In this document: positions 1-64,000 of the stretch, piece after piece
Numbering within the stretch: the stretch's first letter is position 1
How the letters are laid out: every line of letters starts with the position of its first letter
NCBI GenBank assembly: GCA_027625915.1
Contig: JANTQA010000047.1
Coordinates: forward strand, 18,042,001-18,106,000
Direction of reading: 5' to 3'
Source of the DNA: Anaeramoeba flamelloides
Lineage: Eukaryota; Metamonada; Anaeramoebidae
Length of the DNA stretch: 64,000 nt
Notes under the pieces: generated by a model
Seen by the model: only the letters and a program-made list of their open reading frames with translations
What the model was told of the DNA's origin: nothing
Database searches by the model: none
Made by a program: the position numbers and the translations under genes

Positions 1-1656
1 TTTTTCAATCAAAATAATTTTAATTTAGGAAAATTAGAAAGCAGTGGTCAAAAAGTTAATCATGTTAATATCCCAAAATGGGCAAACTATTCACCATTTG
101 AATTTATTAGAATTCATCGAAAGGCATTAGAAAGTGAATTGGTCAGTCTGCATTTACATGAATGGATCGATTTAATTTTTGGTTATAAACAAAGGGGAAA
201 CGAAGCTGAAAAGGCAGGTAATGTTTTTTATTATTTAACTTATGAAGATTCTGTTGATTTAGATACGATAGAAAACAAAATATTAAGAAATGCAATGATA
301 ACTCAAATTGAAAATTTTGGCCAATGCCCAAAAGACATATTTACAAAGCCACACCCACAAAGAAAAATTCTACAGAATAATAATAGCCATTTCTATGATC
401 AAAAAAACAAGATCAAAAAAAATTTTAATATATTTATGAATGATTTAGATCTTTTTCAAATTGATCATTATCGGAATTTAACAAGCAAAATTGAATATAT
501 GAGAATGAAATCAAATAAAATCCAATTCATTCCAAAAAATTCAATATTATTAAGCAAACACAAGTTAATACAGTGGTCATTTTCAGATTTTTCAATTAGA
601 ATATATAATCACAGCAAAAAGAAATACATTGGCTTTTTTGAAAATCCACACTTTGGCGAAGTTACCAAAATTAGACTTTTCAGTAATAAATACACTGGCA
701 AGAAATTAGTTTTGACTGTAGGTAATGATATGATTATTAATTACTGGAAAATTAAAAAAATCAAAAAGCAAAATTACAAGGGGGGTAACGAGATGCACCA
801 TTTAAACAAATACAAATTAAAATTGAAAACAAGATTTTTTGGTCACACTGACTTAATCACTTCAATTGATGTTTGTGAAAGTAATAATATTTTTGTAACC
901 GGCTCAAAGGATAAAACATGCATTGTTTGGGATTTGCAAAGAAAGCAATATCTCTATAGTTTAAAAAATTTTAAAGATCCCATTTCGATCGTCAAAATAA
1001 ATCAATTGACAGGAGACCTATTAACTTGCTCAAAAAATTTATTACAGCTTTGGAACATCAACGGTCATTTATTAGCCACGCATTCAGTTAGTGATAATGG
1101 AAATGACAAAATAACCTCTGCTTTAATTTCTATTATTGATCATTCAAAAAACAAATTTTTTTATATTACTGGGCATCAAAATGGAACAATTAATTTTTGG
1201 AAGTTAAAAAATTCAGAATCATACGATAAAAACAATTTTGAAAACTGTTATACCTTTAATTTAATTAACAAAATTCAAAATATTGATTCGCCAATTATCC
1301 ATTTGCTAGCAAGCCAAGATCTTACAAAACTTTATTTTTCAGATAATGAACGTGTATTTTGTCTTTCTTTAAATTTTGAGAATTTCAAAAATAAAAATGG
1401 AAATGAGAATGTGAATGAAAATAAGGTGGATGTCAAATTTAAAAAATATTTTTGTAATATTTGTAACAATGCTTTTCCTCTTGGGTACGACAAAATTAAA
1501 TGTATCAAATGTCAAAATTTTATCTGCAAAAATTGTTTTATCAAAATATTATCTGATTTATCAAATCAAACATCAATTTTAAAAGTTCCTCAATCAATCC
1601 CGCTTTGCAAAGAATGTAAAATTAAAAATCAAAATTCGATAAAAAATGAAAAATAA
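1..1656 (+). CDS. BEACH-WD40-FYVE-like protein, 3' part (5' end outside window)
   Basis: The frame is open from base 1 to the TAA at 1654-1656 (551 codons), so the gene enters from the left; an ATG is not needed in this exon. Codons about 25-75 match the C-terminal half of a BEACH domain (WANYSPFEFIRIHRKALES, then HEWIDLIFGYKQRG and NVFYYLTYE). Codons about 190-450 hold WD40-type repeats, the clearest at about codon 280 (FGHTDLITS then GSKDKTCIVWDL). Codons about 485-540 form a Cys4-Cys4 finger with FYVE spacing (CNIC, CIKC, CKNC, CKEC). This domain order is that of the WDFY3/ALFY and related BEACH proteins, which are large scaffolds in membrane traffic and autophagy. The finger lacks the RRHHCR lipid-binding signature: the place is taken by DKIKCIK, so PI3P binding is doubtful. 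Family assignment is strong; exact orthology is not settled. Confidence 0.9.
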   Translation, partial: FFNQNNFNLGKLESSGQKVNHVNIPKWANYSPFEFIRIHRKALESELVSLHLHEWIDLIFGYKQRGNEAEKAGNVFYYLTYEDSVDLDTIENKILRNAMITQIENFGQCPKDIFTKPHPQRKILQNNNSHFYDQKNKIKKNFNIFMNDLDLFQIDHYRNLTSKIEYMRMKSNKIQFIPKNSILLSKHKLIQWSFSDFSIRIYNHSKKKYIGFFENPHFGEVTKIRLFSNKYTGKKLVLTVGNDMIINYWKIKKIKKQNYKGGNEMHHLNKYKLKLKTRFFGHTDLITSIDVCESNNIFVTGSKDKTCIVWDLQRKQYLYSLKNFKDPISIVKINQLTGDLLTCSKNLLQLWNINGHLLATHSVSDNGNDKITSALISIIDHSKNKFFYITGHQNGTINFWKLKNSESYDKNNFENCYTFNLINKIQNIDSPIIHLLASQDLTKLYFSDNERVFCLSLNFENFKNKNGNENVNENKVDVKFKKYFCNICNNAFPLGYDKIKCIKCQNFICKNCFIKILSDLSNQTSILKVPQSIPLCKECKIKNQNSIKNEK

Positions 1657-2269
1657 ATTATTTTTTTCCGATTTAAAATTAAAGATATAAATTAAAGATT
1701 GCTTCATTATATAAAATAAATATAAAAAAGTATTACTTAAATAATTTGTAACAAAATTTTTTTATAAATTTATTTCTTGTCGAAAATTATATAGTTCTTT
1801 AATTTTTATTTATTTGTTTATTTAATGATGCTTTAAATTTTTACATTTTTTTCAAAAAAATAATTATCTGTAAAAAATAATTCCAAAAGTTTTTGTTAAT
1901 TTTTTATTTTTACTTTTTAATTTTATAAAATCTAAATTTTACACTCTTAAAAAGTGCAACAAGATTTTTTAAAGATTTAAAATTTTTGGATTTACATTCG
2001 TGGATTTTTAAAAAGCCCAAATACTTTCAGAAAAACTCTTTCTTTCTTTTTTTTTTTTTTCTTAATCTGCTAGTGTTGATATTTATTCAAAATAATAAAT
2101 GTCTTATTTTTTTTGTTTAGATGTTCAATGAATGAATCATAATAACAAAAAAAAAATAACTTTTTTTTACAATCATCTCAAAAACTATACAAAACAATCC
2201 TCAAAGTGTTATTTTGCATAATTACTCGTTTCTGTAAATCGCTTTTGTATTGAAATATATCATCAAATT

Positions 2270-3112
2270 AATAGCTCTAAAACCTAAAATTAAGGGAATT
2301 ATAAACGATAAGGAAATTCCCTATTTCTGATCAAAGGAAAATATTAATAAAAAGTTAAAAAATATATTTCCAATTAAATATAAATCTAGAAAATTATCAT
2401 ATAAGCTGTCAACTGTACTAATTGGGGATATAAGCTTAAATATTCTAAACCCATCAAATTTAGACCTTTTATACATTTGGAAATTAAAAAAATCACAAAC
2501 CTTCAAAATTATTAAAGAAAAAGTCTATAAATCAAAATCTAATTTTTTATCATTTGTCCTTAGTTAAATTATAAATTTATAAGAAAACATCTGTTATGAG
2601 AATTATTTTCATTTTACATTTATCCAATAAGAGTTATTTAAGTTTTATAGATCTTTCCAAAATAAAACTTTTTCAAAATCTGAAATTTCAATTTGGGAAC
2701 TTATAGAGAATATATTTTTTTAGAATCTTATTTTCTTCAATTCGTGTAAATTCACAATAGCTAAATACTTTTCCTAAATTTAAATCCATTCAAATATTTT
2801 AATTTAGAAAAAAAATTTGGTATAAAAAAATTTACTTTTAAAAACGTGTTTTTCATTTTTAATTAATTTTCTCCAATAATTTTGAAGGTTTGTGATTTTT
2901 TTAATTTCCAAATGTATAAAAGGTCTAAATTTGATGGGTTTAGAATATTTAAGCTTATATCCTCAATTAGAACAATTTATGGTTTATTTGATAATTTATA
3001 GATTTATATACAAATGGAAATATATTTTTTAACTTTTTATTAATAGTTTTTCTTTGATCAGAAATAGGGAATTTGTCTGTTTTTTGAAAATTTTCTGGGT
3101 TTTAGCTATAAT
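2270..3112. mobile_element. Long-arm inverted-repeat DNA element (family H, copy 1)
   Basis: Bases about 2314-2515 and 2884-3076 are imperfect reverse complements (for example TAAGCTTAAATATTCTAAAC against GTTTAGAATATTTAAGCTTA). Weaker complementarity continues out to about 2270 and 3112 (ATAGCTCTAAAACC against GGGTTTTAGCTAT). The interior has no ORF, so this is a non-autonomous foldback element. It shares arm and interior sequence with the element at 48306-51064. A clear target duplication was not found. Confidence 0.75.
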
Positions 3113-3312
3113 ATTAAATATCAAGATTTACTCTCTAATTTATTTTTATTTGTTAACAAATGGGATAAAAAATAATAAACAAAATAGAAAATTTTATAAA
3201 TTCTCATTTAAAGTTATCATAAATTGATATTATTGATTATTTATATTTAATTACCAATTAAAGATATTCCTTTTTGTGAGAAATATTACAGCACCCTGGA
3301 ACGTAAAACTAG

Positions 3313-3514
3313 TTACAGTCAGTTCCACTTTTAAGTAACGAAGTTTGAACAAAATGTAAGGCACATAAAAATCCCAAATTAAAGCACATTTTTTCGAATT
3401 TATTTTTACACAATTTATATTACTAGAATTTTTATTTTGTGCCTTAATTTCAGATTTTTTTGTACCTTAAAACTCGTTGAAAGTTTGTATCTTGAATTTT
3501 CCGCTCACTGTAAA
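3313..3514. mobile_element. CAGTCAG palindromic MITE, decayed copy
   Basis: It starts TTACAGTCAGTTCCACTTTT and ends in a degraded complement (GAAAGTTTGTATCTTGAATT then CACTGTAA). The internal GGCACATAAAAATCCCAAAT and TTTTGTGCCTTAATTTCAGA match the cluster at 27.7-30.6 kb. It is more diverged than those copies, hence probably older. Confidence 0.7.
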
Positions 3515-4280
3515 TGTATATTAAAAAAAAAAAAAATAGATTTATAAATTTTGAATATTTTTTTGAAAAGGAACTATTTTTAATATTAATCAATTTGGTT
3601 TTTAGATAAATTTTGTTAAATACTCGCATATAAATGTGAAATAATTTTCGAATAAAATATCAGGTCTACCCTTTTTAAAACAATTGGTCTTTATTGTAGA
3701 GATATTTGAAATTAAAGGAATTTGAATTTATTTTTTGTGATTAGTAATAAAAATTTATTTTCAATTATTTTTTTACGTATTTTTGCTGATTAATAAAGAT
3801 ATCTTAAATTGAAGTTACTCAAACTGGAATTAATACCTATTGCTGGATTCTTAAATCCAATTTCACATACGAATAGAAAAATCATAGGTACAAAAAATCC
3901 TAAAACACATACTTTTACTAATGTTTATAATTTGAATGTCAAATTTAGGTAAATTTGAAACAGGATTAAATTTTGGTTTAAATTGATTTTTGAATTCTAT
4001 TTTGGTTCTTATAATCAATCCTTTTTTGAACTTGATTTTTTTTTTTCAAAGGAAAAAAGATGTAACAATTTATTTAACTTTTTAACTTTTTTTACTTCTG
4101 GCAAATAAAATCATTTGACAATTTTTTTATAGAAAGGTAATTTTTTGAAGATTGATAAAATAACTTTTTTGGGGAAATTAAGAATAAAAAAAGAGTTGTG
4201 TGTTTTCAATTTCAAGAAAAATCTTTTAATTAAGAAAAATTTTAAATTTCGTCATTTTTTGTTGTTTTAATCATTAAACA

Positions 4281-5106
4281 ATGAATTTTTCTTATTCATG
4301 TGGGCAAAATGTTGATGGGGAACTTGCAGTTGGTAAAAAAGGTGAAGTATTCAATTTAACCCCACTCCAGGGTTATGAGTCAAAAAAAATTCGATCGATC
4401 GCTTCTGGTTTCCAAAGAACAATAATTGTTGATATTGATGGGAAAATAACTGGCTATGGAAATTTTTCAGATTTACAATTCAATAAACCAGTGAAAAAAG
4501 CTGTTGCTGGGTTCCATCCATGTGCTTTGGTTACTTTTGATGATGAAGTTTATTTTTCAGAAAGAGGAAAAAAACTCGTTCTTTTATCAAAGCCTCAAGG
4601 AACAACTGTTGTTGAGATTGTCCCTGGTTTATTCGCTGTCTACATTTTATATTCAAATGGAGATCTTTATGAAAAAGACTCAAAAATTCATTCAAATGTC
4701 ACAAGAGTATTTAGTGGCAATTATGCATCAAATTATTTCTTTATTGATAATTCTGGGCGTTTGTTTGCATCAGGAAAAAATGAAAATGGACAATTAGGTA
4801 TTGGGAAAGTTTGTAAAACTGTCACAAAAACAGAATTAACTGAATTTAGAAACCAACAAATAATTCATATTTCGTGTGGTTATCAACATAGTTGTATGAT
4901 TTTATCAGATAACAATGGAGTTGGAAAAGTCTATGGTGTTGGAAACAATCAATATAGTGGACTTGGAGGATCTGGAAATACTTCAAAATTTCAATTAATT
5001 TCAACACTGGCCGATTTTGATGCAATGTTTGCTTCTGTTGGGTGCTTTCATAACATTGTTTTAATGAAAGACTATTCTGTTTGGGGATGGGGAAATAATG
5101 TTTATG
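4281..5106 (+). CDS. RCC1-BTB gene exon 1
   Basis: 275 codons plus one base, ending at TATG|GTAAGAACAT. It encodes RCC1 unit 1 and starts at the first blade with Met-Asn-Phe-Ser-Tyr-Ser-Cys-Gly-Gln. Its N-terminal 45 residues match exon 3 almost exactly, while its C-terminal part (SKFQLISTLAD) and the first 300 bases of its intron match exon 4, so the exon is a mosaic. Confidence 0.85.
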
Positions 5107-8100
5107 GTAAGAACATATTTTTTTTATTTTTCATTTCTTTTTCTTTTTCTTTTTCTTTTTTTTTTTTTTTTTTACCGATTTTTTTTCTTTTGTTTATTTT
5201 TCTTTTTAATTTACAAAAAAAAAAATACGATGACTGAATCTTCAAAACAAAAAAAAAACTTATCTTGGTTAAATCCCACAAAAAAAAATTAAAAACTTTT
5301 CTTTGATGAACAAAAAATTCTTCTTTTATTTGATAATGTTTGATGGAGTTGAATTTTGAAATTATATTTTGTTGATTTTCCAATTTATATACCAACAATT
5401 AACTTAAAACAAAACAACAACTAATTGGTATTGATTCAAAATTAAAATCGAATAAATCTTGAATTAATTCCTTTTTAAAATCCTTGATAACAAACAAAAA
5501 AAAAAATACTCTTATTTTCCAATTAAAAAATGAAAATTTTAGTTCATATTCCAAAATATTTTTTATATGAATTATAAGTTGAAAACCCCGAAATATTTAA
5601 ATAATCGTTTAGAAATGATATTTTTAGACAATTAATATAAACTACCTGTGTGAACTCGAAGACAAAATTTTTACTCTGCTAATTTGATTATAACAGTTCT
5701 AATGAATATTCATTTTAGAACTTGAAATAAAAAATTTCATTTATTAATTGGAAAATAACAGTACTAAAAAATCTTCTTTTTAAAAAAAATTAAGAGCTAC
5801 ACATCACCACTCACTAGTATGAAAAAATTAATTTGAAAAAAAAAAGTTAGACAAAACAACTACTTTCGTTATTAATAATTGAGTTTATTCAAAACATAAT
5901 AAGCAATATTTCAGAACTTAAAAATCTTGAGGCTATTGTATTTATTGGTATAAGTAGTAATACCTTTTTTAAAAGTCTCTAGTCGAGAAAAAAAGGTGTT
6001 TTTGGGGTAAAAATCAAATAAACGGAATGATGAATTTTAGTTTAATTCAACTTGGAGATATTTACTTTGGTAGATAATAACCAATAGTTTTGAAAATGCT
6101 GTACTCTTCTAATAAAACTGAACCAGAGAAAAAAAAATTCTGATCAATATTGCTGTGCACGTAGAGTGCCGTAGAGTGCCTAGGTTTTTTTTAATTTCTA
6201 AAATTAAAAAAAAACCTAACGGCGCTTTTCCAGAATTCAAAAGAATAGAGAAAAATCTTTGATTTTACCCAATTATTTTAAATTTTGGAAAAGCTAGGAG
6301 CAGTTTTTTTTAATTTTTGGAACAAACCGAAAATTTATCAAAATTTTTGATTTATTTCAAAAATTAAAAAAAAAACGAACGAAAGTGTCCGTAGAGTGCC
6401 TAGATTTTTTTTAATTTAAGAAATTAAAAGAAAATTTTTGAAATTTTCTTTTTATTTCTTAAATTAAAAAAAATCTAACGGCGGCTTTCCAAAATTCAAA
6501 AGAATTGAGTAAAATCAAAGATTTTACTTTATTCTTTTAAATTAAGAAAACCTAACGGAAAATCAAAAAAAAAATATTTTTTTCAATTTAAATGAGAAAA
6601 TAATTCATTCGTACTCAAAATAATTAATTCTACATTTGAAAGATATTTATCAGATTTAAAATACTTTTTAAAATATATGATTATAACGTCTTAGACTGTG
6701 AATAAAATTTTAATCAAATTTTTTGAATATTAAATTTGAAAAAAATATATTTATAGAACCTGAAAAATTGGATTTTCTCAAACTTAAATTGTAAAATATC
6801 TAGAAAAATAAAACTTGATCAAAGATCTTTCATTAACCAATAGTGTTTATTATACGTGAAGTTATTATAAAGTGAAAAATTAGCAAATGTTTAAATTTTT
6901 TTTCAAAAAATTTTTTACAGGATCATTTTGTTTCAAAAATTTATTTCTTATTTTTTTCCTGTTTTTTTTGTAAAAATTGTGTTTTTTTCATTGACTGTGA
7001 TACTTAGTAGGTGTGATTATAAGGTTCAAGAAACTTGACAAAATATTTGATGTTTAAAATGACAACAATTCATTCTATTAATCTATAGAAGATTATTGTG
7101 TATTTTTTTTTATTGATTTTAGAATATGTATTTTCGATTTTCTCTTGATCTTTCTATCTAAATCACTTCCTTTCCTTTTTAAATACAATAGAATGTTACT
7201 AAATACATCAAATATATGAACAAGTTTCTTTACCCTTGTAATCATACCAAAAAGTATCACAGTTAATGAAAAAATCACAATTTTTACAAAAAAAAATAGG
7301 AAAAAAATAAGAAATCATTTTTGCATATTTTTACCAGAATACAAGATATTCATTAATTTCATCTTTCTCTTTTGTGTTTATGGTATACTCTTTAGAAATT
7401 TAACTCTTTTTTTACAAGATTTTCTTCAATTTTGTGAAAAAAAGAGTTAACTTTCGAAAGAGTATACCTCAAATACAAAAGAGAAATATGAAATTAACCG
7501 TATGTAAAAAAAAAATCAACACGATTGTTAATCGGAAACCTTAAAAGAATCACAGAAACCTAAAAAAAACTGAAAACGAAAAGTATTAATAAAAGAAAAA
7601 ATGAATTACTAAAGACAAAATGGAGGACTCAACAGAATAACAGTTTTTTTTAATACTATCTTTTAGTCTGTGTTTTTATTTGATTGATCTATCATTAAAA
7701 ATTGTTGAAAAAATTGACGATTTTTGAGATCTCCAAAAACAACTTGTAACGGCTTTAATAAAAAAGGAGATTTAAATTGTATTTATTGATTCGTTTGAAA
7801 AAAAAATGAATTTTATCTTTGAAGTTAATTGGTTTCTTCTATTAATTCCTTTTAATTTTTGTTTTCAGTTTTTTTTAGGTTTCTGTGATTCTTTTAAGGT
7901 TTCCGATTAACAATCGTGTTGAACTTTTTTTTACCTGTTTCACTATTTTTTCCCAAATGTTCATGAATATCCTGGAGTTTAATAGTACAGTTATTTGAGG
8001 AAAGTGTAACAAAAAAGACTTCAAAAGTATCTGTAAAATAGTTTATAAACTTCAATATCCCTATTTTCAGAATACTATTCACAATAGCACGTATTTTGAA

Positions 8101-11100
8101 AAATATTTTATGTATTTTCGAAAAATAAATGTTTTTTTTACTTAAATTTTAACAAATAAATGTTGTGGTTTCGGATTTTAAAATTGGGAAAAGTTAGAAT
8201 AATTATTGTTTTTAGACACGGTTTGGTTTACAAACTATTTTTAAAAATATTTGTTTATAGTGCAAAAAAAATTATTTTAACGATTCATATGTTTGGAATT
8301 TAGGAGATATTTTATTTATTTTTTTAGATCTTTGATAAATTTTGTTGATTGGTTAAATTTAAACAGTATTGGTTTTTGTTTTTTTTTTCTTCCTTATAAT
8401 TGTTTTTGAGAGTTTGAAATATTCCAGAAAATACCTGAAAATCGAAAATACTCAAAAATTTTTAAATAACTTAAAAATACCTTTTGGAGAACTTTTAAGA
8501 AACCCTAGTGCCAATATACTCAGTTTAACGGTAAAATTTAAATTTTACTTTCAGAAAAAAATTTTTTTTTGCAACCTTTTCTTACTTAAACCCCCTCTAA
8601 AGAGTTTTTGGTACCTTTTGGGTATATTTGAGTAATTGTTTATGCTTGTTAAGGTAAGTAAATATGTATATCAGGGTATTGGTATGGTTTGACTTTTAGT
8701 AGGGATGGTGTATGTTTATATTTTTGGGTTAGATTAAACCAATTTTTATTATGGAATGGGAAAGTTAAATAGGGTTTGGTTGCCGTCACCTTGGGTAGGG
8801 TAGGGTACGTGTATTGTACGATTAGATACTACTCGGTTATTTTTGGATTGTAGTTAAGATTACAAAATTATGGGTAATTATACACAATTAGAAATTTACT
8901 TTACAAATACATTTTTTCTCATTTAGTTAATACAATTCCGAAATGATCAGAAATGTTACAGTCATCAAAGATACCAATTCCTTTCACACAAAATGGGTCG
9001 AATACTATTCCCCAAAATTTGCAATTTTCTGAATTTTGTATCTTTCAGTAAAAAAAAAATAAAATTCCAAATTTACCTTTAAACTGCTTATATGGGTCCT
9101 ATCGTTTCTTAGAAGTTGTTCAAAAAGGTATTTTTATTAGTTATTTAAAAATTTTTGAGTTTTTTCGATTTTCAGGTATTTTCTGGAATATTTCAAACTC
9201 TCAAAAACAATTATAAGGAAGAAAAAAAAAAAAAAAACCAATACTGTTTAAATTTAACCAATCAACCAAAATGAAAAAGTCAATAAAAATTTAAAAGTTT
9301 GTATTAATTTACACTTTACCATTTTAAAAATTGAAAAAAAAAAACTTGCAAATTACCTTGTTTTACTTTGAAATCTAGAAGTGTTCATACATGGTATTAA
9401 ATATTTAAACACTTATATTGAATGCAATTGATATTATGAGGGAAAAAGATAAAAGAAGGATGAAATAAAACAACATACTTATTTAACAACCCGTTAAGGA
9501 TGTCCTTTCAGTAACTTTTAATTTAATAAAAATATTGCGTAGACCATAGTTAATTGGTTATTATATTTATTTAAATCCCTACCAAATGTCTAAGTATTGT
9601 GGTTCTTATGGGAGTAATTCTTAGAAATTGTTCTTGTGATTCCTATGGCTTTATATATTTTTCTATATAATTTTCAAAATTTTGAAAAAATAAAAAAAAT
9701 AACAGAAATGAATTTTGTTTCAAGCAATTAACCAAAAATAAAAATAAAATAACTTTTTAATTTTTCAAAGGGAAAAAATCGTATTCTTATGGAAAAAATT
9801 GAATTCTTATGTAAAAAGGAGATAAAACACCCTTTTTAATTGTTAACTTTAAGAAAAACACATAAACTTGAAAATTAAACATTTTTTAATTCAAAGAATG
9901 AACTATGAACTCAAAAGAATAGTTCATCATTTTATTCTCAACCAAATCAAATAATACAATTTAGATCTCATTTTAAATTAAATTCTTGATTTGATCTCAA
10001 AAATATCAAACTGCTTCATAAATTATTCAAAATTTATTTCAAAATGGAATTTTAATTGATTTATAACCATTTTATAAAAATATTTAAATATAGGGCAATT
10101 GGGTATTGGCAGTAAAACATCTTACAAAACACCAATTCAAATTCATACAGAAATATTTTCAAACAATGAACCACGTATTGTACATTGCGGCCCATTTAAC
10201 ACATTTGTTTATAGTAAATCTTCAGAGCTACAAGAAGAAACAAAAAAAGTTACATTACAAATAAAGCCTCCCACTTCAAGTATTATTACAAATATTCCAA
10301 CAGAGAATAAAACTTTTTGTTTTTGCTGCGGGCAAAATGAACAGGGCGAATTAGGATCGACTGAAAATAAAAACCAAACATCTCTTATTCAAGTAAAGGC
10401 ATTCCAAGGAGTTCCAGTTCAATCTCTTGCTTCTGGTTTCAAAAGAACAATAATTGTTGATATTGATGGGAAAATAACTGGCTATGGAAATTTTTCAGAT
10501 TTACAATTCAATAAACCAGTGAAAAAAGCTGTTGCTGGGTTCCATCCATGTGCTTTGGTTACTTTTGATGATCAAGTTTATTTTTCAGCAAGAGGAGAAA
10601 ATCCTGTTCTTTTATCAAAGCCTCAAGGAACAACTGTTGTTGAAATTGTACCTAGTTTACTCACTGTCTACATTTTATATTCAAATGGCGATCTTTATGA
10701 AAAAGGCTCAAAAATTCATTCAAATGTCACAAGAGTATTTAGTGGCAATTATGCATCAAATTATTTCTTTATTGATAATTCTGGAAGTTTATTTGCATCA
10801 GGAAAAAATGAAAATGGACAATTAGGTATTGGGAAAGTTTGTAAAACTGTCACAAAAACAGAATTAACTGAATTTAGAAACCAACAAATAATTCATATTT
10901 CGTGTGGTTATCAACATAGTTGTATGATTTTATCAGATAACAATGGAGTTGGAAAAGTCTATGGTGTTGGAAACAATCAATATAGTGGACTTGGAGGATC
11001 TGGGAATTCTTCAAAATTTCAATTAATACCAACACTGGCCGATTTTGATGCAATGTTTATTGACATTGGATGCTTTCATACCATTGTTCTAATGAAAGAC

Positions 11101-14100
11101 TATTCTGTTTGGGGATGGGGAAATAATGCATATGGTAAGAATATATTTTTTTTTATTTTTCATTTCTTTTTCTTTTTCTTTTTCTTTTTTCCTTTACCGA
11201 TATTTCTTCTTTTGTTTATTTTTCTTTTAAATTTCCAAAAAAAAAAAATTTGCAAAAAAAGAAAAAATGATCAGATTTAAAAATTGAAAATTTATTTTGA
11301 GAAGAGTAATGAATTAAATATAAAGAATATGTTCTATTTCTTCAATAAAACAGGTTTTCTTGAATGAAAAAGGGTTTCTTTGGAAAAAAAAAATATGTGT
11401 ACTCAAAGGTTTAAATTAAAGTTTTTTCCAAGTTCATCATTTTATTTTTCAAATAAAAAAGACTTTTATCTCTGAATTTAAGGGACTATCCTCTATTAAT
11501 TTTTTTTTTGACCAATAACTAAATAAGGAATCCTTATCTCGAAAAATGTTTAAAATTGAAAATAGACAGTTTTTTTCAATGTTAGAACTTTTAGTTCTTG
11601 TTTTTTAAAAAAATTTTACAATATTAGTCAAAAAAAGTGTATTTTAAACTTTTTTTAAAAAAATTTCTTTAATGAATGAGAAATTTTTGATTAATTTTGG
11701 ATTTAATTATTTTCTCAAAATTAGTATTCATTCTCATTTCGAAAAACGGAAAAATAATTTAAAACTGGTGAATATTTTTTTATTCACTTCTGTTCATCCA
11801 ACTTGACTCTATAAAGAACTCAATTTGTTTTATCAATTATTACTTTTACAAAAAATAGTTCTTATTCTTTTCTTTGATTTTTTTTGGCTCTGACAAAAAC
11901 TTTTGGAATGGTAATTTGGGAATACTTAAAAAAACTTCAAATTCAACAAAAACAAAAGAGTGTAAACTCAAAAAGTAGATTCATGAAACAAAAGAATGCA
12001 ACAAGGAAAAGAAACAAATTTTTTATTTTGAGTAATGCATATATTACATATTTTTTTCGAATCAAACTGTTTTTCATGCAAATCCAAAAAAATGCTTTTC
12101 ATGTTTATTCTTCAAATTATTTTTTGTATGTCTACCACAAACACAACAAAGTTTTGCTTTCTTGCTCATATTTATTTTTATTTTTTGTATTTTTGAGAAA
12201 AGTTGAAAAAAAGTAACTTTCAAAAAAGTGAAAAAAAGGAAAAATTTTTTATTTCTATAAAAACAATAACTAAATTTAATGAATGCCATTTAGCGAGATT
12301 TCATTAATATACAAAGAAGTTTTTCACTTTGATTTCAAATCTAAATAATTGGCAAAAAAAAATTCCGAATATCTATTAAATTTACCTAAAAAAATTTAAT
12401 AGAGACTAGTTCATTAAATAAAATCTTCTTAATCTTCCCAAAAAAAAAATTTTCATTCATTTTCTTTTTAAAAATAAACAAGAATTTTTGAAGTTAAAAA
12501 CGTATTTTCTCAAGTATGAAAAAGATGATATTTTACACCTATTAAAGCTCTTCATAAAAAAACAATTTAATTTTATTCAATAACAATTTTTTTTTTTATT
12601 TTTAGGGCACCTTTTCGAATGTTTCTATTAATCTTTTTATAATTAAATTTTTTCAAATAAATTTTAAATTATTTATTTATAATTCCAGGACAACTTGGAG
12701 AATTAAAATTTACAACTATTGGTCAACCAACTTTATTAAATTTACCACCTTTGGGTAAAAATGAACCTAAAATAATTCATTGTGGATGTTTTAATACATT
12801 TTTTATGAGCGACAGGCAATCTTTTAATAATAATATAACTTTTGGCGGTAATCAGCAAAAAATTGAAAATCAGCAAGATGAAAAAAAAAATCCAATCCAA
12901 GTTGATAATTTGGAAAATAAAAATATATTTTCTTATTCATGTGGGCAAAATGTTGATGGGGAACTTGCAGTTGGTAAAAAAGGTGAAGTATTCAATTTAA
13001 CCCCACTCCAGGGTTATGAGTCAAAAAAAATTCGATCGATCGCTTCTGGTTTCCAAAGAACAATAATTGTTGATATTGATGGGAAAATAACTGGCTATGG
13101 AAAATTTTCAGATTTACAATTCAATAAACCAGTGAAAAAAGCTGTTGCTGGGTTCCATCCATGTGCTTTGGTTACTTTTGATGATGAAGTTTATTTTTCA
13201 GAAAGAGGAAATAACCTCGTTCTTTTATCAAAGCCTCAAGGAACAACTGTTGTTGAGATTGTCCCTGGTTTATTCACTGTTTACATTTTATATTCAAATG
13301 GCGATCTTTATGAAAAAGACTCAAAAATTCATTCAAATGTCACAAGAGTATTTAGTGGCAATTATGCATCAAATTATTTCTTTATTGATAATTCTGGGCG
13401 TTTGTTTGCATCAGGAAAAAATGAAAATGGACAATTAGGTATTGGGAAAGTTTGTAAAACTGTCACAAAAACAGAATTAACTGAATTTAGAAACCAACAA
13501 ATAATTCATATTTCGTGTGGTTATCAACATAGTTGTATGATTTTATCAGATAACAATGGAGTTGGAAAAGTCTATGGTGTTGGAAACAATCAATATAGTG
13601 GACTTGGAGGATCTGGGAATTCTTCAAAATTTCAATTAATACCAACATTAGCCGATTTTAATGCAATGTTTATTGACATTGGATGCTTTCATACCATTGT
13701 TTTAATGAAAGACTATTCTGTTTGGGGATGGGGAAATAATGCTTATGGTAAGAACACATTTTTTTTTTCTTTCATATGTAAATGTACTTTTATCTATAAT
13801 TCCTTTTCTACTATAATTTTAATGTCAGCATAATATATCTTATTCAAGTTCATTTTATATCTTCATATCAATCTTTTTTTTGAAATAAATGCTATTTAAT
13901 TAAAAGTTAATAAATACTGGTATGAATAAGAATTATTTAAAGAATATAGAATATAATTAGAATCAAGAATAAATCTACTATTTTTTAATATTAACAAACA
14001 AAAAAGATATTTAAAATGGAAGGGTTCAACTTCAATCTTAAAACTCAGAAATTTTACAAATTATTTAAATAGATATTCTTATGTTATGAACAAGGACAAA

Positions 14101-17100
14101 TCAAAATACTGTAAATTATGCAAAAAATCAAAAAAAATAGATATCATTGAAGATTTGGATCATTTTCTCTCGAAATGCCCAGCCTATGAAAATAATCGTA
14201 AAATCTGGATATCTGAATTAAAAAAATTTAACATCTCTAATATATTAAAAAATAATATTATTACTATTTTTGATATTATTAGAAAAAGAGATTCATCGTA
14301 TTTATTAGCCTTAGTGGGTAATAAATTTATTTTTGAGTCTTTAACAAAATTCCTAAATCATAATTTAGGAATTCGGGCAAATAAGAGGAATTAAAAACTC
14401 CTCCGTTAAATAATAAAAAAAAAAAAATCTACTATTTTTTATTGAATTAATTACAATGTAATTTTAAAAATAAATAAATAAATAGAAACTACACAAATGT
14501 AAGCATGATATCTCTATTTTTAGAGTTTTATAAAAATCATTTTTATAGTGATGTTTTATTTACACCCTAGTTAATATAATTATTAAATGGTAAAATAAAT
14601 TAATTGTTTTTCTATCGTATATATATACAAAATAATGATTGTTAAAAATGAAAAACAATCTTTTGTAAACATCTCATAAAGATAAGATTCTCTAATAACG
14701 ATCATTAAATTATTCGAGACAATGAAAAGTTGTGTTACAATTTTTTTGTGTTTCACTTTTTATCAGAACAGTTAAAAGACATTTAATCACACACTACGAA
14801 ACACCCATCAAAATTTTTCTTTATAGGATTGATTCTGAAGACAATATCCAAGAAAAGATTGCAACAATTTTCTTACTTGTATTTGAATTATTAATGGGAA
14901 ACAATATTCACTCCCTTTTTCAATATTGTTCTTTCAAATAGAGTTCCCAAAGATTTAAGTAGTTGGAGTTTTGGTTCTGCTTTAAAACGGAAATTGAAAT
15001 AGAAAAGGTAGGGTAGACATTTGCCAATACGAAGACTGTTAGGAAGTTCATACTTTATTATTTTTTTTTCATAACTAAACTTTTTTTCAACCAAAAGACC
15101 CAAAAAAAATTTCCAAAAACCAATTATTTTTTGAATCGAACCTTGAAGAACAAATAAGAAATAAGTAGAATAATCCACATTGGTGAATAGTTGATATCCG
15201 TAAGAAATAAAACTAATTAATCCATATATTTCCTTAAAAATTGAAAAACTAAAATTTCTTATCCTCACAATTAAAAAAAAAAGAAACAAAGTTCCTTTTT
15301 GAACCTCCAATTGAAGATCAAATAAAATTTCAATAAAAATCAATATGATTTCTCAACAATCATTTTTCACTATTTCAATAACCTTCAAATAACACTTTTT
15401 TATCAAGTTAATATAGATCTTGCAATAAAAAAAAAATTTTGCAACTGAATTTAGGTTTCAAATATAAAAGAAAAATTTTAAAATCAAAAAATGTGATTTC
15501 AATTTTGAAATTTTTCCTAAATAAATTTTTTCTTCTAATATCTATCCATCAAAACTTTTCAACACATGCATTTAAATTCATCCATTACAACTGGGCCTTT
15601 TGACTGGAAAATATTTTATTCAAAAATAAAAAAAATATGAAAATTATTTTTTTTAAAACTCTTCAATCATTTTAGACTTACAATCCCTGAAATTTGACCA
15701 ATTAATCATTTTTTTGATTTAGAATCTGTTTTGTTTTTTTGTTTGGTTAGAAATAATCATTTTATCAACTTGGAATTATTTATAATTTAAATACAGAACT
15801 GTCATTATTGTTTTGATTTGGAAAAAATCACCTCGTTATGATCTAAGTTTGAACTGGAAGAAAATTTTTGTTCTTTAATAAAATGATTCAGTTTTTGTTC
15901 TCTGAAAAGTATTTTATTACTAAATCAAGAATCATTTTAGATGCTCTTTGTTTTTATCAAAGATCTATTAATTGTTTTAATTATTTCTTGAAAATTAATA
16001 TTTTTTATCTTTTACTTTTTTGGTTTTTATATATTTTATCATTATTCTTCTATATATTTATCGATCAATATATATCTATCTCTCTATTAATATAAAATTT
16101 TCTAAATATTTATTATACTATAGGACAACTTAATACAAGAGTTAGCACATTATTTGCATACCCCACTAAATTAAATTTAACCCCTTTATCACCCCAACAA
16201 AGAACCAAAATTCATTGTGGCAGTTTTAATACCTTTGTTTATTCACCAATTGATGTGATTGAAGAAATGAATAAAAAACCTATAGACGATAAGCCAATTG
16301 AAGTTGAAGAATTGCAAATCAACAATGAAATTTTTGTTTATTCATGTGGGCAAAATGTGAATGGAGAACTTGCAATCGAAAAAAAAAATCAAAAATTAAA
16401 TCCAAATTTAATTCAATTACCCGCTTTTAGGAACAAAAAAATTCAATCGATCGCTTCTGGTTTTGAAAGATCAATAATTGTTGATATTGATGGGAAAATA
16501 ACTGGCTATGGAAATTTTTCAGATTTACAGTTCGATAAACCAGTGAAAAAAGCTGTTGCTGGGTTTTATCCTTGTGCTTTGGTTACTTTTGATGATCAAG
16601 TTTATTTTTCAGTTAAAGGAGAAAATCCTGTTCTTTTATCAAAGCCTCAAGGAACAACTGTTGTTGAGATTGTCCCTGGTTTATTCACTGTCTACATTTT
16701 ATATTCAAATGGAGATCTTTATGAAAAAGGCTCAAAAATTCATTCAAATGTCACAAGAGTATTTAGTGGCAATTATGCATCAAATTATTTCTTTATTGAT
16801 AATTCTGGAAGTTTATTTGCATCAGGAAAAAATGATAATGGACAATTAGGTATTGGGAAAGTTTGTAAAACTGTCACAAAAACAGAATTAACTGAATTTA
16901 GAAACCAACAAATAATTCATATTTCATGTGGTTATCAACATAGTTGTATGATTTTATCAGATAACAATGGAGTTGGAAAAGTCTATGGTGTTGGAAACAA
17001 TCAATATAGTGGACTTGGAGGATCTGGAAATACTTCAAAATTTCAATTAATTTCAACACTGGCCGATTTTAATGCAATGTTTATTGACATTGGATGCTTT

Positions 17101-18627
17101 CATACCATTGTTTTAATGAAAGACTATTCTGTTTGGGGATGGGGAAATAATGCATATGGTAAGAATATATTTTTTTTATTTTTCATTTCTTTTTCTTTTT
17201 CTTTTTTTTTTTCCTTTATTTTTTCTTTTGTTTATTTTTCTTTTTAATTTCCAAAAAAAAAAAATTCGATGACTGAATCTTCAAAACAAAAAAAAAACTT
17301 ATCTTGGTTAAATCCCACAAAAAAAAATTAAAAACTTTTCTTTTATGAATAAAAAATTTTTTCTTTTATTTGATAATGTTTGATGGAGTTGAAATTTGAA
17401 ATGATATTTTGTTGATTTTTCAATTTATATACCAACAATTAACCTCAAAAACAAACAACAACGAATTAGTTTTAATTCTGATCTCTTGCTGAATACTATT
17501 ATTATTGTTATGATTATAATTGTAAATACAGATACTCAGCACTAGTTAAAAACTATTTATCACTGTATTTTTTTTTACTTGCCAAATCGTGAAATGAAAA
17601 AAGATTTCTTTAATAAAATGAAAAAAAAATGAAAATATTCCTATATCATAACAATTTATCACTTAAAAAACTTTATCTCGTGAATAAAACCTAATTGTTT
17701 TTTTTTTTTTTAATTTTTATTAAAAAGTACTTTTAATCAAATTGTCTTTAATTTTCATTTTAATTCTTTTAAATTTTTTAAAAATACAATTAATATCTTT
17801 TTTATATTATTAAAGGACAACTTGGAATTGGATCATCAACAACTTATGAACAACCAATACAATTATTTCAAACCCCACTTGAGTCCAATCAGCCAAGAAA
17901 AATCCATTGTGGGTGCTTTAATACTTTTATTTATTCTCCAAACGATGAAATTTTTAAAAGTGCTCAAAATGAAACAGTGATGCAACTTGAACCATTTCAA
18001 GAAGATTTCCTTTCCTTATTTGAAAAACAAGAAAACTGTGATACTCAGGCAATCTTGATTGATTCAACTACAATCAAATTTCATTCAATATTAGTAATAG
18101 CAAGAACTGGTAAAGAAGGACAGAATTTTGCAAAAGTATTATCTCAATATAATAATACTCAGGCAAACATTATTTTAGTTTGGATTTATACAGGGTTTTC
18201 TCAAGAAAAAGATCAAAATGTAATTAATTTAATCAATGATTTTTGTGAAAAATTAAATCTAAATTATGCGGAAAAAGAGGGTTACAGTGGTTTATTAAAT
18301 GACATACAAAATTTATACTATAATGAAGCATCTAAAGACATGATTTGGTGTGTTGAAAATAAAGAAATACCAGTTCATAAAATAATTTTACAGGCAAGAT
18401 CCAAATTATTTCAAAAAATAATATTAAAAGATCCCAACGAAAATTATTTAACGTATAATTCCCAAAAATCTTATCAGTCGATGTTCACTTTAATTCAATA
18501 TTTTTATACAGATGTATTAGATCCAAAAACTTCAAAGAGCGTTTTATCGGAACTTGAAAATATTAATTATTTTTTATTAAATCCTAAAAGCACCTTACAA
18601 AATCAAATTTCAAACTTAAAAAAATAA
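4281..18627 (+). CDS. Giant RCC1-repeat protein with C-terminal tandem BTB domains (five exons)
   Basis: Exons: 4281-5106, 10094-11134, 12689-13747, 16124-17158, 17816-18627; total 4773 nt, 1590 aa. Each donor is G|GTAAGAA after a codon for Tyr, each acceptor is followed by GGCAA or GACAA, and every intron is phase 1, rebuilding a Gly-Gln-Leu motif (YG^QLGIG) typical of an RCC1 blade. Residues 1-1375 make four RCC1-like units of about 345 aa each (motifs such as SCGQNVDGEL, ASGKNENGQLGIG, WGWGNN). Residues about 1383-1470 resemble a degenerate BTB and about 1495-1590 a clearer BTB (DMIWCVENKEIPVHKIIL). RCC1-BTB proteins are usually adaptors, for instance for Cul3 ligases; that role is inferred. 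No stop separates the units, so they are one reading frame rather than four genes. The ATG at 4281 sits directly on the first blade and follows an in-frame stop. Confidence 0.85.
5107..5425 (+). repeat. Intron-start repeat shared by RCC1 introns 1, 2 and 4
   Basis: The first 300 or so bases of intron 1 closely match 17159-17470 in intron 4 (GATGACTGAATCTTCAAAAC, then ATTTGATAATGTTTGATGGA). Intron 2 (11135-11240) shares only the initial pyrimidine-rich part. The duplicated unit therefore includes exon plus flanking intron. Confidence 0.8.
6150..6560. repeat. Palindromic module array (RCC1 intron 1)
   Basis: About five hairpin modules in a row. The two types are one with arms AGGTTTTTTTTAATTT / AAATTAAAAAAAACCT and one with arms CTTTTCCAGAATTCAAAAG / AATTTTGGAAAAG. 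They are separated by GTAGAGTGCCGTAGAGTGCC, AACGGCG or AAAGTGTCCGTAGAGTGCC. This is the one array with no recognisable LINE 3' tail beside it. Confidence 0.8.
6945..7315. repeat. Inverted repeat in RCC1 intron 1
   Basis: 6945-7055 and 7200-7315 are reverse complements with mismatches (TTTTTTGTAAAAATTGTG against CACAATTTTTACAAAAAA; GTGATACT against AGTATCAC). No coding capacity; probably a foldback element. Confidence 0.65.
7353..7500. repeat. Compact palindrome in RCC1 intron 1
   Basis: Arms of about 65 bases around a short centre at about 7425: TTCATCTTTCTCTTTTGTGT pairs with ACAAAAGAGAAATATGAA, and GGTATACTCTTTAGAAA pairs with TTTCGAAAGAGTATACC. Confidence 0.75.
7517..7921. mobile_element. 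Foldback element, about 405 bp, in RCC1 intron 1
   Basis: The end AACACGATTGTTAATCGGAA at 7518 is exactly complementary to TTCCGATTAACAATCGTGTT ending near 7920, and complementarity continues inward (AAACCTAAAAAAAACTGAAA against TTTCAGTTTTTTTTAGGTTT). No ORF. It is a recent MITE-like foldback judging by arm identity. Confidence 0.75.
8340..9272. mobile_element. Foldback element, about 930 bp, in RCC1 intron 1
   Basis: Left end TTGATTGGTTAAATTTAAAC and right end GTTTAAATTTAACCAATCAA are exact complements. Arms of about 140 bases follow, including AATTGTTTTTGAGAGTTTGA against TCAAACTCTCAAAAACAATT. The centre (8640-8830) is relatively G-rich on the + strand (GGGTAGGGTAGGGTACG). No credible protein is encoded. 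Confidence 0.75.
10094..11134 (+). CDS. RCC1-BTB gene exon 2
   Basis: Begins after ATATAG with GGCAATTGG, completing Gly-Gln-Leu-Gly-Ile-Gly, and ends at TATG|GTAAGAATAT. It holds the last blade of unit 1, a Thr/Pro/Ser/Lys-rich linker of about 40 residues, and unit 2. Its length of 1041 nt is a multiple of three, and both ends are phase 1, so it can be skipped or duplicated in frame. Confidence 0.85.
11271..11390 (+). repeat. Dispersed repeat fragment in RCC1 intron 2
   Basis: This segment (AAATTTATTTTGAGAAGAGT, then TATGTTCTATTTCTTCAATA) matches 55797-55905 in the phosphoesterase intron. A weaker related piece is at about 15580-15620. The family is not identified. Confidence 0.6.
12689..13747 (+). 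CDS. RCC1-BTB gene exon 3
   Basis: Follows a TTCCAG acceptor, starts GACAACTTGG, and ends at TATG|GTAAGAACAC; 1059 nt, phase 1-1. It holds the last blade of unit 2, an Asn/Gln-rich linker and unit 3, whose start (YSCGQNVDGELAVGKKGEV) is the same as exon 1. Confidence 0.85.
13988..14424 (+). mobile_element. 5'-truncated LINE copy with exact 17-bp target duplication
   Basis: The copy lies in RCC1 intron 3 between two exact copies of AAATCTACTATTTTTTA (13971-13987 and 14425-14441). It carries the end of a reverse-transcriptase ORF, open to TAA at 14392-14394, with a Cys2-His-Cys motif (CKLC then DHFLSKC) typical of LINE C-termini. A terminal hairpin (AAGAGGAATT / AACTCCTCC) and an AATAAT-plus-A tail follow. 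This copy has no palindromic modules: GAATTCGG joins directly to GCAAATAAGAGG. Confidence 0.88.
15780..15860 (+). repeat. Dispersed repeat fragment shared with ACAP intron
   Basis: The stretch around AACTGTCATTATTGTTTTGA and TTTGAACTGGAAGAA resembles 37256-37345 (AACTGTCTTTATTGTTTTGA, TTTGGCCTGGAAGAA). It is probably an old mobile-element relic; the family is not identified. Confidence 0.5.
16124..17158 (+). CDS. RCC1-BTB gene exon 4
   Basis: Follows a CTATAG acceptor, starts GACAACTTAA, and ends at TATG|GTAAGAATAT; 1035 nt, phase 1-1. It holds the last blade of unit 3, a short acidic linker and unit 4. Confidence 0.85.
17816..18627 (+). CDS. RCC1-BTB gene exon 5 (last blade and two BTB-like domains)
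   Basis: Follows a TTAAAG acceptor, starts GACAACTTGGAATTGG (Gly-Gln-Leu-Gly-Ile-Gly) and runs to TAA at 18625-18627. The first 50 codons finish RCC1 unit 4 (KIHCGCFNTFIYS). The rest is single copy: a weak BTB (DTQAILIDSTTIKFHSIL) and a better one (PVHKIILQARSKLFQKIIL). Unlike exons 1-4 it is not repeated elsewhere in the window. Confidence 0.85.
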
Positions 18628-21291
18628 TTTTCAAGAATAACATCTGTTTTAAATCAAGTTTTTGAATTTTTCATTTTTTGAAAAAATATTTGTTTTTTTT
18701 TTTTAATATACTTTCTTCATTCAATCAAATTCTGATACAAAAGGTAAAAATAAAATTAATTAAGGTACTGATATTTTTGAAATTAAAATGAAAAATTGTG
18801 AATATCTTAAATAAATTTTTTTTTGATTCTAGCAATTTGGCATCTTTCATTATCCAAAACTATGTCATTTATGTTTTCATAATTTTGTGATAGTAATCAC
18901 ATTTTGTTATTTTTCTTTTTTTCTAAATGTCTTGTAAAGCCATTGTTTTTTTTAAGACTGGTGTATATCTATTTATTGATAGTTAACTTTTAACTTTGTA
19001 AAAAAAATTTTTTTAAATTTTATAAATAAAATTTTGGAAAAAATCTTCCTATTTTATTATTATTGATGGAAGAAGTGTAAATTACACTCTAAATGTCCTT
19101 TTAATTAAATTTCCTTCAAGGTAATTTAAGCATAAAATCATAGATTTCGCGATTGTTCAAGGAAAAGACATACCCAAACTTTTTTATGTTTAAAAAGCCA
19201 AAGCAAAAAATTGAAAAGAAAAAAGGAAAAATTAAAAAAATTGAAAAAAAAAGAAGGGTTTAGAAGAATCAATTGGTAAAAAATCAAAAAAAAAAAACCA
19301 ATGCTATCATTTAATTAAGTACTCCCAAAATAACAGCCACGATACTTTTGGTTGATTTAATAATTTTGATAATTGATTATGAATATTCACTTTGGGGATC
19401 TTTGTTTAATTGTTGTAATTTCTTTTTTGTTATGGATCTGATTTGCTTTAAACCTTTGGTCATTTTTAGGCTTTGGCTTTTATGTTTTTATTTTCAAGTT
19501 ACTCATACTTTCGTGTTATCGTGTCACAGTATTAGCAAGTTACCACTTGATCTTTTTCCTCTGTAACTCTTCTTCTCAATAGAAAAGAAGACTCAGCCAA
19601 TGAAAAAATGGAAAAAAATTAAGTATTCCTATTCAAAATCTAATAACATCCTTTCTCAAATTATGAACTTTTACAAATGAATTTGATAATTTCCGAACGA
19701 TTTCTTTTTCTGTTTGGATTTTGATAAAACATCATATTGTACTGTTTTAAACTCATATTTACAACAAATTGTATATAATAATAGTTCATTTATCCCTTCG
19801 AACCCCAAATAACAAAATTACCTTTGAAATAAATTTTTTAATTTAAATTTTTATGAAAAGATTCTAAAATATAGAATTTATATACAATTATCTTAGAAAG
19901 AAAATTTTAAAATTAAAAAATGTTTAGTTAGTTACAATAAAAAAATAAACTGAAAAAAAATTTAAAAACTTTGAAAAATTTTTATGATTTTTAGGATTTT
20001 ATTATTTTTCCAAATTTTCTCGAACCAATTTTTTTTTTTTTTGAAAAGTTTGTCTAGACATCAAAAACCTCTTATTTTTAATGAATAAAACACATCACAC
20101 TTTACTGGAAATTTTTTTGGGTGCATTTGCACCCCATAACATTGCCTAAAATATTTCAATAAATAATTTATTCAGTAGATAAGATATTTTGATATCACAT
20201 AGAAAATTCGTTTTTATCTATTGATTAACATTCAATAACAATATCTATTTTTTTGATTATCAATATTATAAAAAAAACATATAAATTAAATTTGAAAAAA
20301 ATATAATAATTTTTTTCAGAGTTAACTGTGTCAGTTTTTTCAAGAAAAATATTTTTCCAATTTAAACAATTTTGTCAACATTCTGAGTCAGATTAATAAG
20401 TGATTTTTTTTTTAATTTTTACTATTTTTTAATTTTTAACTTTTTAAAATCTAGATATAAAAGAAACAATATTATTGAATTAGAGAACATAGATCAAAAA
20501 TTATTTAAAAGACCTTTATTAATCTAGATTGAAAAATTACATATGCAACAAATACATTATTCAAATTTTTACTAATAACATTATTCATAAAAATAATTTC
20601 TAGGTTTCAAAGATTATTTTATTATCTTTGAATAATCTTTTAAGGTTTTTTTTTTTTTTTTTTTTACTTTAAGAGTTGATTACTTTCTCTATTCAAAAGT
20701 TTTTTATTGAATTAATTTAAAGGTATTAAATTAAATTATTTTTTAATTTTTAATCTGTTTATCAATTATTTTCTTTTGCTTAAATAAAAATTTTAGATAA
20801 TTATTCATATTAAAATTTTAATTTTTGCCCAAATAAATAAATTTCATTTTTCTCTTGATTTGATCTTGATTAATAATTTATCGCCAAAAAAATGCAAATT
20901 TCTCAGTAATATATTTCTTTATTTATTTTTTTTATCATAAAATTAGCAAAAATTTTTTATTTGATTTTATTATTAATAAATCAATGCATTGGGTTTTGAA
21001 TTACTATTATTGTCATAAAATTTCTTAATTAAAAAATTAAAAAAAAAATAAAAAACTTTAATAAAAATTGCAAAAATGAATAATTATTTTTTTTTTTCCA
21101 ATAACAAAAAAAAATACAATAGTATAACTACTTTATCTTTGAAATATTTTCACTTTTTATTATAATAAAAATTTGGATTAAAGATAAATAAGAAAATAAA
21201 TTTATTAGTACATAAATATCATTTTAAATCTTTTATTTTAAAAAACTTGATGAAATTTAGGTCAATACTAGTTATAAGGGTTATATATATA

Positions 21292-21898
21292 GACTATTTT
21301 TCAAAAATTTTGAGTCACTTTATAATGTTTATGGGAGTTGTTTTGAGGGTTTATTCCAGTATTCTTTACTCAAAAATATTTTCAAATTTTCTGATCATAA
21401 TCATTTTTTCTAATTTTACAAATTTTAGTTTTATTTTTGTTTTTCTTTTTTTTTATTTTTCTTTTTCTTTTTCTTTTTCTTTTTCATTTTCTTTCTAATT
21501 TTGAAAAATTTTACTATTTCTTTTTTTTTTTTGCAAATAATCATGTTGAAAAAAAAAAGATTTTCGAAATTACCAATAATCACTAAGAAAATTATGACTA
21601 TGTAATATCTTTAAAAATGAATTTAATTATTCATAAAAAATCTTCTTGTTCAACTTTTGTTCAGTAAAAGTTCAGTAATAAAAAATCCATAATGCTGATT
21701 TCAAAAATTGTGACTTTCTTTTTTTAAGTTTTTGATTTTAAGTTTTTTTAATATTTAATATATTCGGCCTTTATAGATTTAGAATGACTTAAAAGTGAAT
21801 TACAAATCTGATTTTGTTATTTGTTATTGAATACTAAAGGATAATTTTTTTTTTTCAATTTATTATTGCAGGTGAGCCACAATATTTGAAAAGGAGTT
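21292..21898. mobile_element. TA-flanked TIR element (family TcB, copy 1)
   Basis: Left terminus GACTATTTTTCAAAAATTTT followed by GAGTCAC is complementary to the right terminus GTGAGCCACAATATTTGAAA then AGGAGTT; both sides are bordered by TA. It aligns along its length with 32244-32895. No ORF of interest; a non-autonomous Tc1/mariner-like element by structure. Confidence 0.75.
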
Positions 21899-21923
21899 TA
21901 TATATATATATATATAGATATAT

Positions 21924-21962
<39 letters not shown>

Positions 21963-21972
21963 TAGATATATA
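21899..21972. repeat. TA and GATA microsatellite
   Basis: A run of TA repeats followed by about nine GATA units and more TA. Simple-sequence tract. Confidence 0.9.
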
Positions 21973-22111
21973 GGCCCGTATATTTGAAAGAAATCTCTAT
22001 AAATTAATCTTCGATTTCTAAAAAATAGAGATAAACAATGTATTTTATTTCACGAATAATAACAAATTTTATATGAATAAATATAAAAAATATAAGTTTA
22101 TAGGAAAGTAT

Positions 22112-25100
22112 TTATAATAAGGTATTTTGTATAATTAGGAATTTTTCAAGAAAAGTTTGGTAATGTCCAATACAATTTAAGGACTTCGAAGGTTTAATTA
22201 TCAATTCAGAATTATTAAATTGAGTCATTATATTGAAAATATATGATTCCTTAATTGGATTTTTATTACAATGAGAGCAATCTAATTGTTTACATTTTTG
22301 AAAAGATAATAAATAGGGGCTTATTTTTAAATGCCTACAAAAAAATTCATAATCATGAATTCTAATGTCGTTGCAATCATTAGTATTTAGAAGGCCACAA
22401 ATTTGTTGATAATCATTGTATGGGTAGGGGGTATCATTTGGATATTTAGAGCAACAATTAGTTATATGTATACTATTTGAAGATGTATTTTGAAAGATGT
22501 TTGTTAAGTTCTTTAATCTTGAAATTAGTTTTTGATTGATTCTTTCCGATTGTTTGTTTTGATTATCGAAATTTTCAAGATCTTTAATTAATTCTAGACA
22601 TCCACTCAGGAATATTTCAATTTTATTATCATCGATGAAATTAAGCGAATTTTGTTTTCTTTCTAATATTCCTTTTAAAATTTGATTCATATTGTTTATA
22701 GGATTAAAATAATTCTTCCTTTCAGAATAACTAACAATATTTAGGATATCTAAATTTAAATCTTTCCAAAGTCTTCCAAAATAAAATATTGAGCTTTTTC
22801 TGTTAGTTTCCATTTCAAGGTCATCATAATTAACTAATAATGAGATTATTGGTTTTTTATTTTTTTTAATAATTTCTATTAAATCATTTATATTTGATTG
22901 AATATTTGGGGGGTTCTTTTTCAATGTACGAAAGGTTAAATTCAAATTTCCAATTTGTGAAATATGTAAATGCTTCCGCTTTAATTGATCATTGTAATAA
23001 TTTTTCTTATTATCCAAATTTAAAATTAGATAACCAGACGAAATGATCAAATTTTGATAAATAACACTAGAATTTGACAAAGAAATATGATTTCTTGAAT
23101 TTTTTTTGATATTACAGCCCTGATCAAAACTAAATTCATTTTGGAAATAGCTTATCAAATTTAATGATGGCTCCCAGATATTATTATTGCAATTAAAATA
23201 GCATAATTTTCCACAGCTTATAATTGAGGAATATTCAGAAAACATTTGTGAAAATTCTAGTAATAATCTTATTTGAGTATGTGAATAGCAAAACCCTATT
23301 TTGTGGTTTGTTTCATTCAAGTTATTTGAGACATTTTTATGTAATAATATATGCTTTTTTTTTGTTTGAGAATTATTTTCAATATTTATTTTCTCATCTT
23401 GTTTGTGTTCTTCTTCTTTTTGTTTTTCCTTTGCTTTTCCCATTTCTAATTCTTTTTTTATTTCTTTTTTTATTTCAATTTCTTCTTCTTCCTCTTCTTC
23501 TTTTTCTTCTTCCTCTTTTTCTTGTTTTTTGTTTCCAAGTTCTTCTTCCACCTCTTTTTCTTTTTCATTTTGCTCTTGACTATAATTATTTTCCTTCTTT
23601 TGTACTCTTTTTTTTTTTTTTATGAACTTTACTTTTGATGAAGTAATAGTTTTTTTATTCCCATTATTATCATTTTTTTTATTTATTTGGCCTTTTTCAA
23701 GATTTACAGTTTGGAACTGTTCAAGAATTGATATATTCTTTTTTTGTAATTTTTTAGATTCAATTTTAATAAATTGAAATAAATCTTGTAAAAAATCTGG
23801 AAAATCATGAATTAAATTTTGTTCATTCAAACAATCTTTTTCATCACAAAATTCAATCCAGTCATAAATTTGATTTTCATTATCTATTTTTTTTTTCCTA
23901 TTATTACTTATTTTTTCTTTTAATATTTGAGAATAAAATTGAAATTTTTTCTCATTTTCTTGTGAAATCTCTTTTAAATTGAAATTGCTCGAATCAAGAT
24001 CCAAATTTGAATAATCATTTTGTGACCCATAATTGCCTGTACGTATCCCAATGCTATTACAATTGCGATCCATAGAAGATGTATTCGAATTTAATAAGTC
24101 CTCCAATAATAAAAAGCTATTAAACACTTGAGGATCAGTAAATTGTTGTATATCTACGATGATCGAGGTTTCTTTTTTCCTAATCAAGATTATTGGGAAT
24201 ATTTCTAAAAGTTGATATTCTAAATTGGCTTTACATTTTGTATTTATATTAAAATAGTCGATAATGTCGTCGATAATTAAAATTTTTGCATATCGGATTT
24301 GATGATAGATTATTTTTAAATCATTGTTATTTAAGGGGTAATGGTCTTTCAATTGATAATTATTCTTAAGGATCTCTTTTGCTGTTATATGCCAATCGTT
24401 AGTGTTTAAATTTAAAATATAAAAATCCTCATCATTGTTGTTCTTATCCAAATTGCAATATTCATTTTTAATATATGTATATTGATTATCATTTTTCTTG
24501 TCATTAATTTTTAGAGACTCAGATTTATTAAATAATGAGATACGATTTGGTGATTTTTTTAAGTGTATTGTAAAATTGTGATTTTCGTAATTTTGGGAAT
24601 GGAAATGTTCATCCTTTTTCAGAAATGTTTTTTTTCTTTTGCGATTGGAGATATGAGGAAAAATTTTTTCATCTTCAAAATGGGCTTCAAGGGTGGTTTT
24701 TTTATCTTTAATTTGTTTTTTTTTGAACAGCTTTGGACACCCAAATCGTTTTTTTTGATCTTGCATCACGTTTTCTTTTTTTTGGGTAAATTTTATAACA
24801 GGTCTTTGTTCGGTTTGGTTCTTGAAATTACAAAAAAGAAGATCATCAAAAGTATTTATTTTGGAAAGGATTTGGGATTCTTTCTTGGATTCCAGATCCA
24901 TTTCCTTATTATTGAGAATTTTTGGTTGAATTCTTGGCTTTTTGGTGGCAGGTCTTTTTCTTTTGATATTCTTTGAAATCGTAATTTTTTTCCTCTTTTT
25001 CACAATTTTTTTTTTTTTTTTTTGTAAAATTTTGATTTCTTTTAAAGTCTGTTTTTGAATTTGTTTTTTGGGTTCTTGTTTACTTTTCAGTTCTTTTTCT

Positions 25101-25972
25101 TTTTTTGGTTTCCCAGTGGCTTTTTTGTTGGGTTTTTTTTTCTTAATATTGTTGCTCTTCTTAAAATTATTTTGATCTTTTTTTTGATTTTTAGCAATCC
25201 GATCTTTCATTTGCGCTCGCTGGCGATAAATTCTTTTTCTCAGTCTTGACTTTGCCTTGGTAGAAATGGTATTTAGTTCCCCAAATGACTCTTTCATATG
25301 GTTTACCTTTGTTTTTAATTCATTTGAATCGTTGATGATGTCGATGGAGTTTGAATCTATTTCCCTTAATGTGTCTCTGATCAGGTGTTTTAATTCACTT
25401 TTTATCTGAGTTAAAATGTGTATCAAATTGTCTAAAATTTGGGCCAATAACGATTTCGATTGTGGGCTCCGTTTTAAACCATTGTAGTACACAGTAAACA
25501 GTTCCGCCAATTCCCCCCAGTTATTCATTGATTGTTTCAGTATCGTCTGAAATCCCAAATCTTGATCCAAGATCTGTGGCAGCTTATTGCCATCAAGAAA
25601 CCTTTTTTGAAACAATTTTTGGAATTTCAATGAACGATCACTTTTTGTTTTTTTTGAGAATGACCTTGAATCAAAATTCGAATCAACATGTTTTTCTTTT
25701 AAATAAAGGATTCTGTTCGTTTTTTTCGAATAGAAAAGATTCTTCTTCTTCCCCTTGTTGGTTAGTTTGTCAATTAGCTCTGTGTTGCCAAGTGAGTTCT
25801 TGGTATATTCCTTCACTTTGTCGAGATCATTCTTGATTTCATTCCATTTGGACTGTGCTTGATTAAAGACTACCTCCCGAGAACCTTGGTGGATGTTATT
25901 CTGATAATAACAGTTCACAAATAATTCATACAGATTTGTTGGGGAGGTATAAATTTTATTTGTGTTTTTCAT
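22112..25972 (-). CDS. Large intronless protein of unknown function with HMG-like N-terminus
   Basis: 1286 codons with no break, starting at an ATG. I do not recognise the family. Residues about 8-60 (SPTNLYELFVNCYYQ, then AQSKWNEIKND and KVKEY) have the size and pattern of an HMG-box-like segment: aromatic, then Trp, then basic/Tyr. Residues about 255-350 are a very lysine-rich probable nuclear or DNA-contacting stretch. Residues about 520-640 look folded and hydrophobic (IRYAKILIIDDIIDYF). Residues about 770-880 are a low-complexity Glu/Lys coiled region. The C-terminal 120 residues are rich in Cys and His (CCSKYP, FCRHLKI, KCKQLDCSHC), perhaps a metal-binding domain. The last motif reminds me of uncharacterised, possibly transposon-derived proteins in other eukaryotes; that is a weak inference. 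No flanking inverted repeats bracket the ORF itself. Confidence 0.8.
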   Translation of the reverse strand: MKNTNKIYTSPTNLYELFVNCYYQNNIHQGSREVVFNQAQSKWNEIKNDLDKVKEYTKNSLGNTELIDKLTNKGKKKNLFYSKKTNRILYLKEKHVDSNFDSRSFSKKTKSDRSLKFQKLFQKRFLDGNKLPQILDQDLGFQTILKQSMNNWGELAELFTVYYNGLKRSPQSKSLLAQILDNLIHILTQIKSELKHLIRDTLREIDSNSIDIINDSNELKTKVNHMKESFGELNTISTKAKSRLRKRIYRQRAQMKDRIAKNQKKDQNNFKKSNNIKKKKPNKKATGKPKKEKELKSKQEPKKQIQKQTLKEIKILQKKKKKIVKKRKKITISKNIKRKRPATKKPRIQPKILNNKEMDLESKKESQILSKINTFDDLLFCNFKNQTEQRPVIKFTQKKENVMQDQKKRFGCPKLFKKKQIKDKKTTLEAHFEDEKIFPHISNRKRKKTFLKKDEHFHSQNYENHNFTIHLKKSPNRISLFNKSESLKINDKKNDNQYTYIKNEYCNLDKNNNDEDFYILNLNTNDWHITAKEILKNNYQLKDHYPLNNNDLKIIYHQIRYAKILIIDDIIDYFNINTKCKANLEYQLLEIFPIILIRKKETSIIVDIQQFTDPQVFNSFLLLEDLLNSNTSSMDRNCNSIGIRTGNYGSQNDYSNLDLDSSNFNLKEISQENEKKFQFYSQILKEKISNNRKKKIDNENQIYDWIEFCDEKDCLNEQNLIHDFPDFLQDLFQFIKIESKKLQKKNISILEQFQTVNLEKGQINKKNDNNGNKKTITSSKVKFIKKKKRVQKKENNYSQEQNEKEKEVEEELGNKKQEKEEEEKEEEEEEEIEIKKEIKKELEMGKAKEKQKEEEHKQDEKINIENNSQTKKKHILLHKNVSNNLNETNHKIGFCYSHTQIRLLLEFSQMFSEYSSIISCGKLCYFNCNNNIWEPSLNLISYFQNEFSFDQGCNIKKNSRNHISLSNSSVIYQNLIISSGYLILNLDNKKNYYNDQLKRKHLHISQIGNLNLTFRTLKKNPPNIQSNINDLIEIIKKNKKPIISLLVNYDDLEMETNRKSSIFYFGRLWKDLNLDILNIVSYSERKNYFNPINNMNQILKGILERKQNSLNFIDDNKIEIFLSGCLELIKDLENFDNQNKQSERINQKLISRLKNLTNIFQNTSSNSIHITNCCSKYPNDTPYPYNDYQQICGLLNTNDCNDIRIHDYEFFCRHLKISPYLLSFQKCKQLDCSHCNKNPIKESYIFNIMTQFNNSELIIKPSKSLNCIGHYQTFLEKFLIIQNTLL

Positions 25973-27726
25973 TTATTATTTTCCCAAATTAGAATAAATC
26001 TGTAAAAAATAAATACTTATATTAAAATTTAGAATTATTTGAGTTTACTTGTGGCGAAACATTTAAGCAATCACCTCCCTAAAATTTTTCTCTTATTCAA
26101 GACAAAAAAAATACTTTATTAATTTCTTTTTTATAAGTTTTGCAAACAGTTTATTTTCTCTTGAAAATTTTATTTTTTTTTTCTATTTTTTTTAATGATC
26201 CACACCTTTAAATGTAATTGATTTTGATTTTGTAAAATAAAGTTAAATTTACAATTCTACAGGTAATTCCATTCTAAATCGGAATAATTTTCACTTACTT
26301 TTTCAATTTCGTTTTTTTTTTCTAAATAAGTTATTTGGAAAACTCAATTCGAAAATTCGAAAATAGGAAGTGAAAATTTTTCATTTATAATTCAAATCAC
26401 AGTATTGTTATTGTTATTATTTTTGTAGGCAAGTGTTTGAGTTTTTAGAGTTAACTAACGTGGGAAGGTTAATTTCAATCAACACAATACTAAAATCATC
26501 CATTTTTTACCAAATTTATTTTTTGAAAAATATTTTATTAACTATACACAGGTAGGACGTAATAGCGTTTAAATGAGTTAAATTCAACGGAAATTCGCGT
26601 TTTTTCGTTTGTTTAGGAGTTTTTTCGTGTAAAACGCGTAAAAGGCGTTCTATTGGGGATTTTTTAAAAGCCAAAAATAGTTAAAGCGTTTTTCAGTTTA
26701 AAACTTTAGAAATTTTTAAACGCTTTAAACGCTTTGAAAAAAATCTGTATTTAGATGTGAAGAAAAGAAGGACAATTTTCACTTTTTTACCAATTCCAAT
26801 TTAGATCAGATCACATTTTTTTGTATTGGAAAACACACCCTTATATTCTACGAAACACTGACCATTTGAAATTTAAATGTTATAATTTTCTTAATTCATT
26901 ACGTAACAAAGGTAGGACAATTTTTTAAACGGGAAAACTCAAAAAAAACCGCAAATTCCATGCGTTGTGACCGCGTAGAATAGAGAGTTTTTCGAAAATT
27001 CACGTTTAATTGTCGAGATTTCTTTATTTATCTTACTTGACTAAAAAATCTTTTAATTATTGAAACTTAAAAACAAAAAAAATATACAAATAACTTTTAA
27101 AATAATGAATGATCTATTTTATTTATTTTATTTGGTTTGTAACTTGAAAAAAAACTTAACCTCAAATTTTAACTTTTTAATATATTTTGTTATAAAATTA
27201 AATAGTTTTCAAGAAAAAATTTCTTGATCGATCACAAAAAAAGAAAAGTAAAAACAAAAAAATATTTTAAATTCTGCTGAAAAAAAAAATATCCTTATCT
27301 GATTATATAAACCAAACTGTATTTTGTGGACTATGCTGCAATTTTCCATTCATTGATTAATTCGCTTTTCTCTATCCGTGTTGGAGTTAATAAATATTAT
27401 GAGAGAATGAGTGTATGTAATAAAGAAGTTCAATTTGAATTCTTTTAAAAAAAAACTAAATGAGGAAATGTCTTATTACTTAAGTGCAGCATTATTTGAA
27501 TTTTTTTTCACAACAAAACAAAAAAATAGTTTTTGTACATTTCTAAAGAAGTAATTTTGTCCAAAATTGTAACTTTATAAAATGTAAAAGTAAATTTCAA
27601 AAAAGTAAATTAGAAAAAATAAAATTATTTTTTTTGACAAAAGACAATAGGATTCAAAATTGAAAATAACCATTATGAAATATAGAATGGTGATAATTTG
27701 AGTCGAAAAAAAATTTTTTTGAGCTC

Positions 27727-28461
27727 TTACAGTCAGTTTCACTTTTAAGGCACAAACTTTCAACGAAATTTAAGGCACAAAAAAAATCTCAAATTAAGGC
27801 ACATTTTTTGGAATTTTAATTTTTACAATTTATTTTACTAAACTAGATTCCAAAAATTTGGACACAGTTTAAACAGTTGAAAGAACATCATTACTGTACT
27901 TTAAATTCAAATTGGAAGAATTTTGATTTTACAAACAATTTCATTTTTTGTCTTTTTTGTTTTGTTTTCATTTCCTTTTTTGCAGTTACGTAATTTGTTT
28001 CGTTAGATCTCGAAATTTTTTTTCAATGATTGATAGAAGGTTAGGGTTGAGTTTGTTAAATTGGAAAATCAAATACAATTGGTAGATGATATCTTATCAT
28101 TTGATCGATCAACAATTGTTGGTGAAATTTCAACAAATTTACCAATACATTTTTTGTTCCGCTCGTTTCATTATTTTGGACACACCTGTTTTTATTTTTG
28201 GAGTTTTATATTTTTTTCTTTTATTTGGATGAAAATGATTACATATAAAAACATTAATACCTTGTAACTTAAATGTAGTTTTATATTAGGTTTGGGAAAA
28301 TACAATAAATTGGTTTTTTTTTTTTGCCTATTTTTGATTTTGGGTGTGTCCAAATTTTTGGAACGGGGTTTAGAAGCTGAATTTTGTGCTTTAATTTGAG
28401 ATTTTTTTTGTGCCTTAAATTTCGTTGAAAGTTTGTGCCTTAAAAGTGAAACTGACGGTAA
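27727..28461. mobile_element. CAGTCAG palindromic MITE split by a Tc1-like element
   Basis: Left half TTACAGTCAGTTTCACTTTT and right half AAAAGTGAAACTGACGGTAA are complementary. The centre is interrupted at TA (27839-27840, repeated at 28371-28372) by the element 27841-28370. Confidence 0.85.
27841..28370. mobile_element. Tc1/mariner-like non-autonomous element (family TcA, copy 1)
   Basis: 530 bp with terminal inverted repeats AACTAGATTCCAAAAATTTG and AACCCCGTTCCAAAAATTTG (right end read on the minus strand), both going on to GACACA. Flanked by TA on both sides, and removal restores the host palindrome. The only ORF is short and resembles no transposase I know. Confidence 0.85.
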
Positions 28462-28579
28462 TTCATTTCAAAATTTTTTTTTGTGATTTAATTGTCTTAC
28501 TTATAAGATCAAAAAGAACACTTCTGGGAAAAATAATCACTGATCACATTTGAAAAGTCAGAAATTTTGTGAAAAAATA

Positions 28580-29670
28580 AATTTTTTATTTTTGATACTT
28601 ATTACCTTTTCCAAATTTCCCTTCTTAAGTTGTTTGGGTTCCTTAGGTTCCGTAGGTTCATTCGGTTCCTTCTCTTTTTGTTTTTTTAGGTGTTTGGGAA
28701 AGGTAAAAGGAATAAAAAATCATTTTTTGAATTGGTTGACCTGGTCATGACTTACCCAACCAAACTTGTTCATGATCAAATCTTCGACGGGGACTTAAGC
28801 AACTGTATTTGAACTGAATCCAACGAATGTGATCTGAAATCGACCAAAGTGAACCGAATTGAACTTTTCGTACTATCTATCGAGTCGTTACTTGGACTGG
28901 GTTTTTGCTGTCGATTCGGTATCTTGTACTGGGATTTTTCAAAAACAAGCTTTGGGAAACTTGCACAAAAAAAAATAAATAAAAAAAGCAAAGCAACTGA
29001 AAAGAAAATTTCGAAAACCAAATCTTATTCTTCAACCCCAGAGCTTTATAGATTTAACTCATCTATAAAGTTCTAAATCAAAATTTAATTAAGCAGCCTA
29101 CAGTCGGATTCACTTTTAAGGCACAAACTTTCAACGAAATTTAAGGTACAAAAAAATCTCAAATTAAGGCACAAATTTTGGAATTTTTTTTCCCCAATTT
29201 ATTTTTACTTGTATTTGAGTTTTGTGCCTTAATTTGAGAATTTTTTTGTGCCTTAAATTTCGTTGAAAGTTTATGCCTTAAAAATGAAACTGAATGTATT
29301 TCATTTGATCTATAGTTGTTCAAATATTTAGAAATATTTATTAAAACAAATTATGGTGACGATCCAAAAAAATCGACATAAAAAGAAACAACCGCCAGCC
29401 CATTCAACACTTGGGGCACAAAAAAACTTTTCACTGAAGTTTTTTCTTTTTTCTATTATTTTTTGACTCTTACATTTCTTGCTTTTCTTTCTCTTTTTCT
29501 TGTCTTTGTTTAGAAATAATTTATTCTTTTCATTTTTTAAAGAAAAGATATCCTCTGAATTGTAATCCTACCTCCATTATTGTTAGGATAAAAAACCCTA
29601 AATACAATTTTAGAGTTTCAGGCAAATAGGAGGTAATTTTGTTGAATCACCTCTCTTAAACAATAAAAAA
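28580..29670 (+). mobile_element. LINE-mobilised element sharing the LINE 3' hairpin (copy 1)
   Basis: Bases about 28600-29090 and 29300-29660 match 41090-41800 and 42690-42860 (ACTTAAGCAACTG, TTACTTGGACTGGGTTTTTG, ATTCAACAC). It ends with GGCAAATAGGAGGT, a hairpin partner CACCTCTCTT and an A-rich tail. No modules lie before that tail. A CAGTCAG palindrome sits inside at 29099-29299. It lacks the reverse-transcriptase remnant present in the 41-43 kb copy. Confidence 0.7.
29099..29299. mobile_element. CAGTCAG palindromic MITE
   Basis: TACAGTCGGATTCACTTTTA at left and TAAAAATGAAACTGAATGTA at right, with inner arms AAGGCACAAACTTTCAACG / CGTTGAAAGTTTATGCCTT. About 200 bp, no ORF. Confidence 0.85.
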
Positions 29671-29874
29671 AAATTAAATTTTTGAAGTGAATATTTTTTG
29701 AATTTTAAAGCTCTTTTTTTGTGATCAATAAAAAATATTATTGTCGAAAATGAGTGATTAAATATTCAAAAAGTTGTTTGAATAACCAATCAACACAGTT
29801 GGAATTAACCTTAAATAATTTCAAAATTCATTCTTCTTTTCTTCTAATCTAATGAGGGATTTTTTTTCAAAAAT

Positions 29875-30272
29875 TTACAGTCAGTTTCACTTTTAAGGCA
29901 CAAACTTTCAACGAAATTTAAGGCACAAAAAAAATCTCAAATTAAGGCATAAATTTTGGAATTTTTTTTTACAATTTATTTTTACAGTCAGTTTCACTTT
30001 TAAGACACAAACTTTCAACGAAATTTAAGGCACAATAAAAATCTCAAATTAAAGCACATTTTTTGGAATTTTAATTTTCACAAATTATTTTACTAGAATT
30101 TGAATTTTGTGCCTTAATTTGAGATTTTTTTTGTGCCTTAAATTTCGTAGAAAGTTTGTGTCTTAAAAGTGAAACTGACTGTACTAGAATTTGAATTTTG
30201 TACTTTAATTTGAGATTTTAATGTGCATTAAATTTCGTTGAAAGTTTGTGCCTTAAAAGTGAAACTGACTGT
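29875..30272. mobile_element. CAGTCAG MITE with a second copy inserted in its centre
   Basis: Outer copy 29875-29981 plus 30182-30272; inner copy about 29984-30181. The inner copy begins CAGTCAG and ends CTGACTG and is flanked by TA, splitting the host centre TTTTTACTAGAATTTG. The family thus inserts into its own copies with a 2-bp TA duplication. Confidence 0.87.
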
Positions 30273-30441
30273 ATTTTATTTTTTTAGTATTTAAAGCGTT
30301 TAAAATTTTCAAAAGTTTTATATGCAAAACCGATTTTTGTTTTTTTTGCGTTTAAAAAATCGAAAATAAAACGCTTTCAACGAGTTTTAAACGAAAAACC
30401 TTTTAAACAAACGAAAAAAACGCGAATTTCCGTTGAATTTA

Positions 30442-30638
30442 CAGTCAGTTTCACTTTTAAGGCACACACTTTCAACGAAATTTAAGGCACAAAAAAAATC
30501 TCAAATTAAGGCACAAAATTTGGAATTTTTTTTTTTACAATTTATTTTTACTAGAATTTGAATTTTTACCCTTAATTGGAGATTTTTTTGTGCCTTAAAT
30601 TTCGTTGAAAGTTTGTGCCTTAAAAGTGAAACTGACTG
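30442..30638. mobile_element. CAGTCAG palindromic MITE inserted in arm X
   Basis: CAGTCAGTTTCACTTTTAAG to CTTAAAAGTGAAACTGACTG with TA on both sides. It lies directly after the arm-X sequence GCGAATTTCCGTTGAATT, so it landed in the older inverted-repeat element. Confidence 0.87.
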
Positions 30639-31539
30639 TAAGTTCTTTCATCTTTTAATTTAATTTTTGAGAATTAAAATATTCTTTCTTAAATTCACCA
30701 ATTCTATCATGACATTAATTTACTCCAATATAACAGGGGGGAAATGTGAAGCAACAAAGAGAAAATACTATACCACTATCAACTTAGCTGATTTAAATCA
30801 AAGTTTTTGATAAAATTTCTTTTAATAATCAGTATTATTTTTTTTTTTGTTTTTATTTTGTTGTTTTATGATCGATCAAAAATTTTTGATTACACAAAAT
30901 AAATTGTATTTTTAAATTTTAGGATTAATTTAATTTTTTGGTAACAGGCCAAATAAAATAAATAAAATATTATATTCTATCCAATTATTTTAATGAGATA
31001 TTTTATGTGTTTATTTTCAGCTCCCATAATTAAATAGATTTTTGAGATGTGGTAAGATAAATAAAAAACTCAAAATTAAACCCGAATTTTCAATAAACCC
31101 TCTATTCTACGCGGTCGCAACGCATGGAATTCGCGGTTTTTTTTTTCATGTTTTCCGTTTAAAAAATGTCCTTCCTGTGTAAGTAAAATAATTTGATCTC
31201 AGTTGGACATTTTGGATTTAAATCACTTTTAAACGAATTGGTAATCGGAAATATTTTTTAATATTCACCTTTTAATAGAATGACAAAATTATTTTGTTTA
31301 TTTTGGTACACAAAATAATCTTGATAATTTTAGTAAAATAAACAAAAACTTTTTTTGGGTTTTCTCACTTGTTTTATTTATTTCGAAGAGATAATTCAGG
31401 TTATTGTTTTGTTTTATGAATTCCCAAAATATTTTATTATTAGAATACCTTGATCTGACCCTAATTTTTTTCACAGTTTACTTTTTTACTTGCAGAAAAA
31501 TCATCAATAAATAAGTTTGTCAAAAAAGTTCTTTTTTAA

Positions 31540-32215
31540 TTGTTTTTTTTTTTCATTTTAAAGGGAGGAAAAATTTTCCTTGTACAGCCTTTAGGTTTTC
31601 CAGAATTTAAAAGAATAAAGTAAAATGTATTTTGATTTTACTCTTTTATTCTTTATCCTGGAAAACCTAGGCACCTGATGATTGGTTTTTTTTAAAATCA
31701 ATTAATCAACTAAAAATTTATTTAATTTTTGGTTTATTTCTTATATTAAAAAAAACCTAGGCATTTAGAGTTAGGTTTTCCAGAATTTAAAATAATTCTG
31801 GAAAATCTTTAGATTTTACTTGATTCTTATCAATTTTGTAAAACTGGCTTTGTTTTTCTTGATTTTTCTGTTTATTTGTAAAAACAATATATTTAGCGGA
31901 GAAAACAGAAAACTTCAAGAAAATAGTAGATAGGTTTTTTTAAAAAGGATTGAGAAATAAAAAGAAAATTTCAAACATTTTCTTTTAATTTAACAAATTA
32001 TAAAAAAACTTGGCACTTGAAAACACTTCTCTAATTTCTAAATTTTTATTTAGAAATTTCAATTAAGAATCATAAATTTTCTTTATCATTAACTAAACAT
32101 AATATACATAAGAAATCTTTGTATCGAATAATATCATTAATAGTATTCTTTTTATTAGATTTTCGTTTATTTGGATTTATTCTTTAATTGAAATTTAAGA
32201 TTTTTTTCATAGAAT
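31540..32215 (-). mobile_element. Reverse LINE 3' copy with palindromic modules
   Basis: Reading the minus strand: relic of the LINE ORF end (32050-32215), the short hairpin AATTTCTAAATTTTTATTTA, then about four palindromic modules (31595-31995; arms GGTTTTCCAGAATTTAAAAG, linker CCTAGGCACC). A degraded terminal hairpin and T-rich run (31540-31590) follow. Confidence 0.7.
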
Positions 32216-32243
32216 GGGTAATTAAATGTTGGAATTTGAACTA

Positions 32244-32473
32244 AACTATTTTTCATAAATTTTGACTCACTTTATAATGTTAACGGGAGTTGTTTGGAGG
32301 GTTTATTCCAGTATTCTTAACAAAAATTATTTTTAAATTTTTGGATCAGAATCATTTTTTCTAATTTTTCAAATTTTTGTTTTGCTTTTTCAAATTTTTT
32401 TTTTTTTTTCTTTTTGTTTTTCTTTTTGTTTTTCTTTTTCTTTTTCTTTTTCTTTTTCTTTTTTTTTTCTTTT

Positions 32474-32516
<43 letters not shown>

Positions 32517-32895
32517 CTTTTTTTTTTTAAAAAGATCATGTGGAAAAAAAAGAGATCTTCGAAAAGACAAATAATCACTAAGAAAATTGGGGCTATGTAG
32601 TGTCTTTGAAAATGGATTTAATTATTCATAAAAAATATTGTTGTTCAACTTTTTTTCAGTGAAAGTTCAGTAATAAAAAATGGGTAATGCTCATTTCAAA
32701 AATTGTGACTCACTTTTTTTTAGTTTTTGGTTTTATTTTTTTTAATTTTTAATATATCAGGAATTTATAGATTTAGAATGACTTAAAAGTGAATTACAAA
32801 TCATATTTAGTTATTAATTGTTCTTGAATACTAAAGGATAAATATTTTTTTTCAATTTATTATTTCAGGTGAGTCACAATTTTTGAAAAAGAGTT
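32244..32895. mobile_element. TA-flanked TIR element (family TcB, copy 2)
   Basis: Terminus AACTATTTTTCATAAATTTT then GACTCAC is complementary to GTGAGTCACAATTTTTGAAA then AAGAGTT; TA lies at both borders (32242-32243, 32896-32897). A third TIR-like motif (TTTCAAAAATTGTGACTCAC, about 32694) is internal. A long polypyrimidine T/C tract at 32395-32530 gives spurious poly-Lys and poly-Phe ORFs. Confidence 0.8.
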
Positions 32896-32984
32896 TAGTT
32901 TTAGAATTTTTTTTTTTTTTTTTCAAAAAATGATATTGATTTTTTTTTTTCTTGTTTCAAAACCTCTTATAAGTGGTATATTTT

Positions 32985-33545
32985 CTTTACTCTTTTCTCG
33001 AAGAAAAAAAAGACACAAATAAAATTTTTTTAATTAAAAATGATATTACTTTTTTTAAAAAAATGAGGAAAAAAACAATCTTTGTATTTTGGCATTTTTT
33101 CAATAAAGAAAGGGAATTTATTCCTTTTTCAAAATTTCCCCAAATTATCAAGTACTTTTTTTGAAGATTTTTCTTGAACAAGTATATTGGTTCCTTGGAC
33201 CAAAACATGCGTTACAATTTGTTTGAAATTGGGTCATTCGTTAATCTCACTGTTATCAATTAAATAACAAGAAAAATTTTCAAAGTTTTATAAAATAACT
33301 TAAAATTATTAAATTTATTTTTTCTGAAGTAAAATACTTCTTATTTTACTTTGTAAGAATTGTAAATAAGAAGATCAGAAATTTCTCTAACTTTGCCGAA
33401 TAATAAAAGGAATTCTCAAAATATTTCCACAATTACTACAATACCATCTTTGACTTTTAAGAGAGCTAATCTCTTTCTTATAAGCAATTATAAAGTTAAA
33501 TTTTTACATTAAAAAGTTTGAGTTTTTAAAAAAATACCTGCTTTC
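32985..33545. repeat. Diverged dispersed repeat, copy 1
   Basis: Resembles 37975-38580 in ACAP intron 2 in the same orientation (AAAGAAAGGGAATT, then AAGAAGATCAGAAA, then GTTTGAGTTTTTAAAAAAA). Family unknown; no intact ORF. Confidence 0.6.
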
Positions 33546-34098
33546 TTCTGGGTAGTTATCAAAAATTATTTTCTTAAAATTTCACAAAGAAAAAGTTTAT
33601 CTTTAAAAAAAAATAAATAATCAATTTATTTTTTTTTTATTTCTTTTCCGATTGATAATTGTTTTGTTCAACTTGAATCGAATATGGACTGAATTAATTA
33701 TAGATACTCTACTTATTTTCCATGTTGAAATTAGAGTGGTTGATTATATTTAGCTTAAATTATTTTTCAAAATTCCTTTTAATTTTAATATGAAGTAATC
33801 TTTGTAAATAAACCTGCAAACTGACAAAATATTTAATTTTCAAAATTTGTACAAAAATATTTGTAATGAAAAACATAAAAAAAGTTTCTTTTTCAAGTTA
33901 TTTGCTGTTAAAAATTAATTTTATTTCAAATTTATTTTTAAAAAATATCTTCTTGATATTATTTTTTAGGAATATCATATAGAATAAACAAGAAAAAAAG
34001 GCATATCAATAATAAGAATAAGAATAAGAATATAAAAAAATATTAGAGAAAGATAAAGATGGAGAGGAATAGAAAGAATAATAAAATAAAATCAAAAA

Positions 34099-34999
34099 TT
34101 ATTTTTTAATCAATGTTTTATTTTGCTTTGTTGTTTTAATTTGCACCCCGACTGATGAAACAAATTCCTTTACTAAAGGATTTGTTAAATAAGAAGGCCA
34201 CAATGATTCAAAGTTTTCGTAATTATTGGGAGTCAATTTTGGAGCAGCATATTTTGGTTTAGTGTTCATTGGCAATAAAGAAAGAAATTGTTTTCTTTTT
34301 TCATTTAATTCAAGCTCTTGCTGTTGTAAGATTCTTTGATTTTCTTGTTTCATTTCAATTTTTTTGATTGATTTTTCCTTTTGGTAGCAATCTTTTAGTA
34401 GTAGAGATGCTTGGGTATAATTTAATTCTTGGGCTAAATTATATGCAGTTTTAAAATTTTGATCAACTGTTGGAGGGAATAACCAATGGCCAAGATCGAT
34501 AAAGCGTTTAATTAATTCAATCTTTCTATTTTCCACTGCGATATGTAAGGGCGTTTGCATATTTGAATCAATTGTATCAAATCTTGATCCACTAATTAAT
34601 AAGAGATCAATAATTGAATTTGTACTATTCCCAATCGCATAATGTAAACATGTTTGGTTTTGGTTTTTTGGATTTTGCCAATTTGGATTTGCGCCATAAG
34701 TAATACAGAAAAACGCATCAAACAGTTTATTACTTTTAATACTATTAAAGAGCTTTTCGTGCAACTGGACAGAACTACCCAGCTTTTGAAGATACTTTTT
34801 TTCCTTGTATTTTTCAATAATATATTTTTTTTTATTCTCTAAATTACTATTTACTGTTGGCTTTTGCATAATTAATTTTCTTTCATAAATGCTATTCACA
34901 CGCAAATTTCCTAATTCGCTTATTAATTCTATTCTTTCTTTTGTCAATCCACTTGAAACAATCGATATTACTACACTTGTATCTTCACCAAGTGAGCGA
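34099..34999 (-). CDS. ACAP-like gene exon 4 (ArfGAP end, ankyrin repeats)
   Basis: Acceptor AAATATAG, then TCGCTCACTTGGTG completes His-Arg-Ser-Leu-Gly. It runs through two to three ankyrin repeats and a Lys/Gln-rich helix to TAA at 34099-34101. Intron 3 is 35000-35221 (222 bp). Confidence 0.87.
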
Positions 35000-35583
35000 C
35001 TATATTTATTTATTTATTTATTATTTTTGATTTTTAATTTTTTTTTAAATTATTTTATTGTTTCAATATTTTATTGTTTAAATATTTTATTGTTTAAACA
35101 AGTAAATTAGATTAGAAAATATTTAGTAAAAAAAAAAAATAAATTAAGAACTTTTAAAAAATCTCAAAATTGAATTAATTAATTTTAAACCAAATAAAAA
35201 AAAAAAAATGCAATATTTTACTGTATGTATGAACAATCTTGGCAAATTAAAATACCATATTTTATTGAACAAAATTCAGGTTCTTTTTTACCACAGTCGC
35301 AGCAAATATCATTTCCTCTAATTGAGTGTAATGATTCAAGTACATTCGTATTTTTATCGTTATTCTCTGTTTGGATCGTTTCTCTAGTACTTGTTTGGGT
35401 AATTTCTGTTGTAATGCTATTCTTGTTTTCTTCTTTGCTGTTTAAATGTGTAATGTTATTTTGAATAACTTCAATCCAGTCTAATAATTGTTCGTTTGTT
35501 TCTGCTTGGAGTAAATATCTTTTTTCGGTACTTATTATTTCAAAACAATTCCTATTATTATTATTGTTGTTGTTGTTGTTGTT

Positions 35584-35616
<33 letters not shown>

Positions 35617-38600
35617 ATTTTTGTTATTATTATTTTTGTTATTATTATTGAAAAGTAATTAAAATTGTATAAATTTTAAAAATTGAAGAGAAACTTTTTG
35701 ATTTAAGTAATTATTTGAAAACAACAAAAGTAAAAATTGGTTTTTGTTTTATTTTTTTTTTTTGTTTTATTTTTTTTTAATTGGAATAAATGGTAGAAAT
35801 AATAAAAAATAGTTTGACTTTTTAAAATTTAATAAATTTAAACTTCTAATAATTTTTTTAAAATTAAGATCCAATCTAATAATTTATCAAAAAGTATTTC
35901 TGACAAAATTTACGTTTAAGGCAAATGGATTTTATTAAGAAAAAATAAAAGTCACTATTGTATTGTTCTTTAATTCAGATAGTTATTTATTTTGCATTTT
36001 TTTTTTTAATTGTTAATAAAATATTTTGAAATTAAGTTTTAATATTGTTTCTCAAAGTTTAATAAATATTGTTACTTCCAAAATAGGGACATTTTGAAGA
36101 AATAATAATTGACGGATAATTATTACCAGTTTATTCCCTAACAATACACAAACAAAAATAATTCATAGTATTCAATATTTGGTGTATTTTTTATTTAAAA
36201 TTAAATTTACAATTTTACATCTTTAATACTTCTTTTAACTGCAAATTAAAAAATATTTAATTTTGATTATATTTTTTTTTATTGTAATTGAAGGGAAGAA
36301 TTTTAGTTTCGATTATTTGTCGTTTGGTTTTTTTGAGTTTTCAAGAATTAAGTAAAATCTTTGATTTTTTCTTTTCATTATTAAAATTAAAATATACCTA
36401 GTTACTTGACGGCACTTCGTGTTAAGCTTTCCAGAATTCAAAAGAATAGAGAAAATCTTTGATTTTATTTTTTTTATTTTATTTTTTAACGGAGGAGTTG
36501 TTAATCCCTCTTATTTGCCGTTAGGTTTTTTTTAATTTGAGAAATAAAAAGAAAATTATTGAAATTTTCGGTTTATTTCTCAAATTAAAAAAAACACCGT
36601 TATCTTTTCCAGAATTTAAAAGAATGGAGAAAAATCAAAGATTTTATTCAATTCTTTTGAATTCTAGAAAAGCTAGGCACTCTACGGCACTCACCGAATT
36701 CCTAAATTTTTATTTAGAAATTTCTATAAATACTCAAAAATTCGTCTATTATCCACTAGTGTTAATAAATATATTGATGAGTCTTTTTTTATAATAATAT
36801 TAAAAATATTATTATTTTTTTATATATTAGATATATTAATTTTTTTTAATTCAGATATCCAAATTTTACGATTATTTTCATAGGCTGGGCATTTCGAGAG
36901 AAAATATTTGATTTTACTCAATTCTTTTGAATTCTGAAAACTCAAAAAAACCTCCGTTAGCTTTTCCAATCTTTAAAAGAATCAAGTAAAATCTTTGATT
37001 TTTTCTTTTCATCATTTAAATAAAATATACCTAGTTACTCTACGGACACTCGACATTCGGTTTTCCAGAATTCAGGAGAATGGAGTAAAGTTATCTTAGA
37101 TTTTATTCAATTCTTTTGAATTCTGGAAAATGTATACACTATAAGCCACTTATCTGCACTTCCCTAATTCCTAAACTTATATTTAGATATTTTTTAAAAG
37201 ATACAACTTTAGTTTTATTATTCACCATAGCTAATAAGGACATTGAATATTGTGTATTAATAATATTCATAACTGTCTTTATTGTTTTGATTAGGAAACA
37301 CTCACTTTGTTATGTTACGAGTTTGGCCTGGAAGAACGAGAAATATGATATTGTTCGAAGTGATATAAGTTGGTATTGAGGAGTTCGAAGAACGAAGATT
37401 AATATTAATATCCTTTTAGCACCAGAACATTATCATATTTTGATTCTGGAAGGGTATCCAAAACGAAGAATTCTAAATGGTGGTTTTTGAGAAAATGAAA
37501 CAATATGGGATGATATTTATTTTTTCGAATTCAGGATCTAACTCGGCACAACAAGACAATAAAAAAACAAACAAATTTAAACAAGTAACAACTAATTTGT
37601 TATTTTTCAATGGTACTTTGAAGAACTTTTTCTTCAAAGGATCTTGTTCTCTCAATGGAGTTATCGAAAATATTGAAGTTAAATTTTACATTTTCTCCGT
37701 TTGATACAAAACTTGGTTTAAAATCCCACAGAGACAAACCAGATCGCCCAACTTTTCAATAAGTCTCTATCTCCCCTTTTATTTCACGCTTGTTAAGAAA
37801 CATCCGAAGGCGATCAAATATAAAACCCCGCATGTATCTCTTGGTGTTCTTAACAGTAACTGATTTTGAGCATTCCTCTAAAAATTCCTTGACTTAGTTG
37901 TAGTAAAAAAAAAATTGTTTAATTTTTTTCTTAAATTTGTAATCGTGTTTTTTTCTCATTTTGAAATTCTTATATAAATGTTTTCTTCTCTCTTTTTTCT
38001 TCCAAAAAAGAGACCAAATGTTTTTTATTTTTTTAAAAATGATATTGATTTCAATCGAGCCAAAACCAAAAATCATGTTTGGTTTTTGGTATTGTTTTTT
38101 AAACAAAGAAAGGGAATTCATTCAATTTCCAACCTTTAAGGAATAAATTGAAGGACTTTTTTCTTTGTTGTATATTGATCAAATAATTGGGTTACTTGAA
38201 CCAAATTAATTTTCCAATGTCAGAAATCCTTGAGTGCGGCGAGCTTTTGGGATTATATGAGATTAAAAAAACTCGCAAAAAAATTGGTTAAACTCTTCTA
38301 AAATAACTTTAAATAACATTTTTAAAGTCAAATTTTATTGGGAAAATATTTCTTATTTTACCCAAATAGAATTCAAAATTAGAAGATCAGAAAATTTTCA
38401 AACTTTTCCTAATAACCTAATGTATTTCCCAAAATCTTTCCACAGTGACTAAGGTTCTATCCTAAACTTTACAGTGTTCTAATCCTTTTTCTTATCGGTG
38501 TTATCAAGAATTATGTACTTTAAATTTTTACAAATAAAAAATTTGAGTTTTTAAAAAAAAAATACATAGCAATATTATTTTTTTTTTATTTCTTTTTTTA

Positions 38601-41600
38601 TAAAAGGAAGAAAGTTGATCAATTCATAAAAATTTAAAATTTTTTAATTTTTGAATTAAACTTAAATTTTCTTTTGTATATTGAGATTCTTCCTGGTTCA
38701 AAGTTTGTCCCAGTTCTATAAATATGCCTTGGAGGTTGTGTGTAGACTGAAAAGGGTTTTAGTTGATTCTGCAAAAGTGCTTAAAGGAATTGAACTTTTC
38801 ATCGCAAGATATCTCGTCACTTAGTGAAAACTTGTTATTTTTGTGTTATTGAAAGTGTGGAAATGATGATTGTAGGAAAATCATTTTGATTTATATTGGA
38901 ATTTTATTTTGATCTTCAATTGAAGATCAAAACGAATGTTTTTGCGAGAATGAGACTGATTCAAAATCTGCATCTTCTTGTGAAAGTGATCAATTTTTTT
39001 TTTCAAGGATCCAAAACTTTTATGTATCCATTTTAATAAAATCTTCTTAAACTTTAAAAAAAAAATTAAAATTAACTTTATTTTGAGAATAAACAAGTAT
39101 TTTCCTCTGAGCTGTAATCTTGCCTACATTATAGTTAGGATAAAAAACTCTAAATATAATTTTAGAGTTTCAGGGAGTGCCTAGCTTTTCCATAGACTTT
39201 ATGTTTTTGTTTCGAAAATCTATTGATTTTCTAATCAAAACAAAAATTAAAAAAAACCTAACGTGAAGTGCCGTAGAGTGCCTAGCTTTTCCAGAATTCA
39301 AAAGAATATAGAAAAATCATAGATTTTGCTCAATTCTTTTAAATTTTGGAAAAGCTAACCGCGGTTTTTTTTACTTTGAGAAATAAACCGAAAATTACTA
39401 AATTTTCTGTTTATTTCTCAAAGCAAAAAAAACCTAACGGCAAACAGAAGGTAATTTTGTTGAATCGCCTCTCTTCAATAATAAAAAAAAAAAAGAATAA
39501 ACAAGTATTTTTCGTTGAAAATTGTATTTCGAATATCATGAAAAACCGAAAATTTGTCACTATTAAAACGCTTATCAGGAAATCATTTTAATTACAATTT
39601 CAAACCAAAAATGTTCAAGTTTGCAATAATCTCAAAGTTAAATATTTTTCAGATTCACTTATTTACTAATTTCAAATTAGTAGAACAAATGATTAAATGA
39701 TAAGGTTATTTAGAAATTGGTTGATCTAGCGTATATAATATATAATTTAGCATTTTAAAAAGAGAATTTAGAAATAAATTAAAACAGTTTGAATAAATTA
39801 CACAATCAAAATAATTAATGAAAGAGAAAAAAAAAAGGAAAAAAAATAAAAAAACAATTACTGTTTCTCAAGATCATTAATTTGCTTTACTTGACATAAT
39901 TTTAATTTCAAGCTTTCAATTTTCCTGGTATTGTTTTGTGCATTAATAAAATAAATTCTATTATTTTTAATTGAAAAAAATTTCTTTTCCCAAATTTTCT
40001 CTCCAGTTTCAGATTTTTTAAGTAAAGAACCCTTTTTTTCAAATATTTTTGGTTTGTTTTGTTGTGGCTGTTGTTTTTGTTGTTTTTGTTCTATGAATTT
40101 TTTTTTTTTTTGATTTTTTTCTTCCAGGATCAATAAAAGTTTTTGTTTTTTCTGATTATCCTCTTTTATTTCCTCTTCAAAATTTGCCTTTACCCCTTCT
40201 AATTCTATTACAAGATCTCTCATTTGTTCTTCAATTTCTATAAGTGAATCATATCCAGTATGAAAGAATGTTAATTGCGAATACATAATTGCAGCGAGTC
40301 TTTCAACCATATCAAATTTCTTTTTCGCTTGAATCTTGTGTAAATTACTAGCCAATTCAAAATTTGAAATTAAATATTGTTTTTCAACTTCATCAAGTTT
40401 GGAAATTAATTCTTGGTCATTCTTTTTTTCTTGTAATTTCTTTCTTAACAAATCTCGTTCATCAGCTAAATCATCTAATTTATTTCTTGCTTGTTTAACT
40501 GAGCCAATATCATTTTTAATAAACTCCTCTACGGGTTGAACAAGTAAATTTTCAATTTGAGTAAACTGAGTATATGTGGATATATAAATAGAAATATTAC
40601 ATTATATTGAAATTATTATTATTATTATTTATGGGTGTTATTATATGTTAAGCAATGTATTGAGTATTTTTTTGTTATAATTTTAAACTTAGCAAGCATC
40701 TTGATCAGAATTATTCAAAAAATAACAAATATTCTATATATATATATATATATTTATTAGAAGAATAACCATGGTATTGGTACCCTATTTAATCAGTTTT
40801 TGTAATCTGTTGTGTGTAATTTTATTTTTTTCCTTTCTGATCTATGGAACTTCCTTCAATTAACACATAAAAAAAAATTTTGGTTTCTTCAATAATTAAA
40901 ACCATTAACCACTCGATCTACTGAGGGTTTCTACTTGAATTAATTGGTTAAATGTAATTTGCAAAATAGATCACTAAATAATTGTCATTTTTAAAAAAGT
41001 GTGACAAATACGTTTTTTTGAAAGAATGCAAAAAAAAAAGGATAAATTTATTTCAAGTAAGATCTTAAAATAATTTTTTTTGATTTTTTTTATACTTTTT
41101 ACCTTTTCCCAATTTCCATTTTTAAGTTTTTTTGGGTCCCTTTGGTCCCTTCTTAGGTTCCTTAGGTTCCTTAGGTTATTCCTCTTTTTGTTTTTTTAGG
41201 TGTTTGGGAGAGGTAATATTCAGAAAAAATCATTCTAAGCATTAGTAGACTTGGTCATGATTATCTAACCAAACTTGTTCATGATCAGATCTAAATAGAA
41301 TCAAATTGGATCTTAAACTAACTTGATCAGATCTAAAACGAATTGATATGGACTTAAGCAACTGAAGAGAACTTAATCCAACGAATGCGATCTGAAACCA
41401 ACCAAAGTGAACCGAATTGAACTTTCCGTACAATCTGTCAAGTCGTTACTTGGACTGGGTTTTTGCTTTCGAGTCGGTATCATCGTACTGGTATTTTGTG
41501 AAAACAGGATTTGGGAAACTTTCAAGAAAAAAAAAATAAAGCAACTTAAAAGAAAATTTCTAAAACCAATTCTTATTTTTAAAAACTCAGCACTTTATAT

Positions 41601-44600
41601 ATATAAAACCCATCTATAAAGTTCTAAATTAAAACTTAATAAAACAACCTATTTCATTTGATCTTTAGTTGTAGAAATATTTAGATCTCTTTATTAAAAC
41701 AAATTATTGTGGCGATCCAAAAAAAATCCAACATAAAAGGAAACAACCACCAACCCATTCAACACTAGGGGTGCAAAAAAACTTTTCAATGAATTTTTTA
41801 ATTTATTATTATTTTTTTTTACTCTCTTTAATTTGGATCACCTATCAAAAGACCTTAAAATGGACGAAATTGAAGGTATAGACTGGAAAAATATGGACGA
41901 GAAAAAACTGAAAAAATTTTCCAAGAAGTCCACATAAAGACTATGAAAGATAAAGTCGATTCGTCGGTTGGAGAAGAAAACTGGAAATTGAAAAAATACC
42001 TCAAAATTGCCCAATTTCCAGAAAAATTCGCAATAAAACAACCATATTTGAACTGGAAATCATCAAAAACTCTACTTAAGCTCGAATCTTTATCAAATGG
42101 CTTATGTAGATACACATACAAGTATGAACGGGGAATAAAAAACAAAATATGCCCCTACTGCAAAAAAAAAGTTGATGATGTAGACCACCTCATATGGAAA
42201 GGGCGAAAAATATGAAAAAAACAGAAAATACTGGAAAAATGAACTCAGAAAAGTCAAAGATTTTGACTTTAGTATCATTACCAGAGAGGATACTGATCAG
42301 TTGTTCAGAAAAATGAATACAAAAGAAATGTACTACATCACAATAGAATATTTTCTGACTAATATGACCCAGCACACTATAAGAAAAAATGAATGAAAAT
42401 CTAAGTCTAAATAGCAAGTCATTCAACTCACCAGAAACATATATTCTCTCAATACTACTACTATTTTTATATCTTAATTTTTTTTTTTTCCACTTTTCAT
42501 TTTTTATTCTTCATTTTTTATTCTTTTTTTTTCTTATTTTTTTCAGAAAAATAAATTGAGTTTAAAATACTTCTAATAACTGTAATTAAAAAGTTCTTTT
42601 GACTACTCTTTGGATTAGGAGTCACAAATTTAGTCAGTTCAAAACTCTCTCTTTAACAGATTAAGATCTCTTGAGCACTTAACCCTTTCCAATAAAGCCT
42701 ACTACTCTCTTTCAGTTTTTACTTTTCTTTCTCTTTTTCTTGTTTTTGTTTAGAAATAAAAAAAATTTTCTTTTCAGTTTTTAAAGAAAAGATATCCTAT
42801 AAGTTATAATCTCGCCTACATTATAACCAGGATAAAAAACTCTATATAAATTTTGAGAGTTTTAGAGAGTGCTGTCAAGTACCATGAAGTGCCGTCAAGT
42901 GCCGTCAGTTACCTGGTTTTTTTTTTTTAATTTACGAAATAAAACGAAAATTAAATAAATTTTCGTTTTATTTCATAAATTAAAAAAAAAACTAAAGAAA
43001 AGTGCCGTAGAGAGGTAAAGGTCATGAATTTTTAGCATTTATTGAAATTTCTAAACAAAAATTTAGAAATTAGGAAGTGCCGTCAAGTGCCTAGCTTTTC
43101 TTGAGTTTTTTGTTTATTTGGAAAATCAATAGATTTTCGTTAGGTTTTTTTGAGTTTTCTATTTATTTAGAAAATCAATAGATTTTCTGAATAAAATAGA
43201 AAACCTCAAAAAAACCTAGAACACTTAACTAATAAAACAGAAAACCTCAAGAAAAGCTAACGGAGGTTTTCCAAAATTCAAAAAAATGGAGAAAAATCTT
43301 TGATTTTACTCAATTCTTTTAAATTCTAGAAAATTTAACGGCTAATAAGGGGATAATTTTGTTGAATCACTCCTCTTCAATAATAATAATAAAAAAAAAA
43401 TAATAATAATAATTTTTTTTTGTATCACCTTTTAAAAACAACTTTATCTGATCATTGTATTAAACTAAAAAAATGTTTTGAATAATGATATTTTAAATTC
43501 CAAATCATACCCACTTTAATTAACCCTTGAAAAAGAAAATTAAGAGAAAAGTCTGGAAAAAAAAAAAAAAAAAAAATAGATTTTACTATTAAAAATATTA
43601 TTTTTGAATGGATTGGTGTGATACCGAGATTTAAAACAAATGCACAAAACGCCAATACGGCACCCAATATAATCTCTGATTTCAATATTTCTTTTATTTT
43701 TAAAAAGTCAGTAAAAAAAAAGTAATGAAAAAATTATTAATTTGTTTTCTATTGATTTCGATTTTTGTTAAATCATTACATTTTCATTTTTTAATATTTT
43801 TTAGGCTATTTGTGATTGTTTGATTCATAAATTTTGGAAAAGTTGATTTGTTTTCAAAATTTTCCTTTTTATCACACCAGAGTAAATATGGAATGTTGTA
43901 AAAAAATAGAGTTTTTACAATTTTGGAGATAAATAAAGATTTCCATGAATTTATCCAAATTTTGGTAATAGTAAATATAATGTCTGATTATCTTAATAGA
44001 CTGATAATAATTTTATGTAAAAAATCGTTTGGAAATTACCAATCTTTCATTTTTTCAAAAAAAATCATTTTTTCAAACAATTTATTGGTATTTACTAAAC
44101 GATTTTATATTTAAAAACCATTTGATCCCAAAAATCAAAATGAGCAGAATCGTTTATTATTACCTAAATTTGAGTAAATTCATGGAACTCTTTATTTGTC
44201 TCTGAAAATTGTAAAAACTCTATTTTTTACAACATTCCTTATTTACACTTTTGCAACAATAACTATTTTTCAATTATTAAAAGTGTAATTTTGAAAACAC
44301 TCTCAACTTTTTGAAAATTGGAAACCAGACTACCACTACAAAGATGAGGTCAGAACAATTAAAATTTAAGAAGTGCAAAATAAAATAAAAAGTTGTTGGA
44401 GAACCAATGAGTAGAATTCATTGTTTTTTTCCTTTGTTTTTTTTTCCTGACTTTTTAAAGCCAAACCAAACATTAAAATCAGAGATTACCTTGGGGGTGG
44501 TATTGATGTTTTGTGTATTTGTTTTAAATATCGGTCTCAAACAGATCCATTAAAAGACCTAAAAAAAGAAGATAAAAATGATCTGCTTTTTTGTGGTGCT

Positions 44601-45279
44601 TTATGATTTAAAAAATTTTTTGGTGTCATTTAGAATCAGTTTTCTCAGAGTAGAAAATTGTTAATTGTATTTTGTTTTCATGACTCTTTAATGTTTTTTG
44701 TTATTTTGGTTTGTTGTTAGGAACGAATGAGAAAATATTTCCTTATAAAAAACTTCATAAAACAAGGCGTTTGGTTTATTACCGACTCAGCAAACTTTAT
44801 GTTTTTTAATAAACAAGAATAGTTGGTGTTTAAGAAAAAATTGTTTTTAAAAATTAATTTCCTTGTTCTTGGGAGGTTAAGAAGTACTCAAGCAAGGTTT
44901 GTTCCAAATATAATTTTTAAAATTGTCGATCTTGGTTTTTTCTCTTTTTTATAAAAAAATAGGGGAAATAAGCAAACAAACTTACAATTAAGATTCTTGT
45001 TTGATTGATTTCTTGGAGTTTTTTACTAAATGCTTGTAACAAATTGGAGATTTGGTTGTTAATTGTTGTTGTAGTTTCGTTTGTTTGGAAATTAAGTATT
45101 TCGTTTGCAAACTCGTTTCCAATATTGCTAAATTTTGTTGCTGATTTTGAAAATTTTTGGGCTACCTGTGTAATTCGAAGCAAATTTTCAAGTAAAGTTT
45201 CAACCTCTTCTTCACCTTTTTTAATTTTTAAATTAAATTGCGAAGAGTCTTGACATATTTCTTCAAGGTCTATTTCCAT
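34099..45279 (-). CDS. ACAP-like ArfGAP: BAR-PH-ArfGAP-ankyrin (four exons)
   Basis: Exons on the minus strand: 45279-44986, 40565-39862, 35551-35222, 34999-34099; 2229 nt, 742 aa, close to animal ACAP proteins (about 740-780 aa). Residues 1-260 are helical and fit a BAR-type domain (start MEIDLEEICQDSSQF). About 270-365 is a PH domain (EKKGSLLKKSE, KKFFSIKNNRIYF, then CFEIISTEKRYLLQAE, WIEVIQ). About 413-470 is the ArfGAP zinc finger, C-x2-C-x16-C-x2-C, followed by IHRSLG, whose Arg is the catalytic finger of the family. About 545-620 has ankyrin repeats (TCLHYAIG, TPLHIAVENRKIELIKRF). The family stimulates GTP hydrolysis on Arf6-type GTPases at curved membranes. Odd points: the usual Trp in PxWAS is replaced (EPEFCS), and introns 1 and 2 are 4420 and 4310 bp of mobile DNA. 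Confidence 0.88.
35222..35551 (-). CDS. ACAP-like gene exon 3 (second half of PH, ArfGAP finger)
   Basis: The acceptor TAATAATAG|G lies at the very end of an AAC/AAT microsatellite, so that tract is intron rather than a poly-Asn stretch; an in-frame stop lies upstream of it. The joined codon gives Gln then NCFEIIS, the expected PH core. The exon ends ATACA|GTAAAAT, phase 2, splitting the His codon of IHRSLG. Confidence 0.85.
35552..35650. repeat. GTT/ATT trinucleotide microsatellite at a splice acceptor
   Basis: About 30 units of TTG/TTA on the plus strand. On the coding strand it reads AAC/AAT up to the TAG acceptor of exon 3, with no usual pyrimidine tract. Confidence 0.85.
36270..37195 (-). 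mobile_element. Older reverse LINE copy with module array, interrupted by a younger LINE
   Basis: Read on the minus strand: the short hairpin near 37175, then modules (37060-37130, 36925-37030), then, after the younger insertion, modules at 36310-36467. A degraded terminal hairpin and T-run follow at about 36270-36310. The same b-type module is cut in two by 36468-36896. Confidence 0.75.
36468..36896 (-). mobile_element. Younger 5'-truncated LINE inside a hairpin module
   Basis: Tail (T-rich on +) at 36468-36485, terminal hairpin AACGGAGGAGTTGTTAATCC, two modules (36520-36690), linker CTACGGCACTCACCG and the ORF-end relic that matches 14160-14300 (TAGGCTGGGCATTTCGAGAG). Flanks 36448-36467 and 36897-36916 differ at one base out of 20 (AGAGAAAATCTTTGATTTTA), a target duplication; part may be microhomology with the LINE. 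Confidence 0.82.
37975..38580. repeat. Diverged dispersed repeat, copy 2 (ACAP intron 2)
   Basis: Partner of 32985-33545. It contains AAAGAAAGGGAATTCATTC and TTAGAAGATCAGAAAATTTT. No ORF. Confidence 0.6.
39104..39493 (+). mobile_element. LINE 3' copy with modules and 18-bp target duplication
   Basis: Exact flanks AGAATAAACAAGTATTTT at 39086-39103 and 39494-39511. Inside: the 3' UTR start CCTCTGAGCTGTAATCTTGC, GAGTTTCAGGGAGTGCCTAG, then about three modules (39180-39435). The terminal hairpin GGCAAACAGAAGGT / CGCCTCTCTT and an A tail follow. Confidence 0.88.
39862..40565 (-). CDS. ACAP-like gene exon 2 (rest of BAR, first half of PH)
   Basis: Starts after acceptor ATACTCAG at TTTACTCAAATTG (Phe-Thr-Gln-Ile) in phase 0 and ends GAGAAACA|GTAATTG, phase 2. 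It contains helical BAR sequence, a Gln/Lys-rich linker, and PH strands 1-5. Confidence 0.85.
41070..43420 (+). mobile_element. LINE-family copy with RT remnant and large module array
   Basis: Starts with the region shared with 28.6-29.1 kb, then a reverse-transcriptase C-terminal remnant at about 41860-42395. The main frame is 41943-42213 with LCRYTYKYERG and the finger ICPYCKKKVDDVDHL; at least two frameshifts are evident, near 41930 and 42200. Next come a 3' UTR (GATATCCTATAAGTTATAAT), modules from 42865 to 43345 and the terminal hairpin GGGGATAATTTTGTTGAATC / CTCCTCTTC with an AAT/A tail. Confidence 0.78.
42865..43345 (+). repeat. Palindromic module array of the 41-43 kb LINE copy
   Basis: Repeated GTGCCGTCAAGTGCCGTCA-type linkers. 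An a-type hairpin (TAATTTACGAAATAAAACG / CGTTTTATTTCATAAATTA), c-type hairpins (TTGAGTTTTCTATTTATTT / AAATAGAAAACCTCAA) and a b-type hairpin near 43265-43330. It is one of the longest arrays in the window. Confidence 0.82.
43590..44570. mobile_element. Foldback element with a second foldback in its centre
   Basis: Outer arms about 43598-43735 and 44425-44560 (ACCGAGATTTAAAACAAATG against GTATTTGTTTTAAATATCGGT-like sequence; ATAATCTCTGATTTCAAT against ATTAAAATCAGAGATTAC). The centre contains 43873-44255, a copy of another foldback family. Confidence 0.7.
43873..44255. mobile_element. Foldback MITE, family FB2, copy 1
   Basis: Arms AGTAAATATGGAATGTTGTA / ACAACATTCCTTATTTACA and AGATAAATAAAGATTTCCAT / ATGGAACTCTTTATTTGTCT. 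Matches 46432-46805 over its length. Confidence 0.8.
44986..45279 (-). CDS. ACAP-like gene exon 1 (BAR N-terminus)
   Basis: 98 codons from an ATG at 45279 to donor ATT|GTAAGTTTG, phase 0. Amphipathic helical sequence typical of the first BAR helix; no upstream exon is needed. Confidence 0.82.
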
Positions 45280-45649
45280 TTGTTAAATATCTAAAAAAAC
45301 TTTTGGGAAAAAAAATGAAATCCAAACAGGAAGAAATAATACAATATTGTTTCAATTAGGAGAGTTAAGTTGTACCCAGAGAAGAGTACTTTTGATAATT
45401 GTATAGAAATAAATGGTCATTTGTGATCTCATTTTGCTTCAATTGGGGGACTTTTGTAAACTTTTAAAATCTGAAATAAAACTAAATTAAAAGAATAGAA
45501 AAACCCTAATCATAAAAAATTTAGTTGTTTTTGAATTTCAAATACTTGTATTCTTGAGTTTCGAGGTTGACTTATTCGTGTCTCCCAATGAGAGGTCTAC
45601 ATATAAAATTTAAGTTGATTGATCTCAAATAAATCATACTGCTTTTTGA

Positions 45650-45800
45650 ATGATAAATGGGAAAAAAATTTCACTTCCTTTTATTAACATTTCTCTTATA
45701 CAATTAGATTTCTCATGGAAGTAGGTTGTAATTTGAATCTCAATTTTTAAAAGGAAATTGATAATGAAGTGAAAATTTTTCCCCATTTAAAATTCAAATA
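45650..45800. repeat. Palindrome of about 150 bp upstream of ACAP-like gene
   Basis: TTTGAATGATAAATGGGAAA then AAATTTCACTTC pairs with GAAGTGAAAATTTTTCCCCA then TTTAAAATTCAAA. Position 370-520 bases upstream of the ATG. MITE or regulatory role not decided. Confidence 0.6.
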
Positions 45801-46431
45801 CCACTCTTAGTTCCCCAATGGAAAAATATCACTAAAAATTCAATTTGTCATCTAGTAATATTAGTTGATCTCACCAAGTCAACTTTTTCCATTGTATTTT
45901 GAAAAAATTCAGGAATTTCGAAAAAAATTTAAATATTGAGAAAAATATGAAAGTTGAAGAATCAACAATCTTAATAATTCAATTTTTCAAAATATCTTTC
46001 TTGATTTAGGTTTCTCAGTGTCTTAAATATTTACTTAAAAATAAATAATTAACCTCGAGATTTCTCTCATTAAATCATAGGTAATTTTTACAAATTATTT
46101 TTACAGATTATAAATGTATTGAAAGTAGAACTACTCTGTTGAAGGAGAAAATAATCAATTTTAGGTATATATGTTGACAATTTTAAGATAATTTTGTATT
46201 TAAAAAATCACAAAACTTACTTTCGATTTTATTGAAACAAATATTTTCAAACAAAAGAATCTGGATGACAATATTGTTGATGGGAGATCTTGCCTATTTG
46301 AAAAATTATTACCAATATTTCAAAAAAATCTTGGGTACTTGACTAAAATAAATTTTTAATAATAAGATTAAAAATAGTCTTTTCGAAATTATTTTGAAAT
46401 ATTTTATATTGTTACTTGACTTTAATTCCTA

Positions 46432-46805
46432 CACAAGAGTAAATATGAAATTTGTAAAAAATATAGTTTTTAGAATTTTCGAGATAAATAAAGAATTCCT
46501 AGTAATTACCTACAATTTGGTTAGAGTAAATATATTACCTGATTATGTTAATAGATTAATAAGTTAAATCAAAAAATCATTTAGTAAATACCAATCTTTC
46601 AATTTAAAAAAAAAAATCATTTTTTCAACAATTTATTGGTATTTACTAAACGATTTTAGAGTTAAAAACCATTTGATCCCAAAAATAAAAATGTGATTTC
46701 TCCTTTATTATTACCTAAATTTTGGGTAATTGCATGGAAATCTTTATTTATCTCCAAAATTGTAAAAACTCTATTTTTTACCAACATTCCATATTTGCTC
46801 TTGTG
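46432..46805. mobile_element. Foldback MITE, family FB2, copy 2 (TA duplication)
   Basis: Ends CACAAGAGTAAATATG and CATATTTGCTCTTGTG are nearly exact complements, flanked by TA on both sides (46430-46431, 46806-46807). 374 bp, no ORF. Confidence 0.85.
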
Positions 46806-47010
46806 TAATGATAAAGAAAAACATCAAGAAATATACAAGAATTTTTTTAAACAAAACAAACTAAAATAGTTTATAATAATTTTAATTTTTGAGTTATTTG
46901 CAACTAATTCTACCTCATTTTCTTATAAATCTAAGAGTTATATTTCTCTTTTCCAATTTCAAAATTAGTAATTAGCAAATTTAAATATTTTTTTCAGCAA
47001 TTATATATAT

Positions 47011-47598
47011 AAGGTATTTCCAAAAAAGTAGGGCATTTTTTGTTACATTTCAATAAAAATAATCTTTTTTAGCTAAAGTATTCATTAATTCACATTATCA
47101 AATCAAGTTTAATATTAATACCGATTGAATAAATGACTAAGCTATTTATTTCAAAAATGTTGGATGTAATATTCCAAAAAAATGAAAAAAAAAAAAAAGC
47201 ACCGTTTTTTGGTGAAAACAATATACTACAAATTTCAATAAAAAACTGGAAATATGGAAAGGGTACAAATGATTTTTTAAATAATAAAATACAGTTATAT
47301 GTTTTCAATTCTATTTGAAAATTTGTACAGATTACACAAGTTATGAAAACGATTTTTTCAATCATAAAGAAAATAATAAACACCAATTTTAGCAACTAAA
47401 AAATATCAGATAAAATCCAGATCAGAAAATTTAATATCTTTTATTTATGTAATACAATACTAAGAAACAAATTGAATTATTATAAAGAATCAATAAATGG
47501 TAGTAATTGATTTTGGATGTTTAAATGTGTTTTTTTAGGATTTTGTTTAAAATATATATTTTGAAATAAATTTTCCCCACTTTATTGGAAATAGCTTT
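47011..47598 (+). mobile_element. MITE family G, copy 1
   Basis: Starts AAGGTATTTCCAAAAAAGTA then GGGCA; ends CCCCACTTTATTGGAAATAG then CTT. Terminal repeats of about 26 bp, TA-rich flanks. Internal match to G2-G5 (TTAATATTAATACCGATTGA). Confidence 0.85.
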
Positions 47599-48305
47599 TA
47601 TATTCTTTTCACAATTCATTAGACAATAAATTATTTATATCAATAAATAAATATAATTATTATTGAAAACAATTTTTGGTAGAACAAAGTACCATTGAAT
47701 CTTGATAATAAAATACTAATATTAAGTAAACTAATTTAGAAAGAATTTGGTTTCAATTTATTATTTGAAAACTTTTATTTTATATTCAGTGGCAAAAGAT
47801 GAAATTTAATGAGATATTCGAAAATCCAAAATTAATTTCCCTATTTCCAACTTCTGAAAGTTTAATCTATTTTCTTTTTACTTAATTAAATTTTTGTTTT
47901 ATTTTTTTTCCTTTTCATTGTATGCCTTATCCCCTTTTCGATAAAAGGAAAATATGATAATTAGAACAAAATAATATCCATCAAAACAATATAACACAAT
48001 TTTTTATTAATAATCCAAACTTCTAATATTCTTCAAGACTTTTTATTCAACCAATTATTATTATTATTTTTAATTTTTAAAAATTTCCTATTTCAATTTC
48101 AACAAAAAATCAACGACTCGATAAATTGTTTTACTATAATTGAAAATTTAACTTTGCATAAATAATATTGATAAATAAAACACCTTATATCAAATAATTA
48201 TCCAATTCTGAAAAAAAAATTAAAAGATCACTAGATATTATTTTTAATTTCCTATAAAAAATAAAAATTCTTTGGAAATTTTTTTTAATAAAAATTAGTA
48301 CCTTA

Positions 48306-51064
48306 CCGTCAAATCTAAAACCCGGAAATTTCTGAAACCCGGTAATTCCATTTTTCTGATCAATTGAAAATATTAGTAAAAAGTCAAAAATATACTCCCA
48401 TTTTACAGACAAATAACACAATTACCCAGTAACTTATAACCATTCCAATTGGGGTGTTGGTTAAATATTCTGAATTCACCATTTTTAACTCTTTGGTGAA
48501 TTCAGAAATCAAAAAAATCCAAAATTTGTAAAATTAATTGAGAACATTACTGAAAATTGAAAATCAAATTTATTGCTATTTTCCCTTTAGATAAATTCTA
48601 AATTTATTTTGAATCATCTTTATAAGAATTATTTTGTTATTGCATTTATGAAATAAGAGTTTTATTTACTTTATATCTTTCTTTTAATAATTTTTTCAAA
48701 ATTTTAAATTTCTATTGTGAACCTTAGAGGATTTATTTTTTTACAAAATGGTTTTCATAATTTCATGAAAATTTATAATAATCAAACACCTTTCTCAAAT
48801 TCAAATGCTTTCAAATATTTTAAAAGTATAAAAATGTTTTTTATTTCAAAATTTAAAATCAAAAGTGGATTTTCATTTTCAGTCATGTTCTCAATTAATT
48901 TTACAAATTTTGGATTTTTTTGATTTCTGAATTCACCAAAGAGTTAAAAATGGTGAATTCAGAATATTTAACCAATACCCCAATTGGAATGGTTATAAGT
49001 TACTGGGTTATTGGGTTATTTGTCTGTAAAATGGGAGTATATGAGTGCTTCTTAAATTTTCTAAAAAAACCCGAAAAAAAAATTTACCTGAAAAAAATTT
49101 TTTAAATCAAAATTCACCAAATTCAATTATTTTGCAAGGGTTGTATAATTTCAAAGTGTTTTTTTAATTTTTTGATATAATTGGCCTTTTTACAACTTAA
49201 TTACTCATTTTTTTTATATTTTTTTTTCAATAAAAGTAACTTTCAAAACTATTGGTTTATTTTTTCATTTTTTGAAATTATGTGTTAACGATCAAATGAA
49301 AATGTAAAATTTAATCACCAAAAAGTTAGATCATTTATGTAAGTCGACTTAGACAAATATATTTTTTGAAAAATCTAGAAAAACCTGACTAATTGCTCCA
49401 CGTATAATTTCCATTAGATCTTTGAATAAAAATTCCACAAAAACTTACTCAAACAACACTCCTCACAATTTGTATTGAACCTAACAATTGTGTTTTGAGA
49501 GAAAACCCCACTAAGAAAAAAAAAAAACTAATGAACATTTTTTGGGTATTTGATTTAGGATTTTCTGTTCATAAATCAAATAGAGCAAATTCTAACCTGA
49601 GTAAAGTCTTCTTTGATAACTTCAATTCAAGAAAAAACAAAAAACAAAAAAAAAACAAAAAGTGAAAAACTAATAGAAAATCAGAATTTCTTTGTTAGGA
49701 GTTTATTATTTCTGAAGACAATGTAATAATTTAAGTAATCCAAAGGCCTATAACCATAGGACATTTGGTCTTCGAAGTTTTAGTTTATTATTGATACAGT
49801 TTGAAATGATCTTCATTTTTTAGGTTAGGAAATATTGTTCATTTTTCAAGTTAATGGTATTTAAATCATAAAACAAGAAAAAAAATCACTTCATTTTCTT
49901 GTTTTTCTTTCACAAATAGAGTTATCAAAAAATAAGTTGAGGTTTGAAAGGTATTTGAATAAATCAAATGGGAAATGAAAATAAAGTAAAATTTTTTTCC
50001 TATTTGTCAAACAAATTTGGTGTTTTCTCTTTTTTCATAAAAATCTTCTCTTTTCTAAAGTTGCTAATTTTTGAAAGTAGTCAAAGAAGAAAGGTGGTTC
50101 AACAAAGTCCATGAAAACTTCTCTAGAATTATTGTTGTGATAAAAACTACTTTTTTTTGGAAACTTGTAAAAAATATTGAAAGTTTTTTTTTCAAAGAAT
50201 GATTGGGATTGGGAAATTGTTTAGTGTACTCTGGGGTTTGTATTTACCTTGGAATTGTAATAAGTTGATTAAATTTTTAATTGTGAATGAAAGATCTAAA
50301 ATCAAAAAAATTGTTCGGATTAAAATCTATTAACAAGAATAAAGAAATTGAAATTGTAAAAGTGAGTAAAATTTTCCCTATACTTTTTATAGTAAATGGT
50401 TTTACATAATCAATTCTGAAAGTTTTGTTTTCTGGGCATTCAAGTTAAATGAAAAAAAAAAACTTAATGAAATTTACCAATACTAAAGTCAAAAATAGCA
50501 AATTAATCGGAAAACAGGGATGTTTTTGTTATTTTCTTTTGAACAGGGATTTTTTAAGTAAACTTTTTTCTTTTTTTAATACCATCCAAAAAATAATCCA
50601 ATAAAAGTCAAAAGTAAAAAACAAATACCTTTTTAGGTTATTTGATCAATTCACCAAAACAAAAATCTTCCCTTAGTCTGGAAAAACATTTAAAACTTTT
50701 AAAAAACTCTAAAGAACAAAATACCATTACCTTTTCCAAACAATACCAAAATAAAAACTTTCTAATTTATTAAGGAATAAGAGGACTTTAAAATAATGCC
50801 ATTTCTTTCCATATAAATTCTCCATTTTTCCAAAAAAATGCAATTGAAAATAAAAAACGAAATTCAAGTTCCTTTAAGTTGAGACAAAAAAAAACAACCC
50901 CAACAATTATAAACTACTCAAAATAACATGTTAAAAACTTTCGGGTAAATTTTTTTTTCGGGTTTTTTTAGAAAAAAATTATTAACTTACCGAGTATATT
51001 TTTAACTTTTTACTAATATTTTCAATTGATCAGAAAAATGGAATTACCGTGTTTTAGATTTGAC
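48306..51064. mobile_element. Long-arm inverted-repeat element (family H, copy 2), split by another element
   Basis: Ends CCGTCAAATCTAAAAC and GTTTTAGATTTGACAG are complementary; TTA lies just outside both, a possible 3-bp duplication. Arms of about 230 bases (TTTCTGATCAATTGAAAATA; TGGTGAATTCAGAAATCAAA). The left tip has a small tandem duplication (AAACCCGG repeated). The right arm is broken at GAGTATAT by the 1949-bp insert 49043-50991. Confidence 0.8.
49043..50991. mobile_element. hAT-like non-autonomous element with exact 8-bp target duplication
   Basis: GAGTATAT occurs at 49035-49042 and 50992-50999, and removing the insert plus one copy restores the host arm seen in reverse at 48390-48420. 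Inverted termini share CTAAAAAAACCCGAAAAAAA and then AATTTACC. An 8-bp duplication is characteristic of the hAT superfamily; no transposase ORF is present. Confidence 0.87.
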
Positions 51065-51150
51065 AGTTAAATCTTTATTATTTCAGTTCTGAATTTATAA
51101 AATTTTCTTTTAAAAAACAATTTGATTTGGATTAGATTTCAATTTATAAT

Positions 51151-51737
51151 CTATTTCCTATAAAGTGGGGAAAATTTATTTCAAAATATATATTTTAAAC
51201 AAAATCCTAAAAAAACACATTTAAACATCCAAAATCAATTACTACCATTTATTGATTCTTGATAATAATTCAATTTGTTTCTTAGTATTGTATTGCATAT
51301 ATAAAAGATATTAAATTTTCTGATCTCGATTTTATCTGATATTTTTTAGTTGCTAAAATTGGTGTTTATTATTTTCTTTTTGATTGAAAAAATCGTTTTC
51401 ATAACTTTTTTAATCACAGCAAATTTTCAATAGAATTGAAAAGATATAAATGTATTTTATTGTTTAAAAAATCATTTGTACCCTTTCTATAATTCCAGTT
51501 TTTTATTGAAATTTGTAGTACATTGTTTTATCCAAAAAAATGTGCTTTTTTTTTTTTTCATTTTTTAAGGAATATTTCAACCAACTTATTTTAAAATAAA
51601 TACCTTAGTCATTTATTCAATCGGTATTAATATTAAACTTAATTTGGTATCATCAATTAATGAATACTACCACTAACAAAGATTATTTTTGATGAAATGT
51701 AAAAAAAAAAATGCCCCACTTTTTTGGAAATACCTTA
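51151..51737 (-). mobile_element. MITE family G, copy 2 (reverse)
   Basis: Ends CTATTTCCTATAAAGTGGGG and GCCCCACTTTTTTGGAAATA then CCTTA; interior closely matches the reverse complement of G1 (CTTAGTCATTTATTCAATCG). Confidence 0.85.
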
Positions 51738-53263
51738 TATATATTCCTAGAATCTACTCATGTAAATATATCTGAGTTTTACTTGATTTATTATTAAGAT
51801 ACATTTACTATTTAACAAAAATAAAAACAAAAATAAAACAAGAAACTTGGATGATGGTTACAAATTTGAATTCAAAATTCAAAAACATTAAAACATCCTA
51901 AACTTTTTCAATGTCTATTAGAAGTATTAAAATATTGTTAAAAAAATGGTTAAAGGATCAATCTTCTATTACAACAAGACAAAATTTAAAAATATGTTAT
52001 TGGTGATATTCTCTACTTACAAATTTTATATAGACCACGTGTCAAAACATTCTGATCAACTAAGAAACGCAAAAAAGAATTTAAGCTTAGTTTGATCAAT
52101 TTTTTTTTTCCATTTTTTCCTAAAAAGAAAACATTTAAATTTCATCTGATTTCTCATATTATAACAAATTTTTACTCTGTTTATTATCATTTCAATCTTT
52201 ATTATTCAATAACGTGTCTTTGTTGCCTGGAATATTAATATAAAGATTTTTTTTTCTTTTTTGAGATAATTCTTTTGGTTAACTAAAAAAAAGATATATT
52301 TAACAGATTACAAAATAATTGTATTTTTTAAGAAGAGTGGTTATAATAATTAAAGTTTTAAAGTCACTTAAAAATTGTACCTCAGAAATTTTGTTTTTGT
52401 TTTAGGATAATATTATATTTTTCAAAATAAAATTTTCTTGTGGATATTTTAGAATAAAGTTAATTTTATCTTAAAAAATCAAAATCATTTTTTTTATTCC
52501 AAAAATATTTTTGAATTGCTATAAGGATTTCTTTTTCAATAATACCAAATAATTTGTTAAAATTGAAAATTTTTTTGAAATTTTTTTTTTCATTTTTCCA
52601 AAACCAGAAAACAACTTTTTCACATCATTAAAGAATAAAAAAAAATTGCTAAATAGATCTCAATTTAATTATGAAACGTTTGTTAAACTTCTATCAACTA
52701 TTCAATTACTAAATAACCTATACCCCAATAAGTTTTATTTGCTAAGATTTGAATTGAAATAATAACCAAATAAAAAAAAAATTAAAAAAAAAATTCCTGT
52801 CAAAATCAAGACTTAACCAACATATAACATAAAATATGTTAACCATTTTCAAGAATTAACTAAATTGTTAATACAAATATTAAACTTACTTTTTTTCGTT
52901 TTAAATTGGAAACATGCAAATTTTGGACTTCAAAAAAGAGACTCAAATTAATAAATTGTTTAAATGAGGTTAACTCATCCATTTCATGAGTCGAAACACA
53001 AATTTCAAAAAAATTTTTTCAAGATCTTGACAAGATTTCATTTTATTTTTAGAAAATACTATTCCCTTAAATTGAAAATTTGTTTTGATTTTCAAAATTT
53101 GATTATTATTATTATTTATAATAAAAAAAAAAGACATTATTGGTTATTGTACGATCTTTAAATATTGAATTTAAATTATGTAATGAAAGTACATTAATAT
53201 TAGAAATTAAATTTGATTGTTATTTCATAAGCATTTCAGTGATTCCCCAATTGCTTTTAATAT

Positions 53264-53421
53264 TTATATTTTCACAATGTATAGATGAAGCTTATTTCCG
53301 ACTTGTTTGACTACAGCATATGATCTACCATCTGTACTACCAGGATGAAAGGGACTCAGTGAACCAAATTGTTCATCTTTTGCAATTTTTAGACGATGTG
53401 TATGGCCAGCTAATAAAAATG
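53264..53421 (-). CDS. Metallophosphoesterase exon 4
   Basis: Acceptor TTATTCTCAG, then CATTTTTATTAGCTGGC gives Ser-Phe-Leu-Leu-Ala-Gly-His-Thr-His-Arg. It ends VGNKLHLYIVKI and TAA at 53264-53266. Too short to stand out as an ORF but clear from the motif. Confidence 0.85.
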
Positions 53422-56400
53422 CTGAGAATAATTAGATTATATAAATATTATAAGTGTTAACATTAGAAAAGATCATGAGTAAAAATATATTAATAATAAA
53501 TCAATAAAGAAATTAATCAATAACATTTCACTGTTATATTTTTGACACAATTTCATTCATTTATTTATTTATTAAAATGGTTGAATATTTATGAAAATAT
53601 TAAAAAATATTGGGAATCTCTAACCAGATTCCCATATATATTTTTATTATCCAGTTGGAATATTAAAGATATCTAAAATATAATTATAATATTATTTTTT
53701 AATATATTAGAAATATTTAATTTATTTTTAATTCAGATATCAAGATTTTAAGATTATTTTCATAGGATGGATAATTCCATAGAAAAAAAAGTATTTTGTT
53801 TTTTATTCATTTTTAAGAAAAATTTTAATGTGTTTTATATTAAAATAAATCCAATGGGTGTTGATTCAGTCGGTATTAATATTTAATTTAATTTGATATT
53901 GCCAACTTATGAATAATAACCACTAACAAAGCAATTTTTATGAAAATTTAAAAAAATGTACGCACTTTTTTGGAAATACCTTTTAATTATTGATTAAATT
54001 TTTAAAAAATTAGTAATAATTTTTTTTTTCCACTCGTTTAATTATTTTGGAAACAGAAATTTTTTTCTTTTCGTTTTATATTTGTTTCTTTCTTTTGTAT
54101 AAAAATGGTTATAGATAAAAACATTAATATAGTGTACTTAAATTTAGTTTAATATTATATTTTAAAGAATACAAAAAATTGAGATTTTTTTTGTAGGTTT
54201 TTGATTTTTGGTGTTTCAAAATTTTTGGAATATGGTTTATATTAAATTTATTAAAACAATAAGTAAAGATACAATCATTTATTTTATTTTTTTTTTTTTA
54301 AGAATAAAAACTTACATGATTCATCAAAATATTGTTTATGATGAAATTTAATGCTTCTTAAGAATGGTATCACTTGTTTTTCACTTAACCAATATCCATT
54401 TCCAGCATCGTGAGTAAAAATTATTTGATCGAATGTACTTAAATCAAAAACATTTTTGCAATTTGATAAATCTTGTTGTTCTTCTTCCTCTTCTTCCTTC
54501 TTTTCATTTTCCTCTTCTTCTTGCTCTTCTTGAATATTTGGTGTAATTCTCATGAAAAAACCTTTATTAACAATTGTACACATGGAAAGTTGCTTTTTAC
54601 TTAATTTTTTTTCAATAGTCAAAAATTTTGTACGATCGTGATTTCTTTTCAATTAATATTGTGTTTTTTTATATTTTAATAATAAATAACTATAATTTCA
54701 TTTTCTTATTATTTTATTTTATTTTTTTGAAATTGCTGTAGATCAAATTTAAGTTCAAATAAATAGATAATATTTTGATTTTATATTTATTTTTGGTGGT
54801 TAAGAACCTCACAAAATATTTATTTATTTATTTATTTTAAGGTTAGTTACTTATTTTATTTTTTTTTTTTTTTTCATATTGATAAATTGAAGATATAGTA
54901 AAATAAATGTTAGTTCAATTTCCTTTTTATAAATCTGTTAACTCAACTTTCTAAACCTTTCTTTATTAGGGACATTACAAAAATCAAGTAAAATACAATT
55001 TCCTTTCCATTTAAACCAATAAAATGTTTTATTCGTCTTAATTTAATTCTGAGCAAAAAAGTTTAAAAAAATTGAAATTGATTTCAAATATTTAATTTTT
55101 TTTTCGAATTAAACAGTAAAAATGATTATAGAAATAAATAAATATAAATATAATTATATATATATATATGAACTCCATTTCACTCAAAGGCTGGCAGCCA
55201 AAAAGGAAAATTTTCACTTTTTTTAAGAATATACCAAACCATTGTTTAGAAATAAGAGAAATAAAAAATTTCAAATTAGAGTCAATTAATCATAAAAGTA
55301 AAGCCTGAACAAACCATAAATTTCAAAAAAAAAAACAATGTTAAAAAAATTTTTGGGCCACTTTCATTGGAATATCTTATAAAAAATTTCTCAATTTTTT
55401 TTTATTATTATTTAACGGAGGAGTTTTTAATTCCTCTTATTTGCCGTTAGGTTTTTTTTAATTTAAGAAATAAACCAAAAATTTTTAAAAAAAAATTGGT
55501 TTATTTCTTAAATTAAAAAAAACCTAGGCACTTCCCGAATTCCTAAATTGTGATTTTAAAAATTTCTCAATTTCTTTAGGAATATTAAAATTGTTGACAA
55601 TAAGATTTTTTACTTGTAAATATTGACATTTTAAAAGAAAAAACAACATTTCACTTTTCTGTATGTTAATTTGGAGTTTTCAAACATTTTTTTCTTCGAA
55701 TTGACTTTTTAAAAAAAAGTACAAAAAAAAAAGAAAAGAAAAAAACAACAAAAATCAATAAATAAAAAAAATAATTGACAAAATGAGAAAAAATGATTTT
55801 GATCTAAAAATTGGAAATTTATTTTGAGAAGAATAATGAATAAAACTCATATCATATGTTCTATTTCTTCAATAAAACTGGGCCCCTTTGACTGAAAAAG
55901 ATTTTATAATATATATTTCCAAAAAAGCTGGGTTGACTTTATTTTAAAATATATTTATTAAACTCAGTCATCATAAAACTATTTAAATATACAAAATCAT
56001 TAACTATCATGTATTGATTCTTGATAATAATTCAATTTGTTTGTTAGTATGATATTACACAAATAAAATATATTAAATTTTTTGATCTCAATTTTGTCTG
56101 ATATTTTTTAGGGTATGATAATTGGTATTTATTGTTTTCTTTTTGATCGAAAACATCATTTTCCATAACTTCTTTAATCTGGACAAATTTTCCAATAAAA
56201 TGGAAAACCATGTTAACCGTATTTTATTGTTTAAAAAATCCTTTTTTACCTAATCCACATTTCCAGTTTTTTATTCAAATTGGCTGTAACTTTATTTTTG
56301 ATATAAACAGTGTTATTTTTTTTTTACATTTTTTATTAATATTTCAACCAACATATTTTAAAATAAATACCTTAGTCATTTATTCAATTTGTATTTATAT

Positions 56401-57192
56401 TAAACTTAATTTGGTATTGTCAATTAACGAATAGCTCCACTAATAAAGAAGATTTTTCATAAAATGTAAAAACAAATGCCATACTTTTTCGGAAATACCT
56501 TGTATATGGGGAGAGGGTGGGGGTAGTTATTGTGTTATTTTACTCTCACTTCTCAAAAAGAATTTTCATTCTGAAGAAATTGGATATAAAAATTACCAAT
56601 TCAAAGTTAAAAAACAACCAACAAAAAAAAAAAATTATCAAATTGATCCTTGAATGAAAATTTTAAAAAAATTAATTGACTTTAAGCGATTTTCAAGTAC
56701 AAGTTCAGATTTGAAAAAAAAAATAAACTTGTCAAATTAACTATAAAAAATATTTCGAAAAGCTTGTGGAATTATTTTTTGTTTATAGATTTGAAATGAA
56801 AATTATGAAATTGTTAAAATCAAATTTTTGTAAAAATAAGAAGGAAAATGGTAGGAATTGTGAAAATTTCATATTATTTGTATAAAAGAAATTCAAAGTG
56901 TGTAAATTTCACTGAGATTATGGAACTCTTTCAAGAGAGTTTTTAGAAACAATTCGACGGTTTTTACAGGAAACGGTGATCCTTAAGTTTAGAAAGAATC
57001 TTTTTTTGAAGTATTGTAATAATTATTTATTTTTAGAGAATGGGTCAGTAAGAGTGAAAATGTATCGATAAAATCACTTTAGGTGAAAATTCATGAAAAA
57101 ATACAAAACTAAAATTTCAAAGGATCTTCAATTTCAAAAAATTCAAATAACAAAAAAAAATCTTTGTATCTCGAAATAAAAAAAAATTCGAT

Positions 57193-57231
<39 letters not shown>

Positions 57232-58686
57232 ATTTCATTCGCAAAAAATTCAAATAAAAAAAAAAAGGGGTAAAAAATGTACTCAATAAAAAAAAAAGTC
57301 AGAAAAAATCTTATTCTAGGATCTCAAGGTTAAAAAAAAAGAAAAATTAAAAAAAAATTTTGAGAGAATTCTCAAATCAAAAAATTCAAAACAAAAAAAA
57401 AGTTTTAAAGTGTGCCCAATCTCTAATGATCCTCAATTTATAAAAAATCAAATTTCAAAAAAAATTACTTTTTTCTTAGTTGATATTACCAAAGAGTTAA
57501 ATTTCTTCAATTTGAAACAAATTGTTTTCTTTAAATACAAAATCAATTTAATTAAATTTAATCTAAATTTGTGGTTATTTTGTAAGTCTCTAGATTTGGC
57601 AAAGTAAGGGTTTAATAGCATTCTTCTGAAAAAAATAACTCATTTGAGAATAGAAAAAAAATAAAAAAAAATCTTGGAGATCTCAAAAAGCACCAAAGAG
57701 CAACACTTCAAAACTAACACAGTTATTTTCAAAAAATATTATTTATGACAATTCGAATTGGAAATTAGGTTTCTTTCTTTGGCTCTTTTTTCGAAAAATG
57801 TCCGAGTTTTTCATTGTTGATTTTTAGGGATTTATCTTGCATCACATGTTTTGGTTCGTTTTTGATTGGTATTAGGTACTGATAAAAATTCCAAAAATTT
57901 TTTTCTTTTTCAACAAATTATTTTTCACCGTTAGAACTTGTCCCTTAAAGCTATTTTTTAGAAAACCGAATTTAATGTAGAGTTACTTATTGTGTTTATT
58001 TGACTTTCACAGTTTATGCTTTAGTCAGCAAAAATGGTTTAATATTGTGTTGATTTTTGGTTACCATTTATTTTCAATTTTAGTCTTTCAAAAAAACTTA
58101 TGAAAGAAACGATGTTTAAATTTTTGAAGGTTTTGAAAGTAATTTAATTCCAAAAATTTCGAGTAAATCTGTAAATTTGTCTTGAACAGTGCTTTGTTTA
58201 GCCACTTAATTAAAGTTGATAATTTTTCTTCAAAAAAAAGAGAAATATCTCAAAAAACAAAGATTTTGCAAAAGAATTAATTTTACCCTGGAATAATATA
58301 GACTGGAAGACCAAATTGTAAAAAATCTTCGATTATTTTTACATGGTATTTGGATTTGTAGCTTTGAGAGTGAAAAACGTCACCAAGAATAATAATTTGT
58401 TTGGATTGTTCTTTTTCAATGTATTGACCCAATTCCTCAAATGTTTGTGGGATTAACTCTTTTGAAAAATACGATTCACCAGCACTAAAGTGCAGATCAG
58501 TAATTACGATTGCGTTCCATTTTGATTCACATTTTAAGTCAACAATTCTTCCTCCAATGGTGGTAAGTGGAAGCATTTCCTAAATTAAAGACAAAAAAAA
58601 TTTGTTGGGGATTTCATAAATCGTTGGAAAACATGAATAAAAAGAAATTAGGGACAAGTGTTTTGTACCTCTTCGCTTTGGTTCAT
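53264..58686 (-). CDS. Metallophosphoesterase, ICC/SbcD-related type (four exons)
   Basis: Exons on the minus strand: 58686-58669 (ATG plus five codons), 58579-58287, 54644-54316, 53421-53264; 798 nt, 265 aa. All calcineurin-type metal-binding motifs are present in order: DLH at about residue 34, GDVFH at about 75, GNHDR at about 104, THD at about 183 and GHTH at about 220. The Gly of GNHD and a Ser before FLLAGHTH are rebuilt across introns, which supports the model. The layout (short N-terminus, DLHFSAGE, IPQTFEEL, LGDVFHSQ) most resembles the archaeal/bacterial ICC-like group (COG1407), known as metal-dependent phosphodiesterases; substrate here is unknown. A Glu-rich insert (EEQEEEENEKKEEEEEEQQ) lies between GNHD and THD. 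Introns: 89, 3642 and 894 bp. Confidence 0.87.
53690..53785 (-). mobile_element. Reverse LINE ORF-end relic (phosphoesterase intron 3)
   Basis: AATTCAGATATCAAGATTTT then ATTATTTTCATAGGATGG matches the reverse complement of 14185-14290. No tail identified. Confidence 0.6.
53840..53985 (-). mobile_element. MITE family G, copy 3 (partial)
   Basis: Only the last 145 bases: TTCAGTCGGTATTAATATTT, then ACTAACAAAG, then CACTTTTTTGGAAATACCTT. The other end is missing. Confidence 0.75.
54029..54240 (+). mobile_element. Tc1-like family TcA, partial copy 2
   Basis: Matches the right half of 27841-28370 (AAAAACATTAATA, TTTTTGATTTTTGGTGT, AAATTTTTGGAATATGGTTT). It lies in the phosphoesterase intron between exons 4 and 3. 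Confidence 0.7.
54316..54644 (-). CDS. Metallophosphoesterase exon 3
   Basis: Acceptor TTGAAAAG, then AAATCACGATCG completes Gly-Asn-His-Asp-Arg. It contains the Glu-rich insert and IIFTHDAGNGYW, and ends GAATCAT|GTAAGT, phase 1. Confidence 0.87.
55398..55557 (-). mobile_element. Very short LINE 3' copy with one module and 16-bp target duplication
   Basis: Flanked by AAAAATTTCTCAATTT at 55382-55397 and 55558-55573. Contains the T-rich tail, the terminal hairpin (GGAGGAGTTTTTAATTCCTC), GCCGTTAGG, one a-type module, CCTAGGCACTTCCCGAATTC and the start of the short hairpin. It shows that 160 bp of 3' end is enough for mobilisation. Confidence 0.88.
55797..55905 (+). repeat. Dispersed repeat fragment shared with RCC1 intron 2
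   Basis: Partner of 11271-11390 (GGAAATTTATTTTGAGAAGA; ATGTTCTATTTCTTCAATAA). Confidence 0.6.
55911..56502 (-). mobile_element. MITE family G, copy 4 (reverse)
   Basis: Ends ATATTTCCAAAAAAGCTGGG and CATACTTTTTCGGAAATACC then TTG; interior matches G1, G2 and G5 in reverse (TAGTCATTTATTCAATTTGT). Confidence 0.83.
57198..57226. repeat. TA microsatellite
   Basis: About 14 TA units in the phosphoesterase intron. Confidence 0.9.
58287..58579 (-). CDS. Metallophosphoesterase exon 2
   Basis: Encodes the DLH and GDxFH metal-binding motifs and ends IIPG at CCAGG|GTAAAATT, phase 2. Confidence 0.87.
58669..58686 (-). CDS. Metallophosphoesterase exon 1 (microexon)
   Basis: ATGAACCAAAGCGAAGAG (Met-Asn-Gln-Ser-Glu-Glu), then GTACAAAA donor, phase 0. 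The next exon follows TTTAATTTAG. An alternative is translation starting at the ATG at 58576 in exon 2, which would need no exon 1. Confidence 0.62.
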
Positions 58687-58889
58687 TTTTTGTCAATTAA
58701 TATTGAGAAAGCTAAAAAACAAAAAAATAAAAAATGAAAATACAAGATAAATTTTTGGAACTTAATGAATAAGGTCGAAAGAACAATATGAAAAGAAACA
58801 AATAATACTACTGAAATGCCTTTAGTTTAATTAACATACTATAAACTAAGAGTGCTCACTTTTATACAAAGTTATGAAACCTGTGTCAG

Positions 58890-59570
58890 AATAATACTGA
58901 GTGAAAAAAAACAAGAAAGTTTGAATAAAATAGTGTTCCAAAAATCAAACAAGTATTACATTTATATAGAAAACCCATTTAATAAATGATCAAAGAAACC
59001 GATAATCAACAAGAATTCAAGATTGTACTCAATCCTAAAATTATTAACACCAAACTACAAATAGGCAAAAATAAAAATCATTTTATTATATTTTTACAAA
59101 CGTAAGATAAAACCACATTTAAGTAACTTGCTATTAATGATTTTATAAGTAATCATTTTCATCCAAATAAAATAAAAAAATATCAACGAAAAAATAAAAA
59201 TCTGTGTGTCCAAAATAATGAAACAAGCATATAGAAAATCCATTATAGTTTGGTAGACTCTTATAAAAAGTTGAATTTTTCATCAACAATTGTTGATCGA
59301 TCAAAGGATAAGACACCATCTAGTAAAATGGAGTTAATTTAACAAATTTAATCGAACTCAATATTAACCCCTTATCAATCATTGAAAAAATACCCAGATC
59401 TAACGAAACAGATTACTGAACTGGGAAAAAAGGAAATGAAAACAAAACAGAACATACAAAAAAGGAATATATTAGTAAAATCAAAAATCATTTCGAATTG
59501 AATATAAAGTGTAGTATTGTGATTCTTCCAACTGTTTAAAATTTGTACAAATTTTTGGAATTTAATTATA
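58890..59570 (-). mobile_element. Tc1-like family TcA, copy 3 (reverse)
   Basis: The reverse complement matches 27841-28370 across its length (for example AACAATTGTTGATCGATCAA and ATCATTTTCATCCAAATAAA). Termini TGTTCCAAAAATCAAACA and GTACAAATTTTTGGAATTTA are degraded. It abuts MITE G5 at its right. Confidence 0.75.
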
Positions 59571-59580
59571 CATACTATCT

Positions 59581-60175
59581 AAGGTATTTACCCAAAAAGT
59601 GGGGCAATTTTTTTTTACATTTCACTGAAAAATCATATTTGTTAGTGGAGGTATTTGTTAATTGACAATACCAAATATAGTTTAATATTAATACTGATTG
59701 AATCAATGATTATGGGTATTTATTTCAACATATATTTGATGAAATTTTCCTCAAAAAATGAAAAAAAAAGAAATAGTACTTTTTTTGGTGAAAATGATTT
59801 AGGATCAATTTCAATAAAAAAATAAAAATGTGGAAAGGGTACAATTGATTTTTTAAATAATGAAATTCAGTTAAATGTTTTCAATTCTATATGAAAAGTT
59901 TTTTAGATTAAGCAAGTTATGAAAACGATTTTTTGGATCAAAAAGAAAATAATAAATAGCAATTATCACCTCCCGAAAAATTATCAGACAAAACCCAGAA
60001 CAAAAAAATTAATATCTTTTCTTTATGTAATACAATATAAAGAAACAAATTGAATTATTCCCAGAATCTATAAACGGTATTTAATGATTTTGTGTATTTA
60101 AATACTTTTTTGATAACTTGAGCTTAATAAATATATTTGAAAATAAATTTACCCCACTTTTTTGGAAATAGCTTA
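59581..60175 (+). mobile_element. MITE family G, copy 5
   Basis: Starts AAGGTATTTACCCAAAAAGT then GGGGCA; ends CCCCACTTTTTTGGAAATAG then CTTA. Interior as G1. Confidence 0.85.
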
Positions 60176-60746
60176 TAATAAATAAAAATGATTTGGTTAT
60201 TATTGTTTCGTTATTTTAGATTGAAACAATAGAATTATTTAATCAAATTACAAGAAACAAATTAAAAACATTGATAGTCAAGTAGAGTAAGAATTATTTT
60301 TTTTATTTTATTTGTTAAATTAGCAAGAATATTGCAAAATCAAAACTTTTACTCAATAATTTTGAATTAAAAAAAATTACAATCAAGTTTTTTAAAAGTT
60401 TTGGATTTTGTTATTAAAATTTAATAATTCTAATCATAATTGAAATTTTACTAAACTTCAACACAAACCAAATTAAAGGAATTTTCTCCATCTTCATTAA
60501 GAAAACAAAAAACAATAAACTAGTTAAAAAAAAATTAGAATAAAAGTTTTTTTAAAATTAGAATTCTTAAAAAACAGTTTATAAAAAAATAAAATATATA
60601 TAATTCAAATTATTATCAAAATATAATCATTATGTATATATAGAAATATATATATATATATATATAAGATAAAAGACAATAAAAAAAAAACAATAATAAG
60701 TTAATAAATAATTAAATAAATAAAAAACAAATACAAAAAATACTAA

Positions 60747-61140
60747 TTAAAAAATAACACAACAACATTTACCAATATCATCACTTAACGTTGAAGATGT
60801 GTCAGTTTTTTCATCGCCATTTATCATCTTCATCATTTTCTCAAATTCATTAATTTCTCTTACATTGTTTGTTTTTTCATCAAATGAACTATCTTTGTTA
60901 TTTACAATATCTCCAAGAAGAGACTTCTTTTGATTATTATTTTTTTTTTCCCTTTTTTGGCTATTTTGAGATTTGGATTTGGATTTGGATCTTTTAGATT
61001 TTGGAGATTTTGGAAAAACAATATTATTCATTTTTTCTATTTCACCAATATATTCTTTGGAAAATGCACTCACTAATTTTTTCCCCTGTGATCTACTTTG
61101 GTCATTTGTTGTGCCAGTTAATGCAATTTGGGAATCGAAA
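60747..61140 (-). CDS. Terminal exon of a CaaX-box protein, possibly a divergent small GTPase (5' exons not found)
   Basis: The frame starts after acceptor TATTAATAG at 61141 (one base of a split codon, then Phe-Asp-Ser-Gln-Ile-Ala-Leu) and ends at a stop after KCCCVIF. The last four residues CVIF are a CaaX prenylation signal; the final Phe would suit geranylgeranylation or farnesylation. Before it come a Ser/Lys-rich basic tract (KSPKSKRSKSKSKS) and an acidic Ser/Thr region. IALTGTTND aligned with the GTKxD guanine-specificity motif, followed by a helix and YIGEIEKMNNIVF, is compatible with the end of a Ras/Rho fold, but the motif Lys is Thr here, so the call is tentative. I found no upstream exon in 61141-64000, so the rest is probably outside the window. 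Confidence 0.6.
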
Positions 61141-61344
61141 CTATTAATAGAACAATAAAAAAAAAATAATAATAATAAATTTAAAAAGTTATTTGTTGAT
61201 CAATTTTAAAAAGATACAAGTTTAATTTTTATCATTAAAAAATGTGCTTAACTTTTTATTCACAATACTCTTGTTTTCAAGTTTTAAAAATTAATTTTAG
61301 CTCAAAGTTAAAAAGGGGAGATTAAATTAAAGCAAAAATTTGTA

Positions 61345-62185
61345 TTTTTTTTTTTTTTCGAAAGAGAGAAATTAATTTCCACTGTCAAAAGTTAGGTTTT
61401 TTTACTTTGAAAGAATTGAGTAAAATCTTTAATTTTTATTCTTATTTCTTTAAAATTCTTGAAACCAGCCATTAGGTTTTTTTTTTTTTTTACATTTTAT
61501 GTTTATTTGAAAAATCAATAGGTTTTACAAAACAGAAAACCTCAAAAAAAAAAACACCATTAGCTTTTCCAGAATTAAAACAAATTAAGTAAAATCCAAG
61601 GTTTTATTGAATTCTTTTGGATTCTGAAAAAAAAAACCGCCGCTAGGTTTTCTTGAGTTTTCTGTTTATTTGTAAAATCAATAGATTTTAGTTAGGTTTT
61701 TTTGAGGTTTTCTATTTTATTTCTAAAGTAAAAAAAACCTAACGAAAATCTATTGATTTTCCAAATAAATAGAAAACTCAAAAAAACCTAGAATACTTAA
61801 TAAATAAAGTAGAAAACCTCAAGAAGACCTAGGCACTCTACAGCACTTTCCGTTAGGTTTTTTTTTAATTTAAGAAATAAAAAGAAAATTTCAAAAATTT
61901 TTGGTTTATTTCAAAAATTAAAAAAAAATCTAGGCACTCTACATCACTCTAGGTCACTCGAAAACACTCAACGGCAATCGATGGAACTTTCATAATTTCT
62001 AAATTTTTGGTTTCGAAATTTTAACTAACAAATCATAATTTACATTATCATTTGCCAATGACAAAATGAATAATGATTCTTGAATTTGAATAAGATCAGA
62101 GGTATTATTCCTTCTTGTTTTTTATCATTATTTGGATTAAATCTTTAATGCAAATTGTTCTATTTTTTCCATGGGATGTACCGTT
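61345..62185 (-). mobile_element. Reverse LINE copy with long module array
   Basis: T-rich tail (about 61348-61360), degraded terminal hairpin, then about six modules to 61990: b-type at 61395-61465 and 61560-61630, c-type at 61500-61545 and 61650-61820, a-type at 61690-61735 and 61855-61930. Then linkers (CTACATCACTCTAGGTCACT), the short hairpin near 62000 and an ORF-end relic to 62185. Confidence 0.75.
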
Positions 62186-62449
62186 ACAAAGAAAAGAAAA
62201 TAGCATTTTTAATGGGATTTGTGAAGATCTTTTTATTTTTTCCATTGATTATGTAGAAAGAATATTTTTTGAAATTGACAAATACTGTTAAATATAAATT
62301 AATAAAATTATAATTTACTCTCAAAGTTAAATAAGCAAGCTTTTACAAATTTCTAAAATTTTCATTTTCAAGTGATTTTTAAAAAATATTCTGTTTTTTT
62401 TTTCCTTTTTTTAAATGAATAGACTATTTTGAGAATACAAAAGTATAAA

Positions 62450-62828
62450 CATGATATCTCTATTTTTAGACTTTTTTTTGATAAAAATGTATTTTTAGAA
62501 GAAATTACTTAGGCCACAGCCCATGCAAAGCATTATAAAAAAAGCTTAAATTGGTTACAGGCATTTTTGAAAACCCTCATCAGATTTAACTTAAGAATAA
62601 ATCTGCCTGAGTATAAATTATAATTCATCTAAGATTAACTGTAACCAAGTCTTTTTGAAATTTCATTTTTATTATTTTTTTTGAAATCATGAAACTAACT
62701 CAAAATAACTGTTCTTAATTGAAATTCTATATCGAGTCTCGCACTGGGGGTGGTCCAAGTGATTTCTTCTACAAATACATTTTTATCAAAAAAAAAAACT
62801 CTCAAAATAGATAAATAGTATTTCCACT
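62450..62828. mobile_element. Foldback element of about 380 bp
   Basis: GATAAAAATGTATTTTTAGA then AGAAATTACTT pairs with AAGTGATTTCTTCTACAAAT then ACATTTTTATC. Inner arms include TTGGTTACAG / CTGTAACCAA. The left tip (CATGATATCTCTATTTTTAG) also occurs at about 14505-14525 in RCC1 intron 3. Confidence 0.7.
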
Positions 62829-64000
62829 TTTATAATTGAAATAGAAATTTTTGATTTATTAATTGGTAAACAATGGATCATTTGAAAATTGGTTAACACA
62901 GTAATTATTTAAATATAATATCAATAATTTATAAAAGAAGTTTCTCTAAAACCAAAAATATGATATTTTTATTTTATAAACAATTTTTTTAAACATACTT
63001 CATACGATCTTATATTATTAGAAATTTTTTTTTAATTTTGAAAATTGAATTTTTTGAAGTGAAATTTTTTCATAACCTGATTGAATTTTGAAATAAATTT
63101 GTAGAATTTTTCATTCTCAGATTGTTAATTAATGTTAAAAAAATAAAGATTATTTTCAAGAAAGAAAAATGGATCAAATTGGAAATCATTCTTTTATTCC
63201 CCTTTTACAAGTTTTAAGAATTGTAATTACTGAAAGGGGTTTTATTTTTTTGATTACCATTTGTAAATTATGGTGATTGGGGTATTTGTTATCAAGTATT
63301 AATCGTATGGTAACTGGATTATAATAAAACTGATTTGAAATATCAATATTTATTAATAGTTTTAGAAGACGAATTCTATTAAAACAAAATTAAAAAACAC
63401 AAAGTTCGTTTTTTTAAACCACAAAATTGAAATAAATAATTAATTCTTTAATTTGTCTATTCTCCAGTATTTTGGGATTGAATTGATAAAAATTGATGGA
63501 ATTTTTGAGAAATAGTTAATGTGACAAATAAATTTGAAAAGATCCAATATTGGTTATTGATTTATTTAGATTAAATTTGTGCTTTTTTTTTTTAGAAATT
63601 CAATTTTTGTCAACGTTTAACTAAAAAAATAAATTCTAAAGATGACGGAATAAAAATTGAAATTTTTATCTTTGGATATAAGAGAAATTGAACTTTCTAT
63701 TTGGTAAAAGAAAATTGGCCATAGAAAATTAATCTCTATATATTAAAAATATATAGAGATTGATCAAGATGGAAAACCAGTAAGATCAATATTTGAGATT
63801 TTAATGTTTTTATAATTTAATAAATTCTGGTGTTCTTTCAAATTATTTAAATTTTTTTGAGTTTTTTATGTAAAAATTTCAATAATATTTTGTTTTGGAG
63901 ATTTGTATAAACTAAACTATTTTTCAAACAAAAGGGCACACCTCTCAAATCGCCAATACCGTCGAATTTGATTGTTAATAAGATAATTACTTTTTTGGTG

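Follow-up and report, generated by a model that had tools for sequence, protein, structure and literature searches.

A LINE 3′ end at 61.4–62.0 kb in a 64,000-nucleotide stretch of Anaeramoeba flamelloides DNA (hereafter, the window) carries a long array of palindromic hairpins, and raises the question of what such hairpins are, where else they lie and how they come to differ between copies. A sequence-only reading of the window had placed them at one fixed position in LINE 3′ ends and had offered three explanations: hairpin gain by template switching during reverse transcription, a parasite with LINE 3′ ends as its only insertion site, or a structured RNA platform for the reverse transcriptase. 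We followed the hairpins through the genome (254 Mb in 76 contigs) with motif searches that allowed up to 2 mismatches and used reversed patterns as controls; the genome-wide counts given here are lower bounds. The sample consists of 124 loci (L-numbers) from this one genome, mostly well-preserved copies, and the assignment of loci to slots was made partly by eye. Automated hairpin extraction was set aside as too loose (493 calls vs 175 in reversed sequence). The GC content of the window is 20–26% in 4-kb steps.

The LINE copies share one order. Stem-loop 1 comes first and may be followed by an array of palindromic hairpins, which are of three types (A, B, and C); stem-loop 2 and the A-rich tail then close the element. 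We refer to the site between the two terminal stem-loops as slot T. The features of the window that bear on it, with the basis of each assignment, are as follows.

61391..61990, minus strand: hairpin array made up of A, C with a nested insert, B, C-like and B-like modules, with decamer linkers (GAGTGNNNTA) at its left end (sequence reading; RNA fold).
61345..61390, minus strand: LINE terminal stem-loop 2 region and A-rich tail (comparison with other terminal motifs).
About 61994..62020, minus strand: LINE stem-loop 1, the last structure before slot T (sequence reading).
14162..14437, plus strand: LINE 3′ end with empty slot T, GG^G at 14376/14377, and two RNA stems (sequence, RNA fold).
29551..29672, plus strand: second LINE family, empty slot T at about 29621/29622 (sequence).
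31590..32030, minus strand: third LINE family, filled slot T (sequence).
36519..36693, minus strand: filled slot T (B, A); the LINE sits in a hairpin loop of an older array, with target duplication TAAAATCAAA.. (sequence).
36335..36470, minus strand: right part of the array split by the 36.5-kb LINE, limits approximate; the left part lies at about 36977–37150 (sequence).
39174..39439, plus strand: second LINE family, filled slot T (sequence).
42866..43340, plus strand: chimera of family 2 stem-loop 1, array, family 3 stem-loop 1, array, and family 2 stem-loop 2 (by eye).
55445..55534, minus strand: filled slot T with a single A-type hairpin, in a unit of ~133 bp cut at stem-loop 1 (sequence).
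6153..6557, plus strand: array in the centre of repeat X, which spans about 5812–6938 (sequence, BLAST).

The constant order of ORF end or 3′ UTR, modules, terminal hairpin and tail that the sequence-only reading had described fits, by eye, all nine places it named, two of them empty (14.376 and 29.62 kb) and the others filled (31.6–32.0, 36.3/37.1, split by a later LINE, 36.5, 39.2–39.4, 42.9–43.3, 55.4–55.5, and 61.4–62.0 kb). The junction strings it quoted are correct, and the three types of hairpin it distinguished do exist.

The carrier of slot T is a LINE (non-LTR retrotransposon), as seen from its reverse transcriptase (RVT_1, E 1.4e-22, in L004), RNA-binding ORF1 (RRM_1, E 4.9e-10, in L024), target duplications and A-rich tails; these domain matches came from two of five pieces searched, and another of the five, taken as the endonuclease start, gave no domain match. 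In the copy at 14.376 kb, the empty slot reads ..AATTCCTAAATcataATTTAGGAATTCGG^GCAAATAAGAGGAATTAAAAACTCCTCC.., the RNA forms a stem on each side of the slot (z −3.55), and the ORF reads through the slot to end in GIRANKRN*. In filled copies, a stop codon is supplied by the insert after a few codons if the decamer CCGTAG is present (by reading), and the linker closes the ORF in many of them. The insert starts with (T)GAAGTG or AAGTG and ends with CTAACG, and 0–2 nt (GG) are duplicated, as judged by reading, with no statistical fit; its right end is constant, while decamers stand in varying number at its left end. Genome-wide, the terminal motif has at least 895 matches (13 for the reversed pattern), and with one tail type there are at least 753 empty and at least 621 filled T junctions (0 reversed for either), where the filled pattern spans more than one LINE subfamily because the tail GCAAATAAGAGG is common to several. 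Among the first 28 exact terminal motifs listed, which were unselected for fill (L001–L028), 16 are empty and 12 filled, and the right end, hence the orientation, is identical in all 12 filled copies.

Arrays move within the retrotransposed LINE unit. Target duplications enclose the array, with a match of at least 14 to the locus's own partner in 19 of 50 loci vs 6 of 150 mismatched pairings when the upstream search was limited to 1 kb, and 11 of the 32 filled loci reach this value. A wider search, run without a control, gave 42 rows, some of them spurious by eye. The 5′ ends of the units cluster near slot O, a site within the LINE ORF (CTGGAACTGCCC; L002, L003, L014, L018, L025, L055, L057, L068, and L074, for example), and the LINE copies that start there may represent either a defined short derivative or a reverse-transcription stop point. 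Other 5′ ends lie at stem-loop 1 (L011, L060, and W55, the 55.4-kb unit), so that units of 130–520 bp exist that contain only stem-loop 1, array, stem-loop 2, and tail. With their target duplications, which for L011 and L060 are also present in the controlled set, such units answer the description of a SINE as a short, trans-mobilised element whose 3′ tail is common with that of a LINE. As to the head that a SINE would also have (RNA polymerase III promoter, or tRNA, 7SL or 5S), an Rfam scan of the window gave 0 matches at the gathering threshold.

Arrays travel with the LINE, and their content changes independently of both LINE flanks, while the flanks agree with each other. In 30 filled loci of the first LINE group (L066, a remnant, and L045 and L056, in which no right boundary was found, were left out), distances in the ORF and in stem-loop 2 are strongly correlated (Spearman 0.71, 0/2000 permutations as high), and array distances follow neither the ORF (−0.05, 1324/2000) nor stem-loop 2 (−0.04, 1243/2000). 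Ten of these rows had been fetched by a common module; in the other 20, the ORF still tracks stem-loop 2 (0.557, 3/2000), with values of −0.07 by k-mers (1426/2000) and 0.12 by local alignment (330/2000) for ORF against array, and of 0.164 (222/2000) for stem-loop 2 against array. In the pair L069 and L070, the ORF is 18.9% different and stem-loop 2 21.4%, and all 86 nt of the array are identical; by an arithmetic estimate, the chance of an unchanged array at equal rates is about 1e-8. Because stem-loop 2, which lies beyond the array, tracks the ORF and not the array, a swap of the whole 3′ end is not the main route of exchange. Template switching, as proposed from the sequence, is compatible with the data in a modified form, as a possible way of copying cassettes between slots.

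Arrays are also found beyond LINE 3′ ends, and at more than the single position first proposed. The linker GTGCCGTAGAGTGCCTAG has at least 4,531 matches in the genome, vs 0 for the reversed pattern, and 0 exact matches among viral, bacterial and archaeal contigs (viral_contigs, genome_contigs). The first 20 exact matches listed, all on one contig, were read regardless of context by sequence and BLAST (L039 was assigned by BLAST). Slot T of several LINE families accounts for 11 (L029, L031, L033, L035, L037, L038, L040, L042, L043, L045, and L048), the centre of a different repeat, X, for 5 (L032, L034, L039, L041, and L044), and slot O of a LINE for 1 (L046); 1 is a rearranged array between LINE slot M and an inverted LINE slot T (L036), and 2 are unplaced (L030 and L047). 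The X array at 6153–6557 had been overlooked in the sequence-only reading, which had also held that modules lying at random positions, or unlinked to LINE 3′ ends, would count against it: other positions do exist, but they are fixed ones and not random.

Slot M lies mid-ORF in LINEs, where the empty form reads AACAAACA^ACAAAGATA and the filled form ..CAGTCGTGTC..CTAACGA.., with about 1 nt duplicated at the junction (by reading). It is filled, by eye, in three LINE families (L078/L080/L082; L084/L115; L012/L015/L019), and the filled form has at least 244 genome matches vs 0 reversed. The empty form of the first LINE subfamily has 257 matches vs 3 reversed, a count that includes a 2-mismatch form (..AACAGCAAAAATA), which may stem from other sequences. 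Slot O, CTCTG^GAACTGCCC, lies in the zinc-knuckle region of the LINE ORF (L012, L059, L046, and L110). Inserts also nest inside C-type hairpins, at TTTATTTG^GAAAATC, and a further carrier is indicated by L113, L114, and L124, which share the left flank ..TTTTTAATTATTGTAAAATATTTTTG.. directly before the linkers.

Repeat X comprises about 740 bp plus the central array, with ends CACTAGCATGAAAAA and TTTTTCATGATCGTG and terminal inverted repeats; it may resemble CACTA elements. Its right junction has at least 551 genome matches at up to 3 mismatches, vs 0 reversed. Twenty-one X copies could be compared, 5 of 26 loci having been dropped for missing flanks. Their left and right flanks agree (0.70, 0/2000), and the array follows the left flank at 0.37 by k-mers (8/2000) and 0.19 by local alignment (218/2000), and the right flank at 0.07 (613/2000). 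X arrays therefore retain some vertical signal.

Two other sequences were seen in the neighbourhood of arrays. A spacer of ~100 nt (GACAGCGGAATACCAATTATTAATCACAG..) recurs beside them in L030, L061, and L085, and an insert of ~480 bp, with ends CAGTGATCAAAAT and ATTTTGACTACAGTA, lies inside an A-type hairpin at 650–1127 of L029 and resembles a small DNA transposon.

Individual modules are shared across LINE lineages, slots and carriers. An 83-nt B-type module, B*, occurs in 37 places within 3 mismatches, 10 within 2, and 5 exactly, and all 37 were read; the 10 within 2 mismatches, together with L076 (3 mismatches), all lie at LINE slot T. Ten of these 11 loci were placed in a tree built from 212 upstream columns with 50 rows; L060 is absent because it is cut at stem-loop 1 and retains too little upstream LINE. 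On this tree B* requires 9 changes, at least 4 of them forced by starred branches (mean for label shuffles, 9.3), and a single clade for B* carriers is rejected (p-AU 4.7e-63), although weak inner branches (10/46 starred) leave it uncertain how many transfers took place in the youngest subfamily. In L111, the B* core lies inside a different array, with its closing pair and right end changed, so that the tie between B* and slot T is not absolute. Nine places hold identical copies of a second 83-nt module. Three are in slot M of one LINE family (L078, L080, and L082), one is in slot T of a LINE from the first subfamily (L123), one lies within an array (L116), and four stand next to other left flanks (L079, L112, L113, and L117); L079 has its left flank in common with the LINE end L042. 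A third is identical in L077, L081, L084, and L085, and again, by eye, in L115 and L124.

The same holds between LINEs and X. For 83 B-type modules (53 from LINE slot T, 30 from X), the nearest neighbour lies in the same carrier in 44 cases, against a permuted mean of 44.8 (1213/2000 as high); since nearest neighbours ignore the carrier, the LINE and X module pools are not separate. The test covers B-type modules, and A-type modules were left out (12 poorly anchored rows). One module is identical over 63/63 nt between L029 (LINE) and L041 (X). Arrays may themselves be chimeric, as at 42866–43340 and in L036. The sequence-only reading had entertained a parasite specific to LINE 3′ ends; in that form it is refuted by the modules that also fill other slots and a non-LINE repeat.

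The hairpins are strongly structured, and their pairing is uneven. The array RNA at 61391–61990 folds with z = −8.9 (20 shuffles) and that of the 55.4-kb unit with z −6.95 (200 shuffles). Closing pairs of B-type modules are coupled (40/67 complementary, 0/5000 shuffles as high), and those of A-type modules show no significant coupling (36/45, mean 33.4, 402/5000). The outer arms of A-type modules match above permutation (20/55 vs 8.7), also after removal of duplicates and module-selected loci (12/37 vs 5.6). Exact matches of the inner 10-mers are not in excess (7 vs 6.9 permuted); their mean mismatch count is below that of permuted ones (1.53 vs 2.04), a difference that fades to 1.65 vs 1.81 after the same removal (254/2000 as low). 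The description of the modules as near-perfect hairpins therefore applies to their outer part and does not extend to the A-type inner arms. We make no claim of selection for pairing, because two or three old subtypes would yield the same coupling. An RNA platform for the reverse transcriptase is unsupported, given the many empty copies (16/28 in the unselected set, and the excess of listed empty over filled junctions), an array content that does not follow LINE lineage, and the presence of arrays in X.

We favour a reading, to which we give a probability of roughly 45%, in which existing slots receive copies of cassettes from a common pool, guided by homology at the conserved junctions, through template switching or ectopic repair. 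The pool consists of short palindromic cassettes of three hairpin types, about 60–100 nt long, with (GTGCCGTAGA)n..TAG before and CTAACG(GCG) after, and these fill a few fixed, recurrent slots in repeats (T, M, O, the X centre, and the C-type hairpin loop). Slot-to-slot copying would rely on homology and proceed by template switching or by ectopic repair of breaks, with the short conserved junctions and the hairpin arms as landing points; the copying agent may be reverse transcriptase, break repair or both, and part of the exchange should occur at the DNA level because identical modules are common to LINEs and X. LINE retrotransposition would then multiply whichever array version a copy holds, and new slots would arise from rare insertions without clear target duplication. 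Hairpins can stall polymerases and attract breaks, and would in this way promote their own exchange. Such copying accounts for the recurrent positions, the intact flanks, the common linkers and the chimeric arrays. Against it stand the vertical signal kept by X arrays and the fact that no intermediate, enzyme or transcript was seen. The sharing between LINEs and X could also be due in part to a retained old consensus module.

The data largely fit site-directed insertion of single modules as well, in view of L111 and of the other modules found in several slots, and this is the main rival, possible enough to be taken seriously. It holds that a non-autonomous mobile element, a cassette running from AGTGCC.. 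to CCTAAC^G, is inserted site-specifically by a putative enzyme, mostly between two G and with a 0–2 nt duplication. The right end CTAACG is indeed common to slots T, M, O, X, and the C-loop; precise empty sites exist, with empty forms seen for four slots, of which three are G^G (T, O, and the C-loop) and M is A^A; one 86-nt array, sharply delimited on either side, occupies the same slot in different LINE lineages; and a module recurs unchanged in nine places that have flanks of several kinds. Yet B*, with 11 copies at slot T and one near relative in an array (L111), keeps to its position more closely than would be expected under free insertion, no autonomous copy stood out among the loci read, and a search for Y1_Tnp gave 0 matches in this genome (the control matched in 5/14 genomes). 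Helitron_like_N also gave 0 matches, a result that carries no information because its control was equally silent. That reverse transcriptase alone is responsible, the LINE enzyme jumping between co-expressed LINE RNAs at hairpins with nothing happening at the DNA level, we regard as improbable. Arrays do lie within retrotransposed units, several copies are 5′-truncated at stem-loop 1, the chimera at 42.9–43.3 kb joins family 2 and family 3, and double template jumps by a LINE have been described in Magnaporthe (PMC2104539); however, X, with its terminal inverted repeats, uses the same pool of B modules, X arrays track X flanks more weakly than the flanks track each other, and islands need two switches near the array edges, given that the flanks of L070 and L069 already differ at about 15 nt to the left and 13 nt to the right. 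Least probable by far is that the arrays are ancestral and selected as RNA structure, their differences reflecting divergence, slippage and deletion. Strong RNA folding, the coupling of the B-type closing pair and the A-type outer arms, and deletions that fit slippage between repeats (L031, L066) are in its favour, but as the sole explanation it is contradicted by arrays that track neither ORF nor stem-loop 2, and it sits poorly with identical modules in LINEs 19% apart, an A-type closing pair that is not significantly coupled, inner arms that are weakly coupled if at all, and common empty copies. A bolder reading, in which slot-bound palindromic cassettes form a new class of selfish DNA, using different repeat classes as vehicles and spreading by dedicated copying or insertion at short junctions, seems doubtful to us; such units would somewhat resemble gene cassettes, here with no coding partner nearby.

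Several known kinds of element were considered. MITEs, foldback elements and Galileo combine a palindromic or inverted-repeat structure with high copy number and modular ends, and the inverted repeats are present in the modules here. As an identity for single modules this was rejected on the duplications of 0–2 nt at T and about 1 nt at M and on the recurrent slots in the loci read, none of which showed a single module inserted with a clear target duplication. The sequence-only reading had named an ordinary MITE target duplication on each module as a finding that would refute it, and by reading of slot T, with its 0–2 nt, this is not what is seen. REP/REPIN hairpins, which Y1 transposases move, and HUH rolling-circle elements are alike in forming arrays, in a hairpin whose flank is conserved and in the lack of a clear target duplication; the Y1 transposase search had no match in this genome, and the Helitron search is uninformative. 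Spliceosomal introns and introners came into question because some left ends read GTGAGT, and were rejected since the insert ends in CTAACG and not AG; at slot O, a cut to the next AG deletes the zinc-knuckle Cys of the empty ORF (HFLWNCPAYENN in L004; by reading). We also weighed a possible likeness to the core sites of integron attC (GTTAGG/CCTAAC), and dropped it as a short degenerate match.

In the open-access literature, screened by title and the start of the abstract, we found no paper that combines recurrent slots, alternative hairpins and in-place exchange; three partial likenesses are described. The V domain of SINEs is common with the DNA transposon MER6 (PMC6887750), and is alike in being a short segment common to retroelements and a DNA transposon; in that account it is one conserved domain, whereas here alternative palindromes stand in arrays, with content varying within a slot. 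An element carrying a conserved domain (HCD) was rejected as an identity for the same kind of reason: the sharing is seen, but hairpins of alternative kinds fill the slot, and their number and order vary. Mobile double-hairpin elements and palindromic repeats of fungal mitochondria (PMC7218506, citing Paquin 2000) are likewise short, palindromic, optional, inferred to be mobile, and non-coding, while the modules described here lie on megabase contigs, in repeat-internal slots, in arrays with conserved linkers, and are amplified by LINEs. The Magnaporthe elements MGL, Mg-SINE, and WEIRD involve chimeric retroelements generated by LINE template switching (PMC2104539); as here, chimeras with target duplications are made by a LINE, and double jumps are proposed, but different transcripts are fused there, whereas here an internal island varies and both flanks stay.

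These observations point to a layer of mobility below that of the transposon, in which sub-elements of ~60–100 nt vary inside a LINE family, leave the flanks undisturbed, and are common to LINEs and an unrelated repeat. If template switching is the route, the genome would hold a natural record of very many events with marked ends, from which one could measure where jumps occur, how donors are chosen and how often this happens; should an enzyme stand behind the cassettes, they would constitute a new kind of mobile unit. For annotation, array sequence common to LINE 3′ ends and X should not be taken to reflect the ancestry of the carrier.

The window contains other repeats as well. A family of palindromic repeats of about 200 nt (TTTAAGGCACAAACTTTCAACGAAATTTAAGGCACA..), distinct from these modules, is present at 27700–30650 in several tandem or nested copies, and long inverted-repeat elements lie at 43603–44555, 48390–49042, and 6936–7322. 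Related pairs are formed by 43874–44262 with 46431–46814 and by 2312–2972 with 48341–48989. Open frames between 4278 and 18627 resemble, by eye, RCC1-type repeats, with blocks that are 90–97% identical between copies.
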